Shown: positions 1-64,000 of the stretch, in pieces
Numbering within the stretch: position 1 is the first letter of the stretch
Layout: each line of letters opens with the position of its first letter
DNA from: Labilithrix sp.
GTDB lineage: Bacteria > Myxococcota_A > Polyangia > Polyangiales > Polyangiaceae
Length of the DNA stretch: 64,000 bases
NCBI GenBank assembly: GCA_019637195.1
Contig: JAHBWA010000012.1
Span: 1-64,000 of the forward strand
Direction of reading: 5' to 3'
Position numbers and translations under genes: made by a program
The notes under the pieces: generated by a model
What the model saw: the letters and a program-made list of their open reading frames with translations, nothing else
Database searches by the model: none
What the model was told of the DNA's origin: nothing

Positions 1-1
1 G

Positions 2-511
2 GACGCCTACGCGCTGCTCGTCACCACGTCGGCCGCGCTCGCCGACGCCGTCGACGCCGAGCTCGGCCGTCAGCTGGCGGCGCTGCCGCGCAAGGAGATC
101 GCCGGCGAGTCGCTCCGCCGTCACGGCGCCGTGTACGTCGTCGCCGATCGCGCCGGGCTCGTCGCCGCGGCGAACGCGATCGCGCCCGAGCACCTGAGCC
201 TCCAGGTCGACGACCCCGAGGGCCTGCTCGAGGGGATCGGGAACGTCGGCGCAGCGTTCATCGGTCACGCGACCCCCGAGGCCGCCGGCGACTACGTCGC
301 CGGCCCGTCGCACGTGCTGCCGACGGGCGGCGCGGTGCGGTTCGGCTCGCCGCTCGGCGTCCACGACTTCGTCGCGCGCACCTCGCTCATCCGCTACAGC
401 GCGGAGGCGCTCCGCAGGGACGAAGCCGATATCTGCGCGTTCGCGCGGCTCGAGGGGCTCGAGGCCCACGCGCGCGCCGTGCTCGTCCGCACGAAGCCCG
501 CGTCTTCGTAA
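2..511 (+). CDS. hisD: Histidinol dehydrogenase, 3' part
   Basis: C-terminal 169 residues of HisD, the NAD-dependent zinc enzyme that oxidises L-histidinol to L-histidine in the last two steps of histidine synthesis in the cytoplasm. The gene runs off the left edge; the reading frame is open from base 2. Visible family motifs are APEHL (the Glu-His catalytic base pair), GNVGAAFIG, AGDYVAGPSHVLPTGG (zinc-ligand Asp), FGSPLGVHDF, and a late EGLEAH segment that holds the last zinc-ligand His. The spacing of these motifs matches the family, so the gene looks intact to its TAA stop. No other his gene is present downstream; the next gene is unrelated. Confidence 0.96.
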   Translation, partial: DAYALLVTTSAALADAVDAELGRQLAALPRKEIAGESLRRHGAVYVVADRAGLVAAANAIAPEHLSLQVDDPEGLLEGIGNVGAAFIGHATPEAAGDYVAGPSHVLPTGGAVRFGSPLGVHDFVARTSLIRYSAEALRRDEADICAFARLEGLEAHARAVLVRTKPASS

Positions 512-756
512 CGAGCGCGAGCGGCCGCTCCGAAGGAGGCCACCCGCGCGCGCCTGACGCTCGCGTTCGGAGCCCGTGCGCGCGCTGACGCACGGACCAC
601 GCCGTCGCGAGTCACCGTCCTGACGGATCGCGCCGGCGATCGAAGACCCGCGGCCGATCGCGGCGCGCGCAGACCGGGAGCGGGAGTTGCATTGAGCTCG
701 CGCGGGGACGGCGCGTCGCCGAGGCGTGAGCCCGCGCGACGCTCAAGGAGGTCGGG

Positions 757-3700
757 ATGTCTTCGAAGTGGTTTGCTCGGCTCGGCTTGACGGCACTGGT
801 CATCGGGGTCGCCGGCGCGATCGGCTGCGCAGGTGAGCGCGACCCGATCGATCGCGTTCAGGCCAACGCGATCCCGAAGAGCTTCTTCGTCGGTCAGAAG
901 CTCAACGACGCGAGCGACGATCCCGAGTTCTACGCGCGCTCGATGGTCGTCGACGTCCCGTACGGCGAGTCCGGCTCCAGCTTCTTGATGTTCACCAACA
1001 CGATCAACTCCACGGCGAAGATCCGCTGGGCGATCGAGGAGAACAACCTCGTCGGTCGCGTGAGCTTCGAGCGCGTCGGCGGCACGGACGGCAAGGGGCT
1101 GCCGTCCCAGAAGGAGCGCGATCCGAAGAAGCCGCTCGCGCAGAACGACGGCGTCGTCGTCTACAACTTCCGCATCCTCGGCCAGTTCGACATCCGTCGC
1201 GCGTACAACCCGCAGACCGGCGAGGAGACGAACGTAATCGAGGAGAACGCGACCGACCGGCCCTGGCAGGATCGCGAGTATTTCCGCGTCGACTTCTCGC
1301 AGAACCTCGTGACCACGGCCTACGACTTCGACACGCTGTCGCTGCTCGGCGTCTACAACGGCATCCGCTACACGCCGATGCAGTTCGACATCCGAAACCC
1401 GAACGACGAAAACGCGCCGGTCTACGATCTGACGAACGGCTACCTCGACGTCACCAACAAGGTCTTCGCCGAGCCGCAGCTCATCAACATCGGCGGGATG
1501 CAGCTCCCGGGCTGCCTCCTCCCCAACATCATCCGCGGCGGCACCGAGCCGGCCGGGAACTGCAACCCGAACGAGATCACCGTCCGGCACTCGTTCAAGC
1601 GCGTCGTCGACACCGACTACGAGCCGCTCGACTGGGACGGCCAGCGCTTCGAGACGTACGGCGCGTTCACGACCGACCGCAACGGCTACGCACGCGACTA
1701 CGGCCTCGCCGACGAGAGCTGGAAGCGGTTCATCAGTCGCTACAACATCTGGGAGCGCAGCCACGCCTACGAGGACCCGGAGACGATGACGGGCCCGGTG
1801 GCGTGCACCTCGGACGCCCAGTGCTCGGACGTCGGCGGCGTCGTCGGGATCTCGCGCTGCGACGCCTACCAGAACAAGTGCACGCTCCCGTACCAGCTGC
1901 GCAAGGAGAAGCCCGTCGTGTGGCACTACTCCGACGGGAGCCACCCGGACTTCTTCGACGCGACCCGCGAGGCCGCCGAGGAGTGGGACGTCGCGATGCG
2001 CGGCGCGGTCCAGGTCGCCAAATATGCAGAGTGCATGCGGTACGGGAACGTCGTCGACGAGATCTCGCCGTGCAGCCTGACGTTCCCCGGCGTCGTCGAC
2101 GGCAACTTCGCGGAGGAGGAGGACGCCGTCTTCCTGGTGAAGGAGGTCCAGGCGTGCCGCCGCGACGCCGTGAAGGCGGGGAAGCAGGACCCGGTCGCCG
2201 AGTGCGTCGGCCTCGCCGACCAGCTCTCGGACCAGCGCGGCTACGCGCCGGCGGTCCGCGCGATCGCGAAGATGCCCGAGATGGTCGTCCTCTGCCACAG
2301 CCCGGTCGACGCGCTCGATCCTGCCGTCTGCGGCAGGCCCGGCACCGTCGCGCGGCTCGGCGATCTCCGGTTTCACCTCGTCACCGCCGTCGCGACGCCG
2401 GAGACGAGCTCGCCGTGGGGGATCATGTCCGACGCGAACGATCCGCTCACCGGCGAGCACGTCGCGGCGAGCATCAACGTGTGGACACACGTGAACGACA
2501 TCTTCGCCCGCGGCCTGGTCGACACGTTCCGCTACATCGGCGGCGAGCTCACGACCGAGGAGATCACCGACGGCTCGTACGTCAACAAGTGGGTCGAGGC
2601 GGCGCGGGCCTCGAACGGCCTCGGGCTCGCCCCGGTGCTCGGCGGCGACGAGGTCGACAAGCGCATCGCCTCGGTCGCCGGCGTCTCCGTCGAGCGCCTG
2701 AAGGCGCTCGAGGCGAAGAACCAGGCGCGCCGGCCGATGAAGACGAGCCCGCTCGGCGCGGGTCTCGGGCGCACGCCGCTCGAGGAGGCGCTCGTCCGGG
2801 ACCTCGCGCGCGTGGCGCAGACGCGCGCGTCGCTCGACGCGCCGTCGACCTGGGCGCCGATCTACGAGGCGCGCATGAACCAGCTCCGCGGCACGCCCGG
2901 AGAGGCGGCGGTCGTCACGCCGGCGATGCAGGAGCTCGGCCGGTCGGCGCTCGGTCAGCCCAGCGCGGCGTCCTTCGCGGGCGGCTCCGGCCCGGAGAGC
3001 GCGCTCTTCAAGGCGTCCTCGCCGCTCCAGGGCCTGAACCCGAAGCTCTCGAGCGCGCTCGAGAACCGCCTCGAGAACGCGCTCGCCGCCCGCGGCGCGT
3101 GCGTCATGCAGTACGAGGCGCTCGCGCCGCTCGGCTACGCGGCGATGGCCGACGTGCTCCAGGAGAAGTTCGGGCGCTTCAACCCGGCCGACGACGCCTT
3201 CACGCAGCTCGAGCGCGCGAACCGGATGAAGAGCTGGCTCGCGCGCCGCGCGCACTACTCCGTCGTCGCGCACGAGATGGGGCACTCGTTCGCGCTCCGC
3301 CACAACTTCGTCAGCTCCTCGGACTCGTGGAACTACCGCCCGCAGTACTGGGCGCTCCGGACGAACGCGAAGTCGGTCACGGACGACTGCCCGGCGGACG
3401 CGACCGCCGCGGCCGACGGCTCGAAGTGCATCGGCCCGCGCTGGCTCGATCGCGTCACGCCGAACGAGCAGAAGAACCTCATCGGCATGTGGGCGCAGTC
3501 GTCGACGATGGAGTACGCCGGCGAGCCGTCGCAGGACCTGCTCGGCATCGGCGTCTACGACTTCGGCGCCGCGCGGATGTTCTACGGCGACAGCGTCACC
3601 GTCTACAAGGACGAGCGCTTCCGGCGCGGACAGAACCCCGGCGACGTCGCGCAGGACCACCAGAACGACTTCGGCGGCCTCCTCGGCTTCCGCTACGGCC

Positions 3701-5487
3701 GGTTCTCGAACCCGATCCACTACTCGCGCCTCGATCGGACGGTGAACCTCATCGAGCGATGCGACGCGGTCGACCCCAACGCCTACCGGCCCGCGAGCTG
3801 GGACGAGGCGCGGGACGGCGCGTGGAGCCCGCTCGTCGACGGGCACATCGTCACCGACGAGGGCGGCCGCGCGATCAAGTGCACGCAGCCGAAGGTCGAC
3901 TTCGTCCAGTGGGACGCGATGAAGTCGAGCACCACGAAGACCCACTCGTACGACGGCAAGAACCGCGTCCGCGTCCCGCACGCGTTCGCGTCGGACAACT
4001 GGGCCGACCTCGGGAACGTCGCGGTCTTCCGCCACGACAACGGCGCGGACCTCTACGAGACGATGCACTTCTGGCAGGCGCAGCAGGAGATGAACCACAT
4101 CTTCACGTCGTACCGCCGCGGCCGCCGGGACTTCAGCATCTGGGGCTCGTTCCGGCGCACCCTCACGCGCTACCACGAGAAGATGCGCGACTCGGCGAAG
4201 GCGATCGGCCTCTTCGTCAACCTCGCGCGCGACACGGTGGTCCACTACAACAGCGCCGGGGAGGACCCGGAGGCGTTCGTCGCGGACGTGCTCAAGCAGG
4301 TCGCCGTCGAGAGCACGATCGCGAGCTCGGTCGCGTTCGATCAGTTCGCGCACGTCTTCGCGCGGCCGCAGCCCGGGCAGCACGGCTCGGTCGGCGTCGA
4401 GGACCCGGGCAACGGCATCACGATCGCGCGGTCGTGGGACGGGACCGGCTTCGCCGACAAGGGAATGGCGCCGCTCCTGTCCGTCGCCAACGGCGTCACC
4501 GGCGGCTTCGGGACCATCTCGCTCGGTGGCCGGCCGGTCGAGAACGCGCTCGATCGCGACCAGGGCCGCGACTACAACTCCTTTTACACGCTCAACGTCG
4601 GCTCGTACTACGAGAAGGCGTACACGGCCTACCTGATGACGGAGTCGGCCGACAACTTCATCAGCCAGAGCCGCGACGACTACGTCGATCCGCGCTTCCG
4701 CTCGGTGTCGCTCGCGGACGTCTTCCCCGACGGGTTCCGCCGCTGGCTCGGGAACAACCTGACCAACGACGAGCAGATCAAGGGCGTCTACGCGATGGCC
4801 AAGGGCGGCGTCAGCACGATCGGGCCGCCCGCGCTCGACGACGGCGGCTACGCGGTCCTCAGCACCACGCAGTGGTGGCCGAAGGAGGGCGTCCAGACCT
4901 GCATCCCGCAGCACGACCGCCTCTTCTGCAACGATCCGTTCACCCCGGGCACGCCCGCGCCGGCCGGCGGCACGGTCGTCGACTCCCAGGTCGGGTTCGA
5001 GCAGCAGAAGTTCGCGATCATCTTCTCGCTCGTGTTCCTCCCGGAGAACGCGCGGACGAGCTGGATCGATCAGATGCGCGTCTACGACGTCTCGAAGGAC
5101 GGCGATCCCGGCTTCGAGAACCGGATCGAGTTCCACGATCCCGACGGCAAGGTCTACGTCGCGCAGACGTTCGGCACCGAGACGCTCTTCGGCAAGACCG
5201 TGCAGCGCGGCATCGGCGCGCGCGTCCTCGAGTACGCCAACAGCCTCCTCGCGAAGGCGGTCGAGACGGAGCCCGTCACCCGCGGCGACCGCGCCGTCGG
5301 TCTCCGCGCCAAGCTCACAGGCGGCAACGTGACGTACCTGAACGGCACGAAGACCGTCGCGACGTGCGGCCAGAGCGCCTACTGCCAGAAGCTCAAGGAC
5401 TACACCGCGATCCCCAAGCTGATGTTCGAGCTCGAGTCGCAGCTCGGCTTCGGCCGCTTTGGCGGCTGGCTCAAGGGCGTCTACTAG
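757..5487 (+). CDS. Large secreted zinc metalloprotease lipoprotein (HExxHxxxxxH)
   Basis: A 1576-residue exported protein. An AAGGAG ribosome site at 745-750 fixes the ATG. The N-terminus is a signal peptide ending in GAIGC, a near-consensus lipobox, so it is probably lipid-anchored. The zinc site is HEMGHSFALRH (His839, Glu840, His843, His849), followed by a Met-turn-like SSTMEY with Met918. This is the metzincin layout of large DUF5117/DUF4953-type zinc-dependent proteases. The usual Gly before the third histidine region (GLRHN) is Ala here. Flanking regions hold no other domain I recognise; an internal Cys-containing stretch near residues 350-370 may form disulfides. It stands alone with no operon partner. 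Substrate unknown; a predatory or nutritional protease is an inference from the likely lineage. Confidence 0.85.
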   Translation: MSSKWFARLGLTALVIGVAGAIGCAGERDPIDRVQANAIPKSFFVGQKLNDASDDPEFYARSMVVDVPYGESGSSFLMFTNTINSTAKIRWAIEENNLVGRVSFERVGGTDGKGLPSQKERDPKKPLAQNDGVVVYNFRILGQFDIRRAYNPQTGEETNVIEENATDRPWQDREYFRVDFSQNLVTTAYDFDTLSLLGVYNGIRYTPMQFDIRNPNDENAPVYDLTNGYLDVTNKVFAEPQLINIGGMQLPGCLLPNIIRGGTEPAGNCNPNEITVRHSFKRVVDTDYEPLDWDGQRFETYGAFTTDRNGYARDYGLADESWKRFISRYNIWERSHAYEDPETMTGPVACTSDAQCSDVGGVVGISRCDAYQNKCTLPYQLRKEKPVVWHYSDGSHPDFFDATREAAEEWDVAMRGAVQVAKYAECMRYGNVVDEISPCSLTFPGVVDGNFAEEEDAVFLVKEVQACRRDAVKAGKQDPVAECVGLADQLSDQRGYAPAVRAIAKMPEMVVLCHSPVDALDPAVCGRPGTVARLGDLRFHLVTAVATPETSSPWGIMSDANDPLTGEHVAASINVWTHVNDIFARGLVDTFRYIGGELTTEEITDGSYVNKWVEAARASNGLGLAPVLGGDEVDKRIASVAGVSVERLKALEAKNQARRPMKTSPLGAGLGRTPLEEALVRDLARVAQTRASLDAPSTWAPIYEARMNQLRGTPGEAAVVTPAMQELGRSALGQPSAASFAGGSGPESALFKASSPLQGLNPKLSSALENRLENALAARGACVMQYEALAPLGYAAMADVLQEKFGRFNPADDAFTQLERANRMKSWLARRAHYSVVAHEMGHSFALRHNFVSSSDSWNYRPQYWALRTNAKSVTDDCPADATAAADGSKCIGPRWLDRVTPNEQKNLIGMWAQSSTMEYAGEPSQDLLGIGVYDFGAARMFYGDSVTVYKDERFRRGQNPGDVAQDHQNDFGGLLGFRYGRFSNPIHYSRLDRTVNLIERCDAVDPNAYRPASWDEARDGAWSPLVDGHIVTDEGGRAIKCTQPKVDFVQWDAMKSSTTKTHSYDGKNRVRVPHAFASDNWADLGNVAVFRHDNGADLYETMHFWQAQQEMNHIFTSYRRGRRDFSIWGSFRRTLTRYHEKMRDSAKAIGLFVNLARDTVVHYNSAGEDPEAFVADVLKQVAVESTIASSVAFDQFAHVFARPQPGQHGSVGVEDPGNGITIARSWDGTGFADKGMAPLLSVANGVTGGFGTISLGGRPVENALDRDQGRDYNSFYTLNVGSYYEKAYTAYLMTESADNFISQSRDDYVDPRFRSVSLADVFPDGFRRWLGNNLTNDEQIKGVYAMAKGGVSTIGPPALDDGGYAVLSTTQWWPKEGVQTCIPQHDRLFCNDPFTPGTPAPAGGTVVDSQVGFEQQKFAIIFSLVFLPENARTSWIDQMRVYDVSKDGDPGFENRIEFHDPDGKVYVAQTFGTETLFGKTVQRGIGARVLEYANSLLAKAVETEPVTRGDRAVGLRAKLTGGNVTYLNGTKTVATCGQSAYCQKLKDYTAIPKLMFELESQLGFGRFGGWLKGVY

Positions 5488-5909
5488 CGGAGCGACGCGC
5501 GGAGCCCGCTCGCGACGCCGGCTCGGACAGGCCGCGGACGTCGCGTTCCCGGCTCGGACCACGCGGCCATGCGCGCTTCGACGCGCCGCGGGCAGCGTCC
5601 CGCGCGCGGGGAAAATAGAAAAAACGCCGCGGCGGGCTCGGGGGGGGTAAAGCCTCGCCGCAGCGCTGCGATGTCGTTATGCGTGTTCCGTGCCATCAGT
5701 GAAATGCGCGAGATCACGTTCGCCAGACGCCGCGGTCGTGCACTATTGAAGGATCACGCCGACAACATCGAAAGACGCCAGCGTGTGCCCGCGCTCCATT
5801 GCCGCGTTGTCGGCCGGGACGTGCCCTGGCGCGGGGCCGCGCGTCGCGATCCGGCGGACGCCAAGGTCGAGCGCCGCGTCCGCACGCCTCGCGCCGTCCG
5901 CTCCGCCAC
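5488..5909. other. Intergenic region between convergent genes
   Basis: About 420 bases with no supported gene. The stretch near 5580-5610 can form a short GC hairpin (CGCGGG, loop CAGCGT, CCCGCG) after the metalloprotease gene, but no T-tract follows, so it is not a typical intrinsic terminator. A palindrome plus T6 reads on the minus strand near 5620-5635 and could weakly end transcription of the kinase gene. Open frames here look like composition-driven shadows. Confidence 0.4.
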
Positions 5910-6536
5910 CTACCGTGGTGTGGGCTCCGGCGAGGTCAGGATGAGCCCGGCTCGAGCAGCGTCTTCGGGCGACGCTCCGCGCGAGGCGCCGGCGGCGGGC
6001 GCCTGCGCGGCGAGCCAGTGGCGGACGGCGGCGGGGGAGCGGAGACGGACGAGCTCGACGTTCGGCATCGCCGCGAACTTGCGCGGGTAGAGGCGCCGGC
6101 GCCGGGGGTGCTGCTTGATCGCGTACGCGACGAGCGAGTCACGCTCGAGGAAGGCGAAGCGTACGGTCTGCCGGTTGCCGTTGAACAGGTCGCGCTGGGT
6201 GACGATGTCCCAGATCGCCCGTCGTATGAGACGGGCGACGACGAGAGGGAGCGGCTGGTCGAGCCAGACGACCGTGTCGGCGCGTTCGTACACGAGGTTG
6301 CCGAGCTTCCGATCGTACGAGCCGTCGACGACCCACGCGTCCACGTCGCCGATCGCGGCGAGCACGTCGCGGCGGAAGTCCTCGTTGGGGGCCTCCCGCC
6401 AACCCGGCTGGTGACAGAGGGCGTCGAGCTCGACGTACCGCAGGCCGAGCTGCTCGGCGAGGCGGCGCGCGAGCGTGGTCTTGCCGTTCCCGCTCACGCC
6501 GATGACGGCGATCCTCCGAGGCTTGCCTCCCGACAC
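5910..6536 (-). CDS. P-loop kinase, FlaR/topology-modulation (adenylate-kinase-like) family
   Basis: A 208-residue cytoplasmic P-loop protein from a GTG at 6536. The N-terminus reads RRIAVIGVSGNGKTTLARRL, with Walker A GVSGNGKTT. It is followed by ELDALCHQPGW, DAWVVDGSY and DTVVWLDQPL, the typical order in the AAA_18-like kinases often named DNA topology modulation protein FlaR. These bind ATP and probably phosphorylate a small molecule; the substrate is unknown. The open frame extends far upstream to 6944, but that extension is Arg-rich and overlaps the next gene, so I placed the start just before the P-loop. No good Shine-Dalgarno is visible. Confidence 0.8.
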   Translation of the reverse strand: MSGGKPRRIAVIGVSGNGKTTLARRLAEQLGLRYVELDALCHQPGWREAPNEDFRRDVLAAIGDVDAWVVDGSYDRKLGNLVYERADTVVWLDQPLPLVVARLIRRAIWDIVTQRDLFNGNRQTVRFAFLERDSLVAYAIKQHPRRRRLYPRKFAAMPNVELVRLRSPAAVRHWLAAQAPAAGASRGASPEDAARAGLILTSPEPTPR

Positions 6537-6673
6537 GACGCGAAGACTATAGTCACGCGCGTCGCCGGCCGCGATGCGCCTCGCCGCCTCGCGAGGCAGC
6601 GGCTGGCGCGCCACGCGGTTGGGACGCGCCACGCCGCCGCGCGGCGGAGACGCTCGCTCGAGCGTCAGGCGCG

Positions 6674-7942
6674 TCAGGGAAGGTCGGCCGGGACGAGGCC
6701 CTGGTAGGTTCCGCTGTCGAGGCCGGCGACGTAGGCGGCGTCGCCGCGGGTCATGGCGAAGAGGACACCTGCGAGGGCTGCGCGCTCGGCGCTGTCGGCC
6801 GCCGCCGCTGGATCGAGCGCGCCGGTGCTTGGATTGAAGCTCGCCTTTCCGGTCGGCGTGACCTGACCGAACCAGCCGGGGACGAGGTAGCCGTTCGCGC
6901 GCGCGTAGATCCAGTTCGCGCCCCCCGGCGTGCCGTCGGGCCACGAGTCACGCCGGAAGGGGTTCTTCGGCGTGTCCCCGCTGACGAGCAGCACCACGTT
7001 GTCGGCCAGCGACACCGCCTCTCCGGCGCGGGTGCAGGACGGCTCGCTCGATTGGCTCAGCTCTTCGTAGAACCGGTGGAGGACGCGCCCGAGCGCGTCG
7101 GCGGTCGGCGCGGCGTTGCCGTTCGAGAACACCTCGTGGGGATCCGTGCTCATCGCGGGCATCACGACGGTCCCGACGAGCCCGTCACGGAAGGCCGTCG
7201 CGGTGAAGCGGAGGAGCGTCGCGAGAGCGACGACGGCGCGGGGAGCGTTCGCTCCGGTCCAGGAGACGAGGTCGGCCGCGGGCGCCAGCTCGGCGCGCTG
7301 CGCCTCGGTCAGCGTCGTCACCTCGGCGATGGCGTCGACGGCGTCCTCGACGCTCGCGACGTCGCGGATCGGAGGCGCGTCCGGCGCCGGCCCGTAGTGC
7401 AGCGCGGGCAGGACGAACCTCAGCGAGGGGAGGGGAGCCGCGAGCGGTCCCTGGGCGGCCGCTCCCGCCGCCACGATCTCGTGGGCGCCCATCCTCGTCG
7501 TGATCGGCGAGTCCGTGTGCGTCTGGTTCCTGCCGGCGACGAGGACGGTCGGCATCGGCTGCTTGCCCGTGCCCTCCCAGACGATCGCGCCGTCGACGCG
7601 GCGCGCGTAGAGCGGGTGCGCCGTCGAGGTCCCGGGCGCGGGCGCAGCGCGGGTCGGATCGTCGTACGCGTAGGCCGGATCGAAGGAGCTGATCACGCTC
7701 GGGACCGGCCAGACCAACGTGAACCACGCGAGTCCACCCATGCCGGCGACGAGGTGCACGATCCGTTGCGCGCGGCACTCGCGCGTGGCCGGCTCGCCGC
7801 CGTCCGGTGGCGGCGGCGACGGGTCGTCGGCGGGGGCTCCTCCGTCGGCCCTGTCGGTCGTCGCGGCCGGCCCGTCGGCGCCGTACATCCCGCCGCAAGC
7901 CACGATGGTCGCGCCCGCCAAGGCGGCGCTCCAGCTCCTCAT
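6674..7942 (-). CDS. Exported lipoprotein, possibly DUF1501-like
   Basis: A 422-residue protein whose N-terminus (MRSWSAALAG, then ATIVAC) is a lipoprotein signal with the cysteine near residue 16. An ATG six codons upstream is possible but gives a poorer signal. A Pro/Asp/Gly-rich linker follows, then a globular domain. Motifs such as NVVLLVSGDTPKN, GGANWIYARANGYLVPGWFG and a C-terminal GVLFAMTRGD segment resemble the layout of DUF1501-type exported proteins, which belong to the alkaline phosphatase/sulfatase fold. I cannot point to a full metal site, so the family call is tentative. It stands between the kinase gene and the FHA gene without overlap. Confidence 0.65.
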   Translation of the reverse strand: MRSWSAALAGATIVACGGMYGADGPAATTDRADGGAPADDPSPPPPDGGEPATRECRAQRIVHLVAGMGGLAWFTLVWPVPSVISSFDPAYAYDDPTRAAPAPGTSTAHPLYARRVDGAIVWEGTGKQPMPTVLVAGRNQTHTDSPITTRMGAHEIVAAGAAAQGPLAAPLPSLRFVLPALHYGPAPDAPPIRDVASVEDAVDAIAEVTTLTEAQRAELAPAADLVSWTGANAPRAVVALATLLRFTATAFRDGLVGTVVMPAMSTDPHEVFSNGNAAPTADALGRVLHRFYEELSQSSEPSCTRAGEAVSLADNVVLLVSGDTPKNPFRRDSWPDGTPGGANWIYARANGYLVPGWFGQVTPTGKASFNPSTGALDPAAAADSAERAALAGVLFAMTRGDAAYVAGLDSGTYQGLVPADLP

Positions 7943-8018
7943 CGCTCGGCTCGTCCCCACCCGGCGAAGCGTATCGCGGATACCGCGTACGACAACGCCC
8001 AGAGGACGATCGGCGCGA

Positions 8019-8780
8019 TCACTCGGGGCGGAGGTAGGAGCCCTTGATCAACTTCAAGATGCTCTGGACCGTGTCGAGGTCGGTGGCGAGGCTCTTGTTG
8101 AGCACGGTCTCGAGGTGCCCGTAGTTGTGCGCGAGCTGGAGGATGTCGAGCTCCTCCGCCTTGAGGTCGCGGAGCGGCGGGATGACCGGCTGCGACAGCA
8201 CGAGGCGCGTGTTGAGGTCCGGCAGCTCGCTCCGGATCTCGTTGAACTCGTCGAGCTGGCGGAGCCCCTCCATGAGGACCTCCTGCACGCTCAGGTTGAT
8301 CTCGCTCGCGAACTCGCGCTCGTCCGGCGGATCGAGATCGAAGAGGCCCTTTTGCCAGGTGAGCATCCGGAAGATGCTCTTCATCGGGGGCACGTCGTCG
8401 AGATCGTTGATCGACGCGTAGTAGATGACGCCCTTCCGCATGAAGATCTTGCCGATGTCGTCGCTCTCCGTGCGGATGACGAGGACGCCGTTCTTCTTCG
8501 AGGTCGCGAAGAGCTGGAGGAGGTCCGGGAGCGGGACCTCTTCGATGCTGCCGCTCATCGTGCGCGCCTGGGTCGTGCGCCGCGCGGCGGCGACGTTCTC
8601 GAGGTCACGCTTCGCGTCGGTCGAGTCGCGCGCGCCTTCGCCCGCGATGACCTTGAGGATCGACGTGCCGATGAGGACGCGGTCGCCCTCCTTGAGGCGC
8701 GCGCGCTTGATCTTCTCGCCGTTGACGAAGGTGCCGTTGGTCGAGCCCAGATCTTCGATCCAGATCTGGTCCTGCTGCAT
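8019..8780 (-). CDS. FHA-PATAN (DUF4388) signalling protein, intact 3' part
   Basis: This 253-residue frame starts in the middle of a forkhead-associated domain: IWIEDLGSTNGTFVNGEKI is the second half of an FHA fold, which binds phosphothreonine peptides. A PATAN/DUF4388 domain follows (SGSIEEVPLPDLLQLF, then GKIFMRKGVIYYA), a fold common in deltaproteobacterial signalling proteins. A helical C-terminal tail closes it. The first half of the FHA domain, including the expected GKYQGGEFPIV, GRPSDLDMV and SRKHARIT strands, lies immediately upstream but in other frames (see 8781-9002). The ATG used here is therefore an internal methionine of a once longer gene, or of a gene with sequence errors. 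Confidence 0.75.
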   Translation of the reverse strand: MQQDQIWIEDLGSTNGTFVNGEKIKRARLKEGDRVLIGTSILKVIAGEGARDSTDAKRDLENVAAARRTTQARTMSGSIEEVPLPDLLQLFATSKKNGVLVIRTESDDIGKIFMRKGVIYYASINDLDDVPPMKSIFRMLTWQKGLFDLDPPDEREFASEINLSVQEVLMEGLRQLDEFNEIRSELPDLNTRLVLSQPVIPPLRDLKAEELDILQLAHNYGHLETVLNKSLATDLDTVQSILKLIKGSYLRPE

Positions 8781-9002
8781 CGGTGATGCGCGCGTGCTTG
8801 CGGCTCACCATGTCCTCGACGGACCATGTCGAGATCGCTCGGGCGGCCGACGATGATCGGCTTGTCATTTGACGATCGGGAACTCGCCGCCCTGGGTACT
8901 TGCCGCTGATGGCGCAAGACGTGAGAGCGCCCACCCGCGGCGGAACGGCCACCCGGCGGGATCGGACGGCACTGCGGATGCCTTGGCGGCGGGATCTTGC
9001 AT
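8781..9002 (-). pseudogene. Frame-broken 5' end of the FHA-PATAN gene
   Basis: Read on the minus strand, this stretch encodes the missing FHA N-terminus in pieces. MQDPAAKAS is in one frame from an ATG at 9002. GALTSCAISGKY is in a second frame, QGGEFPIV back in the first, NDKPIIVGRPSDLDMV in the third, VEDMVSRKHARIT in the second, and then the intact frame begins at 8780. The junctions fall near 8895, 8869, 8821 and 8781. Each is explained by one extra base (or two missing), for example an AAA where AA is expected and a G between ACC and ATG. A further break lies upstream, near 8960. Whether this is a decayed gene or a local assembly error cannot be told from the sequence alone. Confidence 0.7.
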
Positions 9003-9398
9003 CGTCGGAGAGAAGCCTCTGGAGCGGCTTACCACGGGGGTGCGGGAGAGGGCGATGTCCTCCGTGCGTAGGACCTCGCATGCGCCCGCGACAAGCGTGG
9101 GGTTTTTCGCACACTTTTGTCGATCGAGAGAGTATCGAGCCGACCCAAACGTGGTCAAGTCACGGTATGGGAAAGCGCACCTTGGCCCCCGAGCGCGGGC
9201 TGCCGGGAGGGGCCGGCGCGGCGCCTTGCGCTCGAGCGGCGGGACCCGCTGCCTCATCCGGCGAGGCGGCGCGGCGGCGATTTAACGAGGATCTTCGCGG
9301 GGCCGCCGCGCTCGCGGAGCTCGCGTGGTCGCCGAGCTGGCCGGTCGAGGCCGGCCCGCGGCGGGTCGGATCGGGCCCGCGCGGGTGCTGGGCGCGTG
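9003..9398. other. Intergenic region upstream of the FHA gene
   Basis: About 400 bases with no supported gene. It should hold the promoter of the minus-strand FHA gene; a locally AT-richer patch (around 9108-9165) is the likeliest place, but I cannot name clear -35/-10 or -24/-12 boxes. Open frames here lack any recognisable protein. Confidence 0.4.
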
Positions 9399-10184
9399 TC
9401 AGTAGTCCGCCGGGTAGACGCGTTCGCAGCTGATCGCCGTCGGCTCGGTCGCGTCGGCGGGGCCGACCATCGCGAGCGTACCCTCGACCTCGTCCTTGCC
9501 CATCTCGCTCCACGGGAGCTTCACCGTGATGGTCGCGCTCCCCGTGTGGCTCTCGATCACGTAGTCGTGCAGTCGGAACAGGACGTCGGTGTGCACGTTG
9601 GCGGCGTGGATGCCGGCCTTGGGAAACGAGCGTCCGTCGCCGTTGACCGCGACGAGCTCCGGCTCCTTGCCGAGCTCGAGGATGACGGTGGCCTCGACGC
9701 TCCGGTCGGTCGGAACGCAGTAGAGACGGTACGAGCGGCGGTAGGTGAGGACGCGCCCATCGGCGCCGGTCAGCGTGAGCGTGTCGCCCTGCTCGACGAG
9801 CGTGAGCTCGTCATCGGCATGGAGGAGCGCCACCGCGGGCGTCTCGGCCTGGCGCCCGCGCGCGAGGTTTCCGGTCGTCGCGCGCCGCCGCTCCACCGCC
9901 GGCGCGCTCGCCGCGCGGCCGGCGCCCTCGCTCGCGTCGTCGACGGCCGCCTCCTCGAGGATCGGCTCCTCGCGGACGATGCTCGCGTAGTTCTTCCGCG
10001 CGAGCTGGAGCAGCTCGATGTCGCCGTGCTCGGCCGCACCTTCGAGCGCCCACAGGCCGTTCGCGACGCTGCTGTACGAATCGTCCGACGTGCCGATCGC
10101 GGCGGTCTCCCGCGCGCTCGAGCATCCGAGCGCCGCACCGGCCGCGACCGCCAACGTTGCCAGCGCGACGAACCGTCGTGTCAT
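9399..10184 (-). CDS. Hypothetical exported lipoprotein
   Basis: A 261-residue protein with an N-terminal lipoprotein signal ending AGAALGC (Cys near residue 21). The ATG at 10184 is preceded by AGGAGG with eight bases of spacing, which favours it over a TTG one codon upstream. The middle (residues ~70-110) is Ala/Arg/Glu-rich and probably unstructured; the C-terminal half has beta-rich segments (LTLTGADGRVLTYRR, SATITVKLPWSEMG). I recognise no family. It is a single gene, divergent from the TonB operon, and may share the intergenic region with it. Confidence 0.7.
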   Translation of the reverse strand: MTRRFVALATLAVAAGAALGCSSARETAAIGTSDDSYSSVANGLWALEGAAEHGDIELLQLARKNYASIVREEPILEEAAVDDASEGAGRAASAPAVERRRATTGNLARGRQAETPAVALLHADDELTLVEQGDTLTLTGADGRVLTYRRSYRLYCVPTDRSVEATVILELGKEPELVAVNGDGRSFPKAGIHAANVHTDVLFRLHDYVIESHTGSATITVKLPWSEMGKDEVEGTLAMVGPADATEPTAISCERVYPADY

Positions 10185-10647
10185 CAAACAGGCCTCCTAC
10201 GGCAGCCGCGCGACGTCGGGGATCGAGCGCCTCCCGAGCTCGCTCGGGGTGCGCGCGCCGCGCTCGCGGGTCTCCCACTCTGACGTGAAATGGGCGACGT
10301 GCAACCACGCTGCGGCGATTCTCGGGTCTCCGCCTGTAGAGTTTCACCGTCGGCAAAAACCAGGGCGATTCTCAGTACTTCGTTCAGTGCTGGCTGTCGG
10401 TGGGAGCCGACGCCGCGCGCCGCCGGACGGCGCGAGCGCTTTTGTTTGAACGGTCCGCGCGCGTCCGGTGACTCACCGCTCGAAACCACGAAGCGCTGTC
10501 GCTCGCGCCGCGCGGCTCACGCCGCCGTCGTGATGCGTGGAGGTGTCAGCTCGCTGGCGCCGCCCGCCGTCCGTGGGAGCCGTGGCCGCGACCGACATCG
10601 CGCGCCCGGCTCCGCGCCGCGCGCCGCGCTCCTGCGCAAGAGGAACC
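10185..10647. other. Divergent intergenic region before the TonB operon
   Basis: About 460 bases separate the minus-strand lipoprotein from the TonB receptor start. No open frame here looks like a real gene. The plus-strand sequence around 10330-10400 is less GC-rich than its surroundings and is the likely promoter zone. Two similar words (GGCGATTCTC near 10313 and 10368) occur about 55 bases apart and could be a regulator site, but this is weak. Confidence 0.35.
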
Positions 10648-13221
10648 TTGAGCACGAAACCCCTCGTCCGTCTCGGGCGGGCTGCGGCGATCTCCATGCT
10701 GCTGCTCTCCCAGGCATCGCCCGCACGCGCGGACGATCCTGCGATCTCGCCGCCGCGCCTGGCGCGCTTCGTCGAGGCCGCCGATCCGCGTCCGCTCGGC
10801 CCGCAGGAGCGGGCGAGCGTCGAGCTCGAGGTCGACGTCGACGACGCCGGCGCGGTCACGGACGCGCGCGTCATCCGCTCCGGCGGCGACGACCTCGACG
10901 CCGCCGCCGTCGCCGCGGTGAAGGCGTTCGTCTTCGAGCCGGCGACCCGCGACGGGGCGCCGATGCCGGCGCGCATTCGCTACGAGTACGTCTTCGCCGC
11001 GCGCGCGCCGGAGCCTCCGCCGCCCGCGTCTGCGGCGCCCGCGCGTCCGGCCTCCGTCGGCGGCGTCGTCCGCGCGAGGGACACCGGCGCGCCGATCGCG
11101 AGCGCGGACGTCCTCGTGACCACGGACGCGGGCGCGGTGCACCGCGCGAAGACCGACGCGCGCGGAGCGTTCCGGATCGACGGCCTCGCGCCGGGGCCCG
11201 CGCACGTGGTCGCCAGCGCGGAGGGCCACGTGCCGCTGCGCCTCGACGAGACCTTGGACGAGGGCACGCTCACCGAGGCGACGCTGCGCCTCGAGGCCAC
11301 GCCCGACCCCGACGCGTTCGTGGCGACGGCGCGCGTCGAGGCGCCGCCGCGCGAGGTGACCAAGCGCTCGCTCGAGCGCGAAGAGATGACGAAGGTGGCC
11401 GGGACGCGCGGAGACCCGCTGCGCGCCGTCGAGCTCCTGCCTGGCGTCAGCCGTCCCGCGGCGATGGGCGGGATGCCGATCCTGCGCGGCGCGAACGGCT
11501 TCGACACGCAGGTCTACCTCGAGGGGGCGCCGGTGCCGCTCCTCTATCACTTCGGTGGGCTCACGAGCTTCGTCCACGCGCGGGTGCTCGACACGGTGGA
11601 CGTCTACCCGTCGAACTTCTCGGTGCGCTACGGACGAAAGCTCGGCGGCGTGATCGAGGCGCGCGTCCGCGATCCCCGGACCGACGGCCTCCACGGGATC
11701 GCCGAGGCGAGCCTCCTCGACTCGTCGCTGCTCGTCGAGACGCCGATCGGGGACAAGCTCTCGGTGCTCGCTGCTGCGCGGCGCAGCAACATCGACGCGG
11801 TCATCAACTCGGCGCAGAGCAACGTCGACCTCGGGATCACCGCCGCGCCGGTCTACTGGGACTACCAGTCCGTCGTCGCGTTCAAGCCGACGGACGCGGA
11901 CCGACTCCGGCTCGTGGCCTACGGATCGAGCGACTCCTTCCGCGTCGTGTTCAAGAACCCCGACGGCGGCGAGCCGGCCGTGCGCGGCGCGTTCGGCGGG
12001 ACGAGCCGTTTTCATCGGGTCCAGCTCGGCTACCGCCACCGCTTTCACGGCGGCTCCGAGCAGAACAGCGAGCTGACGTACGGTCGGACCGACGAGATCG
12101 GCGAGTTCGGTCAGATCGGGCGCGCCGCCTTCGCGAGCGACACGCTCCAGGCTCGCAGCGAGTGGACCGGCATCGTCTCGCCGGCCTTCCGCGTGACCGC
12201 GGGGCTCGACCTCCTCGCGAACCGGCTCTCGGGCGAGTACTCCGGCGTCCCCGTCCCCGCGGACGAAGGCGGAAATCCCGCGTCGCTCTCGACGCAGCGC
12301 CGGATCTCGATCCGCGCCAACGACTGGGTGCTCCTGCCCGGCGCCTACGTCGAGGCCGGCATCCGCCCGGTGTCGCGGCTCCTCGTCTCGCCCGGAGTGC
12401 GTGCGGACTACAACGATATGCTCGGCGAGGCAGCGCTCGATCCGCGCCTCTCGGTTCGCTTCGACGCCGCCGAGTCGACCGCGGTGAAGGCGGGCATCGG
12501 GCGGTTCTCGCAGTCGCCGGACGAGCGCAACGTCGTCGCGCCGATCGGCAACCCCGACCTTCGGATGTCGCACGCCATCCACGCGAGCGCGGGCGTCGAG
12601 CAGAAGTTCACCGAGGCGCTGAGCGCGTCGGTCGAGGGCTTCGGCAAGTGGATCGACGGCGCGGTCACGGCGACCCCCGAGGGGCGGCCGCCGTTCTTCG
12701 TCAACGCGCAGGAGGGCCGGATCTTCGGCGCCGAGGCGCTCGTGCGCGTCAAGCCGCGCGGCCGCTTCTTCGGCTTCGTCTCGTACACGCTGATGCGGAG
12801 CGAGCGCCGCGACGAGGGCGAGCCCTGGCGGCTCTTCGATCGCGACCAGACGCACATCCTCGGCGCGACCGGCGTCTACCGCCTCGGGCGCGGGTGGGAG
12901 CTCGGCGCGAGCGTCCGCTACACGAGCGGCACGCCCTACACGCCCGTGACGTCGAGCACGTACGACGCGAGCGCCGACGTGTACTCGCCGCGCATCGGCC
13001 GGCCGATGAGCGCGCGGAACCCCGCGTTCTCGCGCCTCGACCTGCGGCTCCAGAAGACGTGGACGTTCTCGCGCTGGAGCCTCGCGGCGTACCTCGACGT
13101 GCAGAACGCGCTCAACGCGCCGAACCGCGAGGGCTTCTTCTTCAGCTACGACTACCGCGAGCGACAGGGCGCGCGCGGGCTCCCGATCCTCCCCATCCTC
13201 GGCCTGCGAGGTGAGCTGTGA
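10648..13221 (+). CDS. TonB-dependent outer-membrane receptor with N-terminal TonB-C-like domain
   Basis: An 857-residue receptor. I chose the TTG at 10648 because AAGAGGA precedes it and the next residues form a clean signal peptide ending SPARA. Residues ~50-110 resemble the C-terminal domain of TonB/TonB-family energy transducers (ASVELEVDVDDAGAVTDARV, later KAFVFEPATRDG). Next comes a carboxypeptidase-regulatory-like beta sandwich (~130-210), then a plug (LRAVELLPGV, PILRGANGFDTQVYLEGAP), then a 22-strand-type barrel to the end. Such receptors import large or scarce ligands across the outer membrane, powered by ExbB-ExbD-TonB, and all three are encoded directly downstream. The ligand is unknown. 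The next gene overlaps this stop by four bases (GTGA). Confidence 0.85.
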   Translation: MSTKPLVRLGRAAAISMLLLSQASPARADDPAISPPRLARFVEAADPRPLGPQERASVELEVDVDDAGAVTDARVIRSGGDDLDAAAVAAVKAFVFEPATRDGAPMPARIRYEYVFAARAPEPPPPASAAPARPASVGGVVRARDTGAPIASADVLVTTDAGAVHRAKTDARGAFRIDGLAPGPAHVVASAEGHVPLRLDETLDEGTLTEATLRLEATPDPDAFVATARVEAPPREVTKRSLEREEMTKVAGTRGDPLRAVELLPGVSRPAAMGGMPILRGANGFDTQVYLEGAPVPLLYHFGGLTSFVHARVLDTVDVYPSNFSVRYGRKLGGVIEARVRDPRTDGLHGIAEASLLDSSLLVETPIGDKLSVLAAARRSNIDAVINSAQSNVDLGITAAPVYWDYQSVVAFKPTDADRLRLVAYGSSDSFRVVFKNPDGGEPAVRGAFGGTSRFHRVQLGYRHRFHGGSEQNSELTYGRTDEIGEFGQIGRAAFASDTLQARSEWTGIVSPAFRVTAGLDLLANRLSGEYSGVPVPADEGGNPASLSTQRRISIRANDWVLLPGAYVEAGIRPVSRLLVSPGVRADYNDMLGEAALDPRLSVRFDAAESTAVKAGIGRFSQSPDERNVVAPIGNPDLRMSHAIHASAGVEQKFTEALSASVEGFGKWIDGAVTATPEGRPPFFVNAQEGRIFGAEALVRVKPRGRFFGFVSYTLMRSERRDEGEPWRLFDRDQTHILGATGVYRLGRGWELGASVRYTSGTPYTPVTSSTYDASADVYSPRIGRPMSARNPAFSRLDLRLQKTWTFSRWSLAAYLDVQNALNAPNREGFFFSYDYRERQGARGLPILPILGLRGEL

Positions 13222-14153
13222 ACCGCCGATCCGATCGTCTCCCGACGCCGCGCGTGTCGCGCGTCGCGCTCCTCGCGCTCGCCTTCGCCTTCGGTTGCGA
13301 AGAGGTCGACACGAAGGGGTGGCTGGTCGACCGAACGCGCGTCCTCGGGGTGCGCGTCGAGGCGGCGGCCGAGCCGTCGCGCGCGTCGATCGTGCCGGGT
13401 GAGCCGATGCGCGCCACGTGGCTCGTCGCGGCGCCCGGCGGCACCGGGCGGCTCGGCTGGGCGTACGCGATCTGCGCGCCGCCGCTGGGCAACTACCCCG
13501 AGCCGCGCTGCCCCGACGTGGTGCTCGCCTCCGCGCGAGGCTCGTCGGACGGCGAGCTCGTGACGATGGAGCTCGACGCTCCGCCGGCGGCGGCGGTCGC
13601 GGCGGACGTGGAGCTCTCGATCCTCGCGGCGTTCTGCGAAGGCGGTGAGGCGTCGCTCGACGCCGCGCGCTTCGAGGCGACCTGCGCGGGGGGCGCCACG
13701 GCGCGGCTCGCCGCGGGCAAGATCCGGCTGGTGGCGGCGGGCGCGAACCAGAACCCCGAGGTCGCGCCCGACGCGATCCTCTTCGACGGCGCGCCGCTCG
13801 CGCCGTCCACGCTCCGCGCGGGCCCTTGCGAGGGCGATCCCGCCGCGCCGGTCGCCGGGCCGGGCACGAAGCACGCCTTCGCCCTCCGGTTCGGCGGCGA
13901 CGAGCGCGAGAGCGCGGCGGACGGGCTCGAGGACGTGCTCGCGTCGCACGTCGTGACGGCCGGCACGCTGAAGCGGCAGTACTCGATGTTCGAGCCCGCC
14001 GATCCCGCTCCGAAGGAGGTCTCCGTCGAGTGGACGGCGCCTCCGAGCGAAGAGCTCGGCGCCGGGGGCCGCCTCGTCGAGGCCTACTTCGTCCTCCGCG
14101 ATGGTCGCGGCGGCGCTGGGTTCGGACGGCGCACGGTCTGCGTGCGCCCGTGA
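13218..14153 (+). CDS. Hypothetical lipoprotein of the TonB operon
   Basis: A 311-residue protein starting with GTG that overlaps the receptor stop. Its signal peptide ends FAFGC, a plausible lipobox, so it is probably a periplasmic or outer-membrane lipoprotein. The mature part is beta-rich with several Cys (for example ICAPPLG, EPRCPD, AFCEGGE, EATCAGG) that may pair. No family is recognised. Its position between receptor and ExbB, with translational coupling, suggests it helps the receptor, for example as a surface ligand-binding partner; that is inference from context only. Confidence 0.7.
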   Translation: MNRRSDRLPTPRVSRVALLALAFAFGCEEVDTKGWLVDRTRVLGVRVEAAAEPSRASIVPGEPMRATWLVAAPGGTGRLGWAYAICAPPLGNYPEPRCPDVVLASARGSSDGELVTMELDAPPAAAVAADVELSILAAFCEGGEASLDAARFEATCAGGATARLAAGKIRLVAAGANQNPEVAPDAILFDGAPLAPSTLRAGPCEGDPAAPVAGPGTKHAFALRFGGDERESAADGLEDVLASHVVTAGTLKRQYSMFEPADPAPKEVSVEWTAPPSEELGAGGRLVEAYFVLRDGRGGAGFGRRTVCVRP

Positions 14154-14168
14154 AAAGGAGACCGTGAC

Positions 14169-14822
14169 ATGACGATCGAGGACAAGCTTCGCGCGCTCGC
14201 GGGCGCGGGCGCGGGCTGGGTGATGTGGCTGCTCGTGGGGCTCAGCGTGCTCGTGGTCGCGATCGCGATCGAGCGCGCGGTCGTGCTCTTCCTCGCGCGC
14301 GACGACGTGCAGGCGCTCCGGCGAAACCTCACGAGCGCGCTCGGTCGCGGCGATCTCGTCGCCGCCCGAGGCCTGGTCGTCGCGTCGCGCTCGATCGAGG
14401 CGCAGGTCCTCGCCGCGGGCCTCGGCGCGCTCCCGCGCGGCGCGGCGGCGGTCGAGGAGCGGTTGGCGAGCGAAGCCCAGCTGACGAGGCTCACGATGGA
14501 GCGCCGCCTGGCGCTGCTCGGCACGATCGGCTCGAACGCGCCGTTCGTCGGCCTGCTCGGGACGGTGATCGGGATCATCCGCGCGTTCCACGCGCTCGAC
14601 GCGAGCGGCGGGCAGGTGTCGACGGCGCTCATGGCGGAGATCGGCGAGGCGCTCACAGCGACCGCCGTGGGGCTGTTCGTCGCGCTGCCTGCGGTGGCGT
14701 TGTTCAACTTCTTCCAGCGGCAGATCGCCGGCCGCGTCGCGCGCGCCGAGGCGCTCGGCCGCGAGATGCTCTCCTTCGTGAAGGACGAGCGGCGCCCGCT
14801 GGCGACCGAGGAGGCCGTCTGA
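14169..14822 (+). CDS. exbB: ExbB/TolQ/MotA-family proton channel
   Basis: A 217-residue inner-membrane protein. The AAGGAG at 14155-14160 fits the ATG. One membrane helix lies at residues ~17-40 (GWVMWLLVGLSVLVVAIAIE). Two more lie at ~115-140 and ~160-180 and carry the family motifs GSNAPFVGLLGTVIGII and ALTATAVGLFVALPAV. ExbB forms the pentameric channel that couples proton flow to TonB movement. Length and motif spacing are normal. The stop overlaps the exbD start (TGATG). Confidence 0.92.
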   Translation: MTIEDKLRALAGAGAGWVMWLLVGLSVLVVAIAIERAVVLFLARDDVQALRRNLTSALGRGDLVAARGLVVASRSIEAQVLAAGLGALPRGAAAVEERLASEAQLTRLTMERRLALLGTIGSNAPFVGLLGTVIGIIRAFHALDASGGQVSTALMAEIGEALTATAVGLFVALPAVALFNFFQRQIAGRVARAEALGREMLSFVKDERRPLATEEAV

Positions 14823-15241
14823 TGGCGGGCGCGTCGCAGAAGGGCGACGGCGGGCTGATGACGGAGATCAACGTCACGCCGCTGGTCGACGTCGTGCTCG
14901 TCCTGCTCGTCTTGATGATGGTCACCGCGACCTCGCTCGCGCAAAAGACGATCCAGGTCGAGCTGCCCAAGGTGCGGAGCGGCGACGCCGACTCGGCGAA
15001 GAAGCCGCTCATGGTCGCGGTCGACGAGTCGGGCGCGCTCTACGTCGACGCCGATCGGCTCGACGAGCCCGGGGTCCGTGCCCGCGCGCGCGAGGCCGTC
15101 GCGCGCGACGCGGACGTGTCGGCGGTGCTCGCCGCAGACGGCCGAGCGCGCCACGAGGTCGTCGTCCACGCGCTCGAGCTGCTCCGCGGGGAGCGCGTCT
15201 CCAAGATCGCGATCGTCGTCCGCGCCGAGGGCGCGCCGTGA
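14822..15241 (+). CDS. exbD: ExbD/TolR-family energy-transduction protein
   Basis: A 139-residue protein whose ATG overlaps the exbB stop. It has the family's short cytoplasmic start, then MTEINVTPLVDVVLVLLVLM. That single helix carries the conserved Asp (LVDVV) needed for proton movement. A small periplasmic domain follows (KKPLMVAVDESGALYVDADR). It works with ExbB and TonB to energise the receptor at 10648. The last codons overlap the next gene's GTG start by four bases, so the three energy genes are translationally coupled. Confidence 0.92.
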   Translation: MAGASQKGDGGLMTEINVTPLVDVVLVLLVLMMVTATSLAQKTIQVELPKVRSGDADSAKKPLMVAVDESGALYVDADRLDEPGVRARAREAVARDADVSAVLAADGRARHEVVVHALELLRGERVSKIAIVVRAEGAP

Positions 15242-16005
15242 TCGCGCTGGCGGCGCCGTGGTCCGACGAGGCGCGCGGCGGGCTGCTTCGCTGGCTCCTC
15301 CCGGCGAGCGTCGCGCTGCACCTGGCGGCCTTCGCGTGGCTGCCGGCGGCGCGGCGCGGGGCACCGGCGCGACCTCCACCGCTGAGCTTCGAGCTGGCCG
15401 TCGCGCCTCCGCCGGCCCCTCCGGCGCCGGAGCCAGAGCCCCAGCCGAAGGCCGAGCCCGAGCCGGCGCCGGCGCGCGCGGCGACGCGGGCGCCCGCGAC
15501 CCTGGCGGCCGCGCGCGCGCGTCCCCGGCGCCGTCGCCCGCGAGCGCCGCCTCCAACCGCGCCGATGGACTTCACGGGGACCGTCTTCTCGAACGACGGT
15601 CCCGGACTCGCGGTCGGCGGCGGCGGCGCACCCGGGCCGGCGCCGGTGGCCGCGGCGCCTCCTCGGATTACCCGCGCGCCGGCCGCGCCTCCGCCGATGC
15701 GTGTCGTCCCGCCTTCGTCGCTCGCGAGGCGTCCGCGCGCGCCCGGGCTCGATCTCGAGCTCGAGCGCCAGTACCCCGTCGAGGCGCGCCGCGCGGGGAT
15801 CTCGGGCAGCGCGAGCCTGCGCGTGCGCATCCTGCCGGACGGTCGCGTCGGCGAGGTGCGCGTGCAGTCCGAGTCGTGGACCGGGTTCGGTTCAGCGTGC
15901 GAGCGCACGGTCCGCGCCGCGCGATGGGAGCCGCCGATCGATCAGGACGGCGCTCCGGTCGCGACGGAGATCACCTACACCTGCAGGTTCGAGGTAAGGA
16001 GCTGA
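15238..16005 (+). CDS. tonB: TonB energy transducer
   Basis: A 255-residue TonB. One N-terminal helix (~17-35) is followed by a long Pro/Ala/Arg-rich periplasm-spanning region (~45-175). The C-terminal domain (~175-255) carries the hallmark YPVEARRAGISGSASLRV and DGRVGEVRVQ. It contacts the receptor TonB box and passes on the force from ExbBD. The start is a GTG that overlaps the exbD stop. The C-terminal domain here and the TonB-like domain at the start of the receptor show the same fold signature, so the operon encodes two copies of this module. Confidence 0.9.
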   Translation: MIALAAPWSDEARGGLLRWLLPASVALHLAAFAWLPAARRGAPARPPPLSFELAVAPPPAPPAPEPEPQPKAEPEPAPARAATRAPATLAAARARPRRRRPRAPPPTAPMDFTGTVFSNDGPGLAVGGGGAPGPAPVAAAPPRITRAPAAPPPMRVVPPSSLARRPRAPGLDLELERQYPVEARRAGISGSASLRVRILPDGRVGEVRVQSESWTGFGSACERTVRAARWEPPIDQDGAPVATEITYTCRFEVRS

Positions 16006-16007
16006 TG

Positions 16008-17471
16008 ATGTCACGACGTCGGAAGGCCGCCGCGGCGATCCTCTCCGCGCTGATGCTGGGCGCCGCGTGCGAGCTCGCGCACGCGCAAGAGGCCGCGCCG
16101 AGCGAGGGCAGCGAGGACGCTCCCGCGTACACGCTCGAGGTGGACTCGGACGCGCCCGAAGTCGTCTCGTTCGAGGCGCTGGCGGCGCGTCTGGGCTCGG
16201 ACCTCGGCGGGGCCGTGGCGCGGCCGGGCGGCGCGGCGCCGTCGCGCGCGGCGATCGCCATCCGCTACCGGGAGCGCGAGCTCGTGGTGCGCGCGGCGCA
16301 CGCCGGCGGTCGCGTGCTCGAACGCGCGGTGCGCGCCGAGGGTGACGACGCCGCGATCCAGCGCGAGGCGGTGCTCCTCGCCGGTAACCTGGCGCGTGAC
16401 GAGGCGCGCGAGCTGCTCGACGCGCTCGCGGCGCGGCCCGCCCCGCCGCCGCGCGTCCCGCCGGAGAAGCCGGCCGCGCCCGCTCCGCCGAAGGAGCCGC
16501 GCGTCGACGAGGGCTACCACCCGGTCACCGTCGCGCTCTTCCATCCGCTCGCGACCAACTACGCGCGCCCGAACGCGACGAGCAACCTCTCCGTCAGCCT
16601 GATCTACGGACGCGTGGGGCTCCTCGACGGCGCGGCGCTCGGCGGCGCGGTGGTCTACGCCTCGCGCGGCGTCGACGGCCTCCAGCTCGGCGTCGCTGCG
16701 ACCGCGGTAGACGGTCCGCTCGACGGCGCGCAGCTCGGCGGCGCCGGCAACCTCGTGACCGGGCCGGGGAATGGAGCGCAGATCGCCGGCGGGGGGAACC
16801 TCGCCCTCGCCCGCTTCGACGGCGCGCAGCTCGGCGGCGCCTTCAACCTGACGCGCGGGGGCCTCAGCGGCGTTCAGATCGCGGGAGGTGGGAACGTCGT
16901 CACCCGCCAAGTCGACGGCGCGCAGCTCGGCTCGGTCAACGTCGCCGGATCGGTGGACGGCCTCCAGGTCGGCGTGATCAACGTCGCGCGCAAGGTCGAC
17001 GGCGCGCAGCTCGGCGCCATCAACATCGCCGAGGAGGTGGACGGCGCGGCGCTCGGCGTGATCAGCATCTCCAAGCACGGTATCCACCCGATCGCCTGGG
17101 CGTCGAACCTCCAGTACATGAACGCGGGCGTGAAGTTCTCGACGAAGTACGTCTTCACGGCCGTGGCCGCGCACACCGGGACGATCGAAGGCGACTTCGA
17201 CAACGTCGGCGTGACCGGCATCGTCGGCGGACACATCCCGCTCCCCGCCCGGTTCGACGTCGAGGTCCAGGGCGCGGTCAGCCACCTGGTGCCCCGCCCG
17301 AGCCAGAGCGCGAAGAAGGGGAACGTCTGGGTCGCACCTCAGGTCATCGGCGGCTACTCGTTCGCGCGTCACCTCCGGGTCTTCGCGGGCGGCGGCGTCC
17401 GGCTCCCGGCGACGGTCGACCTCGGCCGTGACGTCGCGCGCCCGGAAGTCCTCGCAGGTGTTCAGTTCTGA
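16008..17471 (+). CDS. Exported repeat protein, LA_2272-like surface repeats
   Basis: A 487-residue exported protein. AAGGAG at 15996-16001 is better placed for the ATG at 16008 than for the one at 16005. The signal peptide ends near LAHAQ. A Pro/Ala linker lies at ~145-170. Residues ~200-355 are a run of short repeats with the pattern xDGxQLGxxN / SGVQIAGGGN, which form beta-helix-like or barrel-strand repeats in LA_2272-type surface proteins. The last ~120 residues look like barrel strands. As the last gene of the TonB operon it is probably an outer-membrane or surface component; the link to transport is inferred. Confidence 0.7.
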   Translation: MSRRRKAAAAILSALMLGAACELAHAQEAAPSEGSEDAPAYTLEVDSDAPEVVSFEALAARLGSDLGGAVARPGGAAPSRAAIAIRYRERELVVRAAHAGGRVLERAVRAEGDDAAIQREAVLLAGNLARDEARELLDALAARPAPPPRVPPEKPAAPAPPKEPRVDEGYHPVTVALFHPLATNYARPNATSNLSVSLIYGRVGLLDGAALGGAVVYASRGVDGLQLGVAATAVDGPLDGAQLGGAGNLVTGPGNGAQIAGGGNLALARFDGAQLGGAFNLTRGGLSGVQIAGGGNVVTRQVDGAQLGSVNVAGSVDGLQVGVINVARKVDGAQLGAINIAEEVDGAALGVISISKHGIHPIAWASNLQYMNAGVKFSTKYVFTAVAAHTGTIEGDFDNVGVTGIVGGHIPLPARFDVEVQGAVSHLVPRPSQSAKKGNVWVAPQVIGGYSFARHLRVFAGGGVRLPATVDLGRDVARPEVLAGVQF

Positions 17472-17539
17472 CCGCCGCTGCTATTTCGCATTTCGCTTTG
17501 AACGATCCGCGGTGCACCGGTGACGAACGCTCGAGCCCC

Positions 17540-18145
17540 ATGGATTCTGCTCCGATGGCGCATCTCGGCGTACGCGCCCCGGACGACCGGGGGGACGACA
17601 CCCCGCACGCGCTGGTCGTACGCCTCCAGCGCGCGGAGCCGGGGGCGATGACCCTCGTGTACCGCCAGCACCACGTGGCCGTGCGGGCCTTCGCCCAGCG
17701 GCTCGTCGGTGACGTAGAGGCGGCGGAGGATCTCGTGCAAGACGTCTTTGTCGCGCTCCCCACGGCGATCGCGCGCTTTCGCGGGGACTCGTCGCTCCGC
17801 ACGTTCCTCGTCTCGATCGCCGTTCATCACGCGAAGAACCATGTCCGCGCGGCCGCGCGGCGCCGCGCGGCGCTCGGGCGTCTGGCGCGCGAGCCGGAGC
17901 CTCCGTCGCCGGATCCGTCGCGTGAGCTCCAGCGGCGTGAGCTCGCCGGCGAGCTGATGGTCGCCCTCGACGCGCTCCCGCTCGAGCAGCGCATCGCCGT
18001 CGCGCTCGCCGAGATCGAGGAGCGAACCAGCGCCGAGATCGCCACGATCGTCGGAGCGCCGGAGGGCACCGTGAGGACGCGCGTCTTTCACGCGAAGCGA
18101 AAGCTGCGCGAGCTCATGCAAACCAGGAGAGGAGGGGAACGATGA
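17540..18145 (+). CDS. ECF-type RNA polymerase sigma factor
   Basis: A 201-residue sigma-70-family factor. Region 2 is visible at ~25-95 (GAMTLVYRQHHVAVRAFAQRL, AEDLVQDVFVALPTAIARFRG). Region 4 lies at ~140-195 (LDALPLEQRIAVALAEIEE, TIVGAPEGTVRTRVFHAKRKL). It directs RNA polymerase to a small set of promoters in response to a signal. The frame is open up to a TTG at 17498; I prefer the ATG at 17540 because the extra residues are unlike the family. The stop overlaps the next gene's ATG (ATGA), the usual sigma/anti-sigma arrangement. The TonB operon just upstream may be a target, which is only context. Confidence 0.88.
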   Translation: MDSAPMAHLGVRAPDDRGDDTPHALVVRLQRAEPGAMTLVYRQHHVAVRAFAQRLVGDVEAAEDLVQDVFVALPTAIARFRGDSSLRTFLVSIAVHHAKNHVRAAARRRAALGRLAREPEPPSPDPSRELQRRELAGELMVALDALPLEQRIAVALAEIEERTSAEIATIVGAPEGTVRTRVFHAKRKLRELMQTRRGGER

Positions 18146-19085
18146 ACGACGACGATCGCTCTGGCGACCTCTCCGAGGATCTGGACCTCGCCGGCGCGTT
18201 CCGCTCGGTGCGCGACGCCTACGACGGCACGAACGCCGAGTCGAACCTCACGCTCCAGCGGGCGCTCTTTCGGACGCGGACGCGGGAGCGCCGTCGGAGC
18301 GTCACGCGCTGGGTGGTCCTCCCGGCCGCGGCCGTGCTCGTGGCCTCGACGGCGTGGGCGGGCGTGACCGGGAGGCTGACGCCTGCGGTGGACGCGATGC
18401 TCGAGGCGCTCCACGTGGAGCCGCCGCCTCCGAGCGCGCACGGCGCGCCGTCGGCGGTGAACGCGCGGGCCGGGACGGCGCCGCCTTCGGGCGCGGAGCC
18501 CGCTCCGGATCCGCACGACGATGAGCCGACCGCGAGCGCGGCGGAGCCGCCGGACGTCGCGGCGCCCCCTGCGAGCGCAGCGGGGCCGTCGAGTGTCGCG
18601 GCGCCCCCCGCGAGCGCAGCAGAGCCGTCGAGCGTCGCCGCAGGCGCCCATGCGATCGTCGCCGCGCCGCGCGAGCCGCCGCGGGCGGCGAGCTTCTCCG
18701 GCCGGCTTCGCCGTCGAACGTTGCGTCCGGCGCGGCCACGCCGCCGTCGCCGCGCGCGGCCGAGCCCGACGCCGTGCCGGCTCCAGCGATTTCGGCGCCC
18801 GATCCGCACGCGGCCCTCTTCGCCGAGGCCCACCGCCTCCACTTCAGCGAGCGCGCCCCCGCGCGCGCGCTCGCCGCCTGGGACCGCTACCTCGCCGTCG
18901 CTCCCGAGGGCCGCTTCGCGCCCGAGGCGCGCTACAACCGCGCGCTCGCGCTCGTCCGCCTCGGCCGCCATGTCGAGGCGATGCCCGAGCTCGCCGCGTT
19001 CGCGAGCGGCGCGCACGGGAGCTACCGCCGCGACGATGCGAAGGCCTTGCTCGACGCCCTCGCGCGGGACGCCTCGCCTCCGTGA
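18142..19085 (+). CDS. Anti-sigma-like membrane protein with TPR-like tail, frameshifted
   Basis: Translationally coupled to the ECF sigma gene. Residues 1-55 are a charged cytoplasmic segment, ~56-75 form one membrane helix (VVLPAAAVLVASTAWAG), and ~90-180 are Pro/Ala/Ser repeats (VAAPPASAA units). After ~18660-18710 the starting frame becomes Arg-rich nonsense that would run to 19830 over another gene. One frame earlier the text becomes protein-like again (PSNVASGAATPP, then LFAEAHRLHF, RYLAVAPEGRF, ARYNRALALVRLG). That is a TPR-like C-terminus ending at 19085. One missing base in 18661-18710 would join the two halves. By position the N-terminal half should hold or sense the sigma factor. 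Confidence 0.6.
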
Positions 19086-19133
19086 GCGCCGCGAGCGCGC
19101 GGCGCCTCACCTTGCGCGCGTGACGTCGAGGCG

Positions 19134-19235
19134 CGGCCGGTCCGAGCGCGAGGCTCAGGCGCGCCGGCGGCCGGTCCGAGCGCGAGGCTCAGGCGCGCTG
19201 GCGGCCGGTCCGAACGGGAGGCTCAGGCGCGCCGG
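19134..19235. repeat. 34-base tandem repeat, three copies, duplicating a gene end
   Basis: Three units of 34 bases (starting CGGCCGGTCCGAGCG) at 19134, 19168 and 19202 with only a few mismatches. The third unit contains the stop codon and last Arg codons of the minus-strand peptidase gene that ends at 19223, so units one and two are extra copies of that gene's 3' end lying beyond the stop. Confidence 0.85.
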
Positions 19236-20290
19236 CGGCGACGCACGAGCGCGGCGGCGACGACGAGCGCGAGCGGCGCCGCGATCGCGCCGCTCGTCGA
19301 GCCCGCCGGGGCCGTCGAGCAACCGCTCGACGCGACGTCCTCGGCCCGGCTCCGGGAGCGCTTCGACTTCGCCGGACGCTCCGCCTCTCCTTGCGCGGGC
19401 TCGTCGTCCTGGAGCGGGGCCTCGTCGCCCTCCTCGGGGAAGCCGCCGGGCTCGTCCGAGTCGTCGCTCGTGGAGTCGGTGGTGTCCCCGGGCGTCTGCC
19501 CGCCGTTGGGCGTGGGATCCGCCGGCGTGGGATCCGCGGGCGGGACCGGCTCGTCCGGGCCAGGCCCCGGATCGGGATCGGGATCGAGATCCGAGTCCGT
19601 GTCGGGATCCGGCGTGCTCGCGTCCGGCTCGGGCATCGACGCGTCGTCGTCCATCGGCTCCGGATCCATCGGAACGCCGCTGCCGCTCTGCGGATCGGAG
19701 AACCAAGGAGTCTGCATCGCCGCGGCCGGGAGCGTCAGCTCGACGTGGAGGTGGTCGTCGTGGGGATGCGGACCCGAGTACGCGCGATCGTTCCGGCCGT
19801 TCGCCATCCACACGGTGCGGTCCCAGATGATCATCTGGACGCCGATGCGCGCGGCGTTCATGACGAGCCAGTTGGCGACGGCGTCGCCCTTGGTGTTGTT
19901 CGCCTGTCCGCCGATCTTCGGGATGAAGATGTCGAGCGCGCGGCCGGTGCCGTGGACGCTCATCTTGCTGCGGTTGGCGGTGTTCTGCCGGCACACGTAG
20001 CCGCCGATCGACGTGATCGTCGTGAACTCCTCTTCGAGGAAGTCACCGAGGCGGTCGGCGCCGGTCATCAGCTTTCCGGCGCACGCGCGCGAGCTCCAGT
20101 TCGGCGCGCCGTCGTAGCGCAGTTGGACCTTCGCGCCCTCCGCCGCGACGGCCGCCGGGAGGCGCCAGCGACCTCCGACGGCGACGGCCTCGCTGCTCGA
20201 TCCCTGCTCCTCTTCCGGAAGCGCGGCGCACGCGACGAGGAAGCTGACACCGAGGCCGAAGAGGGAGGACCCGAGACTTAGGCGGCGCAC
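19223..20290 (-). CDS. M15/VanY-like peptidase, lipobox plus MYXO-CTERM
   Basis: A 355-residue exported protein from a GTG at 20290. The N-terminus is a signal peptide ending SFLVAC, a good lipobox. Residues ~25-165 form a domain with SKMSVHGTGRALDIFIP and HPHDDHLHVEL. These are the SxHxxGxAxD and HxH zinc motifs of LAS/M15 D,D-peptidases, so it probably trims peptidoglycan peptides. Residues ~175-310 are a low-complexity Pro/Asp/Glu linker. The end is a MYXO-CTERM signal: SSGCS, a hydrophobic helix, then RRRRRA. Having both a lipobox and a MYXO-CTERM tail is notable. It is divergent from fhs. Confidence 0.75.
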   Translation of the reverse strand: MRRLSLGSSLFGLGVSFLVACAALPEEEQGSSSEAVAVGGRWRLPAAVAAEGAKVQLRYDGAPNWSSRACAGKLMTGADRLGDFLEEEFTTITSIGGYVCRQNTANRSKMSVHGTGRALDIFIPKIGGQANNTKGDAVANWLVMNAARIGVQMIIWDRTVWMANGRNDRAYSGPHPHDDHLHVELTLPAAAMQTPWFSDPQSGSGVPMDPEPMDDDASMPEPDASTPDPDTDSDLDPDPDPGPGPDEPVPPADPTPADPTPNGGQTPGDTTDSTSDDSDEPGGFPEEGDEAPLQDDEPAQGEAERPAKSKRSRSRAEDVASSGCSTAPAGSTSGAIAAPLALVVAAALVRRRRRA

Positions 20291-20449
20291 GTATTTTGTG
20301 GGTGCATGTGGTGTGCCGGCGAAACTCCACGCATTTCGAGCGATTTTGTCGGGGATCCGCCCGGGGAGACGGGCCTCTCTGGATCGACGCGGACCAGGGT
20401 CAATGAGCCGTTGACGCCCCTGAAATCGCCGAGGCAAAGTCGGTTCGAA

Positions 20450-22123
20450 ATGGACGTTAGCCCCCGCCCCATCTCCCGCGTCGCCGAGGATCTCGGCCTC
20501 GTCCCCGACGACTACCTCCCGTACGGCCGCGGCAAGGCGAAGCTCGATCTCGCGCTCCTCGCGCGCCCGCACCGCGCGAAGGGGCGCCTCGTCCTCGTGA
20601 CCGCCATCAACCCGACCCCCGCCGGCGAGGGCAAGACCACCACGTCGATCGCCCTCGCGATGGGAATGCGTCGGCTCGGGAAGAACGCCGTCCTCGCGCT
20701 CCGCGAGCCGTCGCTCGGTCCGGTGTTCGGCGTGAAGGGCGGAGGCACCGGCGGCGGCAAGGCGTCGCTCTCGCCGGCCGACGACATCAACCTCCACTTC
20801 ACGGGCGACATCCACGCGATCACCACGGCGCACAACCTCTTGTCCGCGCTGGTCGACAACGCGACGTACTTCGGCGAGTCGATCGCCGACAAGGGCGAGA
20901 TCGACGCGCGCCAGATCAGCTGGGGACGCGCGCTCGACATGAACGATCGCTTCCTTCGACGATGCATCGTGGGTCTCGGCGGCAAGGCGCACGGCGTGCC
21001 GCGCGAGGAGCGCTTCGACATCACCGCCGCGAGCGAGGTCATGGCGATCCTCGCGCTCGCCTCGAGCCACGAGGACCTCGAGCGGCGGCTCGCGCGCATC
21101 GTCGTCGCGCACACGCACCAGGGAAACCCGGTGACCGCGGGCGACATCGGCGCGGCGAGCGCGATGACCGCGGTGCTCCGCGACGCGCTCCAGCCGAACC
21201 TCGTCCAGACCGAGGAGGGCGGCCCGGCGATCGTCCACTGCGGGCCCTTCGGGAACATCGCGCACGGCTGCAACAGCGTCGTGGCGACCCGCCTCGCGAT
21301 GGCGCTCGGCGACTACGCGATCACCGAGGCCGGCTTCGGCTTCGACCTCGGCGGCGAGAAGTTCCTCGACATCAAGTGCCGCGAGGCGAACATCTGGCCG
21401 CGCGCGCTCGTCCTCGTCGCCACGCTCCGCGCGCTGAAGATGCACGGGGGCGCGCCGGTGAAGGCCTGCGGCGAGCCCGACGCCGAGCGGCTGAAGAAGG
21501 GGATCGCGCACCTCGAGAAGCACCTCGAGACGTCGAAGGCCTTCGGGCTCACGCCGGTCGTGGCGATCAACGTCTTCCCGACCGACACGGCCGAGGAGAT
21601 CGCGCTCGTCGAGCAGGTGGTCACGGCGCTCGGCGCGCGCCTCGCGCGCTCGGAGGGCTTCGCCAAGGGAGGCGAGGGCGCGCTCGAGCTCGCGAAGACG
21701 GTGACCGAGGTGGTCGACGCGACGGACGCCGATCCCCCGAAGCCGAGGTACGTCTACGAGCTGTCCGACCCGCCCGCGGAGAAGATCCGGAAGATCGCGC
21801 GGACGGTCTACGGCGCGGCCGGCGTGGTGTTCACCGCGGCCGCGGACAAGAGCCTCGAGCGCTTCGCCGCGCTCGGCGGCGCCGAGCTGCCGATCTGCAT
21901 GGCGAAGACGCAGCTGTCGCTCACGGACGATCCGGCGATCTTCGGGCGGCCGCGCGACTTCACGATCACCGTGCGCGACGTGCGGCTCTCCGCCGGCGCC
22001 GGCTTCCTCGTCCCGCTCACCGGCGAGATGATGACGATGCCCGGCCTCCCGCGGGTCCCGGCGTCGCGCGGCATCAAGCTCATGCCGGGCGGCAAGATCA
22101 AAGGCCTGATGCAGAACGACTGA
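20450..22123 (+). CDS. fhs: Formate-tetrahydrofolate ligase
   Basis: A 557-residue cytoplasmic enzyme that joins formate to tetrahydrofolate using ATP, giving 10-formyl-THF for purine and one-carbon metabolism. The ATP loop NPTPAGEGKTTT is at residues ~54-65. Other conserved stretches are LREPSLGPVFGVKGGGTGGG, DINLHFTGD, HTHQGNP, GPFGNIAHGCNS and EAGFGFDLGGEKF. Length is normal for the family. The frame is open to 20306, but homology starts only at the ATG at 20450. It is divergent from the M15-like peptidase gene; 159 bases between the two starts must hold both promoters. Confidence 0.96.
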   Translation: MDVSPRPISRVAEDLGLVPDDYLPYGRGKAKLDLALLARPHRAKGRLVLVTAINPTPAGEGKTTTSIALAMGMRRLGKNAVLALREPSLGPVFGVKGGGTGGGKASLSPADDINLHFTGDIHAITTAHNLLSALVDNATYFGESIADKGEIDARQISWGRALDMNDRFLRRCIVGLGGKAHGVPREERFDITAASEVMAILALASSHEDLERRLARIVVAHTHQGNPVTAGDIGAASAMTAVLRDALQPNLVQTEEGGPAIVHCGPFGNIAHGCNSVVATRLAMALGDYAITEAGFGFDLGGEKFLDIKCREANIWPRALVLVATLRALKMHGGAPVKACGEPDAERLKKGIAHLEKHLETSKAFGLTPVVAINVFPTDTAEEIALVEQVVTALGARLARSEGFAKGGEGALELAKTVTEVVDATDADPPKPRYVYELSDPPAEKIRKIARTVYGAAGVVFTAAADKSLERFAALGGAELPICMAKTQLSLTDDPAIFGRPRDFTITVRDVRLSAGAGFLVPLTGEMMTMPGLPRVPASRGIKLMPGGKIKGLMQND

Positions 22124-22162
22124 CGCCTCGTCCCTCGCGCGGGGGGGGCGGTGCGGATGGGC

Positions 22163-22301
22163 GCGCCCGCGTCGTCGGTCGGCGCGCTCGGCGAGACGCG
22201 CCCGCGTCGGCGGTGGCGCGCTCGGCGAGGCGCGCCCGCGTCGTCGGTCGGCGCGCTCGGCGAGACGCGCCCGCGTCGGCGGTCGGCGGTGCTCGGCGAG
22301 A
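22163..22301. repeat. 35-base tandem repeat, about four copies
   Basis: Units beginning GCGCCCGCGTCG start at 22163, 22198, 22232 and 22267, a period of 34-35 bases, with the last copy degenerate. The array lies in the 386-base gap between fhs and the next gene. It is not a CRISPR array, since there are no unique spacers. No coding function is supported. Confidence 0.8.
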
Positions 22302-22356
22302 CGTCTTGGCGCGTCCTCCGACCCGGCGACGTATCGGGCGCACGCGCGCCTGTATC

Positions 22357-22399
22357 AGGTGTCTCACCCGGTACAGCGCGTCTCCTGGGTGGTACACCC
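22357..22399 (+). promoter_or_regulatory. Paired enhancer-like sites, GGGTG-N3-CACCC
   Basis: Two 13-base inverted-repeat sites, AGGTGTCTCACCC at 22357-22369 and GGGTGGTACACCC at 22387-22399, have centres 30 bases apart (about three helical turns). They lie on one face of the DNA some 35-80 bases upstream of the -24/-12 promoter at 22434. This is what upstream activator sites for a sigma-54 enhancer-binding protein look like. Which activator binds is unknown; the one at 26153 is the nearest. Confidence 0.55.
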
Positions 22400-22433
22400 C
22401 GCTGGAAATTCGGCTGATTTCGGGACGTTCTTC

Positions 22434-22449
22434 TGGCCCCGTCCTTGCG
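22434..22449 (+). promoter_or_regulatory. Sigma-54 (-24/-12) promoter
   Basis: TGGCCCCGTCCTTGCG matches the consensus TGGCACG-N4-TTGCW at most positions, with GG and GC separated by exactly ten bases. The predicted start of transcription is near 22460, about 50 bases before the ATG at 22510. Two activator-like sites lie just upstream. Confidence 0.65.
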
Positions 22450-22509
22450 TTGGGTCTCGTCGACGCCGGCGCTCCGTCGAGCGCCGGCCCGACCAAAGGA
22501 CGAAAGCTC

Positions 22510-23331
22510 ATGACGACGCGCCTCAGCCAGACCCTCATCGCCGTCCGAGGGGGAAGGGAGCGCGACGTGATCGACGACGTCGTCCGCGCCATGACGGACG
22601 CTCCGGAGGACGCATACTGGGCGCGCCGCCTCTTCGACCTCGTGCGCGACCCCGTCGTCGCGACGAGGCTAGCGTCGCAGATCGTGCTCGCCGTGCAGCG
22701 CTGGGCGGCGCACGATCCCGCGTTCTTCGTCCACGAGCGCTACCTCTCCGAGCAGCTCGCGGTCTGGGCGTGGCCACGTGAGGTCCTCGAGGAGCTCGAC
22801 GAGAAGCTCGAGCTCGCCGATCGCTCGCTCACCCACCTCGTGATGGGACGCCTCTGGCTGGAGGCGCGGCGGCCGCCGGAGGACATGGTCGACTTCTACG
22901 GGCGCGCGGCGCGTCACCTCGGCGAGGTCGAGCCGAGGCTGCAGGTCGGCGCGTGGCACGAGGCGATGTGCGAGGCGCTCGGCGTCGCGGATCCCGCCGA
23001 CCTGGCGCGCCGCGCCGACGCCATCCTGGCGACCGTGGCGTCGGCCGATCGCGATCGCGCGCTGCTCGCGATCCTCCGCGGCGCCGCGCGCGCTGGCAAC
23101 TGGGAGCTCTACGACGCGCACCGCCGAGCCTTCGGCGCGAGCGAGGCCGAGGGGGAGCGGCGCAACAGCGAGCTCGTCCGTCTCGACGGCCGGCGCGCCG
23201 AGCAAGAGCTCGGCGCTCGGCTCCCCGTGCCGTCGTTCCGTCGCCTGCGCCAGCCGCCGCTGCCGAAGGAGGATGTCGTCGAGGATCCGCTCGAGGCGAA
23301 GACCGTCCGCCCGCCCTCGCGGCCCCGCTGA
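22510..23331 (+). CDS. Hypothetical helical protein behind a sigma-54 promoter
   Basis: A 273-residue soluble protein with no signal peptide or membrane helix. AAAGGA upstream fits the ATG. The sequence is Ala/Leu/Arg/Glu-rich and probably all-helical, like degenerate helical repeats (for example LFDLVRDPVVATRLASQIVL, HLVMGRLWLEARRPPEDMV). The tail (~250-273) is Pro/Arg-rich and disordered. I recognise no family. Its promoter makes it a probable target of an enhancer-binding protein. It converges with the histidine kinase gene at 23399. Confidence 0.7.
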   Translation: MTTRLSQTLIAVRGGRERDVIDDVVRAMTDAPEDAYWARRLFDLVRDPVVATRLASQIVLAVQRWAAHDPAFFVHERYLSEQLAVWAWPREVLEELDEKLELADRSLTHLVMGRLWLEARRPPEDMVDFYGRAARHLGEVEPRLQVGAWHEAMCEALGVADPADLARRADAILATVASADRDRALLAILRGAARAGNWELYDAHRRAFGASEAEGERRNSELVRLDGRRAEQELGARLPVPSFRRLRQPPLPKEDVVEDPLEAKTVRPPSRPR

Positions 23332-23362
23332 GCGCGGCGCTTCGTCGTGGCGTAGCTCGACC

Positions 23363-23402
23363 CCGGGGTGTGCGCCGCTCAACCCGGGCGTGCGCCGCTC
23401 AC
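23363..23402. repeat. 20-base tandem duplication over a stop codon
   Basis: Two near-identical 20-base units (common core TGCGCCGCTCA) at 23363-23382 and 23383-23402. The second overlaps the stop codon of the minus-strand kinase gene, the same kind of event as at 19134. Confidence 0.6.
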
Positions 23403-25576
23403 TCCCCCGCGGGCGCCGCGGAGGGGGCGATCGACGTCGGCACCGGGGTCGCGAGGACGTCGTCCGACGCAGGGAGCGTGATCGTGAACTTCGTCCCCGA
23501 GCCTTGCTGCGACTGCACCTGGATGCTGCCGCCGGCGTTCTGCACGATGCTCTGGCTGATCGCGAGGCCGAGGCCCGTGCCCTGCTCCTTCGTCGTGAAG
23601 AACGGGACGAACAGGTTCTTGAGGACCTTCTGGCTGATGCCCGGCCCGGTGTCGGCGACGCTGATCTCGACGACCTCGGCGTCGTCGGGCGGGAGGCGCC
23701 CGGAGTTGCCGCTCGGCGGGGACGTGATCCACGCGGCGCGCGGCGCGCGCCTGCTGCTCGTCGCGATCGTGACGCGGCCGCGGCCGTTCATCGCCTGGAT
23801 CGCGTTCTGGACGAGGTTCATCAGGACCTGCCGGAGCTTCTCGGGATCGATGCTCGCGCGCGGCAGCGGCTCGGCGAGCTCGAGGCGGAGATCGACGAGA
23901 TCGTCGGTCTTCTGGCTGTTCAGGATCTGCACGCTGCGCCGCACCGCGCCGTTGATGTCGAGCGGCACGGGGTTGCCGGCGTGCGGCCGCGCGTAGTCGA
24001 GGAAGCTTCCGACGACGCGGTTCAGGCGATCGGTCTCCTCGAGGATGATCCCGAGGAACTCCTTGACCGTAGGATCGTTCGTCGGCGCTCCGTCGGTGGT
24101 CACCTCTTCGAGCAGCTGCGCCGCTCCCTTGATCGCGCCGAGCGGGTTCTTTACCTCGTGCGCGAGGCCGGCGGCCATCGATCCGAGGGCGGCGAGGCGG
24201 TCGCGCTCCTTCATCCGATCGTAGATGCGGCTGTTGGCGATCGCGACGTCCATCTGCGCGGCGACGGTCTCGAGCAGCGTGACCTCCTCCGGCGTGAACG
24301 CGTCCTTGACGCGATCGTCGGCGACGCAGAGCAGGCCGACCAGCTCCTCGCCGTCGCCGCGGATCGCGAGCAGGACCGAGCTCTTGAGGGTGCCGAGGGC
24401 CTCGGCCGCCGTGAGGACGGGGGCCATGGTCTCGACGGCGTTCGGCGCCTCGGCCTCGCGCGCGAGATCCTCGAGGGACATCGACAGCCCGAGCCGCTCG
24501 AGCAGCGGTCGCATCGCGAGCGACTCGAGGCGGTTGGGCGGCGCAGCGCCGATCGCGCCGACGAGGTCGAAGCCGTTGCTGTCCTGGTCGCGGAGGTAGA
24601 CCGCGCACGTCGTCACGCGGCGAGAGCGCTCGAGGCCGGCGATCACCACCTCGATCATCTCCTCGGTCTCGAGCGTGTGGGCGAGGCGGCGGCGCAGCTC
24701 CACGACGCCGGACTCGAGGTCGTAGCGCTCTCGGAAGAAGAACCGGTTGATGCGCGTCTCGAACTCGTGCTCGAGCGGCTCGAAGAGCACGAGGACGACG
24801 ATCGCGACGAGGACCGCGTTGAGGTACATCTCGCCGAAGCGCCCGATGTACGTGATGAACCCGTAGAAGATGCCGGCGAGCGCGAACGCGAGCGCCGTCG
24901 AGACGAGCAGGCGGCCGGAGAGCTCGTAGAGGTCGGCGAGGCGGGGGCGCGTCAGCGACTCGGCGAGCACGAAGAGGAAGACGACCGCGAGGACGGCGCC
25001 GATCGGCGGGAGGTTGACGCCGAGGAACGCGACGAAGTCGGCGAGCGTGAACGTCATCGCCAGCGCGCCGACGGCCGCGAGGAAGCGGATGCGATCGCGG
25101 ATGGCGCGCGACGGGCTCTTCTCGCCGCGGCGCCAGAGCGACGTGAGCGCGGCGGCGAGGAGGCCGAAGACGTAGAGGTATACGCCGCCGAGCGCCAGGG
25201 CCTTGATGGGGCCGCCCGCCCGCTCGAACGGCGAGACCGCGACGGCGAGCATCGGGATGCCGACGACGGCGGCGATCTTCGGCAGCCTGGCGCCTGGCGC
25301 GCTCGGCGTCTCGAGCGGCGTGATCGAGTGAAAGAGGTGCACCGCGAACTGCGGGAGCAGGACGGTGAGGACGGTGGTGGCGCGGTCGAAGCGCGAGCGC
25401 GCCGGGTCCTCGAGCAGCCCGGCGAGCGACTGGCTCACGTACCAGAAGGCCACGCAGGTCGAGAACGCCGCGAAGAGCCAGTGCGCGCTCCGCCGGCCGC
25501 GGAGGAGCATCGAGAGGGCGATCGCGAACGCGATGACGCCGCAGAAGAGCGTGGTCCTGGCGCGGAGGTCCTCCAC
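23399..25576 (-). CDS. Membrane sensor histidine kinase with GAF domain
   Basis: A 725-residue kinase from a GTG at 25576. Residues ~1-270 hold about eight membrane helices. A linker (~280-310) leads to a GAF domain (~310-455; LVGAIGAAPPNRLESLAM, LVGLLCVADDRVKDAF). The HisKA box is GLAHEVKNPLGAIKG with phosphorylated His473. The ATPase domain has NLVQNAIQAM (N box), DTGPGIS (G1) and GTGLGLAIS (G2). No receiver domain is attached and no response regulator is directly adjacent. The nearest regulator-type gene is the sigma-54 activator at 26153, which lacks a receiver, so the partner is unknown. Confidence 0.88.
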   Translation of the reverse strand: MEDLRARTTLFCGVIAFAIALSMLLRGRRSAHWLFAAFSTCVAFWYVSQSLAGLLEDPARSRFDRATTVLTVLLPQFAVHLFHSITPLETPSAPGARLPKIAAVVGIPMLAVAVSPFERAGGPIKALALGGVYLYVFGLLAAALTSLWRRGEKSPSRAIRDRIRFLAAVGALAMTFTLADFVAFLGVNLPPIGAVLAVVFLFVLAESLTRPRLADLYELSGRLLVSTALAFALAGIFYGFITYIGRFGEMYLNAVLVAIVVLVLFEPLEHEFETRINRFFFRERYDLESGVVELRRRLAHTLETEEMIEVVIAGLERSRRVTTCAVYLRDQDSNGFDLVGAIGAAPPNRLESLAMRPLLERLGLSMSLEDLAREAEAPNAVETMAPVLTAAEALGTLKSSVLLAIRGDGEELVGLLCVADDRVKDAFTPEEVTLLETVAAQMDVAIANSRIYDRMKERDRLAALGSMAAGLAHEVKNPLGAIKGAAQLLEEVTTDGAPTNDPTVKEFLGIILEETDRLNRVVGSFLDYARPHAGNPVPLDINGAVRRSVQILNSQKTDDLVDLRLELAEPLPRASIDPEKLRQVLMNLVQNAIQAMNGRGRVTIATSSRRAPRAAWITSPPSGNSGRLPPDDAEVVEISVADTGPGISQKVLKNLFVPFFTTKEQGTGLGLAISQSIVQNAGGSIQVQSQQGSGTKFTITLPASDDVLATPVPTSIAPSAAPAGE

Positions 25577-25763
25577 GCCCGGAGCCTAGCGTTCCTCGTC
25601 CCTTTGATCACCAGAAGGGATGGTCGGCACCCGGCGCCGTTCGCGTGACGCGCTCGGGCGACGCGTGGCGCCGAGCGCGGCAAAAAGCGAGTGAGCCGTC
25701 GAGGGCGCCCCCGACGGCTCACGTTGGTCGCGGCGCCGGTCGCCGCGGGGCGTCGGCGCTCGG

Positions 25764-26156
25764 CTAGTTGTTGCCGCTGCTGCTGTTGGAGCCGCCGCTG
25801 CTGCTGTTGGAGCCGCCGCCGGTCGATCCGCCGCTGCTGCTGTTGGAGCCACCGCTGCTGCTGCTCCACGGGTCGGGCACCGGACCGTTCGACCACGGAT
25901 CGGGGACCGGGCCGCAGCCGAGGCAAGCGTCGTCGGCCTGCTTCGGCACCATCGAGCCGTGGCGCAGGCCCTTCGTGCTCGCGCTGCTCGTCTCGTGGTC
26001 GCGGTCGTCGCCCGCGCCCGTGAGGTGAGCGGTGTCGTCGACGCCGATCATCTCCTCGCTCTCCTCGTCGACGACGTGCTCGAAGGCACAGCCGGCCGCG
26101 AGTAGCGCACCGAGGAGCGAGATCACACCGAGTCGACCAATGCTGAAGCGGTTCAT
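25764..26156 (-). CDS. Small Ser/Gly-repeat lipoprotein
   Basis: A 130-residue lipoprotein: the signal ends LLAAGC (lipobox, Cys23), followed by an acidic segment. Then come GPVPDPWS repeats and a C-terminal tail of SNSSSGGS units encoded by a 21-base microsatellite-like array (~25769-25863). Such arrays can change length by slippage in whole codons. Its ATG overlaps the stop of the sigma-54 activator gene (ATGA), so the two are co-translated. Function unknown; the tail looks like a flexible surface spacer. Confidence 0.7.
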
Positions 26157-29100
26157 GAGTTCCCCTCCGACGGGGCGGCTGAGAGGCTGTACTGTTTCAC
26201 GAGTTGGGAGAGGCGCGGGCGCTTCATGCCGAGGAGCGCGGCGGCTCGGGTGATGTTCCCCTTGGTCTCCGCCAGCGCGCGGGCGATGCAGTCGCGCTCG
26301 ATCTGGCGCTTGATGTCCGAGAGCGAGACGGCGCCCTGACGGACCTGCGCGTAGGCGACGGCGGTGGCGTTCGCCTCGTCCTCGGGGAGGAGGCCGTCGC
26401 CCTCGTCGTCGTCGGCGTCGACCGAGGAGGCCGACGACGACGGCTCGCGGACGCTGGGGGGCGACAGGACGCTGGCCGACCGCAGGGAGACCGGGCCCTG
26501 CGACGTCGGGCCGGGCCCCGCCTGGGCGATCGCCCGGAGGTCGTCGACGTTGTCGATCACGTCGGTCGCCGTGATGACGGTCCCGTCCGCGAAGAGCGAG
26601 ACCGCGCGGAGCACGTTCTCGAGCTCACGGATGTTGCCGGGCCAGCGGTGGCGGTTGAACAGCTCGACGGCGTCGCTCGAGAGCTGCTTGGGCTCCTCGT
26701 TGCGCTCCACGGCGATGCGCGTGAGCAGGTGATCGGCGATCTTCGGGAGGTCGCCGAGGCGCGCGCGCAGGGCCGGCACCTCGAGGGTGATGCCGCGGAG
26801 ACGATAATAGAGGTCCTCGCGGAACTCGCCTCGCTCGACCATCGCGCGGAGGTCGCGGTGGGTCGCGCAGACGACGCGGACGTTCGCGCGGATGGGCGTG
26901 GTGCCGCCGACGCGCTCGAAGGTCTTCTCCTGGAGGACGCGCAGCAGCGCCACCTGGGTGCGCGGGGAGATGTCGCCGATCTCGTCGAGGAAGAGCGTGC
27001 CGCCCTCGGCCATCTCGAAGCGACCGCGACGACGCGCGGAGGCGCCGGTGAACGCGCCCTTCTCGTGGCCGAACAGCTCCGAGAGGAGGAGCGTCTCGAC
27101 GAGCGCGGCGCAGTTGACGCTGACGAGCGGGCCGGCGGCGCGATCGCTCGCGCGGTGGAGCGCGTCGGCGACGAGCTCCTTGCCGGTGCCGCTCTCGCCG
27201 CGGATGAGGACGGTGCTGTTCGACTTGGCGACCTTCTTGATCGCGATCGCGAGGCTGCGGATCGCCGGGTCGTCGCCGACCATCTCGCGCGAGGGGTTCG
27301 ACTCGCTGCGCGCGACGACGCGCTGCGTGCGCGGGGCCTCCTCCTCGGCGTCGGTCTCGTGCGCGAGCGACGACTGGAGCCGCGAGAGCGCGACGGTCTC
27401 GGGCTTGGCGAGGAAGGCGGCGCGGATGTCGGGCGGGAGGCCGCCCGCGACCTGATCGCGAACCGCGATGGCGCGGCAGCAGTGGGCCTGCGCGGCGAGC
27501 AGGTCTCCCGCGTCGCGGTGGAGCGTGGCGAGCAGCGAGTGGATCTCGGAGAGGAGGTCCTCCTCGCCCGATTTGCGCGCGACCTGGAGCGCCTCGTTGG
27601 CGGAGTCGAGCGCAGGCTGCCCCATCGCGCGGAGGTGAGCGGCGCGGACGATCGCGATCTCCGCCTGCGCGCGCGGGCTCTTCGCGATCTGCCCGGCGTG
27701 CTCGAGCGCGAGGCCGACCCGCGCGAGGTCGCCGTCCTCGAGGGCGACGCGCGCGGCGACGATGTGCGCCGACTCGAGGTAGTCGCGCTCACCCGATGCC
27801 TGGGCGTCGACGAGCGCGCCTTCGACCTCGCGGCGCGCGAGGTCCGTGTTGCCGCGCGCGAGCGCGATCTGCGCCGAGACCCACTTGAAGAGGGCCGAGC
27901 AGCGCGGCGGCGCGCTGCCGGAGAGCAGCTTCTTGCCGAACGCGATCGCGTGCTCGGCGTGGTCGACGAGGCCGAGGCGGAGGCGGAGGTCGGCGAGGTT
28001 GCCGATCGTCAGCGCGGTGGCGAGCCGGCCGCGGAGCGCCTGCGGGAAGTTGACCGTCTGCTCCCAGTACTGGAGCGCCGCGCCGTAGTCGTGCTGGCGG
28101 TACGCGACGAGGCCGAGGTTGGACAGCGCGTAGGCGCGCGCGCGCTCTTCCTGGAGGCGGGTGCCGTCGGCGAGCACGCGGTCGAGGAGCGTCCGCGCCT
28201 CGTCGAGGCGCCCCTTCGACAGGAGGGCGATGGCGCGGTTGAGGCGCGCGCGGAGCTCGGCGGTGATCTCTCCGGTCGACGAAGCGGTGAGCGCGTCCTC
28301 GGCGAAGTGCTCGTCCGCCAGCTCCCACGAGCCGCGGGCGAGGAGGATCTTGCCGAGGGTGCCGCGCGCGGCGAGGCGCGTACGCGGGGTGACCGCGATG
28401 TCGGCGGCGCGCATGGCGTGGCCCGCGGCCTGCTCGAGCTCGCCGCCGAGGTAGCTGACCTCGGCGCGCTCGGCGGCGACGCGCGCGGCGAGCTCGGCGT
28501 CGCCGGTGGCGGCGTTCGTCTCGGCCTTGGCGAGGCAGACGCGCGCGGCGACGAGATCGCCGAGCTGCATCAGCGCCCGCCCCATCAGGAGGCTGATCGT
28601 CGCGTCGGTCGGGTCGAGCGCGGCGGCGCTCTCGCACCAGCGCTGCGCGTCCGCGGCTTCGCCGAGGAGCAGCGAGCGCTGCGCGGCCTTCATGCGGAGC
28701 TCGAGGCCGCCCGCGCCCTCGATCGGCGCGACGACGTCGAACCAGCGCGTCGCGATCTCGGCGCTGACCTGCGGATCGCCGCCGGCCTTCAGCGCGCTGG
28801 ACACGGCCGCGTCGGCCTCGTCGAACGCGCCCGCGAGGACGAACAGCTCGGCGGCGCGCGCGAACGCCCACGGATCCGGGTTGAAGCCGCTGCCCGCGAG
28901 GCAACGCGCGACCGCGCGACGGGACTCGTCGCTCGCGGCGGACTCGAGGTCGCCGAGCTCGGCGGACGGGGAGGCAGAGACGACGCTCGCGGTGACCGAG
29001 GCGAGCCCGCTCGCGACGAGCTCGTCGACCGCTGCGGCGACGTCTCCGGAGACGAGCCTCGCCAGATCCGAGATGGGGAGCGAGCGGCCCGCGAGGGCGA

Positions 29101-29782
29101 CGCAGGTGAGGACCTCGCGCGTGACCGCGTCGAGCTCTTCGAACGCCGGCGTGGCGGCAGGGACGACCCGGCGAGCCTTCGCCCACCACGCCTCCAGCGA
29201 GCGGAGATCGACGGCGGGCAGATCGCTCTGCGCCTCTTCGGCGATCGCCGAGAGCCAGCGAAGCTTGTCGGTCGCGCCGAGCTCGGCGACGACGTCGAAC
29301 ACGCTGCTCGTGTCGGCGAACGCCGGCGGGACGCCGTCGGTGACGAAGACCAAGAGCAGCCGCGCGTTCTTCGCGAGCTCGGTCGCGACCGCGCGATCCC
29401 AGGTGCCGTCGGCGGGCAACGGCACGACGATCGCCGCGCGCTGCGCGCTGGCGGCCTCACCGATCGCGTCGGCGCACGCCGACGGCTCGAGCGGCACGGC
29501 CGGGAGCCCGAGGTGCATCGCGACCTCGCGGAAGAGGGGCGCGCCCGATCGGACCGCGGCGTCGACGGGAACGAAACCGCTCGTTCGCAGCCGGCGTGAA
29601 GCGTGGGCGACGAGCGGCGCGTGCACCTCGGAGGAGGCACGGACGACGACGACGCCCGCTTGCGCCGACACGATGCGCTCGTCGAAATCGACGAACGCTC
29701 GAGTGCTGGAAGCGGAGACCAGGGCGAGGGGGGCTGCGAGTGCCAAGCCGTCGAAACCTACTCGAAGAATTGCCCTGTTCAA
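26153..29782 (-). CDS. Sigma-54 activator with degenerate ATPase/TPR sensor region
   Basis: A 1209-residue regulator. Residues ~1-330 resemble a STAND-type NTPase module without a clear P-loop. Residues ~340-790 are a long series of TPR-like helical pairs. The sigma-54 AAA+ domain (~835-1075) is intact: Walker A GESGTGKE at 862-869, GAFTGA at 909-914, FLDEIGD, and an R-finger region near [12 protein letters not shown] Fis-type helix-turn-helix ends the protein ([19 protein letters not shown]). It should open sigma-54 promoters when its sensor region is triggered, perhaps by a protein partner. The TTG at 29782 is uncertain; no ribosome site supports it. The lipoprotein gene at 26156 overlaps its stop. 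Confidence 0.85.
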
Positions 29783-30080
29783 GGCGACGGCCCCATTTCG
29801 ATCGCTGCTCTCGAGACCTCGTCGAAAGAGGCCTGAAATCAGCTGGTTATGGCGGAGGATGAGGTCGAGCCAGCGTCCTTCGTGGTCCGGGAGGGAGGCT
29901 CGGGGAGCGAGCCCCCTTCGCGGCGCGCGAAGTTACTGCTCAACAAGGCAAGGAACGCTCCACCTTGAGGGTGGGCCGGCTGAGCTATGCAAATGTATGA
30001 AATTGCGTTGGTTCGGCTGGGGTAGCTCCGAGCCGGAGCGCGACCGTCAACGCACGCACACGCCTCGTGCGCTCATGGCG
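29783..30080. other. Intergenic region upstream of the sigma-54 activator
   Basis: About 300 bases with no supported gene. It is less GC-rich than average near 29985-30020. An inverted repeat CCACC-TTGAG-GGTGG lies at 29960-29974 and may be a regulator site or the terminator of the gene at 30081. No -24/-12 box was found in front of the activator gene. Confidence 0.35.
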
Positions 30081-30959
30081 TCATTTTCGGGATCTGCGTG
30101 AATGTGTGCCTTGAGCCGCCTTCGGCGCCTCGCGAGTCGATTGACGCAGTGCGCGACGGAGCACCTCGCCGACCTCGGCGATCTGGTCCTCGGGGGCGTC
30201 GCCGATGCGCGCGGCGATCGGGAGCTGAGCGAGGCCGCTCGCGATGAAGAGCGGCAGCGCGCTCGGGAGGCGCTCGCCGAGGAGCTCGAGCTGGCGCTCG
30301 ATGGCCCCGGCGTCCCCGCGGCGGACGGGGCCGGTGAACGCTTCCGGGAAACCGAGCGCCTCGACGTTCTCCGCGACGCTGCGGAGGAGCGGCCCGAGCA
30401 TCTTCGGCGCCTCCGCGCGCGGGACGCCCGAGACGACGAGCAGCTCCACGCCGATCGCCGCCAGCGCTGCCGCTCCGTTGGCCACGAGGCCCGCCGCGGC
30501 GTGGTAGCCGACGGTGTCGAGCTTCGCGAACGTGCGCGGGGTCATGCCGAGCTTCTTGGCGACGGCGCGCGCGCGCTTCTCCGCGGCGGGCTCCCCCTTC
30601 ACGTGGACGTGGCCGCGCGCGAGCGTCGGGAACGACGACGGCGACGCGAAGGCGATCATCGGGTGCATCTGCGCGATGCCGGCGCAGACGCCGCGGAGCG
30701 GCTCGAGGGCCTCGGCCGGGAGGGAGCCGGCGTTGTGGACGACCACCGCGTTGCGCGGCACGACGCCGGACGTCGCGAGGTCCGCCGCGACGGGAGCGAG
30801 CTGACGGTCGCGGAGCGCGAGGACGATGATCGACGCGTCGATGCGCGTCGTGGGGACGCCCTTGCGCGCCGGGCGGAGGGTCACCGGGGTGCCGCGCTTC
30901 CGGAGCGCGGCGGCGAGAGCGCGACCGACCTTGCCGGCGCCGAGGATGAAGACCTTCAT
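30081..30959 (-). CDS. DUF2520 Rossmann-like NAD(P)-binding protein
   Basis: A 292-residue cytoplasmic protein. It begins MKVFILGAGKVGRALAAAL, a Rossmann GxGxxG nucleotide-binding loop, and has the F420/ketopantoate-reductase-like order typical of DUF2520 proteins: VVVHNAGSLPAEALEPL, AQMHPMIAFA, and the helical C-terminal half (GYHAAAGLVANGAAALAA). It is expected to act as an NAD(P)-dependent reductase or dehydrogenase; the substrate is unknown. It lies 91 bases downstream of nadD on the same strand and may be in one operon with it. Confidence 0.82.
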   Translation of the reverse strand: MKVFILGAGKVGRALAAALRKRGTPVTLRPARKGVPTTRIDASIIVLALRDRQLAPVAADLATSGVVPRNAVVVHNAGSLPAEALEPLRGVCAGIAQMHPMIAFASPSSFPTLARGHVHVKGEPAAEKRARAVAKKLGMTPRTFAKLDTVGYHAAAGLVANGAAALAAIGVELLVVSGVPRAEAPKMLGPLLRSVAENVEALGFPEAFTGPVRRGDAGAIERQLELLGERLPSALPLFIASGLAQLPIAARIGDAPEDQIAEVGEVLRRALRQSTREAPKAAQGTHSRRSRK

Positions 30960-31050
30960 CGTGGGCGCATCCTAGAGCACGACGCGTCCGGCTCCAGTCC
31001 TCTTTCGCGGAACGGCGCTCTGCGCTCCGGATCCGGAATCGCGCGCCGGA

Positions 31051-31776
31051 TCAGGGCGCGGGCGAGGTCGCGTAGAGGCCGCGCGCGCGCGCGTACTCGA
31101 TGACCGCCGGCGGCACGAGCTCGTCGAGACCTTGGAGATCGCCGCCTCCGGCGAGCCGCGCGCGGACCTCCGTGCTCGAGATGTCGGGCAGCACGGGCGG
31201 CGGCGCGTGCGGATAGTCGACGCCCACGCGGCCGAGGACGATCGGCGGCGCGAGCGCCGTGATGCGATCGAAGCCGTGCCACTTCGACGACTCCAGGAGG
31301 ATGTCCGCGCCCACGACGAGTCGCAGCGGCTTGTCCGGATGAAGCGCGCGAAGGTGCTCGATCGTGCGGAGCGTGCGGCTCTCGCCGCCGAGCTCCTCCT
31401 CGACGCGTGAGACCTGGACGCGAGGGAGCCAGCCCATCGCGAGCTCGCACATCGCCACGCGATCGTCGTAGGGCGCGAGGGCCTTCGCGAACGGGTGCTT
31501 GAACGTCGGCACCACGAGGAGCCGCTCGACGTCGAAGCGCGCCAGCACGACCGCGAGCGCCAGCACGTGGGAGAGGTGCGGCGGGTTGAAGCTCCCGCCG
31601 AACACGCCGACGATCGGCGCCCCCGCGCTCGGCGCGCCGGTGGCACCCCGCGAGCCGCTGGCGTCCCGCGGCGCGCTCGCGCCTCGCGAGCCGCTGGCGT
31701 CCCGCGGCGCGCTCGCACCTCGCGAGCCGCTGGCGTCTCGCGGCGCGCTCGCGCCTCGCGAGCCGCGGCCGCTCAA
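31051..31776 (-). CDS. nadD: Nicotinate-nucleotide adenylyltransferase with repeat-bearing N-terminus
   Basis: A 241-residue enzyme making deamido-NAD from nicotinate mononucleotide and ATP, in NAD synthesis. The core begins IVGVFGGSFNPPHLSH (nucleotidyltransferase HxxH-type motif). It goes on through RLLVVPTFKHPFAK, LVVGADILLESSKW and the closing DISSTEVRARL. No ATG precedes the core closely. The best start is the TTG at 31776, overlapping the stop of the gene upstream (TTGA). That start adds ~55 residues, mostly three in-frame copies of a 12-residue unit (SGSRGASAPRDA). Normal NadD starts directly at the GGSF core, so this extension is odd and the start is uncertain. Confidence 0.85.
   Translation of the reverse strand: MSGRGSRGASAPRDASGSRGASAPRDASGSRGASAPRDASGSRGATGAPSAGAPIVGVFGGSFNPPHLSHVLALAVVLARFDVERLLVVPTFKHPFAKALAPYDDRVAMCELAMGWLPRVQVSRVEEELGGESRTLRTIEHLRALHPDKPLRLVVGADILLESSKWHGFDRITALAPPIVLGRVGVDYPHAPPPVLPDISSTEVRARLAGGGDLQGLDELVPPAVIEYARARGLYATSPAP
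31651..31758. repeat. 36-base tandem repeat in the nadD N-terminus, three copies
   Basis: Units of 36 bases at 31651, 31687 and 31723 (each starting CGAGCCGCTGGCGTC), followed by a partial fourth. The period is a multiple of three, so copy-number change keeps nadD in frame. The array lies exactly between the stop of the upstream gene and the nadD catalytic core. Confidence 0.85.
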
Positions 31777-32384
31777 GGCTCCTCGGCGTGAGACGCGGCG
31801 CTCGGCGTGCCGAGCGCCTCGCGGTGGGTCGGCTTCCCGGCCGCGTCGTAGATCGTCACGACGACCTCTTGCTGCTCGTCGTCGAGGACGGCGAGGCCCC
31901 CGCCGCGCGATCCGATCGGCCCGGGGGTGACGAACCAGCGCGCGCCGACGGCGCGGATCTGCGGGCCCTCGCTCTTGCCGTAGAGGAGGATGTTCGCCGC
32001 GACGATGTCCTCCTCCTCGAGCTGCGACTTGTCGTAAACGAGCACGGCGACGCGATCGCCGACCATCTCGATCGTCCGCGCGACCTGCTCGGGCAGGGCC
32101 TCGAGCGCCTTCAGTCGGAGGCGGGCGCGCTCGGTGGCGACGAAGCGATCGATCGTTTGCGGTGTCCCCTTCAGCGCGACGGTCGCCGCGCGCGCCCACG
32201 CACCCTCGTCGCTCGGATCGTCCCCGACGAGCTTCCGAGCCCACGCCGCCACCGCGCGATCGAGCGCGCCGTCGTTGCCGATGTAGATCGCGCGGTGGAC
32301 GCGGACTCCGTTCAACAGGAACTCGGCGGCGCGTCCGAGCGCGCCGACATCTCCACCGGCTGGACCGAGCAGACCGAGCCGCAT
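31773..32384 (-). CDS. Hypothetical cytoplasmic protein upstream of nadD
   Basis: A 203-residue protein starting MRLGLLGPAGGDVGALGRA. The ATG at 32384 is the first start followed by protein-like sequence; the open frame further up crosses the 18-base repeat region and looks spurious. Predicted mixed alpha/beta, with LNGVRVHRAIYIGNDGALDR and RTIEMVGDRVAVLVYDKSQL. The first part hints at a phosphoesterase- or Rossmann-like fold (GPAGGD, YIGNDG), but metal ligands are not clear, so I leave it unassigned. It is coupled to nadD by the overlap of its stop with the TTG start. Confidence 0.7.
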   Translation of the reverse strand: MRLGLLGPAGGDVGALGRAAEFLLNGVRVHRAIYIGNDGALDRAVAAWARKLVGDDPSDEGAWARAATVALKGTPQTIDRFVATERARLRLKALEALPEQVARTIEMVGDRVAVLVYDKSQLEEEDIVAANILLYGKSEGPQIRAVGARWFVTPGPIGSRGGGLAVLDDEQQEVVVTIYDAAGKPTHREALGTPSAASHAEEP

Positions 32385-32564
32385 CGCGTTGCCGACAGTG
32401 TCCCGACGCGCGGATCGAAAGTAAAGCGCCGTCCTCCGCCTCGCTCGAGCGCATGCGGCTCGGGCGCGCCTCCCGGTGACGGATCGTCTCGCGCGTGGCC
32501 ATGGCGCTGGAGCGACGCCCACGCTGTCGGCATGGGCGCGCATGCGGTAGTCTCCACGCGTCAG

Positions 32565-32612
32565 CTCGAGGAGGGCGATGATCTCGAGGAGGGCGATGAT
32601 CTCGAGGAGGGC
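32565..32612. repeat. 18-base tandem repeat carrying RBS and start codon
   Basis: Units CTCGAGGAGGGCGATGAT at 32565-32582 and 32583-32600, with a partial third at 32601-32612. Each full unit contains an AGGAGG ribosome site and an ATG, so the lipoprotein gene at 32578 has two equivalent in-frame starts six codons apart. Confidence 0.85.
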
Positions 32613-34299
32613 CGCGGCGGCGCTGATGATCGCGGGCGTGCTCGCGGCGTGCTCGAACGTCCCCGAGGTGCGGCCGTCGTGCGTCGAGACGGGCTGCGGT
32701 CCGCATGGCAAGTGCTCGATCACGGGCCCGGAGCCGGTGTGCGAGTGCGAGCTCGGGTACGCGGGCCCGACGTGCGCCGTGTGCGCTCCCGGCTTCCAGG
32801 ACGACGACGGGAACGGGTTCTGTTCGGGGGCGTGCGCGGACGTGACGTGCGGTCCGCACGAGCGCTGCAGCGCGCAGTCGGGGCGTCCCGTCTGCGGGTG
32901 CGTGGTCGGCTACTCGCGCCCCGAGGAAGGCGGGCGCTGCGTCTTCACGGGCGGGCCGGTCGATCCGTCGTTCACCGACCCGCAGCCGGACGGCTGGGTG
33001 ACGAGCGGGGGCGCGACGATCGAGCGCGGGAACCCGCCCGACGTTCGCGGCGGCGACGGCTGGGCGCGCATGAACGGGGCGGCCGAGGTGTCCCAGTCGT
33101 TCGAGATGCCGACCTTCGCGGACGCCGAGCCGCTGGCCGTCGAGATCGAGCTCGCGTGCTCGCGGGTCGGCGCTTGCGATAGCGTCGACAGCGGCTTCGC
33201 GCTCGCGTTCGACGGTCGTCTGCTCGAGCGCCCCCTGCCGCTCGGCGTTACGCCGGATCCGCAGACGGTCCGAGCCTGCCTCGGGGAAGCGGCCTTCGGG
33301 AGGCGTCTCCAGTTCGGGCTTCGCACGTTCCCCGCGGGCGAGCTCGTCAGGCCCCGGTTCGCGGACGCGTTCTTCGGGCGCGTGCAGTTCGTCCCGTCGC
33401 CCGAGTGCGCCGCTCCCGGGACGGTGAAGAACGGCGACTTCGAGGCGGGCGCCTGGGAGCACGGGCCCGGTGTGGTCTACGTCGAAGAGAGCGGGACGCG
33501 CTCGGCGCACCTCACCGCCGTGTGCAACGTGATGGAGGCGGAGATCCGCACGGCGATCTCCGTGCCGACCGCCGACTCGCTCCCTCGCCCAGCGCTGGCG
33601 TTCTCGCTCGACGGCGCGCGGTCCGTCGAGGTGGGCGTGCGGATCGACGGACGGCTCGTCGGTCTGGTGCCGGCGTCGGGCGCCGAGGGGAAGGCCGTCG
33701 TTTGCCTCCCGGAATGGACCCGCGGCCACACCTTCGACATGGCGGTCAGCGTCGAGTCGCCCGGGGCTTGTACCGCGGGGACGTCGGGGACCGCGCGCGT
33801 GGACGACTTCGTCGTGATCTCGGACCCGTCGTGCGTCGACGAGACGGTGCCCAACGGCGGCTTCGAGCGAGCCGGCGTCGTGACGTGGACGGGCCGAGCG
33901 CTCGGCGGCCGGCGCGTCGTGACGGACCCGGCCGCCGCGCGCTCCGGAGCGGCCTATCTGGAGGTCCGCGCGGACGCGCGGCTAGCGACCGGCACGGCGC
34001 CCCTCCGCGCGCCCGACGCGGTGGGCGGCGCCGCGCTGAAGCTGTGGTACCGGCTCCCCGGCACGGCGGTCGCCTCGGTCGGTGCGGACGTGGCTCCCAC
34101 GCCCAGGAGCGCGGTGCCGCTGCCGCCGTCCCCGGTGTGGCGCCCCTGGCGCGTGTGCCTCGGCCGTCACGCGTGGGGGCGCCGCATCGAGACCGCGATC
34201 GCCGTCGAGCCGGCGCCCTCCCACGGCGAAGGGCCTCCGAGCGCGCTCGATGTCGACGATCTCGAGATCGCGCCCGATCCGTCGTGTCCGCTCGAGTGA
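32578..34299 (+). CDS. EGF-like Cys-rich lipoprotein, first paralog
   Basis: A 573-residue surface lipoprotein. Two starts (32578, 32596) come from an 18-base tandem repeat; either gives a signal peptide ending GVLAAC. Residues ~35-125 are EGF-like, with many Cys: CGPHGKCSITG, VCECELGYAGPTC, FCSGACADVTCGPHERC. The rest is beta-rich and repeats the pattern 'DPSC ... NGxFE ... W', as in jelly-roll carbohydrate-binding-like modules (~270 and ~415). It ends LEIAPDPSCPLE. The neighbour at 34423 is a clear paralog. A role in adhesion or surface binding is inferred from domain type only. Confidence 0.78.
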   Translation: MISRRAMISRRAAAALMIAGVLAACSNVPEVRPSCVETGCGPHGKCSITGPEPVCECELGYAGPTCAVCAPGFQDDDGNGFCSGACADVTCGPHERCSAQSGRPVCGCVVGYSRPEEGGRCVFTGGPVDPSFTDPQPDGWVTSGGATIERGNPPDVRGGDGWARMNGAAEVSQSFEMPTFADAEPLAVEIELACSRVGACDSVDSGFALAFDGRLLERPLPLGVTPDPQTVRACLGEAAFGRRLQFGLRTFPAGELVRPRFADAFFGRVQFVPSPECAAPGTVKNGDFEAGAWEHGPGVVYVEESGTRSAHLTAVCNVMEAEIRTAISVPTADSLPRPALAFSLDGARSVEVGVRIDGRLVGLVPASGAEGKAVVCLPEWTRGHTFDMAVSVESPGACTAGTSGTARVDDFVVISDPSCVDETVPNGGFERAGVVTWTGRALGGRRVVTDPAAARSGAAYLEVRADARLATGTAPLRAPDAVGGAALKLWYRLPGTAVASVGADVAPTPRSAVPLPPSPVWRPWRVCLGRHAWGRRIETAIAVEPAPSHGEGPPSALDVDDLEIAPDPSCPLE

Positions 34300-34422
34300 G
34301 CCGCGGGTGACTTTGCGAGAGCCGCGCCGATCCACGCCGCGTCCCACCGTCGAGGGTGACCAGCCGCGGCGCGTCGCCTCGCGTGGCCTCCCGTGGGCTC
34401 GCGTGCTTGACTCTGCCCGGCC

Positions 34423-36126
34423 ATGAAGTGGCTCGCCGCAGCGCTGACCGTCGCCGGTGCCGTCGTGGCGTGCTCGAACATCCCCGGCGACGGCCCGTCG
34501 TGCCTCGAGACAATGTGCAGTATGCATGGATCCTGCTCGGTCGCCGGGCCGCGACCGGTCTGCATCTGCGAGCCAGGATACGGCGGGCCGGAGTGCGCGG
34601 ACTGCGCTCCCGGCTTTCAGGACAACGACGGCAACGGGTTCTGCGCGCCCGCGTGCCGCGAGATGAGCTGCGGACCGCACGAGCGCTGCAGCGACGCCTC
34701 GGGGCGCGCGGTGTGCGCGTGCGTCGTCGGGTACTCGCGGATGCCTGGCGGGGGGTGCTTCTTCACGGGCGGTCCCGTCGATCCCGATTTCAGCCGTCCG
34801 GAGCTCGACGCCTGGCGCGCGCGCGGCCGGGCGCGCCTCGACCCGACGACCGCGGTCGGCAGCCGGCGCGGCTGGGCGCGCTTCGGCGGCTTCGGCGAGG
34901 TGGCTCAGACGTTCGAGATGCCGGCGTACGCCGACGCGGAGCCGCTGGCGCTGGAGCTCGAGCTCGACTGCCTCCGCGGCGGCGCCTGCGCGAACACGCG
35001 CCGATGGCTGTCGATCGTGTTCGACGGGTGGCTGGCCGACCAGGCCTTCTTCTCGCAGGGCGGGCAGGCCATCGTTCGGAGGATCTGCCTCGGCGAGCGC
35101 GCGTTCGGGCGCGTGCTCACCTTCGGTTTCCGCGCCTATCCGGCTGGGCCGCCGGCGGGCGACCGAGAGGACGCCCTCATCGGTCGTGCGCGGTTCGTCC
35201 CGTCCCGGCGATGCCCCGAGCCGGGGACCGTGAGGTACGGCGACTTCGAGGAGGGCGCCTGGGACGCCGACGATTGGGAGAGCGCCGGCGTGGTCGAGGA
35301 GGACGGGACACGCATAGGGCGCCTCGTGCAGACGTGCACCCCACGACAGCCGGCCGTGATGACGACCTCGATGTCCGTCCCGGAGGCGCTGACGCAGCCC
35401 GCGCTCGCCTTCTCGCTGCAGGGGACGCCGAACGAGCTCGCCTACGTGGAGGTCGACGGAGCGCGCCTCGGTCAAGTGCGCGGGACGGGCGCGTGGGAGG
35501 ACGTGGTGCTGTGCCTGCCGCGCTCGTCGTCGGGGCTCGCGCTCCGCCTCGGCGTCGAAGCCGCGGCCGCGTGCGCGCCGCCGGAGCGCAACGTCGTTCA
35601 GGTCGACGACTTCGTGCTTCGGTCCGATCCGTCGTGTGGGGGCGAGAGCGTCAGCGACAGCGGGTTCGAGGGTCGCGGTCCCGCCTCGCCCTGGTACGGC
35701 ACGCCTTACCGCGTGGCCGTGGTCACGGAGCCGCTCTCCGCCCACTCCGGCTCCTCGTTCCTCCGCCTCGAGCCGCGTTGCCACCCGCGCGAGGAGGCGA
35801 GCTGGGGGTCGACCATGCTTCAGGTCCCGAGCCGCCCCGCCGGCGCGACCGGCGGGGCGGCGCTCAAGCTCTGGTACCGCCTCGCAGCGCCGGCGATCGT
35901 CGACGTGACCGCCGGCGAGGTCGGCGCGAGCGGGAGGCGCCGTCTTCCCATGGCCACGGCGTGGACGGAGGCCGTGTTCTGTCTCCCGAGCCACTCGTGG
36001 GGGCGTCAGACCGGAATCCAGATCGACGTCGCGCCCGTCGCGGCGCGGAACGGCGGCTGCGCGCCGGCGTACCTCGACCTCGACGATCTGTCGATCGCGC
36101 CGGATCCGTCCTGCCCGCTCGATTGA
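34423..36126 (+). CDS. EGF-like Cys-rich lipoprotein, second paralog
   Basis: A 567-residue paralog of the preceding protein with the same order. The lipoprotein signal ends AVVAC, and the EGF-like Cys cluster (CSMHGSCSVAG, CICEPGYGGPEC, CGPHERCSDASG) comes next. Then follow FTGGPVDPDFS, two NGDFE-like beta modules (here YGDFEEGAW and DSGFEGRG), and the end SIAPDPSCPLD. The two genes diverge at many positions, so the duplication is not recent. No Shine-Dalgarno is visible before the ATG. 123 bases separate the two genes, so they may be co-transcribed. Confidence 0.78.
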   Translation: MKWLAAALTVAGAVVACSNIPGDGPSCLETMCSMHGSCSVAGPRPVCICEPGYGGPECADCAPGFQDNDGNGFCAPACREMSCGPHERCSDASGRAVCACVVGYSRMPGGGCFFTGGPVDPDFSRPELDAWRARGRARLDPTTAVGSRRGWARFGGFGEVAQTFEMPAYADAEPLALELELDCLRGGACANTRRWLSIVFDGWLADQAFFSQGGQAIVRRICLGERAFGRVLTFGFRAYPAGPPAGDREDALIGRARFVPSRRCPEPGTVRYGDFEEGAWDADDWESAGVVEEDGTRIGRLVQTCTPRQPAVMTTSMSVPEALTQPALAFSLQGTPNELAYVEVDGARLGQVRGTGAWEDVVLCLPRSSSGLALRLGVEAAAACAPPERNVVQVDDFVLRSDPSCGGESVSDSGFEGRGPASPWYGTPYRVAVVTEPLSAHSGSSFLRLEPRCHPREEASWGSTMLQVPSRPAGATGGAALKLWYRLAAPAIVDVTAGEVGASGRRRLPMATAWTEAVFCLPSHSWGRQTGIQIDVAPVAARNGGCAPAYLDLDDLSIAPDPSCPLD

Positions 36127-36313
36127 GCTCGTCCGGTCACGAGCCGAGCGCCTGCTTCATCACGGCGCGGCGGCGAGCGCGCGGCGGGTGCTGCGCGATC
36201 GCCCGTCGTAGCTCGAGCTCATCCGGCGGGTGAGTCACCGCTCGTGCTCGACGCCGGGATGGAAGTAGAGTGGCGCCGCCTCGGACGCTCCATCCGATCG
36301 TCAGGCGCTCACC

Positions 36314-37594
36314 ATGCCATCTTCCCGCACCCGGCCGCTCGCGAACCCCGTCACGTTCACGCTCGACGGCGAGAAGCTCCAGGCGGAGCGCGGCGAGCCG
36401 CTCGCCGCCGCGCTCGTCGCCGCGGGGAAGTCGACCATCGCGCGGAGCCCCAAGTTCCATCGCCCCCGCGGCCCGGCCTGCATGCGCGGCGCCTGCGACG
36501 GGTGCCTCGCTCGCGTGGACGACGCGCCCAACGTCATGACGTGCCTCGTCCCGGCCGAGGACGGCGTCGCCGTCGTCACGCAGAACCGCCTCGGTCCGCG
36601 CGACGCCGATCTGCTGCGCATGACCGACTGGTTCTTTCCCGACGGGATGAACCACCACGAGCTGTTCGCCGGCGTGCCCGGGATCCAGACCATCATGCAG
36701 GGCTTCGCGCGCCGGGTCGCCGGGCTCGGCAAGCTCCCGCTCGAGCCCACGGCGCCTCGCCCGGCCTCGCGGCGGCCGGCCGACGTCGTCGTCGTGGGCG
36801 CCGGTCCGGCGGGGATGGCCGTGGCCGCGCGCCTCGCGCGCGCGAGCCGCGTCGTCGAGGTGCTCGACGATCAGCTCGCGCCTGGCGGCGGCCTCACGGC
36901 GCTCGCGCCCGAGGACGCGGCCGCGTTCGAGCCGATCGCGGCGGCGTTCGCGTCGGGCGTCGCCTCGGGCGCGATCCGCATGCGCTCGCGCACGACCGCC
37001 GGGGCCGTGTACGGCCGTGACCTGCTCGTCGCGGGCGAGGAGGGCGCCGAGATCGTGGAGCCGCGCGCCCTCGTCCTCGCGTGCGGCGCCCACGACGGCG
37101 CGCTGGCCTTCGAGGGCAACGACGTCCCCAACGTGATGAGCGCGCGCGCCGCCGGTTGGCTCCTCTCGCGCGGCGTCCTCGTCGGCGCGCGGATCGCCGT
37201 CGTCGTCCCCGACGGCGGCGGGCCGTTCGGGGAGTCGTTCGCGCGCGCGGTCCGCGCGGCGTCCGCGCGCGCCGAGGTCACCGTGCTCCACGGTGAGCCG
37301 CTCGCCGTCCGCGGGAGCGGCCGCGCGAAGGGCGTGCGCGTCCGCGTCGCGACGAAGGAGCGCGACGTCGACGCCGACGCGATCCTCGTCGACGCCGCGC
37401 GCGCGCCGGCGTTCGAGCTCTGCCAGCAGGCCGGCGCGTCGCTCGCCCACGCGCCGCGCGGGTTCGTCGTGCGCACCGACGACGGTCGCATCGCGGACGG
37501 CGTTTGGGCCACCGGCGAGGTCTGCGGCCTGCCGTTCGATCCGCACGCGCTGGACGCCCACGCCGCGCTCGTCGCGGCGCAGATCGCGTCCTGA
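36314..37594 (+). CDS. 2Fe-2S/FAD oxidoreductase, sarcosine-oxidase-alpha or HcnAB-like fusion
   Basis: A 426-residue cytoplasmic flavoprotein. Residues ~12-95 form a Fer2_4 domain with the cluster ligands Cys56, Cys61, Cys64 and Cys77 (PACMRGACDGC, later VMTC). A pyridine-nucleotide-disulfide-type FAD domain follows, with ADVVVVGAGPAGMAVAARLA near residue 156. Later GVWATGEVCG is the second FAD motif. The same fusion forms the first half of heterotetrameric sarcosine oxidase alpha, and it exists as separate HcnA+HcnB subunits in HCN synthase. The tetrahydrofolate-binding half and any beta or HcnC partner are missing here, so the substrate, probably an amine or amino acid, is unknown. Confidence 0.82.
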   Translation: MPSSRTRPLANPVTFTLDGEKLQAERGEPLAAALVAAGKSTIARSPKFHRPRGPACMRGACDGCLARVDDAPNVMTCLVPAEDGVAVVTQNRLGPRDADLLRMTDWFFPDGMNHHELFAGVPGIQTIMQGFARRVAGLGKLPLEPTAPRPASRRPADVVVVGAGPAGMAVAARLARASRVVEVLDDQLAPGGGLTALAPEDAAAFEPIAAAFASGVASGAIRMRSRTTAGAVYGRDLLVAGEEGAEIVEPRALVLACGAHDGALAFEGNDVPNVMSARAAGWLLSRGVLVGARIAVVVPDGGGPFGESFARAVRAASARAEVTVLHGEPLAVRGSGRAKGVRVRVATKERDVDADAILVDAARAPAFELCQQAGASLAHAPRGFVVRTDDGRIADGVWATGEVCGLPFDPHALDAHAALVAAQIAS

Positions 37595-37652
37595 GCGCGC
37601 CGCGGGCGGAAGGTGGGTTGCCCCCGGGCGGAAGTGCGCAGAGACTTCGTGG

Positions 37653-38444
37653 GTGCGCTCCCGATCGCGTGGCCTCGTCCTCGCTCGCATCACTTGCGTC
37701 ATCGTCCTCGCGTCGACGAGCGCGCAGGCGGACGACGAGCCCGCCGCCGCCCCGCGCGCGGCTCCGGAGGCGTACGGCTCCGAGCCTGCCCCTCCGCACG
37801 CAGCGCCGCCGCCGTACCGGTACGAGCCGCTCCCGAAGCCGCCGCCGTTCGGACGACGCGGCTTCCAGATGGCGGTCCGGAGCGGGCTGTCGTTCCCGAT
37901 CGGCGCGTTCCGGGATCGCGGCGACGCCGTGGTCGGCGGCCGCCCCGAGGCGAAGCACCTCGTCGGACCGCAGATCCCGCTCACGCTCGATCTGGGCGCG
38001 AAGGTGACGAAGTGGCTCTTCGTCGGCGGCTACGTCTCGTTCGCCGCCGGCCTCGCCGCCGGAGAGCTGTCGTCGGCGTGCGACGATCTCCGGCTCGACT
38101 GCCGCTCGCTGACCTTCCGCGTCGGCGCCCAGGTCGCCTACGCGATCGCTCCGGACGACTTCGCGAACCCCTGGATCGGCTACGGGCTCGGCTACTCCTC
38201 CGTCACGGTCGGCGACGACGGCGCCGACGTCACCTACCGCGGCTTCGACTTCGGTCACTTCATGGCCGGGCTCGATCTGCGCCTCTCGAGGACGTTCGGG
38301 ATCGGTCCGTTCGTCGACTTCACCGTCGGCAAGTACGCCTCGCGTACGATCGAGACGCCGGCGGCCAGGATCGCGGCGGACATCTCCGGACGCTCGTTTC
38401 ACTACTGGCTGACCGTCGGCCCGAGGCTGACGATCCTGCCGTGA
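37653..38444 (+). CDS. Outer-membrane beta-barrel protein
   Basis: A 263-residue exported protein. The GTG at 37653 gives a signal peptide ending SAQAD. Residues ~35-65 are Pro-rich, then an eight-strand-like barrel follows with alternating hydrophobic residues (LTLDLGAKVTKWLFVGGYVS, NPWIGYGLGYSSVTVG, FGIGPFVDFTVGKYAS). The C-terminus ends in a barrel-type strand, YWLTVGPRLTILP. No ribosome site is clear, so the start is tentative. Function unknown. It precedes the sigma-54-controlled sensor kinase gene, but 185 bases and a separate promoter lie between them. Confidence 0.7.
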   Translation: MRSRSRGLVLARITCVIVLASTSAQADDEPAAAPRAAPEAYGSEPAPPHAAPPPYRYEPLPKPPPFGRRGFQMAVRSGLSFPIGAFRDRGDAVVGGRPEAKHLVGPQIPLTLDLGAKVTKWLFVGGYVSFAAGLAAGELSSACDDLRLDCRSLTFRVGAQVAYAIAPDDFANPWIGYGLGYSSVTVGDDGADVTYRGFDFGHFMAGLDLRLSRTFGIGPFVDFTVGKYASRTIETPAARIAADISGRSFHYWLTVGPRLTILP

Positions 38445-38453
38445 TCGCCTGCG

Positions 38454-38471
38454 GTCGCGAGTTTTCGCGAC
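38454..38471 (+). promoter_or_regulatory. Inverted repeat upstream of the V4R kinase gene
   Basis: GTCGCGA-GTTT-TCGCGAC, seven-base perfect arms, directly after the stop of the outer-membrane protein gene and 110 bases upstream of the sigma-54 promoter at 38563. It may be a terminator without a T-tract or a regulator site. Confidence 0.4.
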
Positions 38472-38477
38472 GCGGGT

Positions 38478-38489
38478 CTCGAGAATTCG
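38478..38489 (+). promoter_or_regulatory. Shared activator-like 12-mer CTCGAGAATTCG, kinase gene copy
   Basis: This word recurs in reverse orientation at 43779-43790, between the two divergent sigma-54 promoters of the peptide system. Here it ends 75 bases before the -24 GG at 38564; the other copy ends 75 bases before the -24 GG of the export operon at 43865. Equal spacing suggests a common enhancer-binding protein, most simply the adjacent response regulator at 40302. Confidence 0.55.
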
Positions 38490-38562
38490 TCTCCTCGCGA
38501 AAAACGGTGACGCCCCGGCGTCTGGCGCGGGCAGAACCGGGGGCGACCGGATCGAGCGGCGC

Positions 38563-38578
38563 TGGCACCCGCGATGCA
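38563..38578 (+). promoter_or_regulatory. Sigma-54 promoter of the V4R kinase gene
   Basis: TGGCACCCGCGATGCA fits TGGCACG-N4-TTGCW with two mismatches and the exact GG-N10-GC spacing. Transcription would start near 38590, about 40 bases before the GTG at 38630. Confidence 0.6.
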
Positions 38579-38629
38579 GAGCAGGACGGATCGCCGCTAG
38601 CCCGGGGCGAGCGATAAGGTGGCTTTGCC

Positions 38630-40267
38630 GTGAGCGAACACTCGATCGACGCAGCGACGCTGAAGGGACGCATCGAAGAGCTGGAGCGGGAGAACGCGCG
38701 CCTGCGTCGAGGTGTCTTCGAGCCGAGCGAGCCGACCATCGTGAAGGTGCCGCCGGAGGTGGCGCCGCTCTTCGACCGATCCGCGGCGACGATGCGGGAC
38801 GTGTTCGGTCGCGCCGAGATCGATCCGGCGCGCGCGCTCGTCGCGATCGACGGCGAGCGCTACATCCTGATCCGGGCCTCGGCGTTCTCGATCGACTTCC
38901 TCGACACGCTCGTCAACCTGTACGCCGACCGTGGTGAGCGCGAGGCGCTCGCGATCGCGCGCGGGTTCCTCTTCGACATCGCGCACACGATCGGCTTCCA
39001 CGACGCGCGGCAGATGCACGAGAAGCTCGGCTCGCGCGAGGCCGTCGAGAAGCTCACCGGCGGTCCGATCCACTTCGCATACACGGGCTGGGCGCAGGTC
39101 GCGATCGACCCGCGGAGCAACCCGGTGCCGGGAGACGACTTCCTCCTCGTCTACGAGCACCCGTATTCGTTCGAGGCCGCGAGCTTCCTGCGCGCCGGGC
39201 GGAGGTCCGAGGGGCCCGCCTGCATCATGAACAGCGGCTACTCGTCGGGGTGGTGCCAGGCGAGCTTCGACGTCGAGCTGACCGCGCTCGAGGTCAAGTG
39301 CAGGGCGCGCGGCGACGACGGTTGCTTCTTCGTGATGGCCAAGCCGGATCGCGTCGTAGCGGCCGCGCGCGAGCTCTTCGGGATCGACGCGGGCACGATG
39401 CGCGAGCACGGCTTCGACGTGCCGACCTATTTCGAGCGCAAGCGCGCGGAGGAGGAGGTCCGAGAGTCGCTTCGACGGCTCGAGGAGGCCCAGGAGGAGC
39501 TCGTCCGCAAGGAGCGGCTCGCGACCGTCGGGCTGCTCGTCTCCGGCGTCGCGCACGAGGTCAACACCCCGCTGGGCGTGGCGGTCACCGCCACCGGCGT
39601 CGCGCAGGACGAGGTGGAGGCGCTACAGCGGCGGTTCGAAGCCGGCGCGCTCACGAAGGGCGACGTGCGGAGCTTCCTCGATCGCGCGGGACAGGCGCTG
39701 TCGCTCGTCGAGACGAACCTCGGGCGGGCCGCCTACCAGATCACGAAGTTCAAGCGCGCGTCGGTCGATCACGTGTCCCAGGAGGAGCGGCGCGTCGACC
39801 TCGCGGCCTACGTGCGCGAGACGCTCGCGAGCCTCGGGCCGCTCGCGCGGAAGGCCGGGCTCGTCGTGTCGTTCGGCAGCGAAGGGGAGCTCGACTGCGT
39901 CTCCTTCCCCGGCGCGATCTCGCAGATCGTGACGAACTTCGTCACGAACACCGTGATGCACGCCGCGCCGACCCGCGCGGAGCCGAGCGCGAACGCGTCG
40001 AAGCTCCACGTCGACGTCCACCTGGCGCGCCTCCCGGACGGGCGGGTCTCGCTGCGCTACAGCGACGACGGCCGCGGGATGACGAGCGAGGTCAAGGCGC
40101 AGGCGTTCCAGCCGTTCTTCACGACCGGCCGCGCGGACGGCGGGTCCGGGCTCGGTCTGCACATCGTGCACTCGCTCGTCGCCGACGTCCTCGGCGGTCG
40201 GATCGAGCTCGACACGTCTCCCGGCGAGGGCGCGACGTTCGTGGTCACGTTCCCCGTCGCGCGGTGA
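38630..40267 (+). CDS. V4R-domain sensor histidine kinase
   Basis: A 545-residue cytoplasmic kinase without membrane helices. A short coiled coil (~5-27) is followed by an XylR-N/V4R sensor region (~65-255; ALAIARGFLFDIAHTIGFHD, ending KCRARGDDGCFFVMAKP). V4R domains bind small hydrophobic molecules in several families. A second coiled coil (~265-300) leads to HisKA, VSGVAHEVNTPLGVAV with His309, and a HATPase with NFVTNTVMHA (N box), DDGRGM (G1) and GSGLGLHIV (G2). It converges with the sigma-54 response regulator at 40302, its likely partner, and has its own sigma-54 promoter, so the pair may autoregulate. Confidence 0.88.
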   Translation: MSEHSIDAATLKGRIEELERENARLRRGVFEPSEPTIVKVPPEVAPLFDRSAATMRDVFGRAEIDPARALVAIDGERYILIRASAFSIDFLDTLVNLYADRGEREALAIARGFLFDIAHTIGFHDARQMHEKLGSREAVEKLTGGPIHFAYTGWAQVAIDPRSNPVPGDDFLLVYEHPYSFEAASFLRAGRRSEGPACIMNSGYSSGWCQASFDVELTALEVKCRARGDDGCFFVMAKPDRVVAAARELFGIDAGTMREHGFDVPTYFERKRAEEEVRESLRRLEEAQEELVRKERLATVGLLVSGVAHEVNTPLGVAVTATGVAQDEVEALQRRFEAGALTKGDVRSFLDRAGQALSLVETNLGRAAYQITKFKRASVDHVSQEERRVDLAAYVRETLASLGPLARKAGLVVSFGSEGELDCVSFPGAISQIVTNFVTNTVMHAAPTRAEPSANASKLHVDVHLARLPDGRVSLRYSDDGRGMTSEVKAQAFQPFFTTGRADGGSGLGLHIVHSLVADVLGGRIELDTSPGEGATFVVTFPVAR

Positions 40268-40301
40268 CGGACGCTCGGGACCCGCGCGCGCCGCCGGCCG
40301 A

Positions 40302-41939
40302 TCACGACTTGCGCGCGATGCCGAAGCTCCGGAGCTGATAGGTCAGCGTCGACGGCTTCATCCCCAGGAGCTCCGCGGCGCCCCCGTCTCCGGCGATCTT
40401 GCCGGCGGCCTTCTCGAGCGCGGCCACGAGGTTCTGCTTCTCGAGCTCGCGCATCTCGTCGACGGTGTAGAACCCGCGCGGAGGCATCGTCATCGCGCGC
40501 AGCGGCGCGTCCGCGCGCGCGCTCGCGCGCGGCGGAGGCTCGAGCGCCTCGGCGGCCGCGAGCTCCGGGAGCGCGGCGTCGAGCCGGAGGACGCCGTCCG
40601 GCGAGAGGATGAGCGCGCGCTCGGCGACGTTCTCGAGCTCGCGCACGTTGCCCGGCCACGTGTAGGTCTCGAGCATCCGCGCGGCGTCGCGCGAGATCGG
40701 GACGAACGGCCGCCCGTGCCGCCGGCACGTCTTCGCGACGAAGTGCTCGAAGAGCGGGACGATGTCCGCCGCGCGCTCGCGGAGCGGCAGGATCTGCAGC
40801 GGGAAGACGCTGAGCCGGTAGTAGAGGTCCGCCCGAAACGTCCCCGCCGCCACGGCCGCCTTGAGGTCGCGGTTCGTCGCCGCGACCACGCGCACGTCGA
40901 TCTTCTGCGATCGCGTGTCGCCGACGCGCTCGACCTCACGCTCCTGCAGCGCGCGGAGAAGCTTGCCCTGCAGCTCGAGCGGGATCTCGCCGATCTCGTC
41001 GAGGAAGAGGGTCCCCGCGTCGGCGAGCTGGAAGCGCCCCACGCGATCGCGGTGCGCGCCCGTGAAGGCGCCGCGCACGTGGCCGAAGAACTCGCTCTCG
41101 AACAGCTCGCGCGGGACGCTCGCGCAGTTGACCTTCACGAGCGGCCCGGCGGCCCGGGCGCTCTTCTCGTGAATCGCGCGGGCGACGAGCTCCTTGCCCA
41201 CGCCCGACTCGCCCAGGACGAGCACCGTCGCGTCGGTCCGCGCGACGGCCTCGATCTGCGCCCGAACTCGCTCGAAGCCGGCGCTCGACCCGACGAGGTC
41301 GCCGCCGCCCTCGGCCTCCTTGACCTCTTCGCGCAGGTAGTCGCGCTCACGCTCGAGGGCGGCCTTCAGGACCTTGATCTCCTCGTACGCCGCCTTCTGC
41401 TCGACGTAGAGCTGCTCGAGCTCCGCGCGCTGCGTCTCCACGGCCTGGAGCTGCTCGAACGTCCGGAGCGCTGCGATCACCGTGGTGAGCAGGCGGGTCG
41501 ACGTCAGCTCCGTCTTCGTGCGGTAGTCGCTGATGTCGAAGTGGCGGATGACGGTCGCCTCGGGCGCCTGACCCGGCTGGCCGGTGCGGAGGACGACGCG
41601 GACGTGGCCGTAGCCGAGCTCGTCGCGAATGTACCGCACGAGCGACAGCCCCGCGTCGTCCGTCTCCATCACGACGTCGAGCAAGACGAGCGCGATGTCG
41701 GGGTTGTCGGCGAGCAGCTTCTTCGCGACCTCGGCCGAGCGGGCGCTCAAGAACGAGAGGCCGCGCTCGGAGAACGAGACGCTCTGCAGCGCGAGGAGCG
41801 TGACGTCGTGGACCTCCTGCTCGTCGTCGACGATGGCGATCTTCCAAGGCCGGGTGCTCGACGGGGGCCCGTCGTGCGCGCGCGGGGGGGCGCTCGTGTC
41901 GTCGACGAATGGCGATTCGTCATCATCCGCCAGGGACAT
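40302..41939 (-). CDS. Sigma-54-dependent response regulator (receiver-AAA-HTH)
   Basis: A 545-residue NtrC-type activator. A GGAGG-rich site precedes the ATG at 41939. The receiver spans ~32-165, with acidic pair Asp38/Asp39 and phosphorylated Asp88 ([12 protein letters not shown]). A coiled coil covers ~165-208. The AAA+ domain (~213-440) has Walker A GESGVGKE at 243-250 and GAFTGA at 290-295, both intact, plus [12 protein letters not shown] Fis-like HTH ends the protein ([19 protein letters not shown]). It lies between the V4R kinase and the TPR/repeat-peptide genes, and three sigma-54 promoters of this region share a possible binding word, so it is the best candidate to control the peptide system. 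Confidence 0.9.
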
Positions 41940-42079
41940 CCCTCGACTCCTCCCGCTCACGTACGAGGCCAGCGCCCGCGGCGGAGCATACTCGAAGCGA
42001 TGGTCGACTTCGACTACCCAAGCGCGAGGGGAGGGGGTCGCAGGATCTCGCCGCGGCTGCGGCCGGTCGGAAGCGCGCT

Positions 42080-43264
42080 TCATGCTCTCACTCGGCGAGC
42101 GCGTCGGGGCCGGCGCGCGGCGCGCTCCCCCGACGCGGCGCCGCGGGAGTGGGCGTCGAGCTCGGCGAGGAGCTCGAGCGTGGAGACCGTGTGCGGGTGC
42201 GTCCTGCCGAACGTGCCCTCGAAGACGCGTCTCGCGTGGACGCAGTGAGGGCGCGCCTCTCCGGTGCGTCCGAGCGTCGTGAGCAGCGCCGCGAGGTTGT
42301 AGCGCGCGAGCGCGGTGTCCGGGTGATCCCGCCCGATGGATCGGGCGAAGAGCTCCGTCGCGCGTCGATAGCGCGCCTCGGCCGACCGCAGGCGTCCGGA
42401 GGACGCGTCGAGCGCCGCGAGGTTGTGCGTGTTCATCGCGACCTCGTAGTGGTGGTCGCCGTACACGCGGAGGAAGACCCGATGGGCTCGCGTGTAGAGT
42501 GCACGTGCTTCGCGTCGTCGACCGAGCTCGGCGAGGATCGCGGCGTACGCCGCCGCGTCGGCCGCGACGAGCGGGCTCGAGCGTCCGAGCGCCGCCTCGC
42601 GGATCGCGAGCGACCGCGCCGCGTGGGCGGCTGCGCTCCGGAAGCGCCCGCGGTGATGCTCGATGCCGCCCAGGTTGTGGTGAATCGACGCGAGCTCGGG
42701 GTGCGACGGTCCGAGCTTGCGCCGGAGGATCGCGAGCGAGCGACGGTAGGCCGACAGCCCGTCCTCGTACCGGCTCGTGTACTTGCAGAGGATGCCGACG
42801 TGGTTGAGCGCGAGCGCGAGCTCGACGCTGTCTCCGCCGAAGCGCCTCTCCGCGTCGCGGACGGCGTGGAGGAGCAGCGGGCGGGCGCGGCGGAAGTCGC
42901 CGGCCTCGCGGAGCGCGGCGCCGAGCTGCTGGCGCGCGAACAGGCGCAGCATCGACAGCTCGGGCGCTCTCCCGCGGAGCGGCCCGAGGATCTCCCAGGC
43001 GCGTCGGGCCGCCTCGACCGCTGCCGGACGCTCCCCGCGATCGACGAGGATGCGTGACAACGTGATGGAGAGGTTCGCGACGTCGGGCGAGCGCGCGCCG
43101 CCCTGGAGCTCGAAGATGGCGAGCGCTCTCCGGCAAGCGCGCTCCGCGCGCCGGTGGTCGCCGGCGTTCGAGGCCTCGTCGGCGGCGTCGTGGAGGCGGT
43201 TCGCCTTCGCGACCTGTCGTCTCTCGACGGCGCTCTCGTACGCCGCCGACGGGGCCGTGGTCAT
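42080..43264 (-). CDS. Kinesin-light-chain-type TPR protein
   Basis: A 394-residue soluble protein made almost wholly of TPR_12-like repeats of ~42 residues, for example [40 protein letters not shown] and [20 protein letters not shown]. The N-terminal ~20 residues and the Arg-rich C-terminal ~25 residues are non-repeat. Such superhelices bind peptides or proteins. It starts 13 bases after the stop of the repeat-peptide gene and shares its sigma-54 promoter, so it is the one protein certain to be made with that peptide. A chaperone or escort role for the peptide is an inference; immunity is another option. Confidence 0.82.
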
Positions 43265-43277
43265 CGTTCGCCGCCTG

Positions 43278-43613
43278 CTACGGGCGCGCGACGGCCTGGT
43301 TGTGGTTCAGCCGCATGCCGCCGGCCTTGACGCCGGAGCGAATGGGGAGGCCCTTGGCCTGGTTGTGATTCAGCACGGGCCCACCGGCCTTGGTGCCGGA
43401 GCGGACGCGGACGCCCTTCGCCTGATTGTGCTGGAGGACCGGTCCGCCGGCCTTGACGCCGGAGCGGACGGGGAGGCGCTTGGTCTGGTTGTGCTGGAGC
43501 ACCGGCCCGCCGGCCTTCGTGCCGCTGCGCACGACGACGCCTGCCCGCTTCGCCGTCGCGGCGTCGGTGTCCTGGCCCTGCGCGGTCGTCTTCTTCGTGT
43601 CGTCCTTGGTCAT
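43278..43613 (-). CDS. Repeat peptide precursor candidate (four KAGG/HNQ units)
   Basis: A 111-residue, Lys/Gly/Asn-rich basic protein without Cys, signal peptide or membrane helix. Residues 1-28 are a polar leader (MTKDDTKKTTAQ...). Residues 29-111 are four units of 21 residues with the pattern RSG(T/V)KAGG, then PVL(Q/N)HNQ(A/T)K; the last is MRLNHNQAVARP. Gly-Gly pairs stand at 35-36, 56-57, 77-78 and 98-99, exactly 21 apart. Cutting after each would give a 36-residue leader, three 21-residue peptides and a 12-residue tail. The divergent operon encodes a C39 double-glycine peptidase transporter. The -4 residue is Lys rather than hydrophobic, unlike standard double-Gly leaders. No modification enzyme is nearby. 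Function unknown. Confidence 0.75.
   Translation of the reverse strand: MTKDDTKKTTAQGQDTDAATAKRAGVVVRSGTKAGGPVLQHNQTKRLPVRSGVKAGGPVLQHNQAKGVRVRSGTKAGGPVLNHNQAKGLPIRSGVKAGGMRLNHNQAVARP
43281..43529. repeat. 63-base coding repeats of the peptide gene
   Basis: Four units on the minus strand beginning at 43529, 43466, 43403 and 43340, each 63 bases (the last 60), encode the 21-residue units. The bases differ at many synonymous sites while KAGG, HNQ and RSG are kept, so selection acts on the protein and the array is not a fresh duplication. Confidence 0.85.
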
Positions 43614-43676
43614 GTCGTCCCCTGAAGTGCCGAATGGGTTGGAAGGAGCGCCGAATGGCTCTCCGACGGAGCGACG

Positions 43677-43692
43677 AGCAGGCGACGTGCCA
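43677..43692 (-). promoter_or_regulatory. Sigma-54 promoter of the repeat-peptide gene
   Basis: On the minus strand TGGCACGTCGCCTGCT matches TGGCACG-N4-TTGCW at all but one position, with exact GG-N10-GC spacing. Transcription would start near 43666, giving a ~53-base leader before the ATG at 43613. It is the best -24/-12 match I saw in the window. Confidence 0.72.
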
Positions 43693-43707
43693 CGGACGTC
43701 GTCCGTG
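43691..43707. promoter_or_regulatory. Palindrome abutting the -24 element
   Basis: CACGGAC-GTC-GTCCGTG, seven-base perfect arms, touches the upstream edge of the minus-strand sigma-54 promoter. On the plus strand it is followed by TTTTT, so it also has the shape of an intrinsic terminator, but no plus-strand gene precedes it. A regulator or IHF-like site, or a stop for stray plus-strand transcripts, are both possible. Confidence 0.5.
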
Positions 43708-43778
43708 TTTTTCCGCGTGAACTGCGATCCGAGCGGGCGGAGCGCTCGCGAGAAACGAAAAGTTGAGAGTCATCCTCG

Positions 43779-43790
43779 CGAATTCTCGAG
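43779..43790 (-). promoter_or_regulatory. Shared activator-like 12-mer between divergent promoters
   Basis: CTCGAGAATTCG on the minus strand, identical to 38478-38489. It is part of a wider near-palindrome, CTCGCGAATTCTCGAG (43775-43790). It lies 75 bases upstream of the export-operon -24 GG and 88 bases upstream of the peptide-gene -24 GG, a normal distance for an enhancer-binding protein serving both sides. Confidence 0.55.
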
Positions 43791-43863
43791 CTTGCTCGGC
43801 GGGCGCGTGCGCGCGCCGGTGGGAGATCCCGCGGATCCCTGGCGCGCCGCGCGGCCGCTGGCG

Positions 43864-43879
43864 TGGCCTGCCCGTTGCT
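43864..43879 (+). promoter_or_regulatory. Sigma-54 promoter of the export operon
   Basis: TGGCCTGCCCGTTGCT fits TGGCACG-N4-TTGCW with two mismatches in the -24 box and a perfect TTGCT, with exact GG-N10-GC spacing. The start of transcription near 43890 rules out the upstream frame starts at 43763 and 43892 and supports the ATG at 43916. Confidence 0.62.
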
Positions 43880-43915
43880 GTACGCGCGACGGTGTCCGCA
43901 CCGTTCGCTCGATCC

Positions 43916-45091
43916 ATGCGCGCGCTCTCGGCCGATCGAGCGCGCTCGCCTCGTCTCGCGATCGCGTTCGCGCTCGTCCTCTTCGGCGGCTGGCTCGCCT
44001 GGTTCGTCGGCGCGAGGGTGAGCGTCTACGAGGTGAGCGACGCCTCACGGCTCGAGACCGAGCGGAGGGCGCACTCGGTCGACGCGCCCGCGTCGGGGCG
44101 GCTCAGGACCTTCGACCTCGCGCTGAACCAGTCGATCGCCGAGGGCGACGTCCTCGCCGTGCTCGACTCCGAGGCGGAGGAGCGGCGCCTGAACGAGGAG
44201 CGCACGCGCCTCGCCACGCTGTCGCCGGAGATCGACGCGCTCGCGCGTGTCCTCTCGGCCCACGAGAAGGCGCTCGCGGCCGACCGCGCCGCCACCGGCG
44301 TCGCCGTCGAGGGTTGGAGAGCGAAGCACGACGAGGCGGAGACCAGCGCGCGCCTCGCGAGCGAGGAGGCGCAGCGGGCGAAGTTGCTCCAGGAGCGCGG
44401 CGCGATCTCGGAGGCGGAGGCGAAGCGGTCGTCCGCGCGCGCCGACGAGACGCGCGCGGCGGCGCGGGCGCGAGCGCTCGAGGTCGATCTCGAGGGGCGC
44501 GCGCTGCGGACCCGCGAGAGCCAGGGCGTCGCGCGGATCGAGGATCTCCGCCGCGAGCTCGCGACGCTCGAGGGCCGGCGCGCCACGTCGCGGGCGATCA
44601 TCGCCGAGCTCGAGCACGAGATCGAGCGCCGGACGATCCGCGCGCCCGCCTCTGGACGTGTCGAAGACGTCGCCGCGCGCACCGCGGGGGCCTGGGTGAA
44701 GGAGGGGGAGAAGCTCGGCGTGATCGTGCCGGACGGTCCTCTACGCGTCGTCGCGGAGTTTCCTCCGCGCACCTCGATCGGGCGCGTCCGCGCGGGCCAG
44801 CCGGCGCGCGTCCGGCTCGACGGCTTCCCCTGGACGCAATATGGCGCGCTCGGCGCGCGCGTCGTGTCGGTCGCGAGCGAGCCGCGGCAGGGCCACGTAC
44901 GGATCGAGCTCGACGTGACGACCGCGCCGTCGGACCGGATCCCGCTCCAGCACGGGATGACCGGCTCGACCGAGATCGAGGTCGACGCCGTGTCGCCTGC
45001 CACCCTCGTCCTTCGGAGGACGGGGCAGCTCCTCGAGCGTCCGCGAACGGCGGAGGCGCAGCCCACCCGGACCAGCGGCGGTGCGTCGTGA
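43916..45091 (+). CDS. HlyD-family membrane fusion protein
   Basis: A 391-residue periplasmic adaptor. One inner-membrane helix lies at ~17-37 (IAFALVLFGGWLAWFVG). The first half of a lipoyl-like domain follows at ~55-90 (VDAPASGRLRTFDLALNQSI). A long alpha-helical hairpin, very rich in Glu/Ala/Arg, spans ~95-235. Then come the second lipoyl half (TIRAPASGRVEDVAA) and beta-barrel segments to ~365. It should link the inner-membrane transporters to an outer-membrane exit duct; no TolC-like gene is in the window. The sigma-54 promoter at 43864 supports this ATG. The stop overlaps the next GTG start. Confidence 0.85.
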   Translation: MRALSADRARSPRLAIAFALVLFGGWLAWFVGARVSVYEVSDASRLETERRAHSVDAPASGRLRTFDLALNQSIAEGDVLAVLDSEAEERRLNEERTRLATLSPEIDALARVLSAHEKALAADRAATGVAVEGWRAKHDEAETSARLASEEAQRAKLLQERGAISEAEAKRSSARADETRAAARARALEVDLEGRALRTRESQGVARIEDLRRELATLEGRRATSRAIIAELEHEIERRTIRAPASGRVEDVAARTAGAWVKEGEKLGVIVPDGPLRVVAEFPPRTSIGRVRAGQPARVRLDGFPWTQYGALGARVVSVASEPRQGHVRIELDVTTAPSDRIPLQHGMTGSTEIEVDAVSPATLVLRRTGQLLERPRTAEAQPTRTSGGAS

Positions 45092-47772
45092 TCGCGCGAG
45101 GGGGCCGGCGGCGCTGGCTCGTGCCCGAGGTCGTGCAGACGTCGGCGATGGACTGCGGGCCCGCGTCGCTCAAGGCGTTGCTCGAGGGGCACGGGATCTC
45201 CGTCAGCTACGGCCGCCTGCGCGAGGCCTGTCAGACCGACATCGACGGGACCTCGATCGACACGCTCGAGGACGTCGCCGGTCGGCTCGGGCTCGAGGTC
45301 GAGCAGTCCCTGCTGCCGGTCGACCACCTGTTCCTCCGCGGCTCCGGGGCTCTCCCGGCGCTGCTCGTCGTGCGCCTCCCGAGCGGCCTCACGCACTTCT
45401 CGGTCGCGTGGCAGAGGCACGGGCACCTCGTGCAGGTCATGGACCCCGCGAGCGGCCGGCGATGGATGCACGTGAGGCGCTTCATCGAAGCGGTCCACCT
45501 CCACACCGCGGAGCTCGAGCCCGATGTCGTCGCGGAGTGGCTCGCGTCGGACGAGCTCCGCGGCGCGCTCCGCGAGCGGATGGCGCGGCTCGGCGCGGCG
45601 GGCGGCTCGGGGCTCGGAGAGATCGCGCGCGCGGGCGACTGGCGCGCGATCGCCGTGCTCGACGCGTCGGTGCGCATGGTCCAGTCGATCGTCGACGGCG
45701 GCGGCCTCCGCCGAGGAGCGGAGGCGGTCGCCGCGTTGCGGGCGATCCACGAGGAGGCGTGCGCGAGCCCGGCGGCGATCCCCGAGCGCTTCTGGACGGT
45801 GCTCCCGAGCGGGCTGCGCGGGGGCGCGGAGGCCATCGCGATCCGCGGCGCGGTGATGCTCACCGTTCGCCGCGTTCGCGAGGGCGCGGCCGACGGCGAG
45901 CTCTCTCCCGAGCTCGCGCTCGCGCTCGCCGAGCCGAAGCCTCGGCCGGGGCGCGAGCTCCTCCGGATGCTCCGCGAGGACGGCGCGATCGGGCCGGCGG
46001 TCCTCGGGCTCGGCCTCGTCGCGGCGGCGAGCATCGCGATCGTGCAGGCCCTCTTGCTGCGCGCGCTCCTCGAGGTCGGGCGCGATCTCGGACCGCTCGA
46101 GCAGCGGCTCGCGGCCGTCGCGGCGCTGCTCGTCCTGATGCTCGTCGCGCTCGGCCTGGAGCTGCCCATCGCCTCGGGGGTCCTCGGGCTCGGACGCAGG
46201 CTCGAGGCGCGGTTCCGGCTCGCCTTCCTCGCGAAGCTGCCGCGCCTCGAGGACCGCTACTTCGCGAGCCGCCCGACCGCCGACATGGCCGAGCGGAGCC
46301 ACGTCGTCCACGCGCTCCGTGACCTGCCCGTGATGGCGGCGCAGGTGGTTCGCTGCGCGCTCGAGCTCGCGGTCACGGCGTGCGCGGTCGCGCTGCTCGA
46401 TCCGCGGAGCGCCGGGTTCGCGCTCGCGCTCGCGGCGGCCGCGGTGGCGATCCCGCTCGCCGCGCAACCCGTCCTCGTGGAGCGCGAGCTGCGCGCGCGC
46501 ACGCACGTCGGAGCGATCTCGCGGTTTTACCTGGATGCGATGCTCGCCTCGGTCCCGATCCGCGCCCACGGCGCCGAGCGCTCGGTCCGCCGGGAGCACG
46601 AGTCGCTCGTGCTCGAGTGGACGCGGGCGGCGCGTGGCCTCGTCTCGGCCGTCGTCGGCGTCGAGGGCGCTCGAGCGGCGGTGATGCTCGGCTTGACGAT
46701 CGCGCTCGTCTTCTCGTACCTGGCCCGCGCGTTCGAGCCCGCCAGCGCGCTCTTGCTCGTCTACTGGACGCTGAGCCTGCCGGTCCTCGGGGAAGAGCTC
46801 GCGCGCCTCGTCCGGCAGTATCCCGCGCGCCGCAACCTGACGCTCCGCTTGCTCGAGCCGCTCGGCGCGCGCGAGGCGCCGTCCTCGTCGGGGGGCGACG
46901 CTCCGGACGATCGCGCCGTCCGCGCTCGAGGCGTCGCGATCTCGTTCGAGGACGTCGGTCTCGTGGCCTCCGGCCACACGATCCTCGAGGGGATCTCCGT
47001 CGCTCTCCGCCCGGGCGAGCACGTCGCGGTCGTGGGCGCTTCGGGGGCTGGCAAGTCCAGCCTCGCGGCGGCGCTGCTCGGCTGGCACCGGGCTTCGTCG
47101 GGACGGATCGTCGTCGACGGCGCGCCGATCGAAGACGTGCTCGACCGGCTGCGAGGGGAGACCGCGTGGATCGAGCCGAGCGTGCTCCTCTTCAACGCGT
47201 CGCTCCTCGACAACCTCCGCTACGGAGCCGACGAGACGGCCTCGCGCGCGGACGTGCTCGACGCGGCCGACCTCCACGGCGTCGTCGCGAGCCTCCCCGA
47301 GGGGCTCCAGACGGCGCTCGGTGAAGGAGGCGCGCTCGTGAGCGGCGGGGAAGGGCAGCGTGTGCGCCTCGGGCGCGCCTTCGGACGAAAGGACGCGCGG
47401 CTCGTGATCATGGACGAGCCGTTTCGCGGGCTCGACCGTGGGACGCGGCGGCGCCTCCTCGCGGCGGCTCGGTCGTGGTTCGAGGGCGCGACCTTGATCG
47501 CGATCACGCACGACGTCGGCGACACGCGGGACTTCGAGCGCGTTCTCGTGCTCGACGGCGGTCGTCTCGTCGAGGACGACGTCCCGGGGGAGCTCGCCGC
47601 GCGACGAGGCTCGCTGTACGAGGCGCTGCTCGACGCCGAGCGATCGGTGCACGAGGAGCTCTGGTCGGGCGACGTCTTCCGCGCGCTCCGCCTCGATCGG
47701 GGCCGGCTCCAAACGCGCGGGCGGACGCCGGAGCAGGGCGACGGCGCGGATCTTCGCGAGGTGGCGCAGTGA
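45088..47772 (+). CDS. Peptidase-containing ABC exporter (C39, bacteriocin type)
   Basis: An 894-residue exporter from a GTG overlapping the adaptor stop. Residues ~10-130 are a C39 peptidase with oxyanion Gln17, catalytic Cys23 (SAMDCGPASLKALLEGHG), His103 (LTHFSVAW) and Asp119 (VMDPASG), all present. C39 domains cut after Gly-Gly in leaders of exported peptides. A long linker (~140-290) separates it from the membrane domain (~295-600). The ATPase has Walker A GASGAGKSS, signature VSGGEGQ and Walker B LVIMDEPF. The arrangement matches NHLP/lantibiotic-type exporters, except that the linker is longer. The likely substrate is the Gly-Gly repeat protein encoded divergently. Confidence 0.9.
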   Translation: MIARGGRRRWLVPEVVQTSAMDCGPASLKALLEGHGISVSYGRLREACQTDIDGTSIDTLEDVAGRLGLEVEQSLLPVDHLFLRGSGALPALLVVRLPSGLTHFSVAWQRHGHLVQVMDPASGRRWMHVRRFIEAVHLHTAELEPDVVAEWLASDELRGALRERMARLGAAGGSGLGEIARAGDWRAIAVLDASVRMVQSIVDGGGLRRGAEAVAALRAIHEEACASPAAIPERFWTVLPSGLRGGAEAIAIRGAVMLTVRRVREGAADGELSPELALALAEPKPRPGRELLRMLREDGAIGPAVLGLGLVAAASIAIVQALLLRALLEVGRDLGPLEQRLAAVAALLVLMLVALGLELPIASGVLGLGRRLEARFRLAFLAKLPRLEDRYFASRPTADMAERSHVVHALRDLPVMAAQVVRCALELAVTACAVALLDPRSAGFALALAAAAVAIPLAAQPVLVERELRARTHVGAISRFYLDAMLASVPIRAHGAERSVRREHESLVLEWTRAARGLVSAVVGVEGARAAVMLGLTIALVFSYLARAFEPASALLLVYWTLSLPVLGEELARLVRQYPARRNLTLRLLEPLGAREAPSSSGGDAPDDRAVRARGVAISFEDVGLVASGHTILEGISVALRPGEHVAVVGASGAGKSSLAAALLGWHRASSGRIVVDGAPIEDVLDRLRGETAWIEPSVLLFNASLLDNLRYGADETASRADVLDAADLHGVVASLPEGLQTALGEGGALVSGGEGQRVRLGRAFGRKDARLVIMDEPFRGLDRGTRRRLLAAARSWFEGATLIAITHDVGDTRDFERVLVLDGGRLVEDDVPGELAARRGSLYEALLDAERSVHEELWSGDVFRALRLDRGRLQTRGRTPEQGDGADLREVAQ

Positions 47773-49904
47773 CCGCCCCCGCCGCGGCGCGAAGCGAAGG
47801 GCTCGCGTCGCTCGCCTGGCCGGCGTCGCGCGCCGCCGAGGCGGTCGCCGCGCTCGCCGCGACGGCCGGCCTGGCGGTGCGGCGAGGTGTTCTCCCCGCG
47901 CCTCCAGACGGCGCGTGCGCCTCGCCCGACGGCGTCGCGCTCTGGATCGAGCACGCGAGCGCCCACGTCGGGATCGACGCGGAGCCGGTGGGGGCGTTCT
48001 ATCCGGATCTCGAGGCGCTCGCGCGCGGCGCGCCGCCGGCGCTGCTGGCGCTGGGGCCCGATCTCCTGCTCGCGGTCGCCGCGGTCGACCGCTCGACGGC
48101 GCGCGTGATCGCGCCCGACGGAGCGGCCCATGCCGTTCCTTTCGCCGATCTCTGGGCTCGCCTGGTGTCCGGCATCCCCGACGCCGACGATGCCGGGCTC
48201 GACGAGCTCCTCACGCGCGCGAGGGTGCCGGGACGCCGCCGGGCGCGCGCCCGCGAGAGCCTCCGGCGGACGCGCCTGTCCGCCCAGTGGGTCGAGGGGT
48301 GGTGGATGTTGCGACCGCGCCCGTCGGCGGCGCTCCGCGAGCACGCTGCGCACGGGCGGCTCGGGCGGCGGCTCGTCGCGATCGTCGCCGCGCACGCGCT
48401 GCTCTCGGGTCTCGGCCTGGTCGGGTGGTGGCTCATCGGCGCGGGCGCGCTCGACGGGCGGCTGGATCGCGGCTGGCTCGTCGCGTGGGCGCTGCTCCTC
48501 GTCACGCAGGTCGCGACGCACGTGCTCGTGAGCCGCGCGGAGTCGCTCCTCGCCGTCGACGTCGGCGGGCTCCTCAAGCAGCGCCTGCTCGCCGGCGCGC
48601 TCGCGCTCTCGCCGGAGCGCGTGCGCAGGCGAGGCGCCGGCCAGCTCCTCGGGACGGTGCTCGAGTCCGAGGCGATCGAGGAGCTGGCGCTCTCGGGCGG
48701 GTTCACCAGCGTGGTGTCGCTGGTCGAGCTCGTCGCCGCCGCCGTGGTCCTCGCGTGCGGAGCCGCCGCGCGCGTGGAGCTGTCCTTGCTCGCGCTCTGG
48801 ATCGTGCTCACGGGCGCGCTGGTGCTCCGCTACTGGCGCGCTCGGCGCGACTGGACCGACGAGCGCATCGAGATGACGCACGCGCTCGTGGAGAAGATGG
48901 TCGGTCATCGCACGCGCCTGGCGCAGGAGCGGCCCTCGTCGCGCCACGCGAGCGAGGACGAGGCCGCCGCGCGGTGCCTCGCGACCTCGGAGCGCATGGA
49001 TCGGCGCGCGGCGAAGCTGGCCGCGGTCGTCCCGCAGGGGTGGCTCGTCGTCGGGATCGCCGCGCTCGGCCCGACCTTCGCCGCGGCCGGCGCGTCCGTC
49101 CCGGACGTGGCCGTCTCGGTCGGCGGCGTGATCCTCGCGTACCGCGCGCTGCGAAAGCTCGTGCTCGGCCTGACCAGCCTGTCCGGCGCGCACCTCGCGT
49201 GGCGACGGGTGCAGCCGCTCCTCGAGGACACGCCGGTAGACGTGGACGCGGATCCGAGGCTCGTCCCGGGCGTCGCGCTCGAGGCCGGGCGCGCGCCGAT
49301 CCTCGACGCCCGGGAGGTCTCGTTCGCCTACCCGCGTCGCGCCGAGCCGGTCCTCCGCGTCTGCGACCTCGCGCTCCGCTCGGGCGACCGCGTGCTGCTC
49401 GAGGGCGCCTCGGGCGGAGGGAAGTCGACGCTCTCGGCGCTGCTCGCCGGTCTCCGCGAGCCCACCGCGGGCGTCCTGCTCCTCGGCGGGCTCGACCGGC
49501 GCTCGCTCGGCCTCGCCGCGTGGCGGAGGCGCGTCGCGTTGGCGCCGCAGTTTCACGAGAACCACGTCCTCACCGGGACCCTCGCGTTCAACCTGCTGAT
49601 GGGGCGCCGCTGGCCGCCGCGGGCGGAGGACCTCGCGGAGGCCGAGTCGCTCTGCCTCGAGCTCGGGCTCGGCCCGCTGCTCGCGCGCATGCCCTCGGGC
49701 ATCGAGCAGATGGTCGGAGAGACCGGCTGGCAGCTCTCGCAGGGCGAGAAGAGCCGCCTCTACCTCGCGCGCGCGCTGCTCCAGAACGCCGACGTGCTCG
49801 TCCTCGACGAGAGCTTCGCCGCGCTCGATCCCCACACGACGCGCGCCGCCTTCGCGTGCGTCCTCCGGCGCGCGAAGACGCTGCTCGTGGTCGCGCACCC
49901 GTAG
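47769..49904 (+). CDS. Second ABC exporter, peptidase-less
   Basis: A 711-residue permease-ATPase from a GTG overlapping the previous stop. Residues ~1-160 form a domain placed like the peptidase of its partner (DGVALWIEHASAHVGID, ARVIAPDGAAHAVPFADLW). It shows no Gln-Cys-His-Asp set, so it looks like a degenerate C39-like or docking domain. Membrane helices run from ~195 to 450. The ATPase has Walker A EGASGGGKSTLSALLAG, signature LSQGEKSR and Walker B VLVLDESFAALDPH. NHLP-type export loci also pair a peptidase-bearing and a peptidase-free ABC protein; the two probably form one heterodimer. The end is short (LLVVAHP) but the fold is complete. Confidence 0.87.
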   Translation: MTAPAAARSEGLASLAWPASRAAEAVAALAATAGLAVRRGVLPAPPDGACASPDGVALWIEHASAHVGIDAEPVGAFYPDLEALARGAPPALLALGPDLLLAVAAVDRSTARVIAPDGAAHAVPFADLWARLVSGIPDADDAGLDELLTRARVPGRRRARARESLRRTRLSAQWVEGWWMLRPRPSAALREHAAHGRLGRRLVAIVAAHALLSGLGLVGWWLIGAGALDGRLDRGWLVAWALLLVTQVATHVLVSRAESLLAVDVGGLLKQRLLAGALALSPERVRRRGAGQLLGTVLESEAIEELALSGGFTSVVSLVELVAAAVVLACGAAARVELSLLALWIVLTGALVLRYWRARRDWTDERIEMTHALVEKMVGHRTRLAQERPSSRHASEDEAAARCLATSERMDRRAAKLAAVVPQGWLVVGIAALGPTFAAAGASVPDVAVSVGGVILAYRALRKLVLGLTSLSGAHLAWRRVQPLLEDTPVDVDADPRLVPGVALEAGRAPILDAREVSFAYPRRAEPVLRVCDLALRSGDRVLLEGASGGGKSTLSALLAGLREPTAGVLLLGGLDRRSLGLAAWRRRVALAPQFHENHVLTGTLAFNLLMGRRWPPRAEDLAEAESLCLELGLGPLLARMPSGIEQMVGETGWQLSQGEKSRLYLARALLQNADVLVLDESFAALDPHTTRAAFACVLRRAKTLLVVAHP

Positions 49905-49957
49905 GCCGCCGCTCGGGCGGCGCGCCGCGCTGCAGCCGGAGCGGCGTGCTGGCTGCA
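49905..49957 (+). terminator. Hairpins after the export operon
   Basis: GCCGCC-GCTCG-GGCGGC at 49905-49921 follows the stop codon directly. A second stem, TGCAGCC and GGCTGCA, spans 49931-49957. The operon converges with ccmB, so a two-way terminator is expected. Neither hairpin has a T-tract. Confidence 0.45.
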
Positions 49958-49987
49958 CGCGCCGGCGTCGCGCGTGGTCGCCGAGGC

Positions 49988-50743
49988 TCACTCGTCGACG
50001 AGCGCGCCGAAGAGGGCGATGCCCATCGCGAGGCCGACGAAGACGAACAGGCCCATCAGCCCGAGGAACCCGCTGTAGTCGTCGAACGGCTGCGTCTCGA
50101 AGGCGTTGCGCGTCCCGGCGACGCCGCACACGAGCACGGGTGACAGGAGCGGGAAGAGGACGACGGCGAGCACCAGATCGCGCGCGCGCGTGCGCACCGT
50201 CATGACGCCGAAGAGCGTGCCGATCAGCGCGAGCGCGGCCGTGCCCATGACCGTCAGCGCGGCGAACGCGAGCGCGTGCACGGACGCGGGATCGTGCGTC
50301 GCGCGAGGATCGCGGAGGGCGTCGTCCGGCGGCGAGAAGTCGATGGCGAACAGGAACATCGACAGCGCGATCAGCGGCACCTCGACGAGGAGGATCGTCC
50401 CGAACGTCGCCAGCGCCTTGCCGAGGAAGATCGACGCCCGGGCGATCGGCGAGACGAGCAGCGCCGTCAGCGCCGACTCGTCGCGCTCGCGCTGCCAGAT
50501 GCGGCTGAACGAGAGGACGGACGCGAAGAAGACCGCGATCCAGATGGTGCCTGCGGCGGTCGCGCGGTTGTACTTCGGGTGGACGAAGTACGTCATGCTC
50601 GCCAGGACGCCGACGACGATCGCGAAGACGCCGGCGGTCGCCAGGACCTCGCGGGTCCGGAGCTCGATGCGCACGTCCTTGCGGCAGATCGCCCACGCCG
50701 CGGCGAGGACGCCGAGACGTCGCCGCGCGGTCCTCGTCGCCAT
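49988..50743 (-). CDS. ccmB: CcmB-like heme exporter permease
   Basis: A 251-residue inner-membrane protein with about six helices. The family hallmarks are a cytoplasmic KDVRIELRTREVL just before helix one, FASVLSFSRIWQRERD, and LLVSPIARASIFLGKALATF. CcmB is the membrane part of the CcmABCD complex that serves cytochrome c maturation. ccmA and ccmC are not in the window; they may lie elsewhere, since the next minus-strand gene downstream is unrelated. The ATG at 50743 was chosen because upstream codons of the open frame are Arg/Ser-rich and not protein-like. Confidence 0.85.
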   Translation of the reverse strand: MATRTARRRLGVLAAAWAICRKDVRIELRTREVLATAGVFAIVVGVLASMTYFVHPKYNRATAAGTIWIAVFFASVLSFSRIWQRERDESALTALLVSPIARASIFLGKALATFGTILLVEVPLIALSMFLFAIDFSPPDDALRDPRATHDPASVHALAFAALTVMGTAALALIGTLFGVMTVRTRARDLVLAVVLFPLLSPVLVCGVAGTRNAFETQPFDDYSGFLGLMGLFVFVGLAMGIALFGALVDE

Positions 50744-50993
50744 GCGCGATGTATAGGCGAAGTGCCGGCGGAGCGTTAGCGGGTCGCGCCGGCCGGCCGC
50801 GCTCGGCTCTGCGGCGAGCGCGGCCGAGCTCGCGGCTCCGCGTGAGGCCGGCCGTCGGCTCGATCGAGACGGCCGGGACCGCACGAATCCGTGCACGAGG
50901 AGCGTCGCGTCCCCGGCGCGTCGGCCGGCCTCGCTCGCTCGGTGCCCGAAGCGCGTCGCGGCCCCGTCCGCGTCGGCCCGCCGGCCCGCCCGC

Positions 50994-51935
50994 TCAGTGC
51001 CCGAGGAGCGTCGCGTCGCCGCCGGCGGCCATCGCGCGGACCTTGTCGGCCGCGATCTTGCGCTGCTCGGGCGTGAGGATCGGGAGGATCTTCTCCGCGA
51101 AGCCGCTCATCCGATCGACGCCGAAGCGCGCCATCGCCTTCGCGTCGTGCGGCGGCGCGACCTGGTCGAGGTCGAACGTGTCCGCGCGGAACGCCTCGAG
51201 CGAGCGCTTCCCTGCGTGCGGCCCGCCGCCGTGACGGGGGCCGCCACGCTTGCCCTCGGCGTGGCCCGGACCGCGCTCACCGCGCGCGTGGTGCCTCCAG
51301 CCCCCGGCGTTCGCGCCGTCCTTGTGGGCCTCGCGCCCTTCCTTGTAGGCCTCGCGCATCGCGTCGCGGATCTGGCCGCGCTGCTCGTCGGTGAGCTGCA
51401 GATCGTCGGCCAGCGCCTTGAGCTTCCCGAAGCCGCCCTTCATGTGCTCGCCGCGCTCGCCGCGCTTCGCCTTCATCTGCTTCTCGAGAGCGTCGACGAA
51501 GGCGCCCCGCTGTTCGGCGTCGAGCAAGCCGTGGAGCTTGGTGAGCGCGGCGCGATCGTCGGCGCGGACCTTCTCGAAGTCCGCCGTCACCTTGTCGATC
51601 TTCGGCTGGAGCGCGGCGCGGTCGAGCGTCCCGCTCTCGATCTGGGCGGCGAAGGCCGTCATCAGCTCCTTCTTCGCGTCGCCCATCGGCGCGTGACGCG
51701 CCTCGGCCTCGGCGGCGAGCTTCTCGATCTCGGCGCGTTGCTCGGGGCGGAGCGGGACCTCTCCGAGCGCGTCGCCGACGAGCCTCACGACGCCGTGGGT
51801 GTTCGTGCCGATGGGCGCTTTGGTCGCCGCGCTGGCGCTCGTCTGCGGCGACTCGACCGTGCCGCCGCAGGCGACCGCGAACACCGACACGCCGGCGACC
51901 GAAAGAGAGAACGCGATGCTTCGAACGAGCTTCAT
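50994..51935 (-). CDS. Spy/CpxP-like LTxxQ lipoprotein
   Basis: A 313-residue exported protein. GGAGG lies before the ATG at 51935; the signal peptide ends VFAVAC, so it is a lipoprotein. The mature part is highly helical and charged, with LTxxQ-type motifs LRPEQRAEI (~65), LTDEQRGQI (~185) and LTPEQRKI (~290). These mark the Spy/CpxP family of periplasmic chaperone or metal-stress sensors. A His/Gly-rich insert at ~210-245 (HHARGERGPGH, GGPRHGGGPHAG) could bind metal. The length is about twice that of Spy, consistent with a double module. No sensor kinase neighbours it. Confidence 0.78.
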   Translation of the reverse strand: MKLVRSIAFSLSVAGVSVFAVACGGTVESPQTSASAATKAPIGTNTHGVVRLVGDALGEVPLRPEQRAEIEKLAAEAEARHAPMGDAKKELMTAFAAQIESGTLDRAALQPKIDKVTADFEKVRADDRAALTKLHGLLDAEQRGAFVDALEKQMKAKRGERGEHMKGGFGKLKALADDLQLTDEQRGQIRDAMREAYKEGREAHKDGANAGGWRHHARGERGPGHAEGKRGGPRHGGGPHAGKRSLEAFRADTFDLDQVAPPHDAKAMARFGVDRMSGFAEKILPILTPEQRKIAADKVRAMAAGGDATLLGH

Positions 51936-52043
51936 CCAGATGACCTCCGCTCGAGTATGACGCGCGAAGTGCCCGATCCGCTGCATCCCGCCCGGTAAAG
52001 AACCGTAAACGGGATCAAGTGCTCGTAATCGCGAAGGTTTTGG

Positions 52044-52553
52044 CTATAGCCCGTTCTCTTTGATGTACTGGTTCGTGAAGGCGGTGCTGTTGTCGTACGA
52101 GGCGCGGAGGTCCGCCATGATGCGGTCCTCGACCATGCCGCCGACCATGAAGACCTTCACCTCGACGGAGATGCGGCACATGCGCCGGATCTTCTTGTCG
52201 CCGATCTTCTCGGCCCAGAGCTCGCCGCTCACCTTCGTCTTGTCCGCCATCGTGCTCGGCGTGACCTTGAAGGAGTAGCGCTTCGTCTTCTTGTCGAAGG
52301 TCCCTTCCTCCGTGTACGCGAGGCGGTCGCCGATCACCTTCTTCAGCGCGCCGGGCAGGTCCCCGACGGGCGGATCGACCTGGACGCGGCGGACGATCTT
52401 GTCGCCCTCCTCCTTGGAGTCGAGGAGCTTCCAGCCCGGGAACTTGAGCGCTCCCTCGTAGAGCTTCTTGTTGAACCCTTCGTCGAAGACGATCTTCGAC
52501 CAGAACGTATCTTCGTCGGTCTCGATCTCGTGGCGGAGCGTGGTTTCGGGCAT
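52044..52553 (-). CDS. DUF2505 START-like (SRPBCC) protein
   Basis: A 169-residue cytoplasmic protein with the SRPBCC/START fold pattern: an N-terminal strand (TLRHEIETDEDTFWSKIVFD), strands with RRVQVDPPV and RYSFKVTPSTM, and a long C-terminal helix (GGMVEDRIMADLRASYDNST). The family, DUF2505, binds hydrophobic molecules in a deep pocket; no ligand is known. The ATG at 52553 matches the start of homology-like sequence; the upstream extension is Arg/Pro-rich. Confidence 0.75.
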   Translation of the reverse strand: MPETTLRHEIETDEDTFWSKIVFDEGFNKKLYEGALKFPGWKLLDSKEEGDKIVRRVQVDPPVGDLPGALKKVIGDRLAYTEEGTFDKKTKRYSFKVTPSTMADKTKVSGELWAEKIGDKKIRRMCRISVEVKVFMVGGMVEDRIMADLRASYDNSTAFTNQYIKENGL

Positions 52554-52859
52554 CTCGGTCCTCGGAAGGGCAAAAGGTGCAGCTCGCGAGCGGCACGGCG
52601 TGGAACGGGTCGGGTCGAGCACGAGGGCCGGCGGGGCGGCTGTCCGCGTCGCCTCGGCGCTCGGGACCTCTTCGAGCCCCGCAGCCTAACCAATGCGCGC
52701 GCGAACGAGATCCGAAATGCGGCCCGGACGGTCCGCGGCCAACCCCGGTGGGCGCTCATGATCAGGGCCCGGCGATCCACGATCAGGGTAGGAGATCCGC
52801 GAAAATACGCGGGTCGCGCGCCGTCCACCGCTGGCACGCGGCTTGTTACATGACCAGCC
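52554..52859. other. Divergent intergenic region with direct repeats
   Basis: About 306 bases between the DUF2505 gene and the serine protease gene, with no small open frame worth calling. It holds two direct repeats, GATCAGGG at 52760 and 52781 (each followed ~10 bases later by GATCC, 21 bases apart), and a -24/-12-like element at 52832. Confidence 0.5.
52832..52847 (+). promoter_or_regulatory. Sigma-54-like promoter at the protease gene
   Basis: TGGCACGCGGCTTGTT matches TGGCACG-N4-TTGCW except that the -12 GC reads GT. Transcription would start only two or three bases before the ATG at 52860, which implies a leaderless mRNA or a chance match. Two direct repeats 21 bases apart lie upstream (52760-52798). 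Confidence 0.35.
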
Positions 52860-53957
52860 ATGAAGAGCACGCTCGCCGCCCTGGTCTTCGCCTTCGCGGT
52901 CACCGGGTGCGCCGCGCAGGACGAGGCGGACGCCGCCTCCCGCGAGGACCGCGTGACCAGCAGCGAGTCGATCGTCGGCGGGACGAGCGCGAGCCTGGCG
53001 TCGTGGCCCGGCATGGTGCAGCTCGTCCACGGGTCGGCGGGCGAGGGCTGCGGAGGGACGCTGGTAGCCCCCGGCTGGGTGCTCACGGCGGCGCACTGCC
53101 TCGACAACACGGCGACCGGCGGGATCACGCAGGTGATCTTCGGGCGCGAGGTCATGAGCTCGGGGCCGGGCGAGCGCATCGCCGTGACCCAGGCGATCAA
53201 GCACACGGGCTTCACCGACGCGTCGATGGATCACGACATCGCGCTGCTCCGCCTCGCCCAGCCGAGCAACCACCCGCGCGCGCGCCTCGTCACGGCGAGC
53301 GAAGGGAGCACCGTGAGCCCCGGCAGGCCGGTCACGGCCGTCGGCTGGGGAAACACGACGGAGGGCGGCCAGCGTAGCAACGCCCTCCAGCAGGTCACGG
53401 TCCCCGTCGTCGCGCAGGATGTCTGCAACCAGCAGTTTTCCCAGATGGGGGGCGTGACGGCGAACATGCTCTGCGCCGGCGTCCCGGAGGGCGGCAAGGA
53501 CGCGTGTCAGAACGACAGCGGCGGGCCGCTCTTCATGATGTTCGGCCAGGTGCCGGTCCAGGTCGGCATCGTGAGCTTCGGCGACGGGTGCGCGCGCGCG
53601 AACTCGTCGGGCGTCTACACGCGCGTGTCGAACTACGCCGCGTGGCTCGCGACACAGTCGGGCGGCGCGGTCGTCGTGGGCGGTCCAGGCTCTCCCGACG
53701 ATCAAGCCGGGCCCGTGACGCCGGACGACGAGCTCGATCCGGGGTCGGATGACGGAGACGTGGACGACCTCGACGACGAGGACGAGGACGAGGACGAGGA
53801 GGCCACGCCGAAAAAGAAGAAGAAGCGGCGCCGGCAGCAGGTCGTGATGCAGTCGGGCTGCAGCGCGTCGCCCGCGTCCGGCTCCGGCTCCGCGTCGGCC
53901 CTCGCGCTCGGCGTGGCGCTCGCGCTGGCGGCGGTCCGCCGTCGCCGCTCGGCGTAG
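52860..53957 (+). CDS. Trypsin-like serine protease, MYXO-CTERM
   Basis: A 365-residue secreted S1 protease. The signal peptide ends AVTGC (lipobox-like). A short propeptide leads to IVGG at 38-41, the usual activation site. The triad is His79 (TAAHC), Asp126 (DHDIALL) and Ser220 (CQNDSGGPL; Asn replaces the common Gly before Asp). After ~290 come an acidic Asp/Glu run and a Lys/Arg block. The C-terminal MYXO-CTERM signal is SGCS, a hydrophobic helix, then RRRRSA. It probably works at the cell surface or is released. No ribosome site is visible, which fits the leaderless mRNA suggested by the promoter-like element. Confidence 0.88.
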   Translation: MKSTLAALVFAFAVTGCAAQDEADAASREDRVTSSESIVGGTSASLASWPGMVQLVHGSAGEGCGGTLVAPGWVLTAAHCLDNTATGGITQVIFGREVMSSGPGERIAVTQAIKHTGFTDASMDHDIALLRLAQPSNHPRARLVTASEGSTVSPGRPVTAVGWGNTTEGGQRSNALQQVTVPVVAQDVCNQQFSQMGGVTANMLCAGVPEGGKDACQNDSGGPLFMMFGQVPVQVGIVSFGDGCARANSSGVYTRVSNYAAWLATQSGGAVVVGGPGSPDDQAGPVTPDDELDPGSDDGDVDDLDDEDEDEDEEATPKKKKKRRRQQVVMQSGCSASPASGSGSASALALGVALALAAVRRRRSA

Positions 53958-54084
53958 CGTCGATCCCGCGGCTCGTCGCAGACCTCACGCGCGCGTCCGC
54001 GTCTCGGTCGCGTCGATCCCGCGGCTCGCGCGCCGATCGCGTCGAGCCCGCCGCGCGCGTCTCGCCTCGGCCGTGAAATGCGGA

Positions 54085-54119
54085 GCGGCCGCGCTTCTGC
54101 CTGGCAGAGACGCGGCCGC
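54085..54119. terminator. Long inverted repeat between convergent genes
   Basis: GCGGCCGCG at 54085-54093 pairs with CGCGGCCGC at 54111-54119, and inside it TCTGCC pairs with GGCAGA. It sits between the plus-strand protease gene and the minus-strand gene at 54159, the place for a two-way terminator. It lacks a T-tract. Confidence 0.6.
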
Positions 54120-54158
54120 GGGGACCGTGTCGCGCGTCGAGGCGCGATCGGCTCGGTC

Positions 54159-54581
54159 TCAGGCCTTCTTGGCGGCCGCCTTCTTCTTCGGGGCGGCCTT
54201 CTTCTCGGCCTTCGGCTTCGCAGCGGCCAGCTTCGCCTTCTTCTCGGCCCCGGCGACGCGCTTCGACGCCGACTGGTACATGTCCCAGAGGCGCGGGACC
54301 GGGTAGGCGCCGAGGCGGGTCTTGTAGCCCTCGTCCTTCGCGCGCTTCTCGATCTCGGCGATCGCGTCGATGAGCTTCGCGCGCGTGCCGAACTTCTCCT
54401 TCACGGCCGTGAAGGTCTTCTGCAGGCGGAGGAGCTTGGCGTTGGAGACGTGGGCCAGGCCCTTCTTCGCGTTGAGGCGCGAGACCCAGAGGTCGTCGCC
54501 CTTGGTGAGCTTCTCGAGCTCGGCGACGAGCTTCGCCTTGTCACCAAACGTCTCTTTCACGGTCGCGATGGGGCTCTTCAT
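54159..54581 (-). CDS. Small basic protein with histone-H1-like tail
   Basis: A 140-residue cytoplasmic protein; GGAGA precedes the ATG. Residues 1-105 contain two similar helical modules (TVKETFGDKAKLVAELEKL and AVKEKFGTRAKLIDAIAEI), apparently an internal duplication. Residues ~110-140 are a Lys/Ala/Pro tail (KAAPKKKAAAKK) like histone H1 and other bacterial DNA-binding tails. DNA or RNA binding is likely from the tail; the role of the modules is unknown. Confidence 0.75.
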   Translation of the reverse strand: MKSPIATVKETFGDKAKLVAELEKLTKGDDLWVSRLNAKKGLAHVSNAKLLRLQKTFTAVKEKFGTRAKLIDAIAEIEKRAKDEGYKTRLGAYPVPRLWDMYQSASKRVAGAEKKAKLAAAKPKAEKKAAPKKKAAAKKA

Positions 54582-54783
54582 GGTTCTCTCCGAGGGTGCG
54601 CGAGATGACTCGCGCGGCTAAAGGGTCTGCCTTCCTAGCGCACGCGGGTCGGTCTCCGCAAGCCGCCCGGGCTCGCGCTCGGCTCCGGTGACCCCGCGGT
54701 CCGCGCCCGCCGCCGGCCTGTAAGGTCCGCCAGAGCTCGCGCGTTCTGTGGGCCTTCGTCGCTTTCGTCGACCTGGAGGACTC

Positions 54784-55737
54784 ATGAGATCACGGTTCAC
54801 GTCGCTCGGAGGCGCCGCGATGGCGGCGCTGCTGGCCCTCGCCGGGTGTGGTGGTGCGGAGCGGCCCGTCGCGTCCTATCCGGACGCCCCCGCGGGCGGT
54901 TACCGCTCGCAGGGAGCGAGCCCCGAGGGGGACGCGTCCTCGATGCGGGCGCAGTTCGAGAGCGACTCGGTCCGGACGGAGGCGCCGGCGGAGGCGCGGA
55001 TGGACGTCGAGCGCGCCGTATCGATCGCCTCCACGGGCTCGGGGGCCGCGGGCTCGGCGTACGCCCCGAGCGCGCCCCGCAAGGCGGCGACGCCGCAGGC
55101 GCCCGGGTCGCCGACCCCCGCGCAGCCGCAGGCGTCGCCTCCCGCGGACGCGAAGAAGGCCCCGAAGACGGAGCCCACCCAGGAGCCGGCGCAGACTCGC
55201 GATCTGGTCATCTACACGGCGCGCTTCACGATGGCCGTCTACCAGGTCGACCAGGGCCTCACCGCCGTCGAGAGGATCGCGCGCGACAACGGCGGCTACC
55301 TCGGACAGAAGAAGGATCGCGAGATCACCGTGCGCGTCCCGCGCGGGCGCTTCGAGACGACGCTCGCCGCGGTCGACCAGATCGGCGACGTCCTCCACCG
55401 CGAGATCGACGCCCAGGACGTCACCGACGAGCACGTCGACCTCGAGATCCGCATCAAGAACGCCCGCGCGATGCAGCACCGCCTCACGGAGCTGCTCACC
55501 AAGGCGAGCGTGAAGGACGCGCTCGAGATCGAGAAGGAGCTGCACCGCGTGACCGAGGAGCTCGAGCGCCTCGAAGGCCGGATGAAGGTGTTGAAGGATC
55601 GCGTCGCGTTCTCGACGATCACCGTCACGTTCGCGGCGCGCGGTGCGCAGATCCAGGTCGCGCGCACGCGCCTGCCGTTCCCCTGGCTCGGCGCCCTCAA
55701 CCTGCCGTCTCTCCTGTCCCTGTCGGAGGAAAAATGA
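54784..55737 (+). CDS. DUF4349 lipoprotein with coiled coil
   Basis: A 317-residue lipoprotein. TGGAGGA before the ATG at 54784 decides against the upstream GTG; the signal ends LALAGC. Residues ~30-145 are low-complexity Ala/Pro. Residues ~150-300 are the DUF4349 domain (RDLVIYTARFTMAVYQVDQG, GGYLGQKKDREITVRVP, ARAMQHRLTELLTKA) with a long coiled coil at ~235-285 (ALEIEKELHRVTEELERLEG). The C-terminus ends in what may be a membrane-near segment. Its stop overlaps the next gene's first ATG, so the two are coupled. Confidence 0.8.
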   Translation: MRSRFTSLGGAAMAALLALAGCGGAERPVASYPDAPAGGYRSQGASPEGDASSMRAQFESDSVRTEAPAEARMDVERAVSIASTGSGAAGSAYAPSAPRKAATPQAPGSPTPAQPQASPPADAKKAPKTEPTQEPAQTRDLVIYTARFTMAVYQVDQGLTAVERIARDNGGYLGQKKDREITVRVPRGRFETTLAAVDQIGDVLHREIDAQDVTDEHVDLEIRIKNARAMQHRLTELLTKASVKDALEIEKELHRVTEELERLEGRMKVLKDRVAFSTITVTFAARGAQIQVARTRLPFPWLGALNLPSLLSLSEEK

Positions 55738-55767
55738 AGCTCGCTGTCGGAGGAGAAATGAAGCGCG
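55720..55767. repeat. 24-base tandem duplication of RBS and start
   Basis: Two 24-base units, 55720-55743 and 55744-55767, differ at two bases. Each holds GGAGGA and ATGAAG, so two in-frame starts (55734, 55758) exist for the next lipoprotein gene. Confidence 0.8.
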
Positions 55768-56276
55768 CGCTCGCCACGCTCCTCGTCGCCGGGGCCGCGC
55801 TCTTCGCGACCGCGTGCGGACGCCCGTTCGACGTCAAGACCGCGCCCGGCTTCGTCCCGCTCGAGAACCAGTCGTCGTACGAGTACCGCGCGACCACGCC
55901 CGAGGGCGTCGTCGTCGCCGTGCGGGTCGTCGAGGACGAGAAGCGCGGCGACCTCGACTTCTGGACGCAGGCGCTCACGCTTCAGCTCCGCGACGTCTCC
56001 GGCTACGCGCTGCTCGACACGGTCGACGTCGCCTCGCGCGACGGGACGAAGGGCAAGCTGCTCAAGTTCGGCCACGACGAGAGCGACAAGCCCTTCGCCT
56101 ACTGGGTCACGATCTACCCGGCGCAGGGCAGGCTCTTCCTCGTCGAGGCCGGCGGCGCCAAGGAGGCGTTTTCGCGCGCCCAGCCGAGCGTCGAGTGGAT
56201 GCTCGCGAGCGTCCGCGTCCGCTGCGACACGGTCGTCAGTCCGGTGCTCGCCTCCCGCACGTGCAACCGCTGGTGA
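55758..56276 (+). CDS. Hypothetical lipoprotein coupled to the DUF4349 gene
   Basis: A 172-residue lipoprotein. The second of two duplicated starts (55758) gives a clean signal peptide MKRALATLLVAGAALFATAC; the first (55734) adds eight residues and overlaps the previous stop. The mature part is a single mixed domain (VVVAVRVVEDEKRGDLDFWT, LLDTVDVASRDGTKGKLLKF, PFAYWVTIYPAQGRLFLVEA), beta-rich. It recalls small periplasmic lipoproteins of unknown function in this lineage. I recognise no named family. Confidence 0.75.
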   Translation: MKRALATLLVAGAALFATACGRPFDVKTAPGFVPLENQSSYEYRATTPEGVVVAVRVVEDEKRGDLDFWTQALTLQLRDVSGYALLDTVDVASRDGTKGKLLKFGHDESDKPFAYWVTIYPAQGRLFLVEAGGAKEAFSRAQPSVEWMLASVRVRCDTVVSPVLASRTCNRW

Positions 56277-56410
56277 GCCGACCGTGGGCGCGACGGCGAT
56301 GGCGCGCGAGGCGGAGCGACGCCGGAGGTTCCGAGGCCGGCCGCGCCCCGCCCGAGTCCGAGTCCGAGCGTTTGCGCCGAGTGGTAATCCGCCACATAAT
56401 GCCACTCACG

Positions 56411-56716
56411 ATGGCGAAGTCGATCCGGATCTCCGACGACCTCTACGACATGGCCGCGACGGAGGCCGCGATGATGCATCGCTCGCTCGCTCAACAGATC
56501 GAGCACTGGGCCGCGATCGGACAGGCCGTCGAGGCGAGCGGCGATCTGCCGGCGATCCGTAGCGCGGCCGTCGCGCACATGCGCGCGCGCGACCACGAGC
56601 GCGTTCGTCGAGGCCGCGTCTCGGCGGATGACCTCGCGCTCGTCTCGAAGGCGCGAATCCGGAAGGCCGCGGTGATCTTTCCGCGCGATGCCTTCGCTGA
56701 GTACGGCCGCGAGTGA
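56411..56716 (+). CDS. ParD-like antitoxin
   Basis: A 101-residue protein beginning MAKSIRISDDLYDMAATEAA, then MMHRSLAQQIEHWAAIGQAV. This is the ribbon-helix-helix-like start and helix of ParD_like antitoxins, which bind DNA and neutralise a toxin. An ATG four codons upstream (56399) is also possible. The C-terminal half is charged and probably the toxin-binding tail. The stop overlaps the next gene's GTG start, the typical antitoxin-first layout, but that gene is a nucleotidyltransferase-like protein, not a ParE toxin. Confidence 0.78.
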   Translation: MAKSIRISDDLYDMAATEAAMMHRSLAQQIEHWAAIGQAVEASGDLPAIRSAAVAHMRARDHERVRRGRVSADDLALVSKARIRKAAVIFPRDAFAEYGRE

Positions 56717-57489
56717 CCGCGGTCGGCAAGCGGGAGGCGATCGTGCCGCGCGAGGTGGTCGATCGGTTGCTCGCGGCGAGCGCCGGCCTCGTTCTGGTCG
56801 GCGGACAAGCGCTCAAGGTGTGGATGGACCGGTACGAGGTCACCCTGCCGCCGCGGATCGCGTACGTGTCACGTGACGTCGACTTCCTCGCCGCCTCCGC
56901 GTCCGACGCGGCCTCCGTCCGGCGACTCGCGAGCGCCCTCGGAGGGCGGACCGTCTTCCCCCGCCGACGGGCTGCATTGACGGCGCTCGTCGGCCAAGCC
57001 GTCAAGGATCTCTCCGAGGAGGAGGTGTTCAACGTCGACGTGCTGCACCGCGTGTTCGGTGCAGACGACGGCGTGCGTTCGCGCGCGGTAGAAGTCCGCC
57101 TCGCCAAGGTGACCTTTCGCGTGATGCACCCGCTCGATGTCCTGAAGAGTCGGGTCGACAATCTCGCCGGGTTGAGGGAGAAGCAGAACGAGCTCGGGGA
57201 GGCGCAGCTTCGCGCCGCGATCCTCGTCGCGCGCGCGTTCCAGCGCGAGGCGGCGGCGTCGGAGAGCGCGCGGCGAACACGAAGGCCCACGACCCTTCGC
57301 TACGCGGGCTTCATCGAGCACCTCGCGCTCGGGGCTGCGGGGAGGAAGCTTGCGCGGCGTTACGGTCTTCACGTCGCGGACGCGATCGAGCCCGGGACCG
57401 TCCCGAGTCGCGAGCTTCTCTCCGCGAAGCTCCCTCGACTGGCGAAGCTGATGTCGGCGGAGCGGCGCGGCGAGCTCGGGCTGTCGTGA
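56713..57489 (+). CDS. AbiEii-like nucleotidyltransferase, putative toxin
   Basis: A 258-residue protein from a GTG that overlaps the antitoxin stop. It has the minimal nucleotidyltransferase signature: LVLVGGQALKVW (Gly30-Gly31), then SRDVDFL with Asp55 and Asp57 as likely metal ligands. MHPLDVLKSRVDNLAGLREK with a Lys recalls the PEDLxxxK segment of AbiEii/MenT toxins. These toxins transfer nucleotides to tRNA or proteins. Paired with a ParD-like gene it would be a mixed toxin-antitoxin pair. It could also be a housekeeping transferase; the family call rests on the short motifs. Confidence 0.68.
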   Translation: MTAVGKREAIVPREVVDRLLAASAGLVLVGGQALKVWMDRYEVTLPPRIAYVSRDVDFLAASASDAASVRRLASALGGRTVFPRRRAALTALVGQAVKDLSEEEVFNVDVLHRVFGADDGVRSRAVEVRLAKVTFRVMHPLDVLKSRVDNLAGLREKQNELGEAQLRAAILVARAFQREAAASESARRTRRPTTLRYAGFIEHLALGAAGRKLARRYGLHVADAIEPGTVPSRELLSAKLPRLAKLMSAERRGELGLS

Positions 57490-57527
57490 GCGTCGCGCGT
57501 CGGTCTCGGCGCGCTCCTCGGTCTCCG

Positions 57528-57965
57528 CTACGCGGTCGCGTCCTTCAGGCGCCGGGTCAGCGCCTTGAGCTCCTCGCGGAGCCGCGCGAGCTCGGACATC
57601 GACAGGCACGTCCTCGCGAAGATCTCCTTCCCGACCTCGGAGGCCTTGCGCTCGAGGCGCTTGCCTTTCGTGGTGAGGAAGATCTCGACCACGCGCTCGT
57701 CGGCGGCGCTCCGCCGGCGCTCGACGAGGCCGCGAGCCTCGAGGCGCTTCAGGAGCGGCGTCAGCGTGGCCGAGTCGAGGTGGAGGCGCTCGCCGATGCG
57801 CGAGACGCGGGCGCCGTCCTCCTCCCAGAGCGTGAGCAGGACGAGGTACTGCGGGTACGTCACCTCGAGCGCCTCGAGCAGCGGCTGGTAGGCGCCGGTC
57901 ATCGCGCGCGACGCGGCGTGCAGCGCGAAACAGAGCTGGTTGTCGAGCCGCAGCGCCTCGTTCAT
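57528..57965 (-). CDS. ohrR: OhrR, MarR-family organic-peroxide sensor
   Basis: A 145-residue repressor. LDNQLCFALHAASR carries the reactive Cys12 that OhrR uses to sense organic hydroperoxides. The winged-helix region follows (VTYPQYLVLLTLWEEDG, HLDSATLTPLLKRLEARGLV, RSAADERVVEIFLT). Oxidation of the Cys releases DNA and derepresses ohr. It lies just downstream of ohr on the same strand, as in many peroxide operons. Only one Cys lies in the N-terminal region, the one-Cys or mixed-disulfide type. Confidence 0.92.
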   Translation of the reverse strand: MNEALRLDNQLCFALHAASRAMTGAYQPLLEALEVTYPQYLVLLTLWEEDGARVSRIGERLHLDSATLTPLLKRLEARGLVERRRSAADERVVEIFLTTKGKRLERKASEVGKEIFARTCLSMSELARLREELKALTRRLKDATA

Positions 57966-58088
57966 TCCGTTCGTTCCTCGGGTTCGTGTCGGGTTCGGTT
58001 CGGGCCTGGTGCGTCGCGCCCGGCCGCGTCGGTCCGGGCCCCCGGTGAGGCGCCGGACCTCGTGCGCGCCCGGTGACGCTCCAGGCGA

Positions 58089-58529
58089 TCACTCCGCGAG
58101 GCGGAGGTCGACCACGATGTTACCGCGCGTCGCGTTCGAGTACGGACACACCTGGTGCGCCGCCTCGAGCAGGGCCTTCGCCTGGTCGCGCGGGAGCTCG
58201 GGGATCGAGGCGACGAGCTCGACGGCGAGGCCGAACCCCTGCGCGATCTGGCCGATCGACACCTTGGCCGTGATGCTGATCGGGCCGGTCGTGATCTTCT
58301 GCGCCCGCGCGACGTGCGCGACGGCGCTCCCGAAGCAAGCCGAGTAGCCGGCGGCGAAGAGCTGCTCGGGGTTCGTGCCGCCGACGCCGCTGCCGCCGAG
58401 GGCCTTCGGCGGGACGAGCGCGACGTCGAGGACGCCGTCGTCGGTCTTGGCGCGACCTTCGCGCCCGGCCGTCGCCGTCGCCGTCGCGGTGTAGAGGGGC
58501 TTGTCGAGGACTGTGGGGCCGTTGCTCAT
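58089..58529 (-). CDS. ohr: Ohr organic hydroperoxide resistance protein
   Basis: A 146-residue OsmC/Ohr peroxidase that reduces organic hydroperoxides with a dithiol. The catalytic Cys65 (GYSACFGSAV) and Cys128 (AAHQVCPYSNATRGN) are both present. Other hallmarks are LDKPLYTATATATAGREG and GGTNPEQLFAAGYSACF. GGAG before the ATG at 58529 supports that start over the upstream codon. Its promoter region (58530-58707) is the AT-richest in the window and holds two inverted repeats fit for OhrR. Confidence 0.94.
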   Translation of the reverse strand: MSNGPTVLDKPLYTATATATAGREGRAKTDDGVLDVALVPPKALGGSGVGGTNPEQLFAAGYSACFGSAVAHVARAQKITTGPISITAKVSIGQIAQGFGLAVELVASIPELPRDQAKALLEAAHQVCPYSNATRGNIVVDLRLAE

Positions 58530-58583
58530 CGTCGTCTTCTCCGTGAGGGGTTGAACCACGTCGCTGGTGAGAGGGAACTTAGC

Positions 58584-58621
58584 CACTATTTTATAGTGCG
58601 CAATTAAATCGCGTACGATTT
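58584..58621. promoter_or_regulatory. Candidate OhrR operator pair upstream of ohr
   Basis: CACTAT-TTT-ATAGTG at 58584-58598 is a perfect inverted repeat. AAATCG-CGTA-CGATTT at 58606-58621 is a second. They sit 55-92 bases upstream of the ohr ATG in an AT-rich island. OhrR operators are AT-rich inverted repeats, so these are good candidates; binding is not shown. Confidence 0.55.
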
Positions 58622-58707
58622 ATACGTCCGACAAAGATTCGCTTTGGCGATCGCTGACTTGCGCGCGAGCTCCACCCGAGCGGCGGCGCCGCCGGGGCGG
58701 TGTGCGA

Positions 58708-59100
58708 TCAGCGGGTGACGACGACGTTCGTGAGCTCGAAGCTGCTCGTGTAGCTCACGCTGCGGCGACCCTGCTGCTTCATGGTCCCGGTGTCGCGGAA
58801 GTCGAACGCGATCGTCGCGACGCACGGCGGGCCGGAGGGCGCGCGGTAGCTCACCTTGGCGCTGCCTTTGCCCTCCTTCCCGAAGAACGAGCGCTTCGCC
58901 GACAGCTCCGTGAACGTGAAGCTGAACCCCGACTGGTTCGCTTCCACCACGCTGACGGGGCGGCCGCACGCGCTCGTGAGCGCGGCTTGATCCTGCATCT
59001 CGCCGACCAGCGCCGGCTGGAGGTGGGCGAGCGGGACGTCGACGTTGCAGCCGGTGATGCCAGGAAGGAAGACGACGACGAGCGGCAGGAGCCTACGCAT
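58708..59100 (-). CDS. Hypothetical lipoprotein
   Basis: A 130-residue protein with signal MRRLLPLVVVFLPGITGC, a clear lipobox. The mature part has two Cys (SACGRPV, GPPCVAT) that may pair and a beta-rich pattern (GFSFTFTELSAKRSFFGK, GRRSVSYTSSFELTNVVV). No family recognised. It stands alone between ohr and the DUF4190 gene. Confidence 0.65.
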   Translation of the reverse strand: MRRLLPLVVVFLPGITGCNVDVPLAHLQPALVGEMQDQAALTSACGRPVSVVEANQSGFSFTFTELSAKRSFFGKEGKGSAKVSYRAPSGPPCVATIAFDFRDTGTMKQQGRRSVSYTSSFELTNVVVTR

Positions 59101-59172
59101 CCTGCCGTTCTATCGAATCGTCGGCCTCGAGACTCCTCCCCGTTCGGGTGACAGGCGAATCGGGCGGACTGC

Positions 59173-59784
59173 TCAGTGGTTCTGGAGCTCCTGCATCATC
59201 GACATGCCCATGCCGAGCGCGAAGGCGAGGATCGTCATCACGAGACCGATGGCGCCGCAGACGAGGCCGCCGATCGCCATCCCGCGGCCGCCGTGCGTGT
59301 GCGGGGACTCCTTCGCCTTGTTCATCGCGATGACGCCCATGATGATCGCCGCGATGCCGAGCGGGATCGACGAGTAGCAGCAGCACGCACCGGGGATGGC
59401 GAGGATGCCGACCACCAGCGCGCCGATCGCGAGGCCGTTCGACGGCTCGTTCATCATCGGGCCCATCGGCGGGCCACCGAAGCCGCCTGGAGGAGGCGGG
59501 CCGAAGCCGCCCGGAGGCGGGCCGTACCCCGGCGGGCCGCCGCCGCCCGGCGGAGGTCCGCCGTAGCCGCCGCCCGGCGGACCGAAGCCGCCACCGCCCG
59601 GCGGCCCACCGCCCGGCGGACCGTAACCCCCACCGCCCGGCGGCCCACCACCCGGCGGACCGTAGCCCCCGCCGCCCGGCGGTCCACCGCCCGGCGGCCC
59701 GTAACCCCCGCCGCCCGGCGGACCGTACCCGCCGCCCGGCGGACCGTAGCCACCCGCCGCTTGAATGCTTCCGTGCTGGTTCAT
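59173..59784 (-). CDS. DUF4190 membrane protein with Gly-Pro-Tyr repeats
   Basis: A 203-residue protein. GAGG precedes the ATG at 59784. Residues ~10-110 are repeats of GYGPPGGG/GGPPGGGG, encoded by a long tandem array (~59510-59760) that could vary in copy number. Residues ~115-203 are the DUF4190 module: two membrane helices (LAIGALVVGILAIPGACCCY, GLVCGAIGLVMTILAFALG) around a short KESPHTHGGRGM loop. DUF4190 proteins are bacterial membrane proteins of unknown role, often with such Pro/Gly-rich leaders. Confidence 0.78.
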   Translation of the reverse strand: MNQHGSIQAAGGYGPPGGGYGPPGGGGYGPPGGGPPGGGGYGPPGGGPPGGGGYGPPGGGPPGGGGFGPPGGGYGGPPPGGGGPPGYGPPPGGFGPPPPGGFGGPPMGPMMNEPSNGLAIGALVVGILAIPGACCCYSSIPLGIAAIIMGVIAMNKAKESPHTHGGRGMAIGGLVCGAIGLVMTILAFALGMGMSMMQELQNH

Positions 59785-59837
59785 GTCCGCCTCTGAGGAA
59801 CGTGGGGTCGAAGTGGGATGCTGCTGGTACGTTGACC

Positions 59838-59851
59838 GAGGCTCGAGCCTC
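59838..59851. promoter_or_regulatory. Perfect palindrome between divergent genes
   Basis: GAGGCTCGAGCCTC, 14 bases, lies two bases before the ATG of the DUF2752 gene and about 54 bases upstream of the DUF4190 gene. It could be an operator that also blocks translation start; there is no Shine-Dalgarno in front of 59854. Confidence 0.35.
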
Positions 59852-59853
59852 CC

Positions 59854-60294
59854 ATGAATTCGTCGACGGGACCAGCGGCAGAGCCCCCGAACGCCCGTCG
59901 CGGCGGCGCGCTTCGAGCGGCCGCGCTCGTCGCCTCCGCGTGGGGGATCGCCGCGCTGCCGTACGTTCTCGGCGCGGCGCGGTGCCCGACGGCCCAGCTG
60001 TTCCACGTCCCTTGTCCGGGCTGCGGCATGACGCGCGCGTTTCACCTGCTCGCCGAGGGGGCGCTCGGGCCGTCGCTCGCGATGCACGCGCTGGCCGTCC
60101 CGACTGCGCTCTGCCAGGCCGCGCTCGCGGTCGCGACGGTCGCGGCGACGGCCCGCTTGGGCGCTCCCTGGGCCCTCTTGCGCGCGCGCTGGGGACGGGC
60201 GGCGGTCGCCTTCGCCGCGGTCGTCCTCGTCGCCGACCTCGTCTACTGGATCGCGCGGGCGCTCGGCGCCTTCGGCGGACCGGTCCCCGTCTGA
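59854..60294 (+). CDS. DUF2752 membrane protein
   Basis: A 146-residue membrane protein with about three helices. The DUF2752 hallmark VPCPGCGMTRAFHLLAEG lies at ~53-70, after a first helix. The two Cys of CPGCG may bind metal or form a disulfide. A hydrophobic C-terminal helix (VAFAAVVLVADLVYWIARAL) follows. Function unknown in the family. It lies 52 bases upstream of gltX and could be co-transcribed with it. Confidence 0.8.
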   Translation: MNSSTGPAAEPPNARRGGALRAAALVASAWGIAALPYVLGAARCPTAQLFHVPCPGCGMTRAFHLLAEGALGPSLAMHALAVPTALCQAALAVATVAATARLGAPWALLRARWGRAAVAFAAVVLVADLVYWIARALGAFGGPVPV

Positions 60295-60346
60295 CGGCTG
60301 ATCTCGACCAGGAGGTCACGACCCTGCTACTCGTGTGCGCTCGAAG

Positions 60347-61795
60347 ATGACGAAGCCTCGGCTCAGGTTCGCACCCTCCCCCACGGGATACCTCCACATC
60401 GGCGGCGTCCGCACGGCGCTCTTCAACTGGCTCTGGGCGCGGAAGACGGGCGGCACCTTCGTCCTCCGCATCGAGGACACCGATCGCGAGCGGTCGACCG
60501 AGGCGAGCCGCGAGATCATCCTCGAGAGCCTGCGCTGGCTCGGGCTCACGTGGGACGAGGGGCCCGGGGTGGGCGGCGCGCACGGCCCGTACATGCAGAC
60601 CGAGCGGCTCGCGATCTACAAGGAGCACACGGACAGGCTCATCGCGAGCGGCCACGCCTTTCGTTGCTACTGCACCAAGGAGGAGCTCGACGCGCAGCGC
60701 GAGGCCCTGAAGAAGCAGGACCCGAAGGCGCAGTTCAAGTACCCCGGCACCTGCCGCGACCGCAAAGACGAGCCGGACGCGAAGCACGTCGTCCGGTTCA
60801 AGGCTCCGCGCGACGGCGCCGTCACCTATGTCGACAAGGTCTTCGGCGAGGTCACGACGCCCAACGTCGAGAACCAGGACTTCGTCATCATGCGGGCCGA
60901 CGGGGTCCCGCTCTACAACTTCGGCGCCGTCGTCGACGACGTGACGATGGGCATCACGCTCGTCGCGCGCGGTCGTGACCACATGATCAACACGCCGCCA
61001 CAGATCCTGCTCTACCAGGCGCTCGGCGCGCCGGTGCCCGAGTTCGCGCACCTGCCGATGATGCTGGCGCCGAACGGCGAGCGACTCTCGAAGCGCCACG
61101 GCGCGGTGAGCGTCACCGAGTACCGCGACAAGGGCTACGCGCCGGCGGCGGTCCTCAACTACCTCGCGCGCTTCGGCTGGTCGTTCGGCGATCAGGAGGT
61201 CTTCTCGCGTGACGAGCTCGTCGAGGCCTTCTCCTGGGAGAGCTGCGGGCGCGGCGACGGGAAGTTCGACGACAAGAAGTTCCTCTCGATCGACCACGAG
61301 CACCTCAAGTCCGAGCGCCTCCTCCCCGCGGCGGACTACGCCGCGAGCGTCCTCCCGTTCCTCGCGCAGCGCGGCCTCTCCGGCGTCACCGAGGAGGCCG
61401 TCGCGCGCGCGCTCTTCACGGTGCGCGAGCGCGCGCGCACGTTCGTCGAGGCCGCCGACATGCTCGACTACTTCTTCCGCGAGGCGCCGGTCATGGACGA
61501 GAAGGCGCAGAAGAAGTTCCTGGTGAAGGACGCCGCCGCCCGCCTCCGCGGCTTCCGCGACGCGCTCGCCGGCGCCGACGCGTGGACCGAGGCCGCGCTC
61601 GAGGCCAAGGCGAACGCGCACCTCGAGGCGGCCGGCTTGCAGATCAAGGACGTCGCCCAGCCGGCGCGCGTCGCGCTCACCGGACGGAGCGCGAGCCCGA
61701 GCCTCTACCAGGTGCTCTTCGTGCTCGGCCGGGACGCGTCGCTCGCGCGGCTCTCGCGCGGCGCCGAGATCGCCGACGCCGCGAGCCCTGCGTGA
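60347..61795 (+). CDS. gltX: Glutamyl-tRNA synthetase
   Basis: A 482-residue class I aminoacyl-tRNA synthetase charging tRNA-Glu (or tRNA-Gln, if the cell uses the amidotransferase route). The HIGH motif reads FAPSPTGYLHIGG at the N-terminus, then RTALFNWLWARKTGGTFVLR and IEDTD. The KMSKS equivalent is RLSKRHGAVS. Zinc-type Cys (YCTKEEL) and a helical anticodon-binding C-terminus are present. The ATG at 60347 begins the homology; a GTG four codons earlier is possible. The stop overlaps the next gene's ATG (TGATG). Confidence 0.96.
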   Translation: MTKPRLRFAPSPTGYLHIGGVRTALFNWLWARKTGGTFVLRIEDTDRERSTEASREIILESLRWLGLTWDEGPGVGGAHGPYMQTERLAIYKEHTDRLIASGHAFRCYCTKEELDAQREALKKQDPKAQFKYPGTCRDRKDEPDAKHVVRFKAPRDGAVTYVDKVFGEVTTPNVENQDFVIMRADGVPLYNFGAVVDDVTMGITLVARGRDHMINTPPQILLYQALGAPVPEFAHLPMMLAPNGERLSKRHGAVSVTEYRDKGYAPAAVLNYLARFGWSFGDQEVFSRDELVEAFSWESCGRGDGKFDDKKFLSIDHEHLKSERLLPAADYAASVLPFLAQRGLSGVTEEAVARALFTVRERARTFVEAADMLDYFFREAPVMDEKAQKKFLVKDAAARLRGFRDALAGADAWTEAALEAKANAHLEAAGLQIKDVAQPARVALTGRSASPSLYQVLFVLGRDASLARLSRGAEIADAASPA

Positions 61796-62910
61796 TGAGC
61801 TTCCTGGGGCCAGGCCGGCTCCCCCCGGCGAAGGAGCTCACCGGGCTCGCGGGCTTCGTCGAGGACTACAAGGCGCTCCTTCCGATCCCGGCGCTCGCCG
61901 CGATCCTCGTGCTCGTCTGGCTGTTCTTCCGCGGCACGTGGCGCGAGCTCGACGAGGAGTCGCTCCGCCTGCGCGCCGAGGTCCACGCGAAGGGGCGGAT
62001 GGATCACCGTCCATTCATCGCGCTCGTCCTCGTCGCGCTGATCCTGACGATGCAGGAGTACTACGGCGGCCGGCAGTACTTCGAGTCGACGATCTCGCCG
62101 CTCCTCACGCGGCTCGACGCGAAGCACCCGGGCATGCAGTTCGGGAAGTACGACGACCTCTACGGCTTCTCGTGGTGGGCCGGGACGCGCGTCTTCGGCT
62201 ACGTCCTGCCGTTCCCGCTGTGGAAGCTCTTCTTCCCGAAGGACAGCCTGCTCGATCTCGGGCTCCGCACGAAGGGCTTCTTCGATCACGCTTGGATCTA
62301 CGGCCTCTTCCTCGCGTTCGTCCTCCCGGCGATGCTGGTCGTCGCGAAGAGCCCCGACTTCGGCACGTACTACCCGTTCTACAAGCTGTCGTCGCGGAGC
62401 TGGTTCGACTTCCTCGTGTGGGAGGCGATGTACTTCGCGCAGTTCTTCGCGCTCGAGATGTTCTTCCGCGGCTTCTGGCTCGGCGCGCTCCGCCGGAGCT
62501 TCGGGTCGGGCGCGATCTTCGTCATGGCGGTGCCGTACTGCATGATCCACTACGGCAAGCCGTACCTCGAGGCGTGCGGCGCGATCGTCGCCGGCATCGC
62601 GCTCGGCTCGCTCTCGATGAAGACGAAGAGCATCTACCAGGGCTTCCTCGTCCACGTGACCGTGGCCGCCTTGATGGACTGGCTCGCGCTCCGTCATCGC
62701 AAGGCGACGCCGCTCCACCTGTGGGCGAGCGATCTGCCGGTGGGCGCGGAGGCCTGGCTCCGCGAGCAAGAGCAGCGCGAGGCGCTCGCGCAGACCGTCG
62801 AGCGGATCGGGGCGGTCGTGTTCGCGGTCCTCTTCGTCTTCATGATCGTGATGATCGTCCGCAGCCGCCGGCGCCGCGGCGAGCGGTTCTGGACGCTCCC
62901 GGCGCGCTGA
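61795..62910 (+). CDS. CPBP-family intramembrane protease-like protein
   Basis: A 371-residue inner-membrane protein coupled to gltX by start/stop overlap. About seven helices lie between residues ~22 and 345. The CPBP signature appears as FALEMFFRGFWLGAL (Glu221, Arg225; the usual EExxxR has Leu in place of the first Glu) and VPYCMIHYGKPYLE with a His. The loss of one Glu may lower or change activity. CPBP proteins act in prenyl-protein or peptide processing and in bacteriocin self-immunity. A short positive tail (RSRRRRGERFW) ends it. Confidence 0.78.
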   Translation: MSFLGPGRLPPAKELTGLAGFVEDYKALLPIPALAAILVLVWLFFRGTWRELDEESLRLRAEVHAKGRMDHRPFIALVLVALILTMQEYYGGRQYFESTISPLLTRLDAKHPGMQFGKYDDLYGFSWWAGTRVFGYVLPFPLWKLFFPKDSLLDLGLRTKGFFDHAWIYGLFLAFVLPAMLVVAKSPDFGTYYPFYKLSSRSWFDFLVWEAMYFAQFFALEMFFRGFWLGALRRSFGSGAIFVMAVPYCMIHYGKPYLEACGAIVAGIALGSLSMKTKSIYQGFLVHVTVAALMDWLALRHRKATPLHLWASDLPVGAEAWLREQEQREALAQTVERIGAVVFAVLFVFMIVMIVRSRRRRGERFWTLPAR

Positions 62911-63058
62911 GCGCGTCGGTCCCGGCGGCTCGCGGCGCTCGGTGGACGCGGCGAGCCGGGCGCGGAGCGCCGCGCGCGTCGCTCGTACCCGCTCGAATAT
63001 GCGGCGCCTTCCGAGGTAAGTTGCGTGACGTGGACGGATGCGGCACGATCGCTCGACG

Positions 63059-63781
63059 ATGACGAAGCTCGCGGCACCGCGCACCTGGCTCCGAGCGGCC
63101 CGATCGACCGCGCTCGGCGTCGTGGTGGTGATCGCGCTGCCGCTGACGGCCGCCGCCGACACCATCTACTCGTACACGGACGCGGACGGCGTCGTGCACT
63201 TCAGCAGCAAGCCCGGCGCGCCGAACGCGAAGCTCTACCTCAAGAGCGAGCCGAAGCACCCCGCGCCCGGCGCCGTCCGGCCCGGCGTCGTGCCCTTCGC
63301 GCCGCAGGACCGCGACGTCAGCCGCTACTCCCGCTACGACGAGCACATTCGCCAGGCGGCGACGCTCTACCAGATCCCCGAGCAGCTCGTCCGCGCGGTC
63401 ATCAAGGTGGAGAGCGACTACGACCCGCGCGCCGTGAGCTACGCTGGCGCGCGTGGGCTGATGCAGCTCATGCCCGAGACCGCCGAGCGCCTCGGCGTGA
63501 AGGACATCAACGATCCGCGCGAGAACATCTTCGGCGGCGTGCGCTACCTGCGCCTGCTCGCGAACATGTTCAACGGAGACCTCGACTTCACCGTCGCCGG
63601 GTACAACGCGGGCGAGAACGCCGTGATCCAGCACAAGGGGATCCCGCCGTACGCGCAGACGCGCGACTACGTCGTCAAGGTGACGAAGTTCTACCGCCGC
63701 TACCGGACGATCGGCGACGTGGTCGAGGCGAGCATCGCGCCGCCCGACCCGGCGCGGGCGATCGTCGTGAACGCGCCCTGA
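63059..63781 (+). CDS. Exported lytic transglycosylase (SLT) with DUF4124 domain
   Basis: A 240-residue periplasmic enzyme that cuts peptidoglycan glycan strands. The signal peptide ends TAAAD. A DUF4124 module follows (TIYSYTDADGVVHFSSKP). The SLT domain has catalytic Glu118 (AVIKVESDYDPRAVS), then GARGLMQLMPETA and VAGYNAGENAV, the family's three motifs. The ATG at 63059 gives a shorter n-region than the one at 63038; both are possible. The next gene begins 17 bases later. Confidence 0.9.
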   Translation: MTKLAAPRTWLRAARSTALGVVVVIALPLTAAADTIYSYTDADGVVHFSSKPGAPNAKLYLKSEPKHPAPGAVRPGVVPFAPQDRDVSRYSRYDEHIRQAATLYQIPEQLVRAVIKVESDYDPRAVSYAGARGLMQLMPETAERLGVKDINDPRENIFGGVRYLRLLANMFNGDLDFTVAGYNAGENAVIQHKGIPPYAQTRDYVVKVTKFYRRYRTIGDVVEASIAPPDPARAIVVNAP

Positions 63782-63798
63782 CGCGCCGCGCGGACTTC

Positions 63799-64000
63799 GT
63801 GTCGGTCTTCGCCGGACGACGGAGCGTCGGGCTCGCCGCGATCCTCGGCGCGGCGCTCACCAGCGCGCCGGTCGCGAGCGCGCAGCCGCCGCGCCTCGAG
63901 GTCCAGGCGGTCGCGTCGACAGGGTCGATGCCCAAGGGCGTCATCCTGTCGCCCGACGGCAAGCGCGCCTACGTCACCAACTTCGGGCAGGCGAACGGGA
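63799..64000 (+). CDS. YVTN beta-propeller protein, 5' part
   Basis: The first 67 residues of a gene that runs off the right edge. A GTG at 63799 gives a signal peptide ending PVASA. MPKGVILSPDGKRAYVTNFG is a YVTN propeller blade, typical of exported seven-bladed repeat proteins. It follows the lytic transglycosylase gene by 17 bases, so one operon is likely. Function beyond the fold is unknown. Confidence 0.75.
   Translation, partial: MSVFAGRRSVGLAAILGAALTSAPVASAQPPRLEVQAVASTGSMPKGVILSPDGKRAYVTNFGQANG

Follow-up and report, generated by a model that had tools for sequence, protein, structure and literature searches.

Among described systems, those closest to the locus analyzed here combine an HlyD protein, an ABC exporter with a C39 peptidase domain and an ABC exporter without one. 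This NHLM trio (TIGR03794, TIGR03796 and TIGR03797), which was defined in 2010 by Haft and co-workers, who also predicted that additional precursor families would emerge from its broader distribution (PMC2887384), serves several precursor classes, and transporters of the NHLM type co-occur with several graspetide groups (PMC13097080). Known C39 substrates carry the dipeptides GG, GA or GS (PMC10885120), and LahT, a studied C39 domain, rejects charged residues at position -7 (PMC6363468). Multi-core RiPP precursors, such as the three-core microviridin AMdnA, plesiocin and corallotide, contain several core units per precursor, and in the FxSxx-COOH system (NF040586), a TPR protein adjoins a small peptide gene. 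In the system described below, the exporter is of a known kind whereas the precursor family and its putative recognition motif are new; no description of the peptide family, the motif or the TPR pairing was found in the open-access literature.

The window, i.e., the entire stretch of 64,000 nucleotides of Labilithrix sp. DNA that was analyzed (contig JAHBWA010000012.1, positions 1 to 64,000), includes a set of five genes that encode the peptide, a TPR protein, an HlyD adaptor, a C39-peptidase ABC exporter and a second ABC exporter. The peptide gene (43278..43613, minus strand; 111 aa) starts with an ATG that has an AGGGG box 5 bases on its 5' side, and is followed, after 13 bases, by the gene for the TPR protein (394 aa; 42080..43264, minus strand). 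The exporter trio is divergent from the peptide gene, in agreement with the original prediction that linked this gene to a C39 exporter, and consists of the HlyD-type membrane fusion protein (43916..45091, plus strand), the C39-peptidase ABC exporter (894 aa; 45088..47772, plus strand) and the second ABC exporter (711 aa; 47769..49904, plus strand), with a 4-base overlap at each join. The intergenic region between the peptide and HlyD genes (43614..43915) contains a terminator-like hairpin (43681-43707, plus strand) detected by a consensus scan only. The HlyD protein matches HlyD_3 (E 3.5e-14) and, below the cut-offs, TIGR01843 (E 1.4e-25) and TIGR03794 (E 2.3e-13); the first ABC exporter matches Peptidase_C39 (E 2.2e-17), ABC_tran (E 8.6e-19) and, also below the cut-off, TIGR03796 (E 6.5e-50), and the second one matches ABC_tran (E 2.4e-18) but not Peptidase_C39. 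The composition of the trio is thus that of NHLM, and the homologous loci have the three genes as well, but its scores are far below the curated cut-offs (49.8 bits against 156.2 for TIGR03794, 170.1 against 853.3 for TIGR03796, and 112.6 against 709.4 for TIGR03797). Moreover, the window peptide has no match above the cut-off in Pfam or NCBIfam to a nitrile-hydratase or Nif11 leader, and its motif is basic rather than acidic and leucine-rich. The Gln, Cys, His and Asp active-site residues of the C39 domain are all present, as judged by alignment with PCAT1 (4ry2/4s0f). In a tree of C39-ABC proteins constructed with a quick method, the window exporter belongs to a 10-member clade (SH-aLRT 95) together with an exporter from another Polyangiaceae genome (G049) and exporters associated with graspetides.

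The peptide consists of four units of 21 aa, each of the form RSGxKAG-GPVLxHNQ or similar, in the order MTKDDTKKTTAQGQDTDAATAKRAGVVV-RSGTKAGGPVLQHNQ-TKRLPV-RSGVKAGGPVLQHNQ-AKGVRV-RSGTKAGGPVLNHNQ-AKGLPI-RSGVKAGGMRLNHNQ-AVARP. The motifs start at residues 29, 50, 71 and 92, with a period of exactly 21, and are RSGTKAG (residues 29-35; 43509..43529), RSGVKAG (residues 50-56; 43446..43466), RSGTKAG (residues 71-77; 43383..43403) and RSGVKAG (residues 92-98; 43320..43340), all on the minus strand, with the cuts predicted to fall after residues 35, 56, 77 and 98, respectively. The motif is followed by PVLQHNQ or PVLNHNQ in units 1-3 and by MRLNHNQ in unit 4. The Gly-Gly pairs at 35-36, 56-57, 77-78 and 98-99, with their exact 21-residue spacing, are therefore present in the open reading frame as originally proposed. 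The suggestion that the DNA repeats differ at synonymous sites and that the pattern is maintained by selection holds as well: among the 11 amino-acid positions that are invariant across all four units, five show synonymous codon variation, which indicates that the DNA copies diverged while the protein was kept, although such a short array gives only a modest signal. A more convincing argument that the gene is real comes from the orthologue from the same genus (Myxococcales bacterium 68-20, MKVQ01000003, hereinafter G003), which is 74% identical and contains six units that again have a period of 21 residues. The dN/dS value for this pair is 0.38 (110 aligned codons), compared to 0.19-0.26 for four neighbouring genes, so that the peptide is under purifying selection, if looser than its neighbours. 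A profile of the unit run against the 10-Mb genome retrieved the four window units (E 4e-11 to 6e-10) and nothing else; the repeat pattern is real rather than a chance occurrence. Searches of Pfam, NCBIfam and PADLOC gave no family assignment for the peptide; matches to Cecropin and L34 were below the cut-off and were dismissed, and the single match in a plasmid search was judged to be due to chance. The AlphaFold models of the peptide (best pLDDT 57, four of the five at 35-39) are too weak for a fold search and, at this low confidence, neither support nor exclude a folded repeat.

The original prediction had also proposed a search with a profile of the unit, and such a search (23 positions) revealed further members in Myxococcota and Acidobacteriota. 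Within the Polyangiaceae, these are G020 and G049, the latter with four loci, and elsewhere in the phylum, G202 and G368. A scan of GTDB species genomes, for which the query alignment included one hand-made composite row solely to broaden the pattern, added three Acidobacteriota loci (L150, L152 and L154) and one from a bin labelled Pseudomonadota (L153). The family is rare, with clear members in 4 of the 108 genomes of the bacterial family and in about 4 of the 284 genomes of the phylum, and essentially a single member genome in the sample of 297 Acidobacteriota. Weak matches in the first search for relatives (E above about 1e-3) were dismissed, a match in the Acidobacteriota genome G505 was judged to be due to chance, and L030 and L031 were rejected by eye; the first of these (8767-9075, in G078) is an unrelated DNA repeat array.

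Altogether, 14 tandem-repeat peptides with 83 units, and from 2 to 15 motif copies per peptide, were collected, which allowed the register of the motif to be defined. Counted from a cut after A-G, position -1 is Gly in all 83 units, -2 is Ala in 81 and Ser in 2, -3 is Lys/Arg in 80, -4 is Val/Ile/Leu in 79, Thr in 3 and Ala in 1, -6 is Ser/Thr in 82, -7 is Arg/Lys/Gln in all 83, -8 is Val/Ile/Met/Leu in 81, and -10 is Leu/Val/Ile/Met in 79, for a consensus of phi-R-phi-[RK]-[ST]-x-V-[KR]-A-G. Position +1, in contrast, is variable (Gly in 38 of the 83 units, otherwise Arg, Glu, Asp, Lys and others), and further downstream, a His is found 6 residues after A-G in 65 units, most units having Asn/Gln-His at +5/+6. 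Conservation thus centres on A-G and not on Gly-Gly as originally proposed; the Gly-Gly of the window is best viewed as A-G followed by a local Gly, so that the cut is predicted one residue earlier. In this register, position -4 is not Lys, as the original prediction had it, but Val/Ile/Leu/Thr; a hydrophobic residue or Thr in this position is also seen in ordinary C39 substrates. The 28-residue polar start, which had been considered a possible true leader, is not conserved, given that in relatives the first residues already belong to a unit (e.g., MKVKTTVRAG and MKIKSKIKAG), and accordingly is not a general leader. In common with the double-glycine leaders cut by LahT, PCAT1 or ComA, the family has a C39-ABC partner with a complete active site, a mostly hydrophobic -4 and Gly at -1. 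It differs by the A-G dipeptide (81 of the 83 units, with S-G in the other 2), which is outside the GG/GA/GS rule, by hydrophobic residues at -8/-10 rather than -7/-12, and by recurrence of the motif along the chain. The real oddity is the basic or polar residue at -7, where LahT rejects charge.

The gene neighbourhood is conserved in G003, where the TPR, HlyD, first ABC and second ABC proteins are, respectively, 83%, 81%, 80% and 79% identical to those of the window. In the Acidobacteriota loci L150 and L152, the genes are arranged as peptide, TPR, HlyD, C39-ABC and ABC, all co-directional, with 51-53% identity for the first ABC protein. The precursor directly adjoins the exporter in three Polyangiaceae genomes and heads the operon in two Acidobacteriota genomes. 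The five-gene set recurs in two phyla and is apparently a type of secreted-peptide system that has not been described before. An exporter of the same family is present in 9 of the 10 genomes with tandem peptides: the trio is linked to the peptide in 6 (close by in the window, G003, G020, G427 and G428, and about 3 kb away in G202) and is encoded elsewhere in 3 (G049, G429 and G430). The exception is G368, in which the peptide and the TPR protein are present but no exporter of this family was detected. Just past the TPR gene, the window encodes a sigma-54 activator (40302-41795, minus strand) and a V4R-domain histidine kinase (38630-40267, plus strand). A V4R-domain kinase is also found near the system in G003 (L023, 13192-14847), and in L152, a different sigma-54 activator (FHA-GAF, 6390-8297) is encoded about 1 kb upstream of the peptide genes; given the activators near the window and L152 systems, control by sigma-54 is possible. 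An ordinary LTXXQ-motif (Spy-like) protein (50994-51986, minus strand) is encoded near a CcmB gene (49988-50740).

The TPR protein (Pfam TPR_12, E 3.8e-45) is modelled as a confident TPR solenoid (pLDDT 92) with no further domain detected. All 6 loci that combine the exporter with tandem peptides contain the TPR gene, whereas none was found in the 51 remaining loci of the exporter family (Fisher p 3e-8, calculated as if loci were independent, even though some are closely related), so that it goes with the tandem peptides rather than with the exporter. Several peptide loci without an exporter are also adjoined by a TPR gene (L025, L027, L074 and L153), whereas none was found beside the orphan tandem loci L024, L026 and L154. 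The solved folds nearest to the model are APPBP2 bound to a degron peptide, kinesin light chain bound to cargo peptides, and LGN. These are peptide-binding TPR solenoids, and judging by the fold, the protein could be a holder of an extended chain; it is a predicted precursor-binding partner, which the original prediction had missed. The likeness to the FxSxx-COOH system extends only to the TPR similarity, with the NF040586 match at 126.1 bits against a cut-off of 300, and the window peptide ends with VARP rather than with an FxSxx C-terminus.

The motif is not confined to tandem peptides. Four clusters from Polyangiaceae relatives (L077, L116, L117 and L118), with exporters about 50% identical to that of the window, encode microviridin-type graspetides in which PFFARFLEDQ is followed by KRVRTGVKAG and then by TLKYPSD cores (PFFARFLEDQKRVRTGVKAGG..LKYPSD). 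The more distant graspetides of L179 and L182 have FFARFLETQxPQVRTGxKAG. In these graspetides, the motif, R(V/I)RTGVKAG in the four clusters, occupies precisely the junction of the enzyme-binding leader with the core; the window peptide has neither the PFFARFLE leader nor the TxKYPSD core, and repeats the motif itself. Beside other exporters of the family, there are minimal precursors, namely MNSKKAKKLVVKTGLRAG-VARPIVVC (L175), MKVKTNVKAG-YIGRKGAGNSARFE (L176) and MKIKSTVRAG-AAGRASR (L191); single-copy precursors are called on the basis of the motif and position, in loci whose genes were called in this analysis. Beside the most distant exporters, the block becomes RTHLKGG, RTHVRGG or KTNVKGG, with the motif Ala aligned to the first Gly of KGG (RTHLKGG-V, KTNVKGG-W). 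Among 50 loci collected through exporter homology alone, with all loci fetched by peptide or motif searches excluded, 20 open reading frames with the motif are no more than 3 kb from the trio and 4 are farther away (a 5.1-fold enrichment per kb, p 6e-4, with loci, some of them closely related, again treated as independent), compared to 0.6 in shuffled DNA; such a frame is seen in 15 of the 50 loci, so that most exporters have no visible motif neighbour. Because the motif separates leader and core in unrelated precursors next to the same exporter family, it is best read as a recognition and cutting site, and the simplest reading of these sequences is that recognition and cutting by the exporter would both take place at this block. 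The original proposal that the whole RSGxKAGG serves for recognition can accordingly be retained for the repeated RSGxKAG block, which is common to precursors beside homologous exporters, but not for the second Gly.

We favor, with some confidence, the interpretation that the window gene encodes a precursor with multiple copies of short basic peptides, each unit having its own recognition element, which the C39 domain would cut after A-G during export. This interpretation draws on the repeat family, the conserved operon, the sharing of the motif, the intact C39 active site and the specificity of the TPR gene. The C39 domain of the neighbouring exporter would read phi-R-phi-[RK]-[ST]-x-V-[KR]-A-G while the HlyD/C39-ABC/ABC complex exports the chain, and the cytosolic TPR protein would most likely hold the extended repeat chain until export. 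Complete cutting would yield a 35-residue start fragment, three similar 21-mers (GPVLQHNQTKRLPVRSGVKAG, GPVLQHNQAKGVRVRSGTKAG and GPVLNHNQAKGLPIRSGVKAG) and a 13-residue end (GMRLNHNQAVARP). The tandem units each contain a candidate processing site, as expected of an unmodified multicopy secreted precursor. The scan of the flanking genes (36.3-52.0 kb) revealed no modifying enzyme, so that secretion of the peptide in unmodified form is probable. Such exported peptides usually function as signals or antimicrobials, and the product is probably one or the other. Against this interpretation count the A-G dipeptide outside the known rule and the basic -7, which would block LahT, as well as the undetected exporter in G368, the orphan loci lacking a TPR gene, and a low-confidence model with beta strands in every unit.

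Alternatively, the protein could leave the cell intact, or with a cut at the first motif only, and serve as a secreted repeat protein, folded or polymeric (beta-repeat, adhesive, or metal-binding via stacked Asn-His), with the inner motifs being structural repeats derived from an export signal. The frequent His at +6, the two strands per unit in one AlphaFold model and the arrays of up to 15 copies are compatible with such a protein. However, the length of the units varies within single proteins (27/25/23; 18-24; 42/33), unlike in a regular solenoid, the model with strands is of low confidence, and the same motif occurs in single-copy precursors where a structural repeat is impossible, all of which makes this explanation unlikely. 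Less probable still is a precursor cut only at the first motif, with the remainder being a multi-repeat core modified by an enzyme encoded elsewhere, as in multi-core graspetides. Such precursors do exist (AMdnA, PMC5934393; corallotide, PMC13097080), and graspetides have both the exporter family and the motif in common with the window peptide. Yet, no ATP-grasp or other maturase was seen among the flanking genes scanned in the window or around the Acidobacteriota operons, the PVLxHNQ core lacks conserved acid/hydroxyl pairs, and the window peptide repeats the processing motif in each unit, which would be superfluous for a single leader site. The pairing with a TPR protein is another difference from the described multi-core precursors.

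The least probable explanation, and a quite improbable one, is that the peptide is not secreted and that its repeats bind the TPR protein or the C39 domain, forming an intracellular scaffold or a decoy that tunes the export of other peptides. The peptide-TPR pairs distant from any exporter and the case of G368 are in line with this possibility, but the genomes G049, G430 and G429, with orphan loci, have an exporter of the same family elsewhere, and the adjacency of precursor and exporter in the Polyangiaceae and the Acidobacteriota speaks for export.

Under the multicopy precursor interpretation, the motif would amount to a concrete code for substrate recognition in a branch of C39 exporters that has been little studied. 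With this code, precursors, even those of 24 residues, can be found from sequence without a maturase marker. The motif might also represent a basic type of C39 substrate that, at -7, breaks the rule learned from LahT. Bacterial multicopy peptide precursors with a dedicated TPR holder would be a testable case. A broader generalization, which we offer tentatively, is that of a bacterial counterpart, free of modifying enzymes, of the eukaryotic multicopy precursors, in which a chain with up to 15 basic C39 motifs (phi-R-phi-R-[ST]-x-V-K-A-G) would be held by a TPR chaperone and cut at every unit on export, the motif being a processing code common to unrelated RiPP classes in Myxococcota and Acidobacteriota.

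In L152, a second, shorter paralogue (8243-8689; MKTKTNVKAGRKAGVDFNENETSGLRVQTSLKAGRRAN) is encoded next to the large tandem peptide. Two more two-unit precursors (11929-12111 and 12450-12605) are located by the exporter in L192 (Bryobacterales), with PTAVE/PIATE following the motif in place of the NHN core. The cores of a tandem peptide in G049 (L027, 9780-10139) contain Cys pairs (GGGGGCIGCSLNHNQ, GGGYGCTQCSVNHNQ), perhaps a disulfide-containing or modified variant. Finally, near a related exporter in L133, an open reading frame (13641-14735) ends with VPTELQAGVGPAVCTCPPGCCC, a Cys-rich tail that follows a possible divergent motif.
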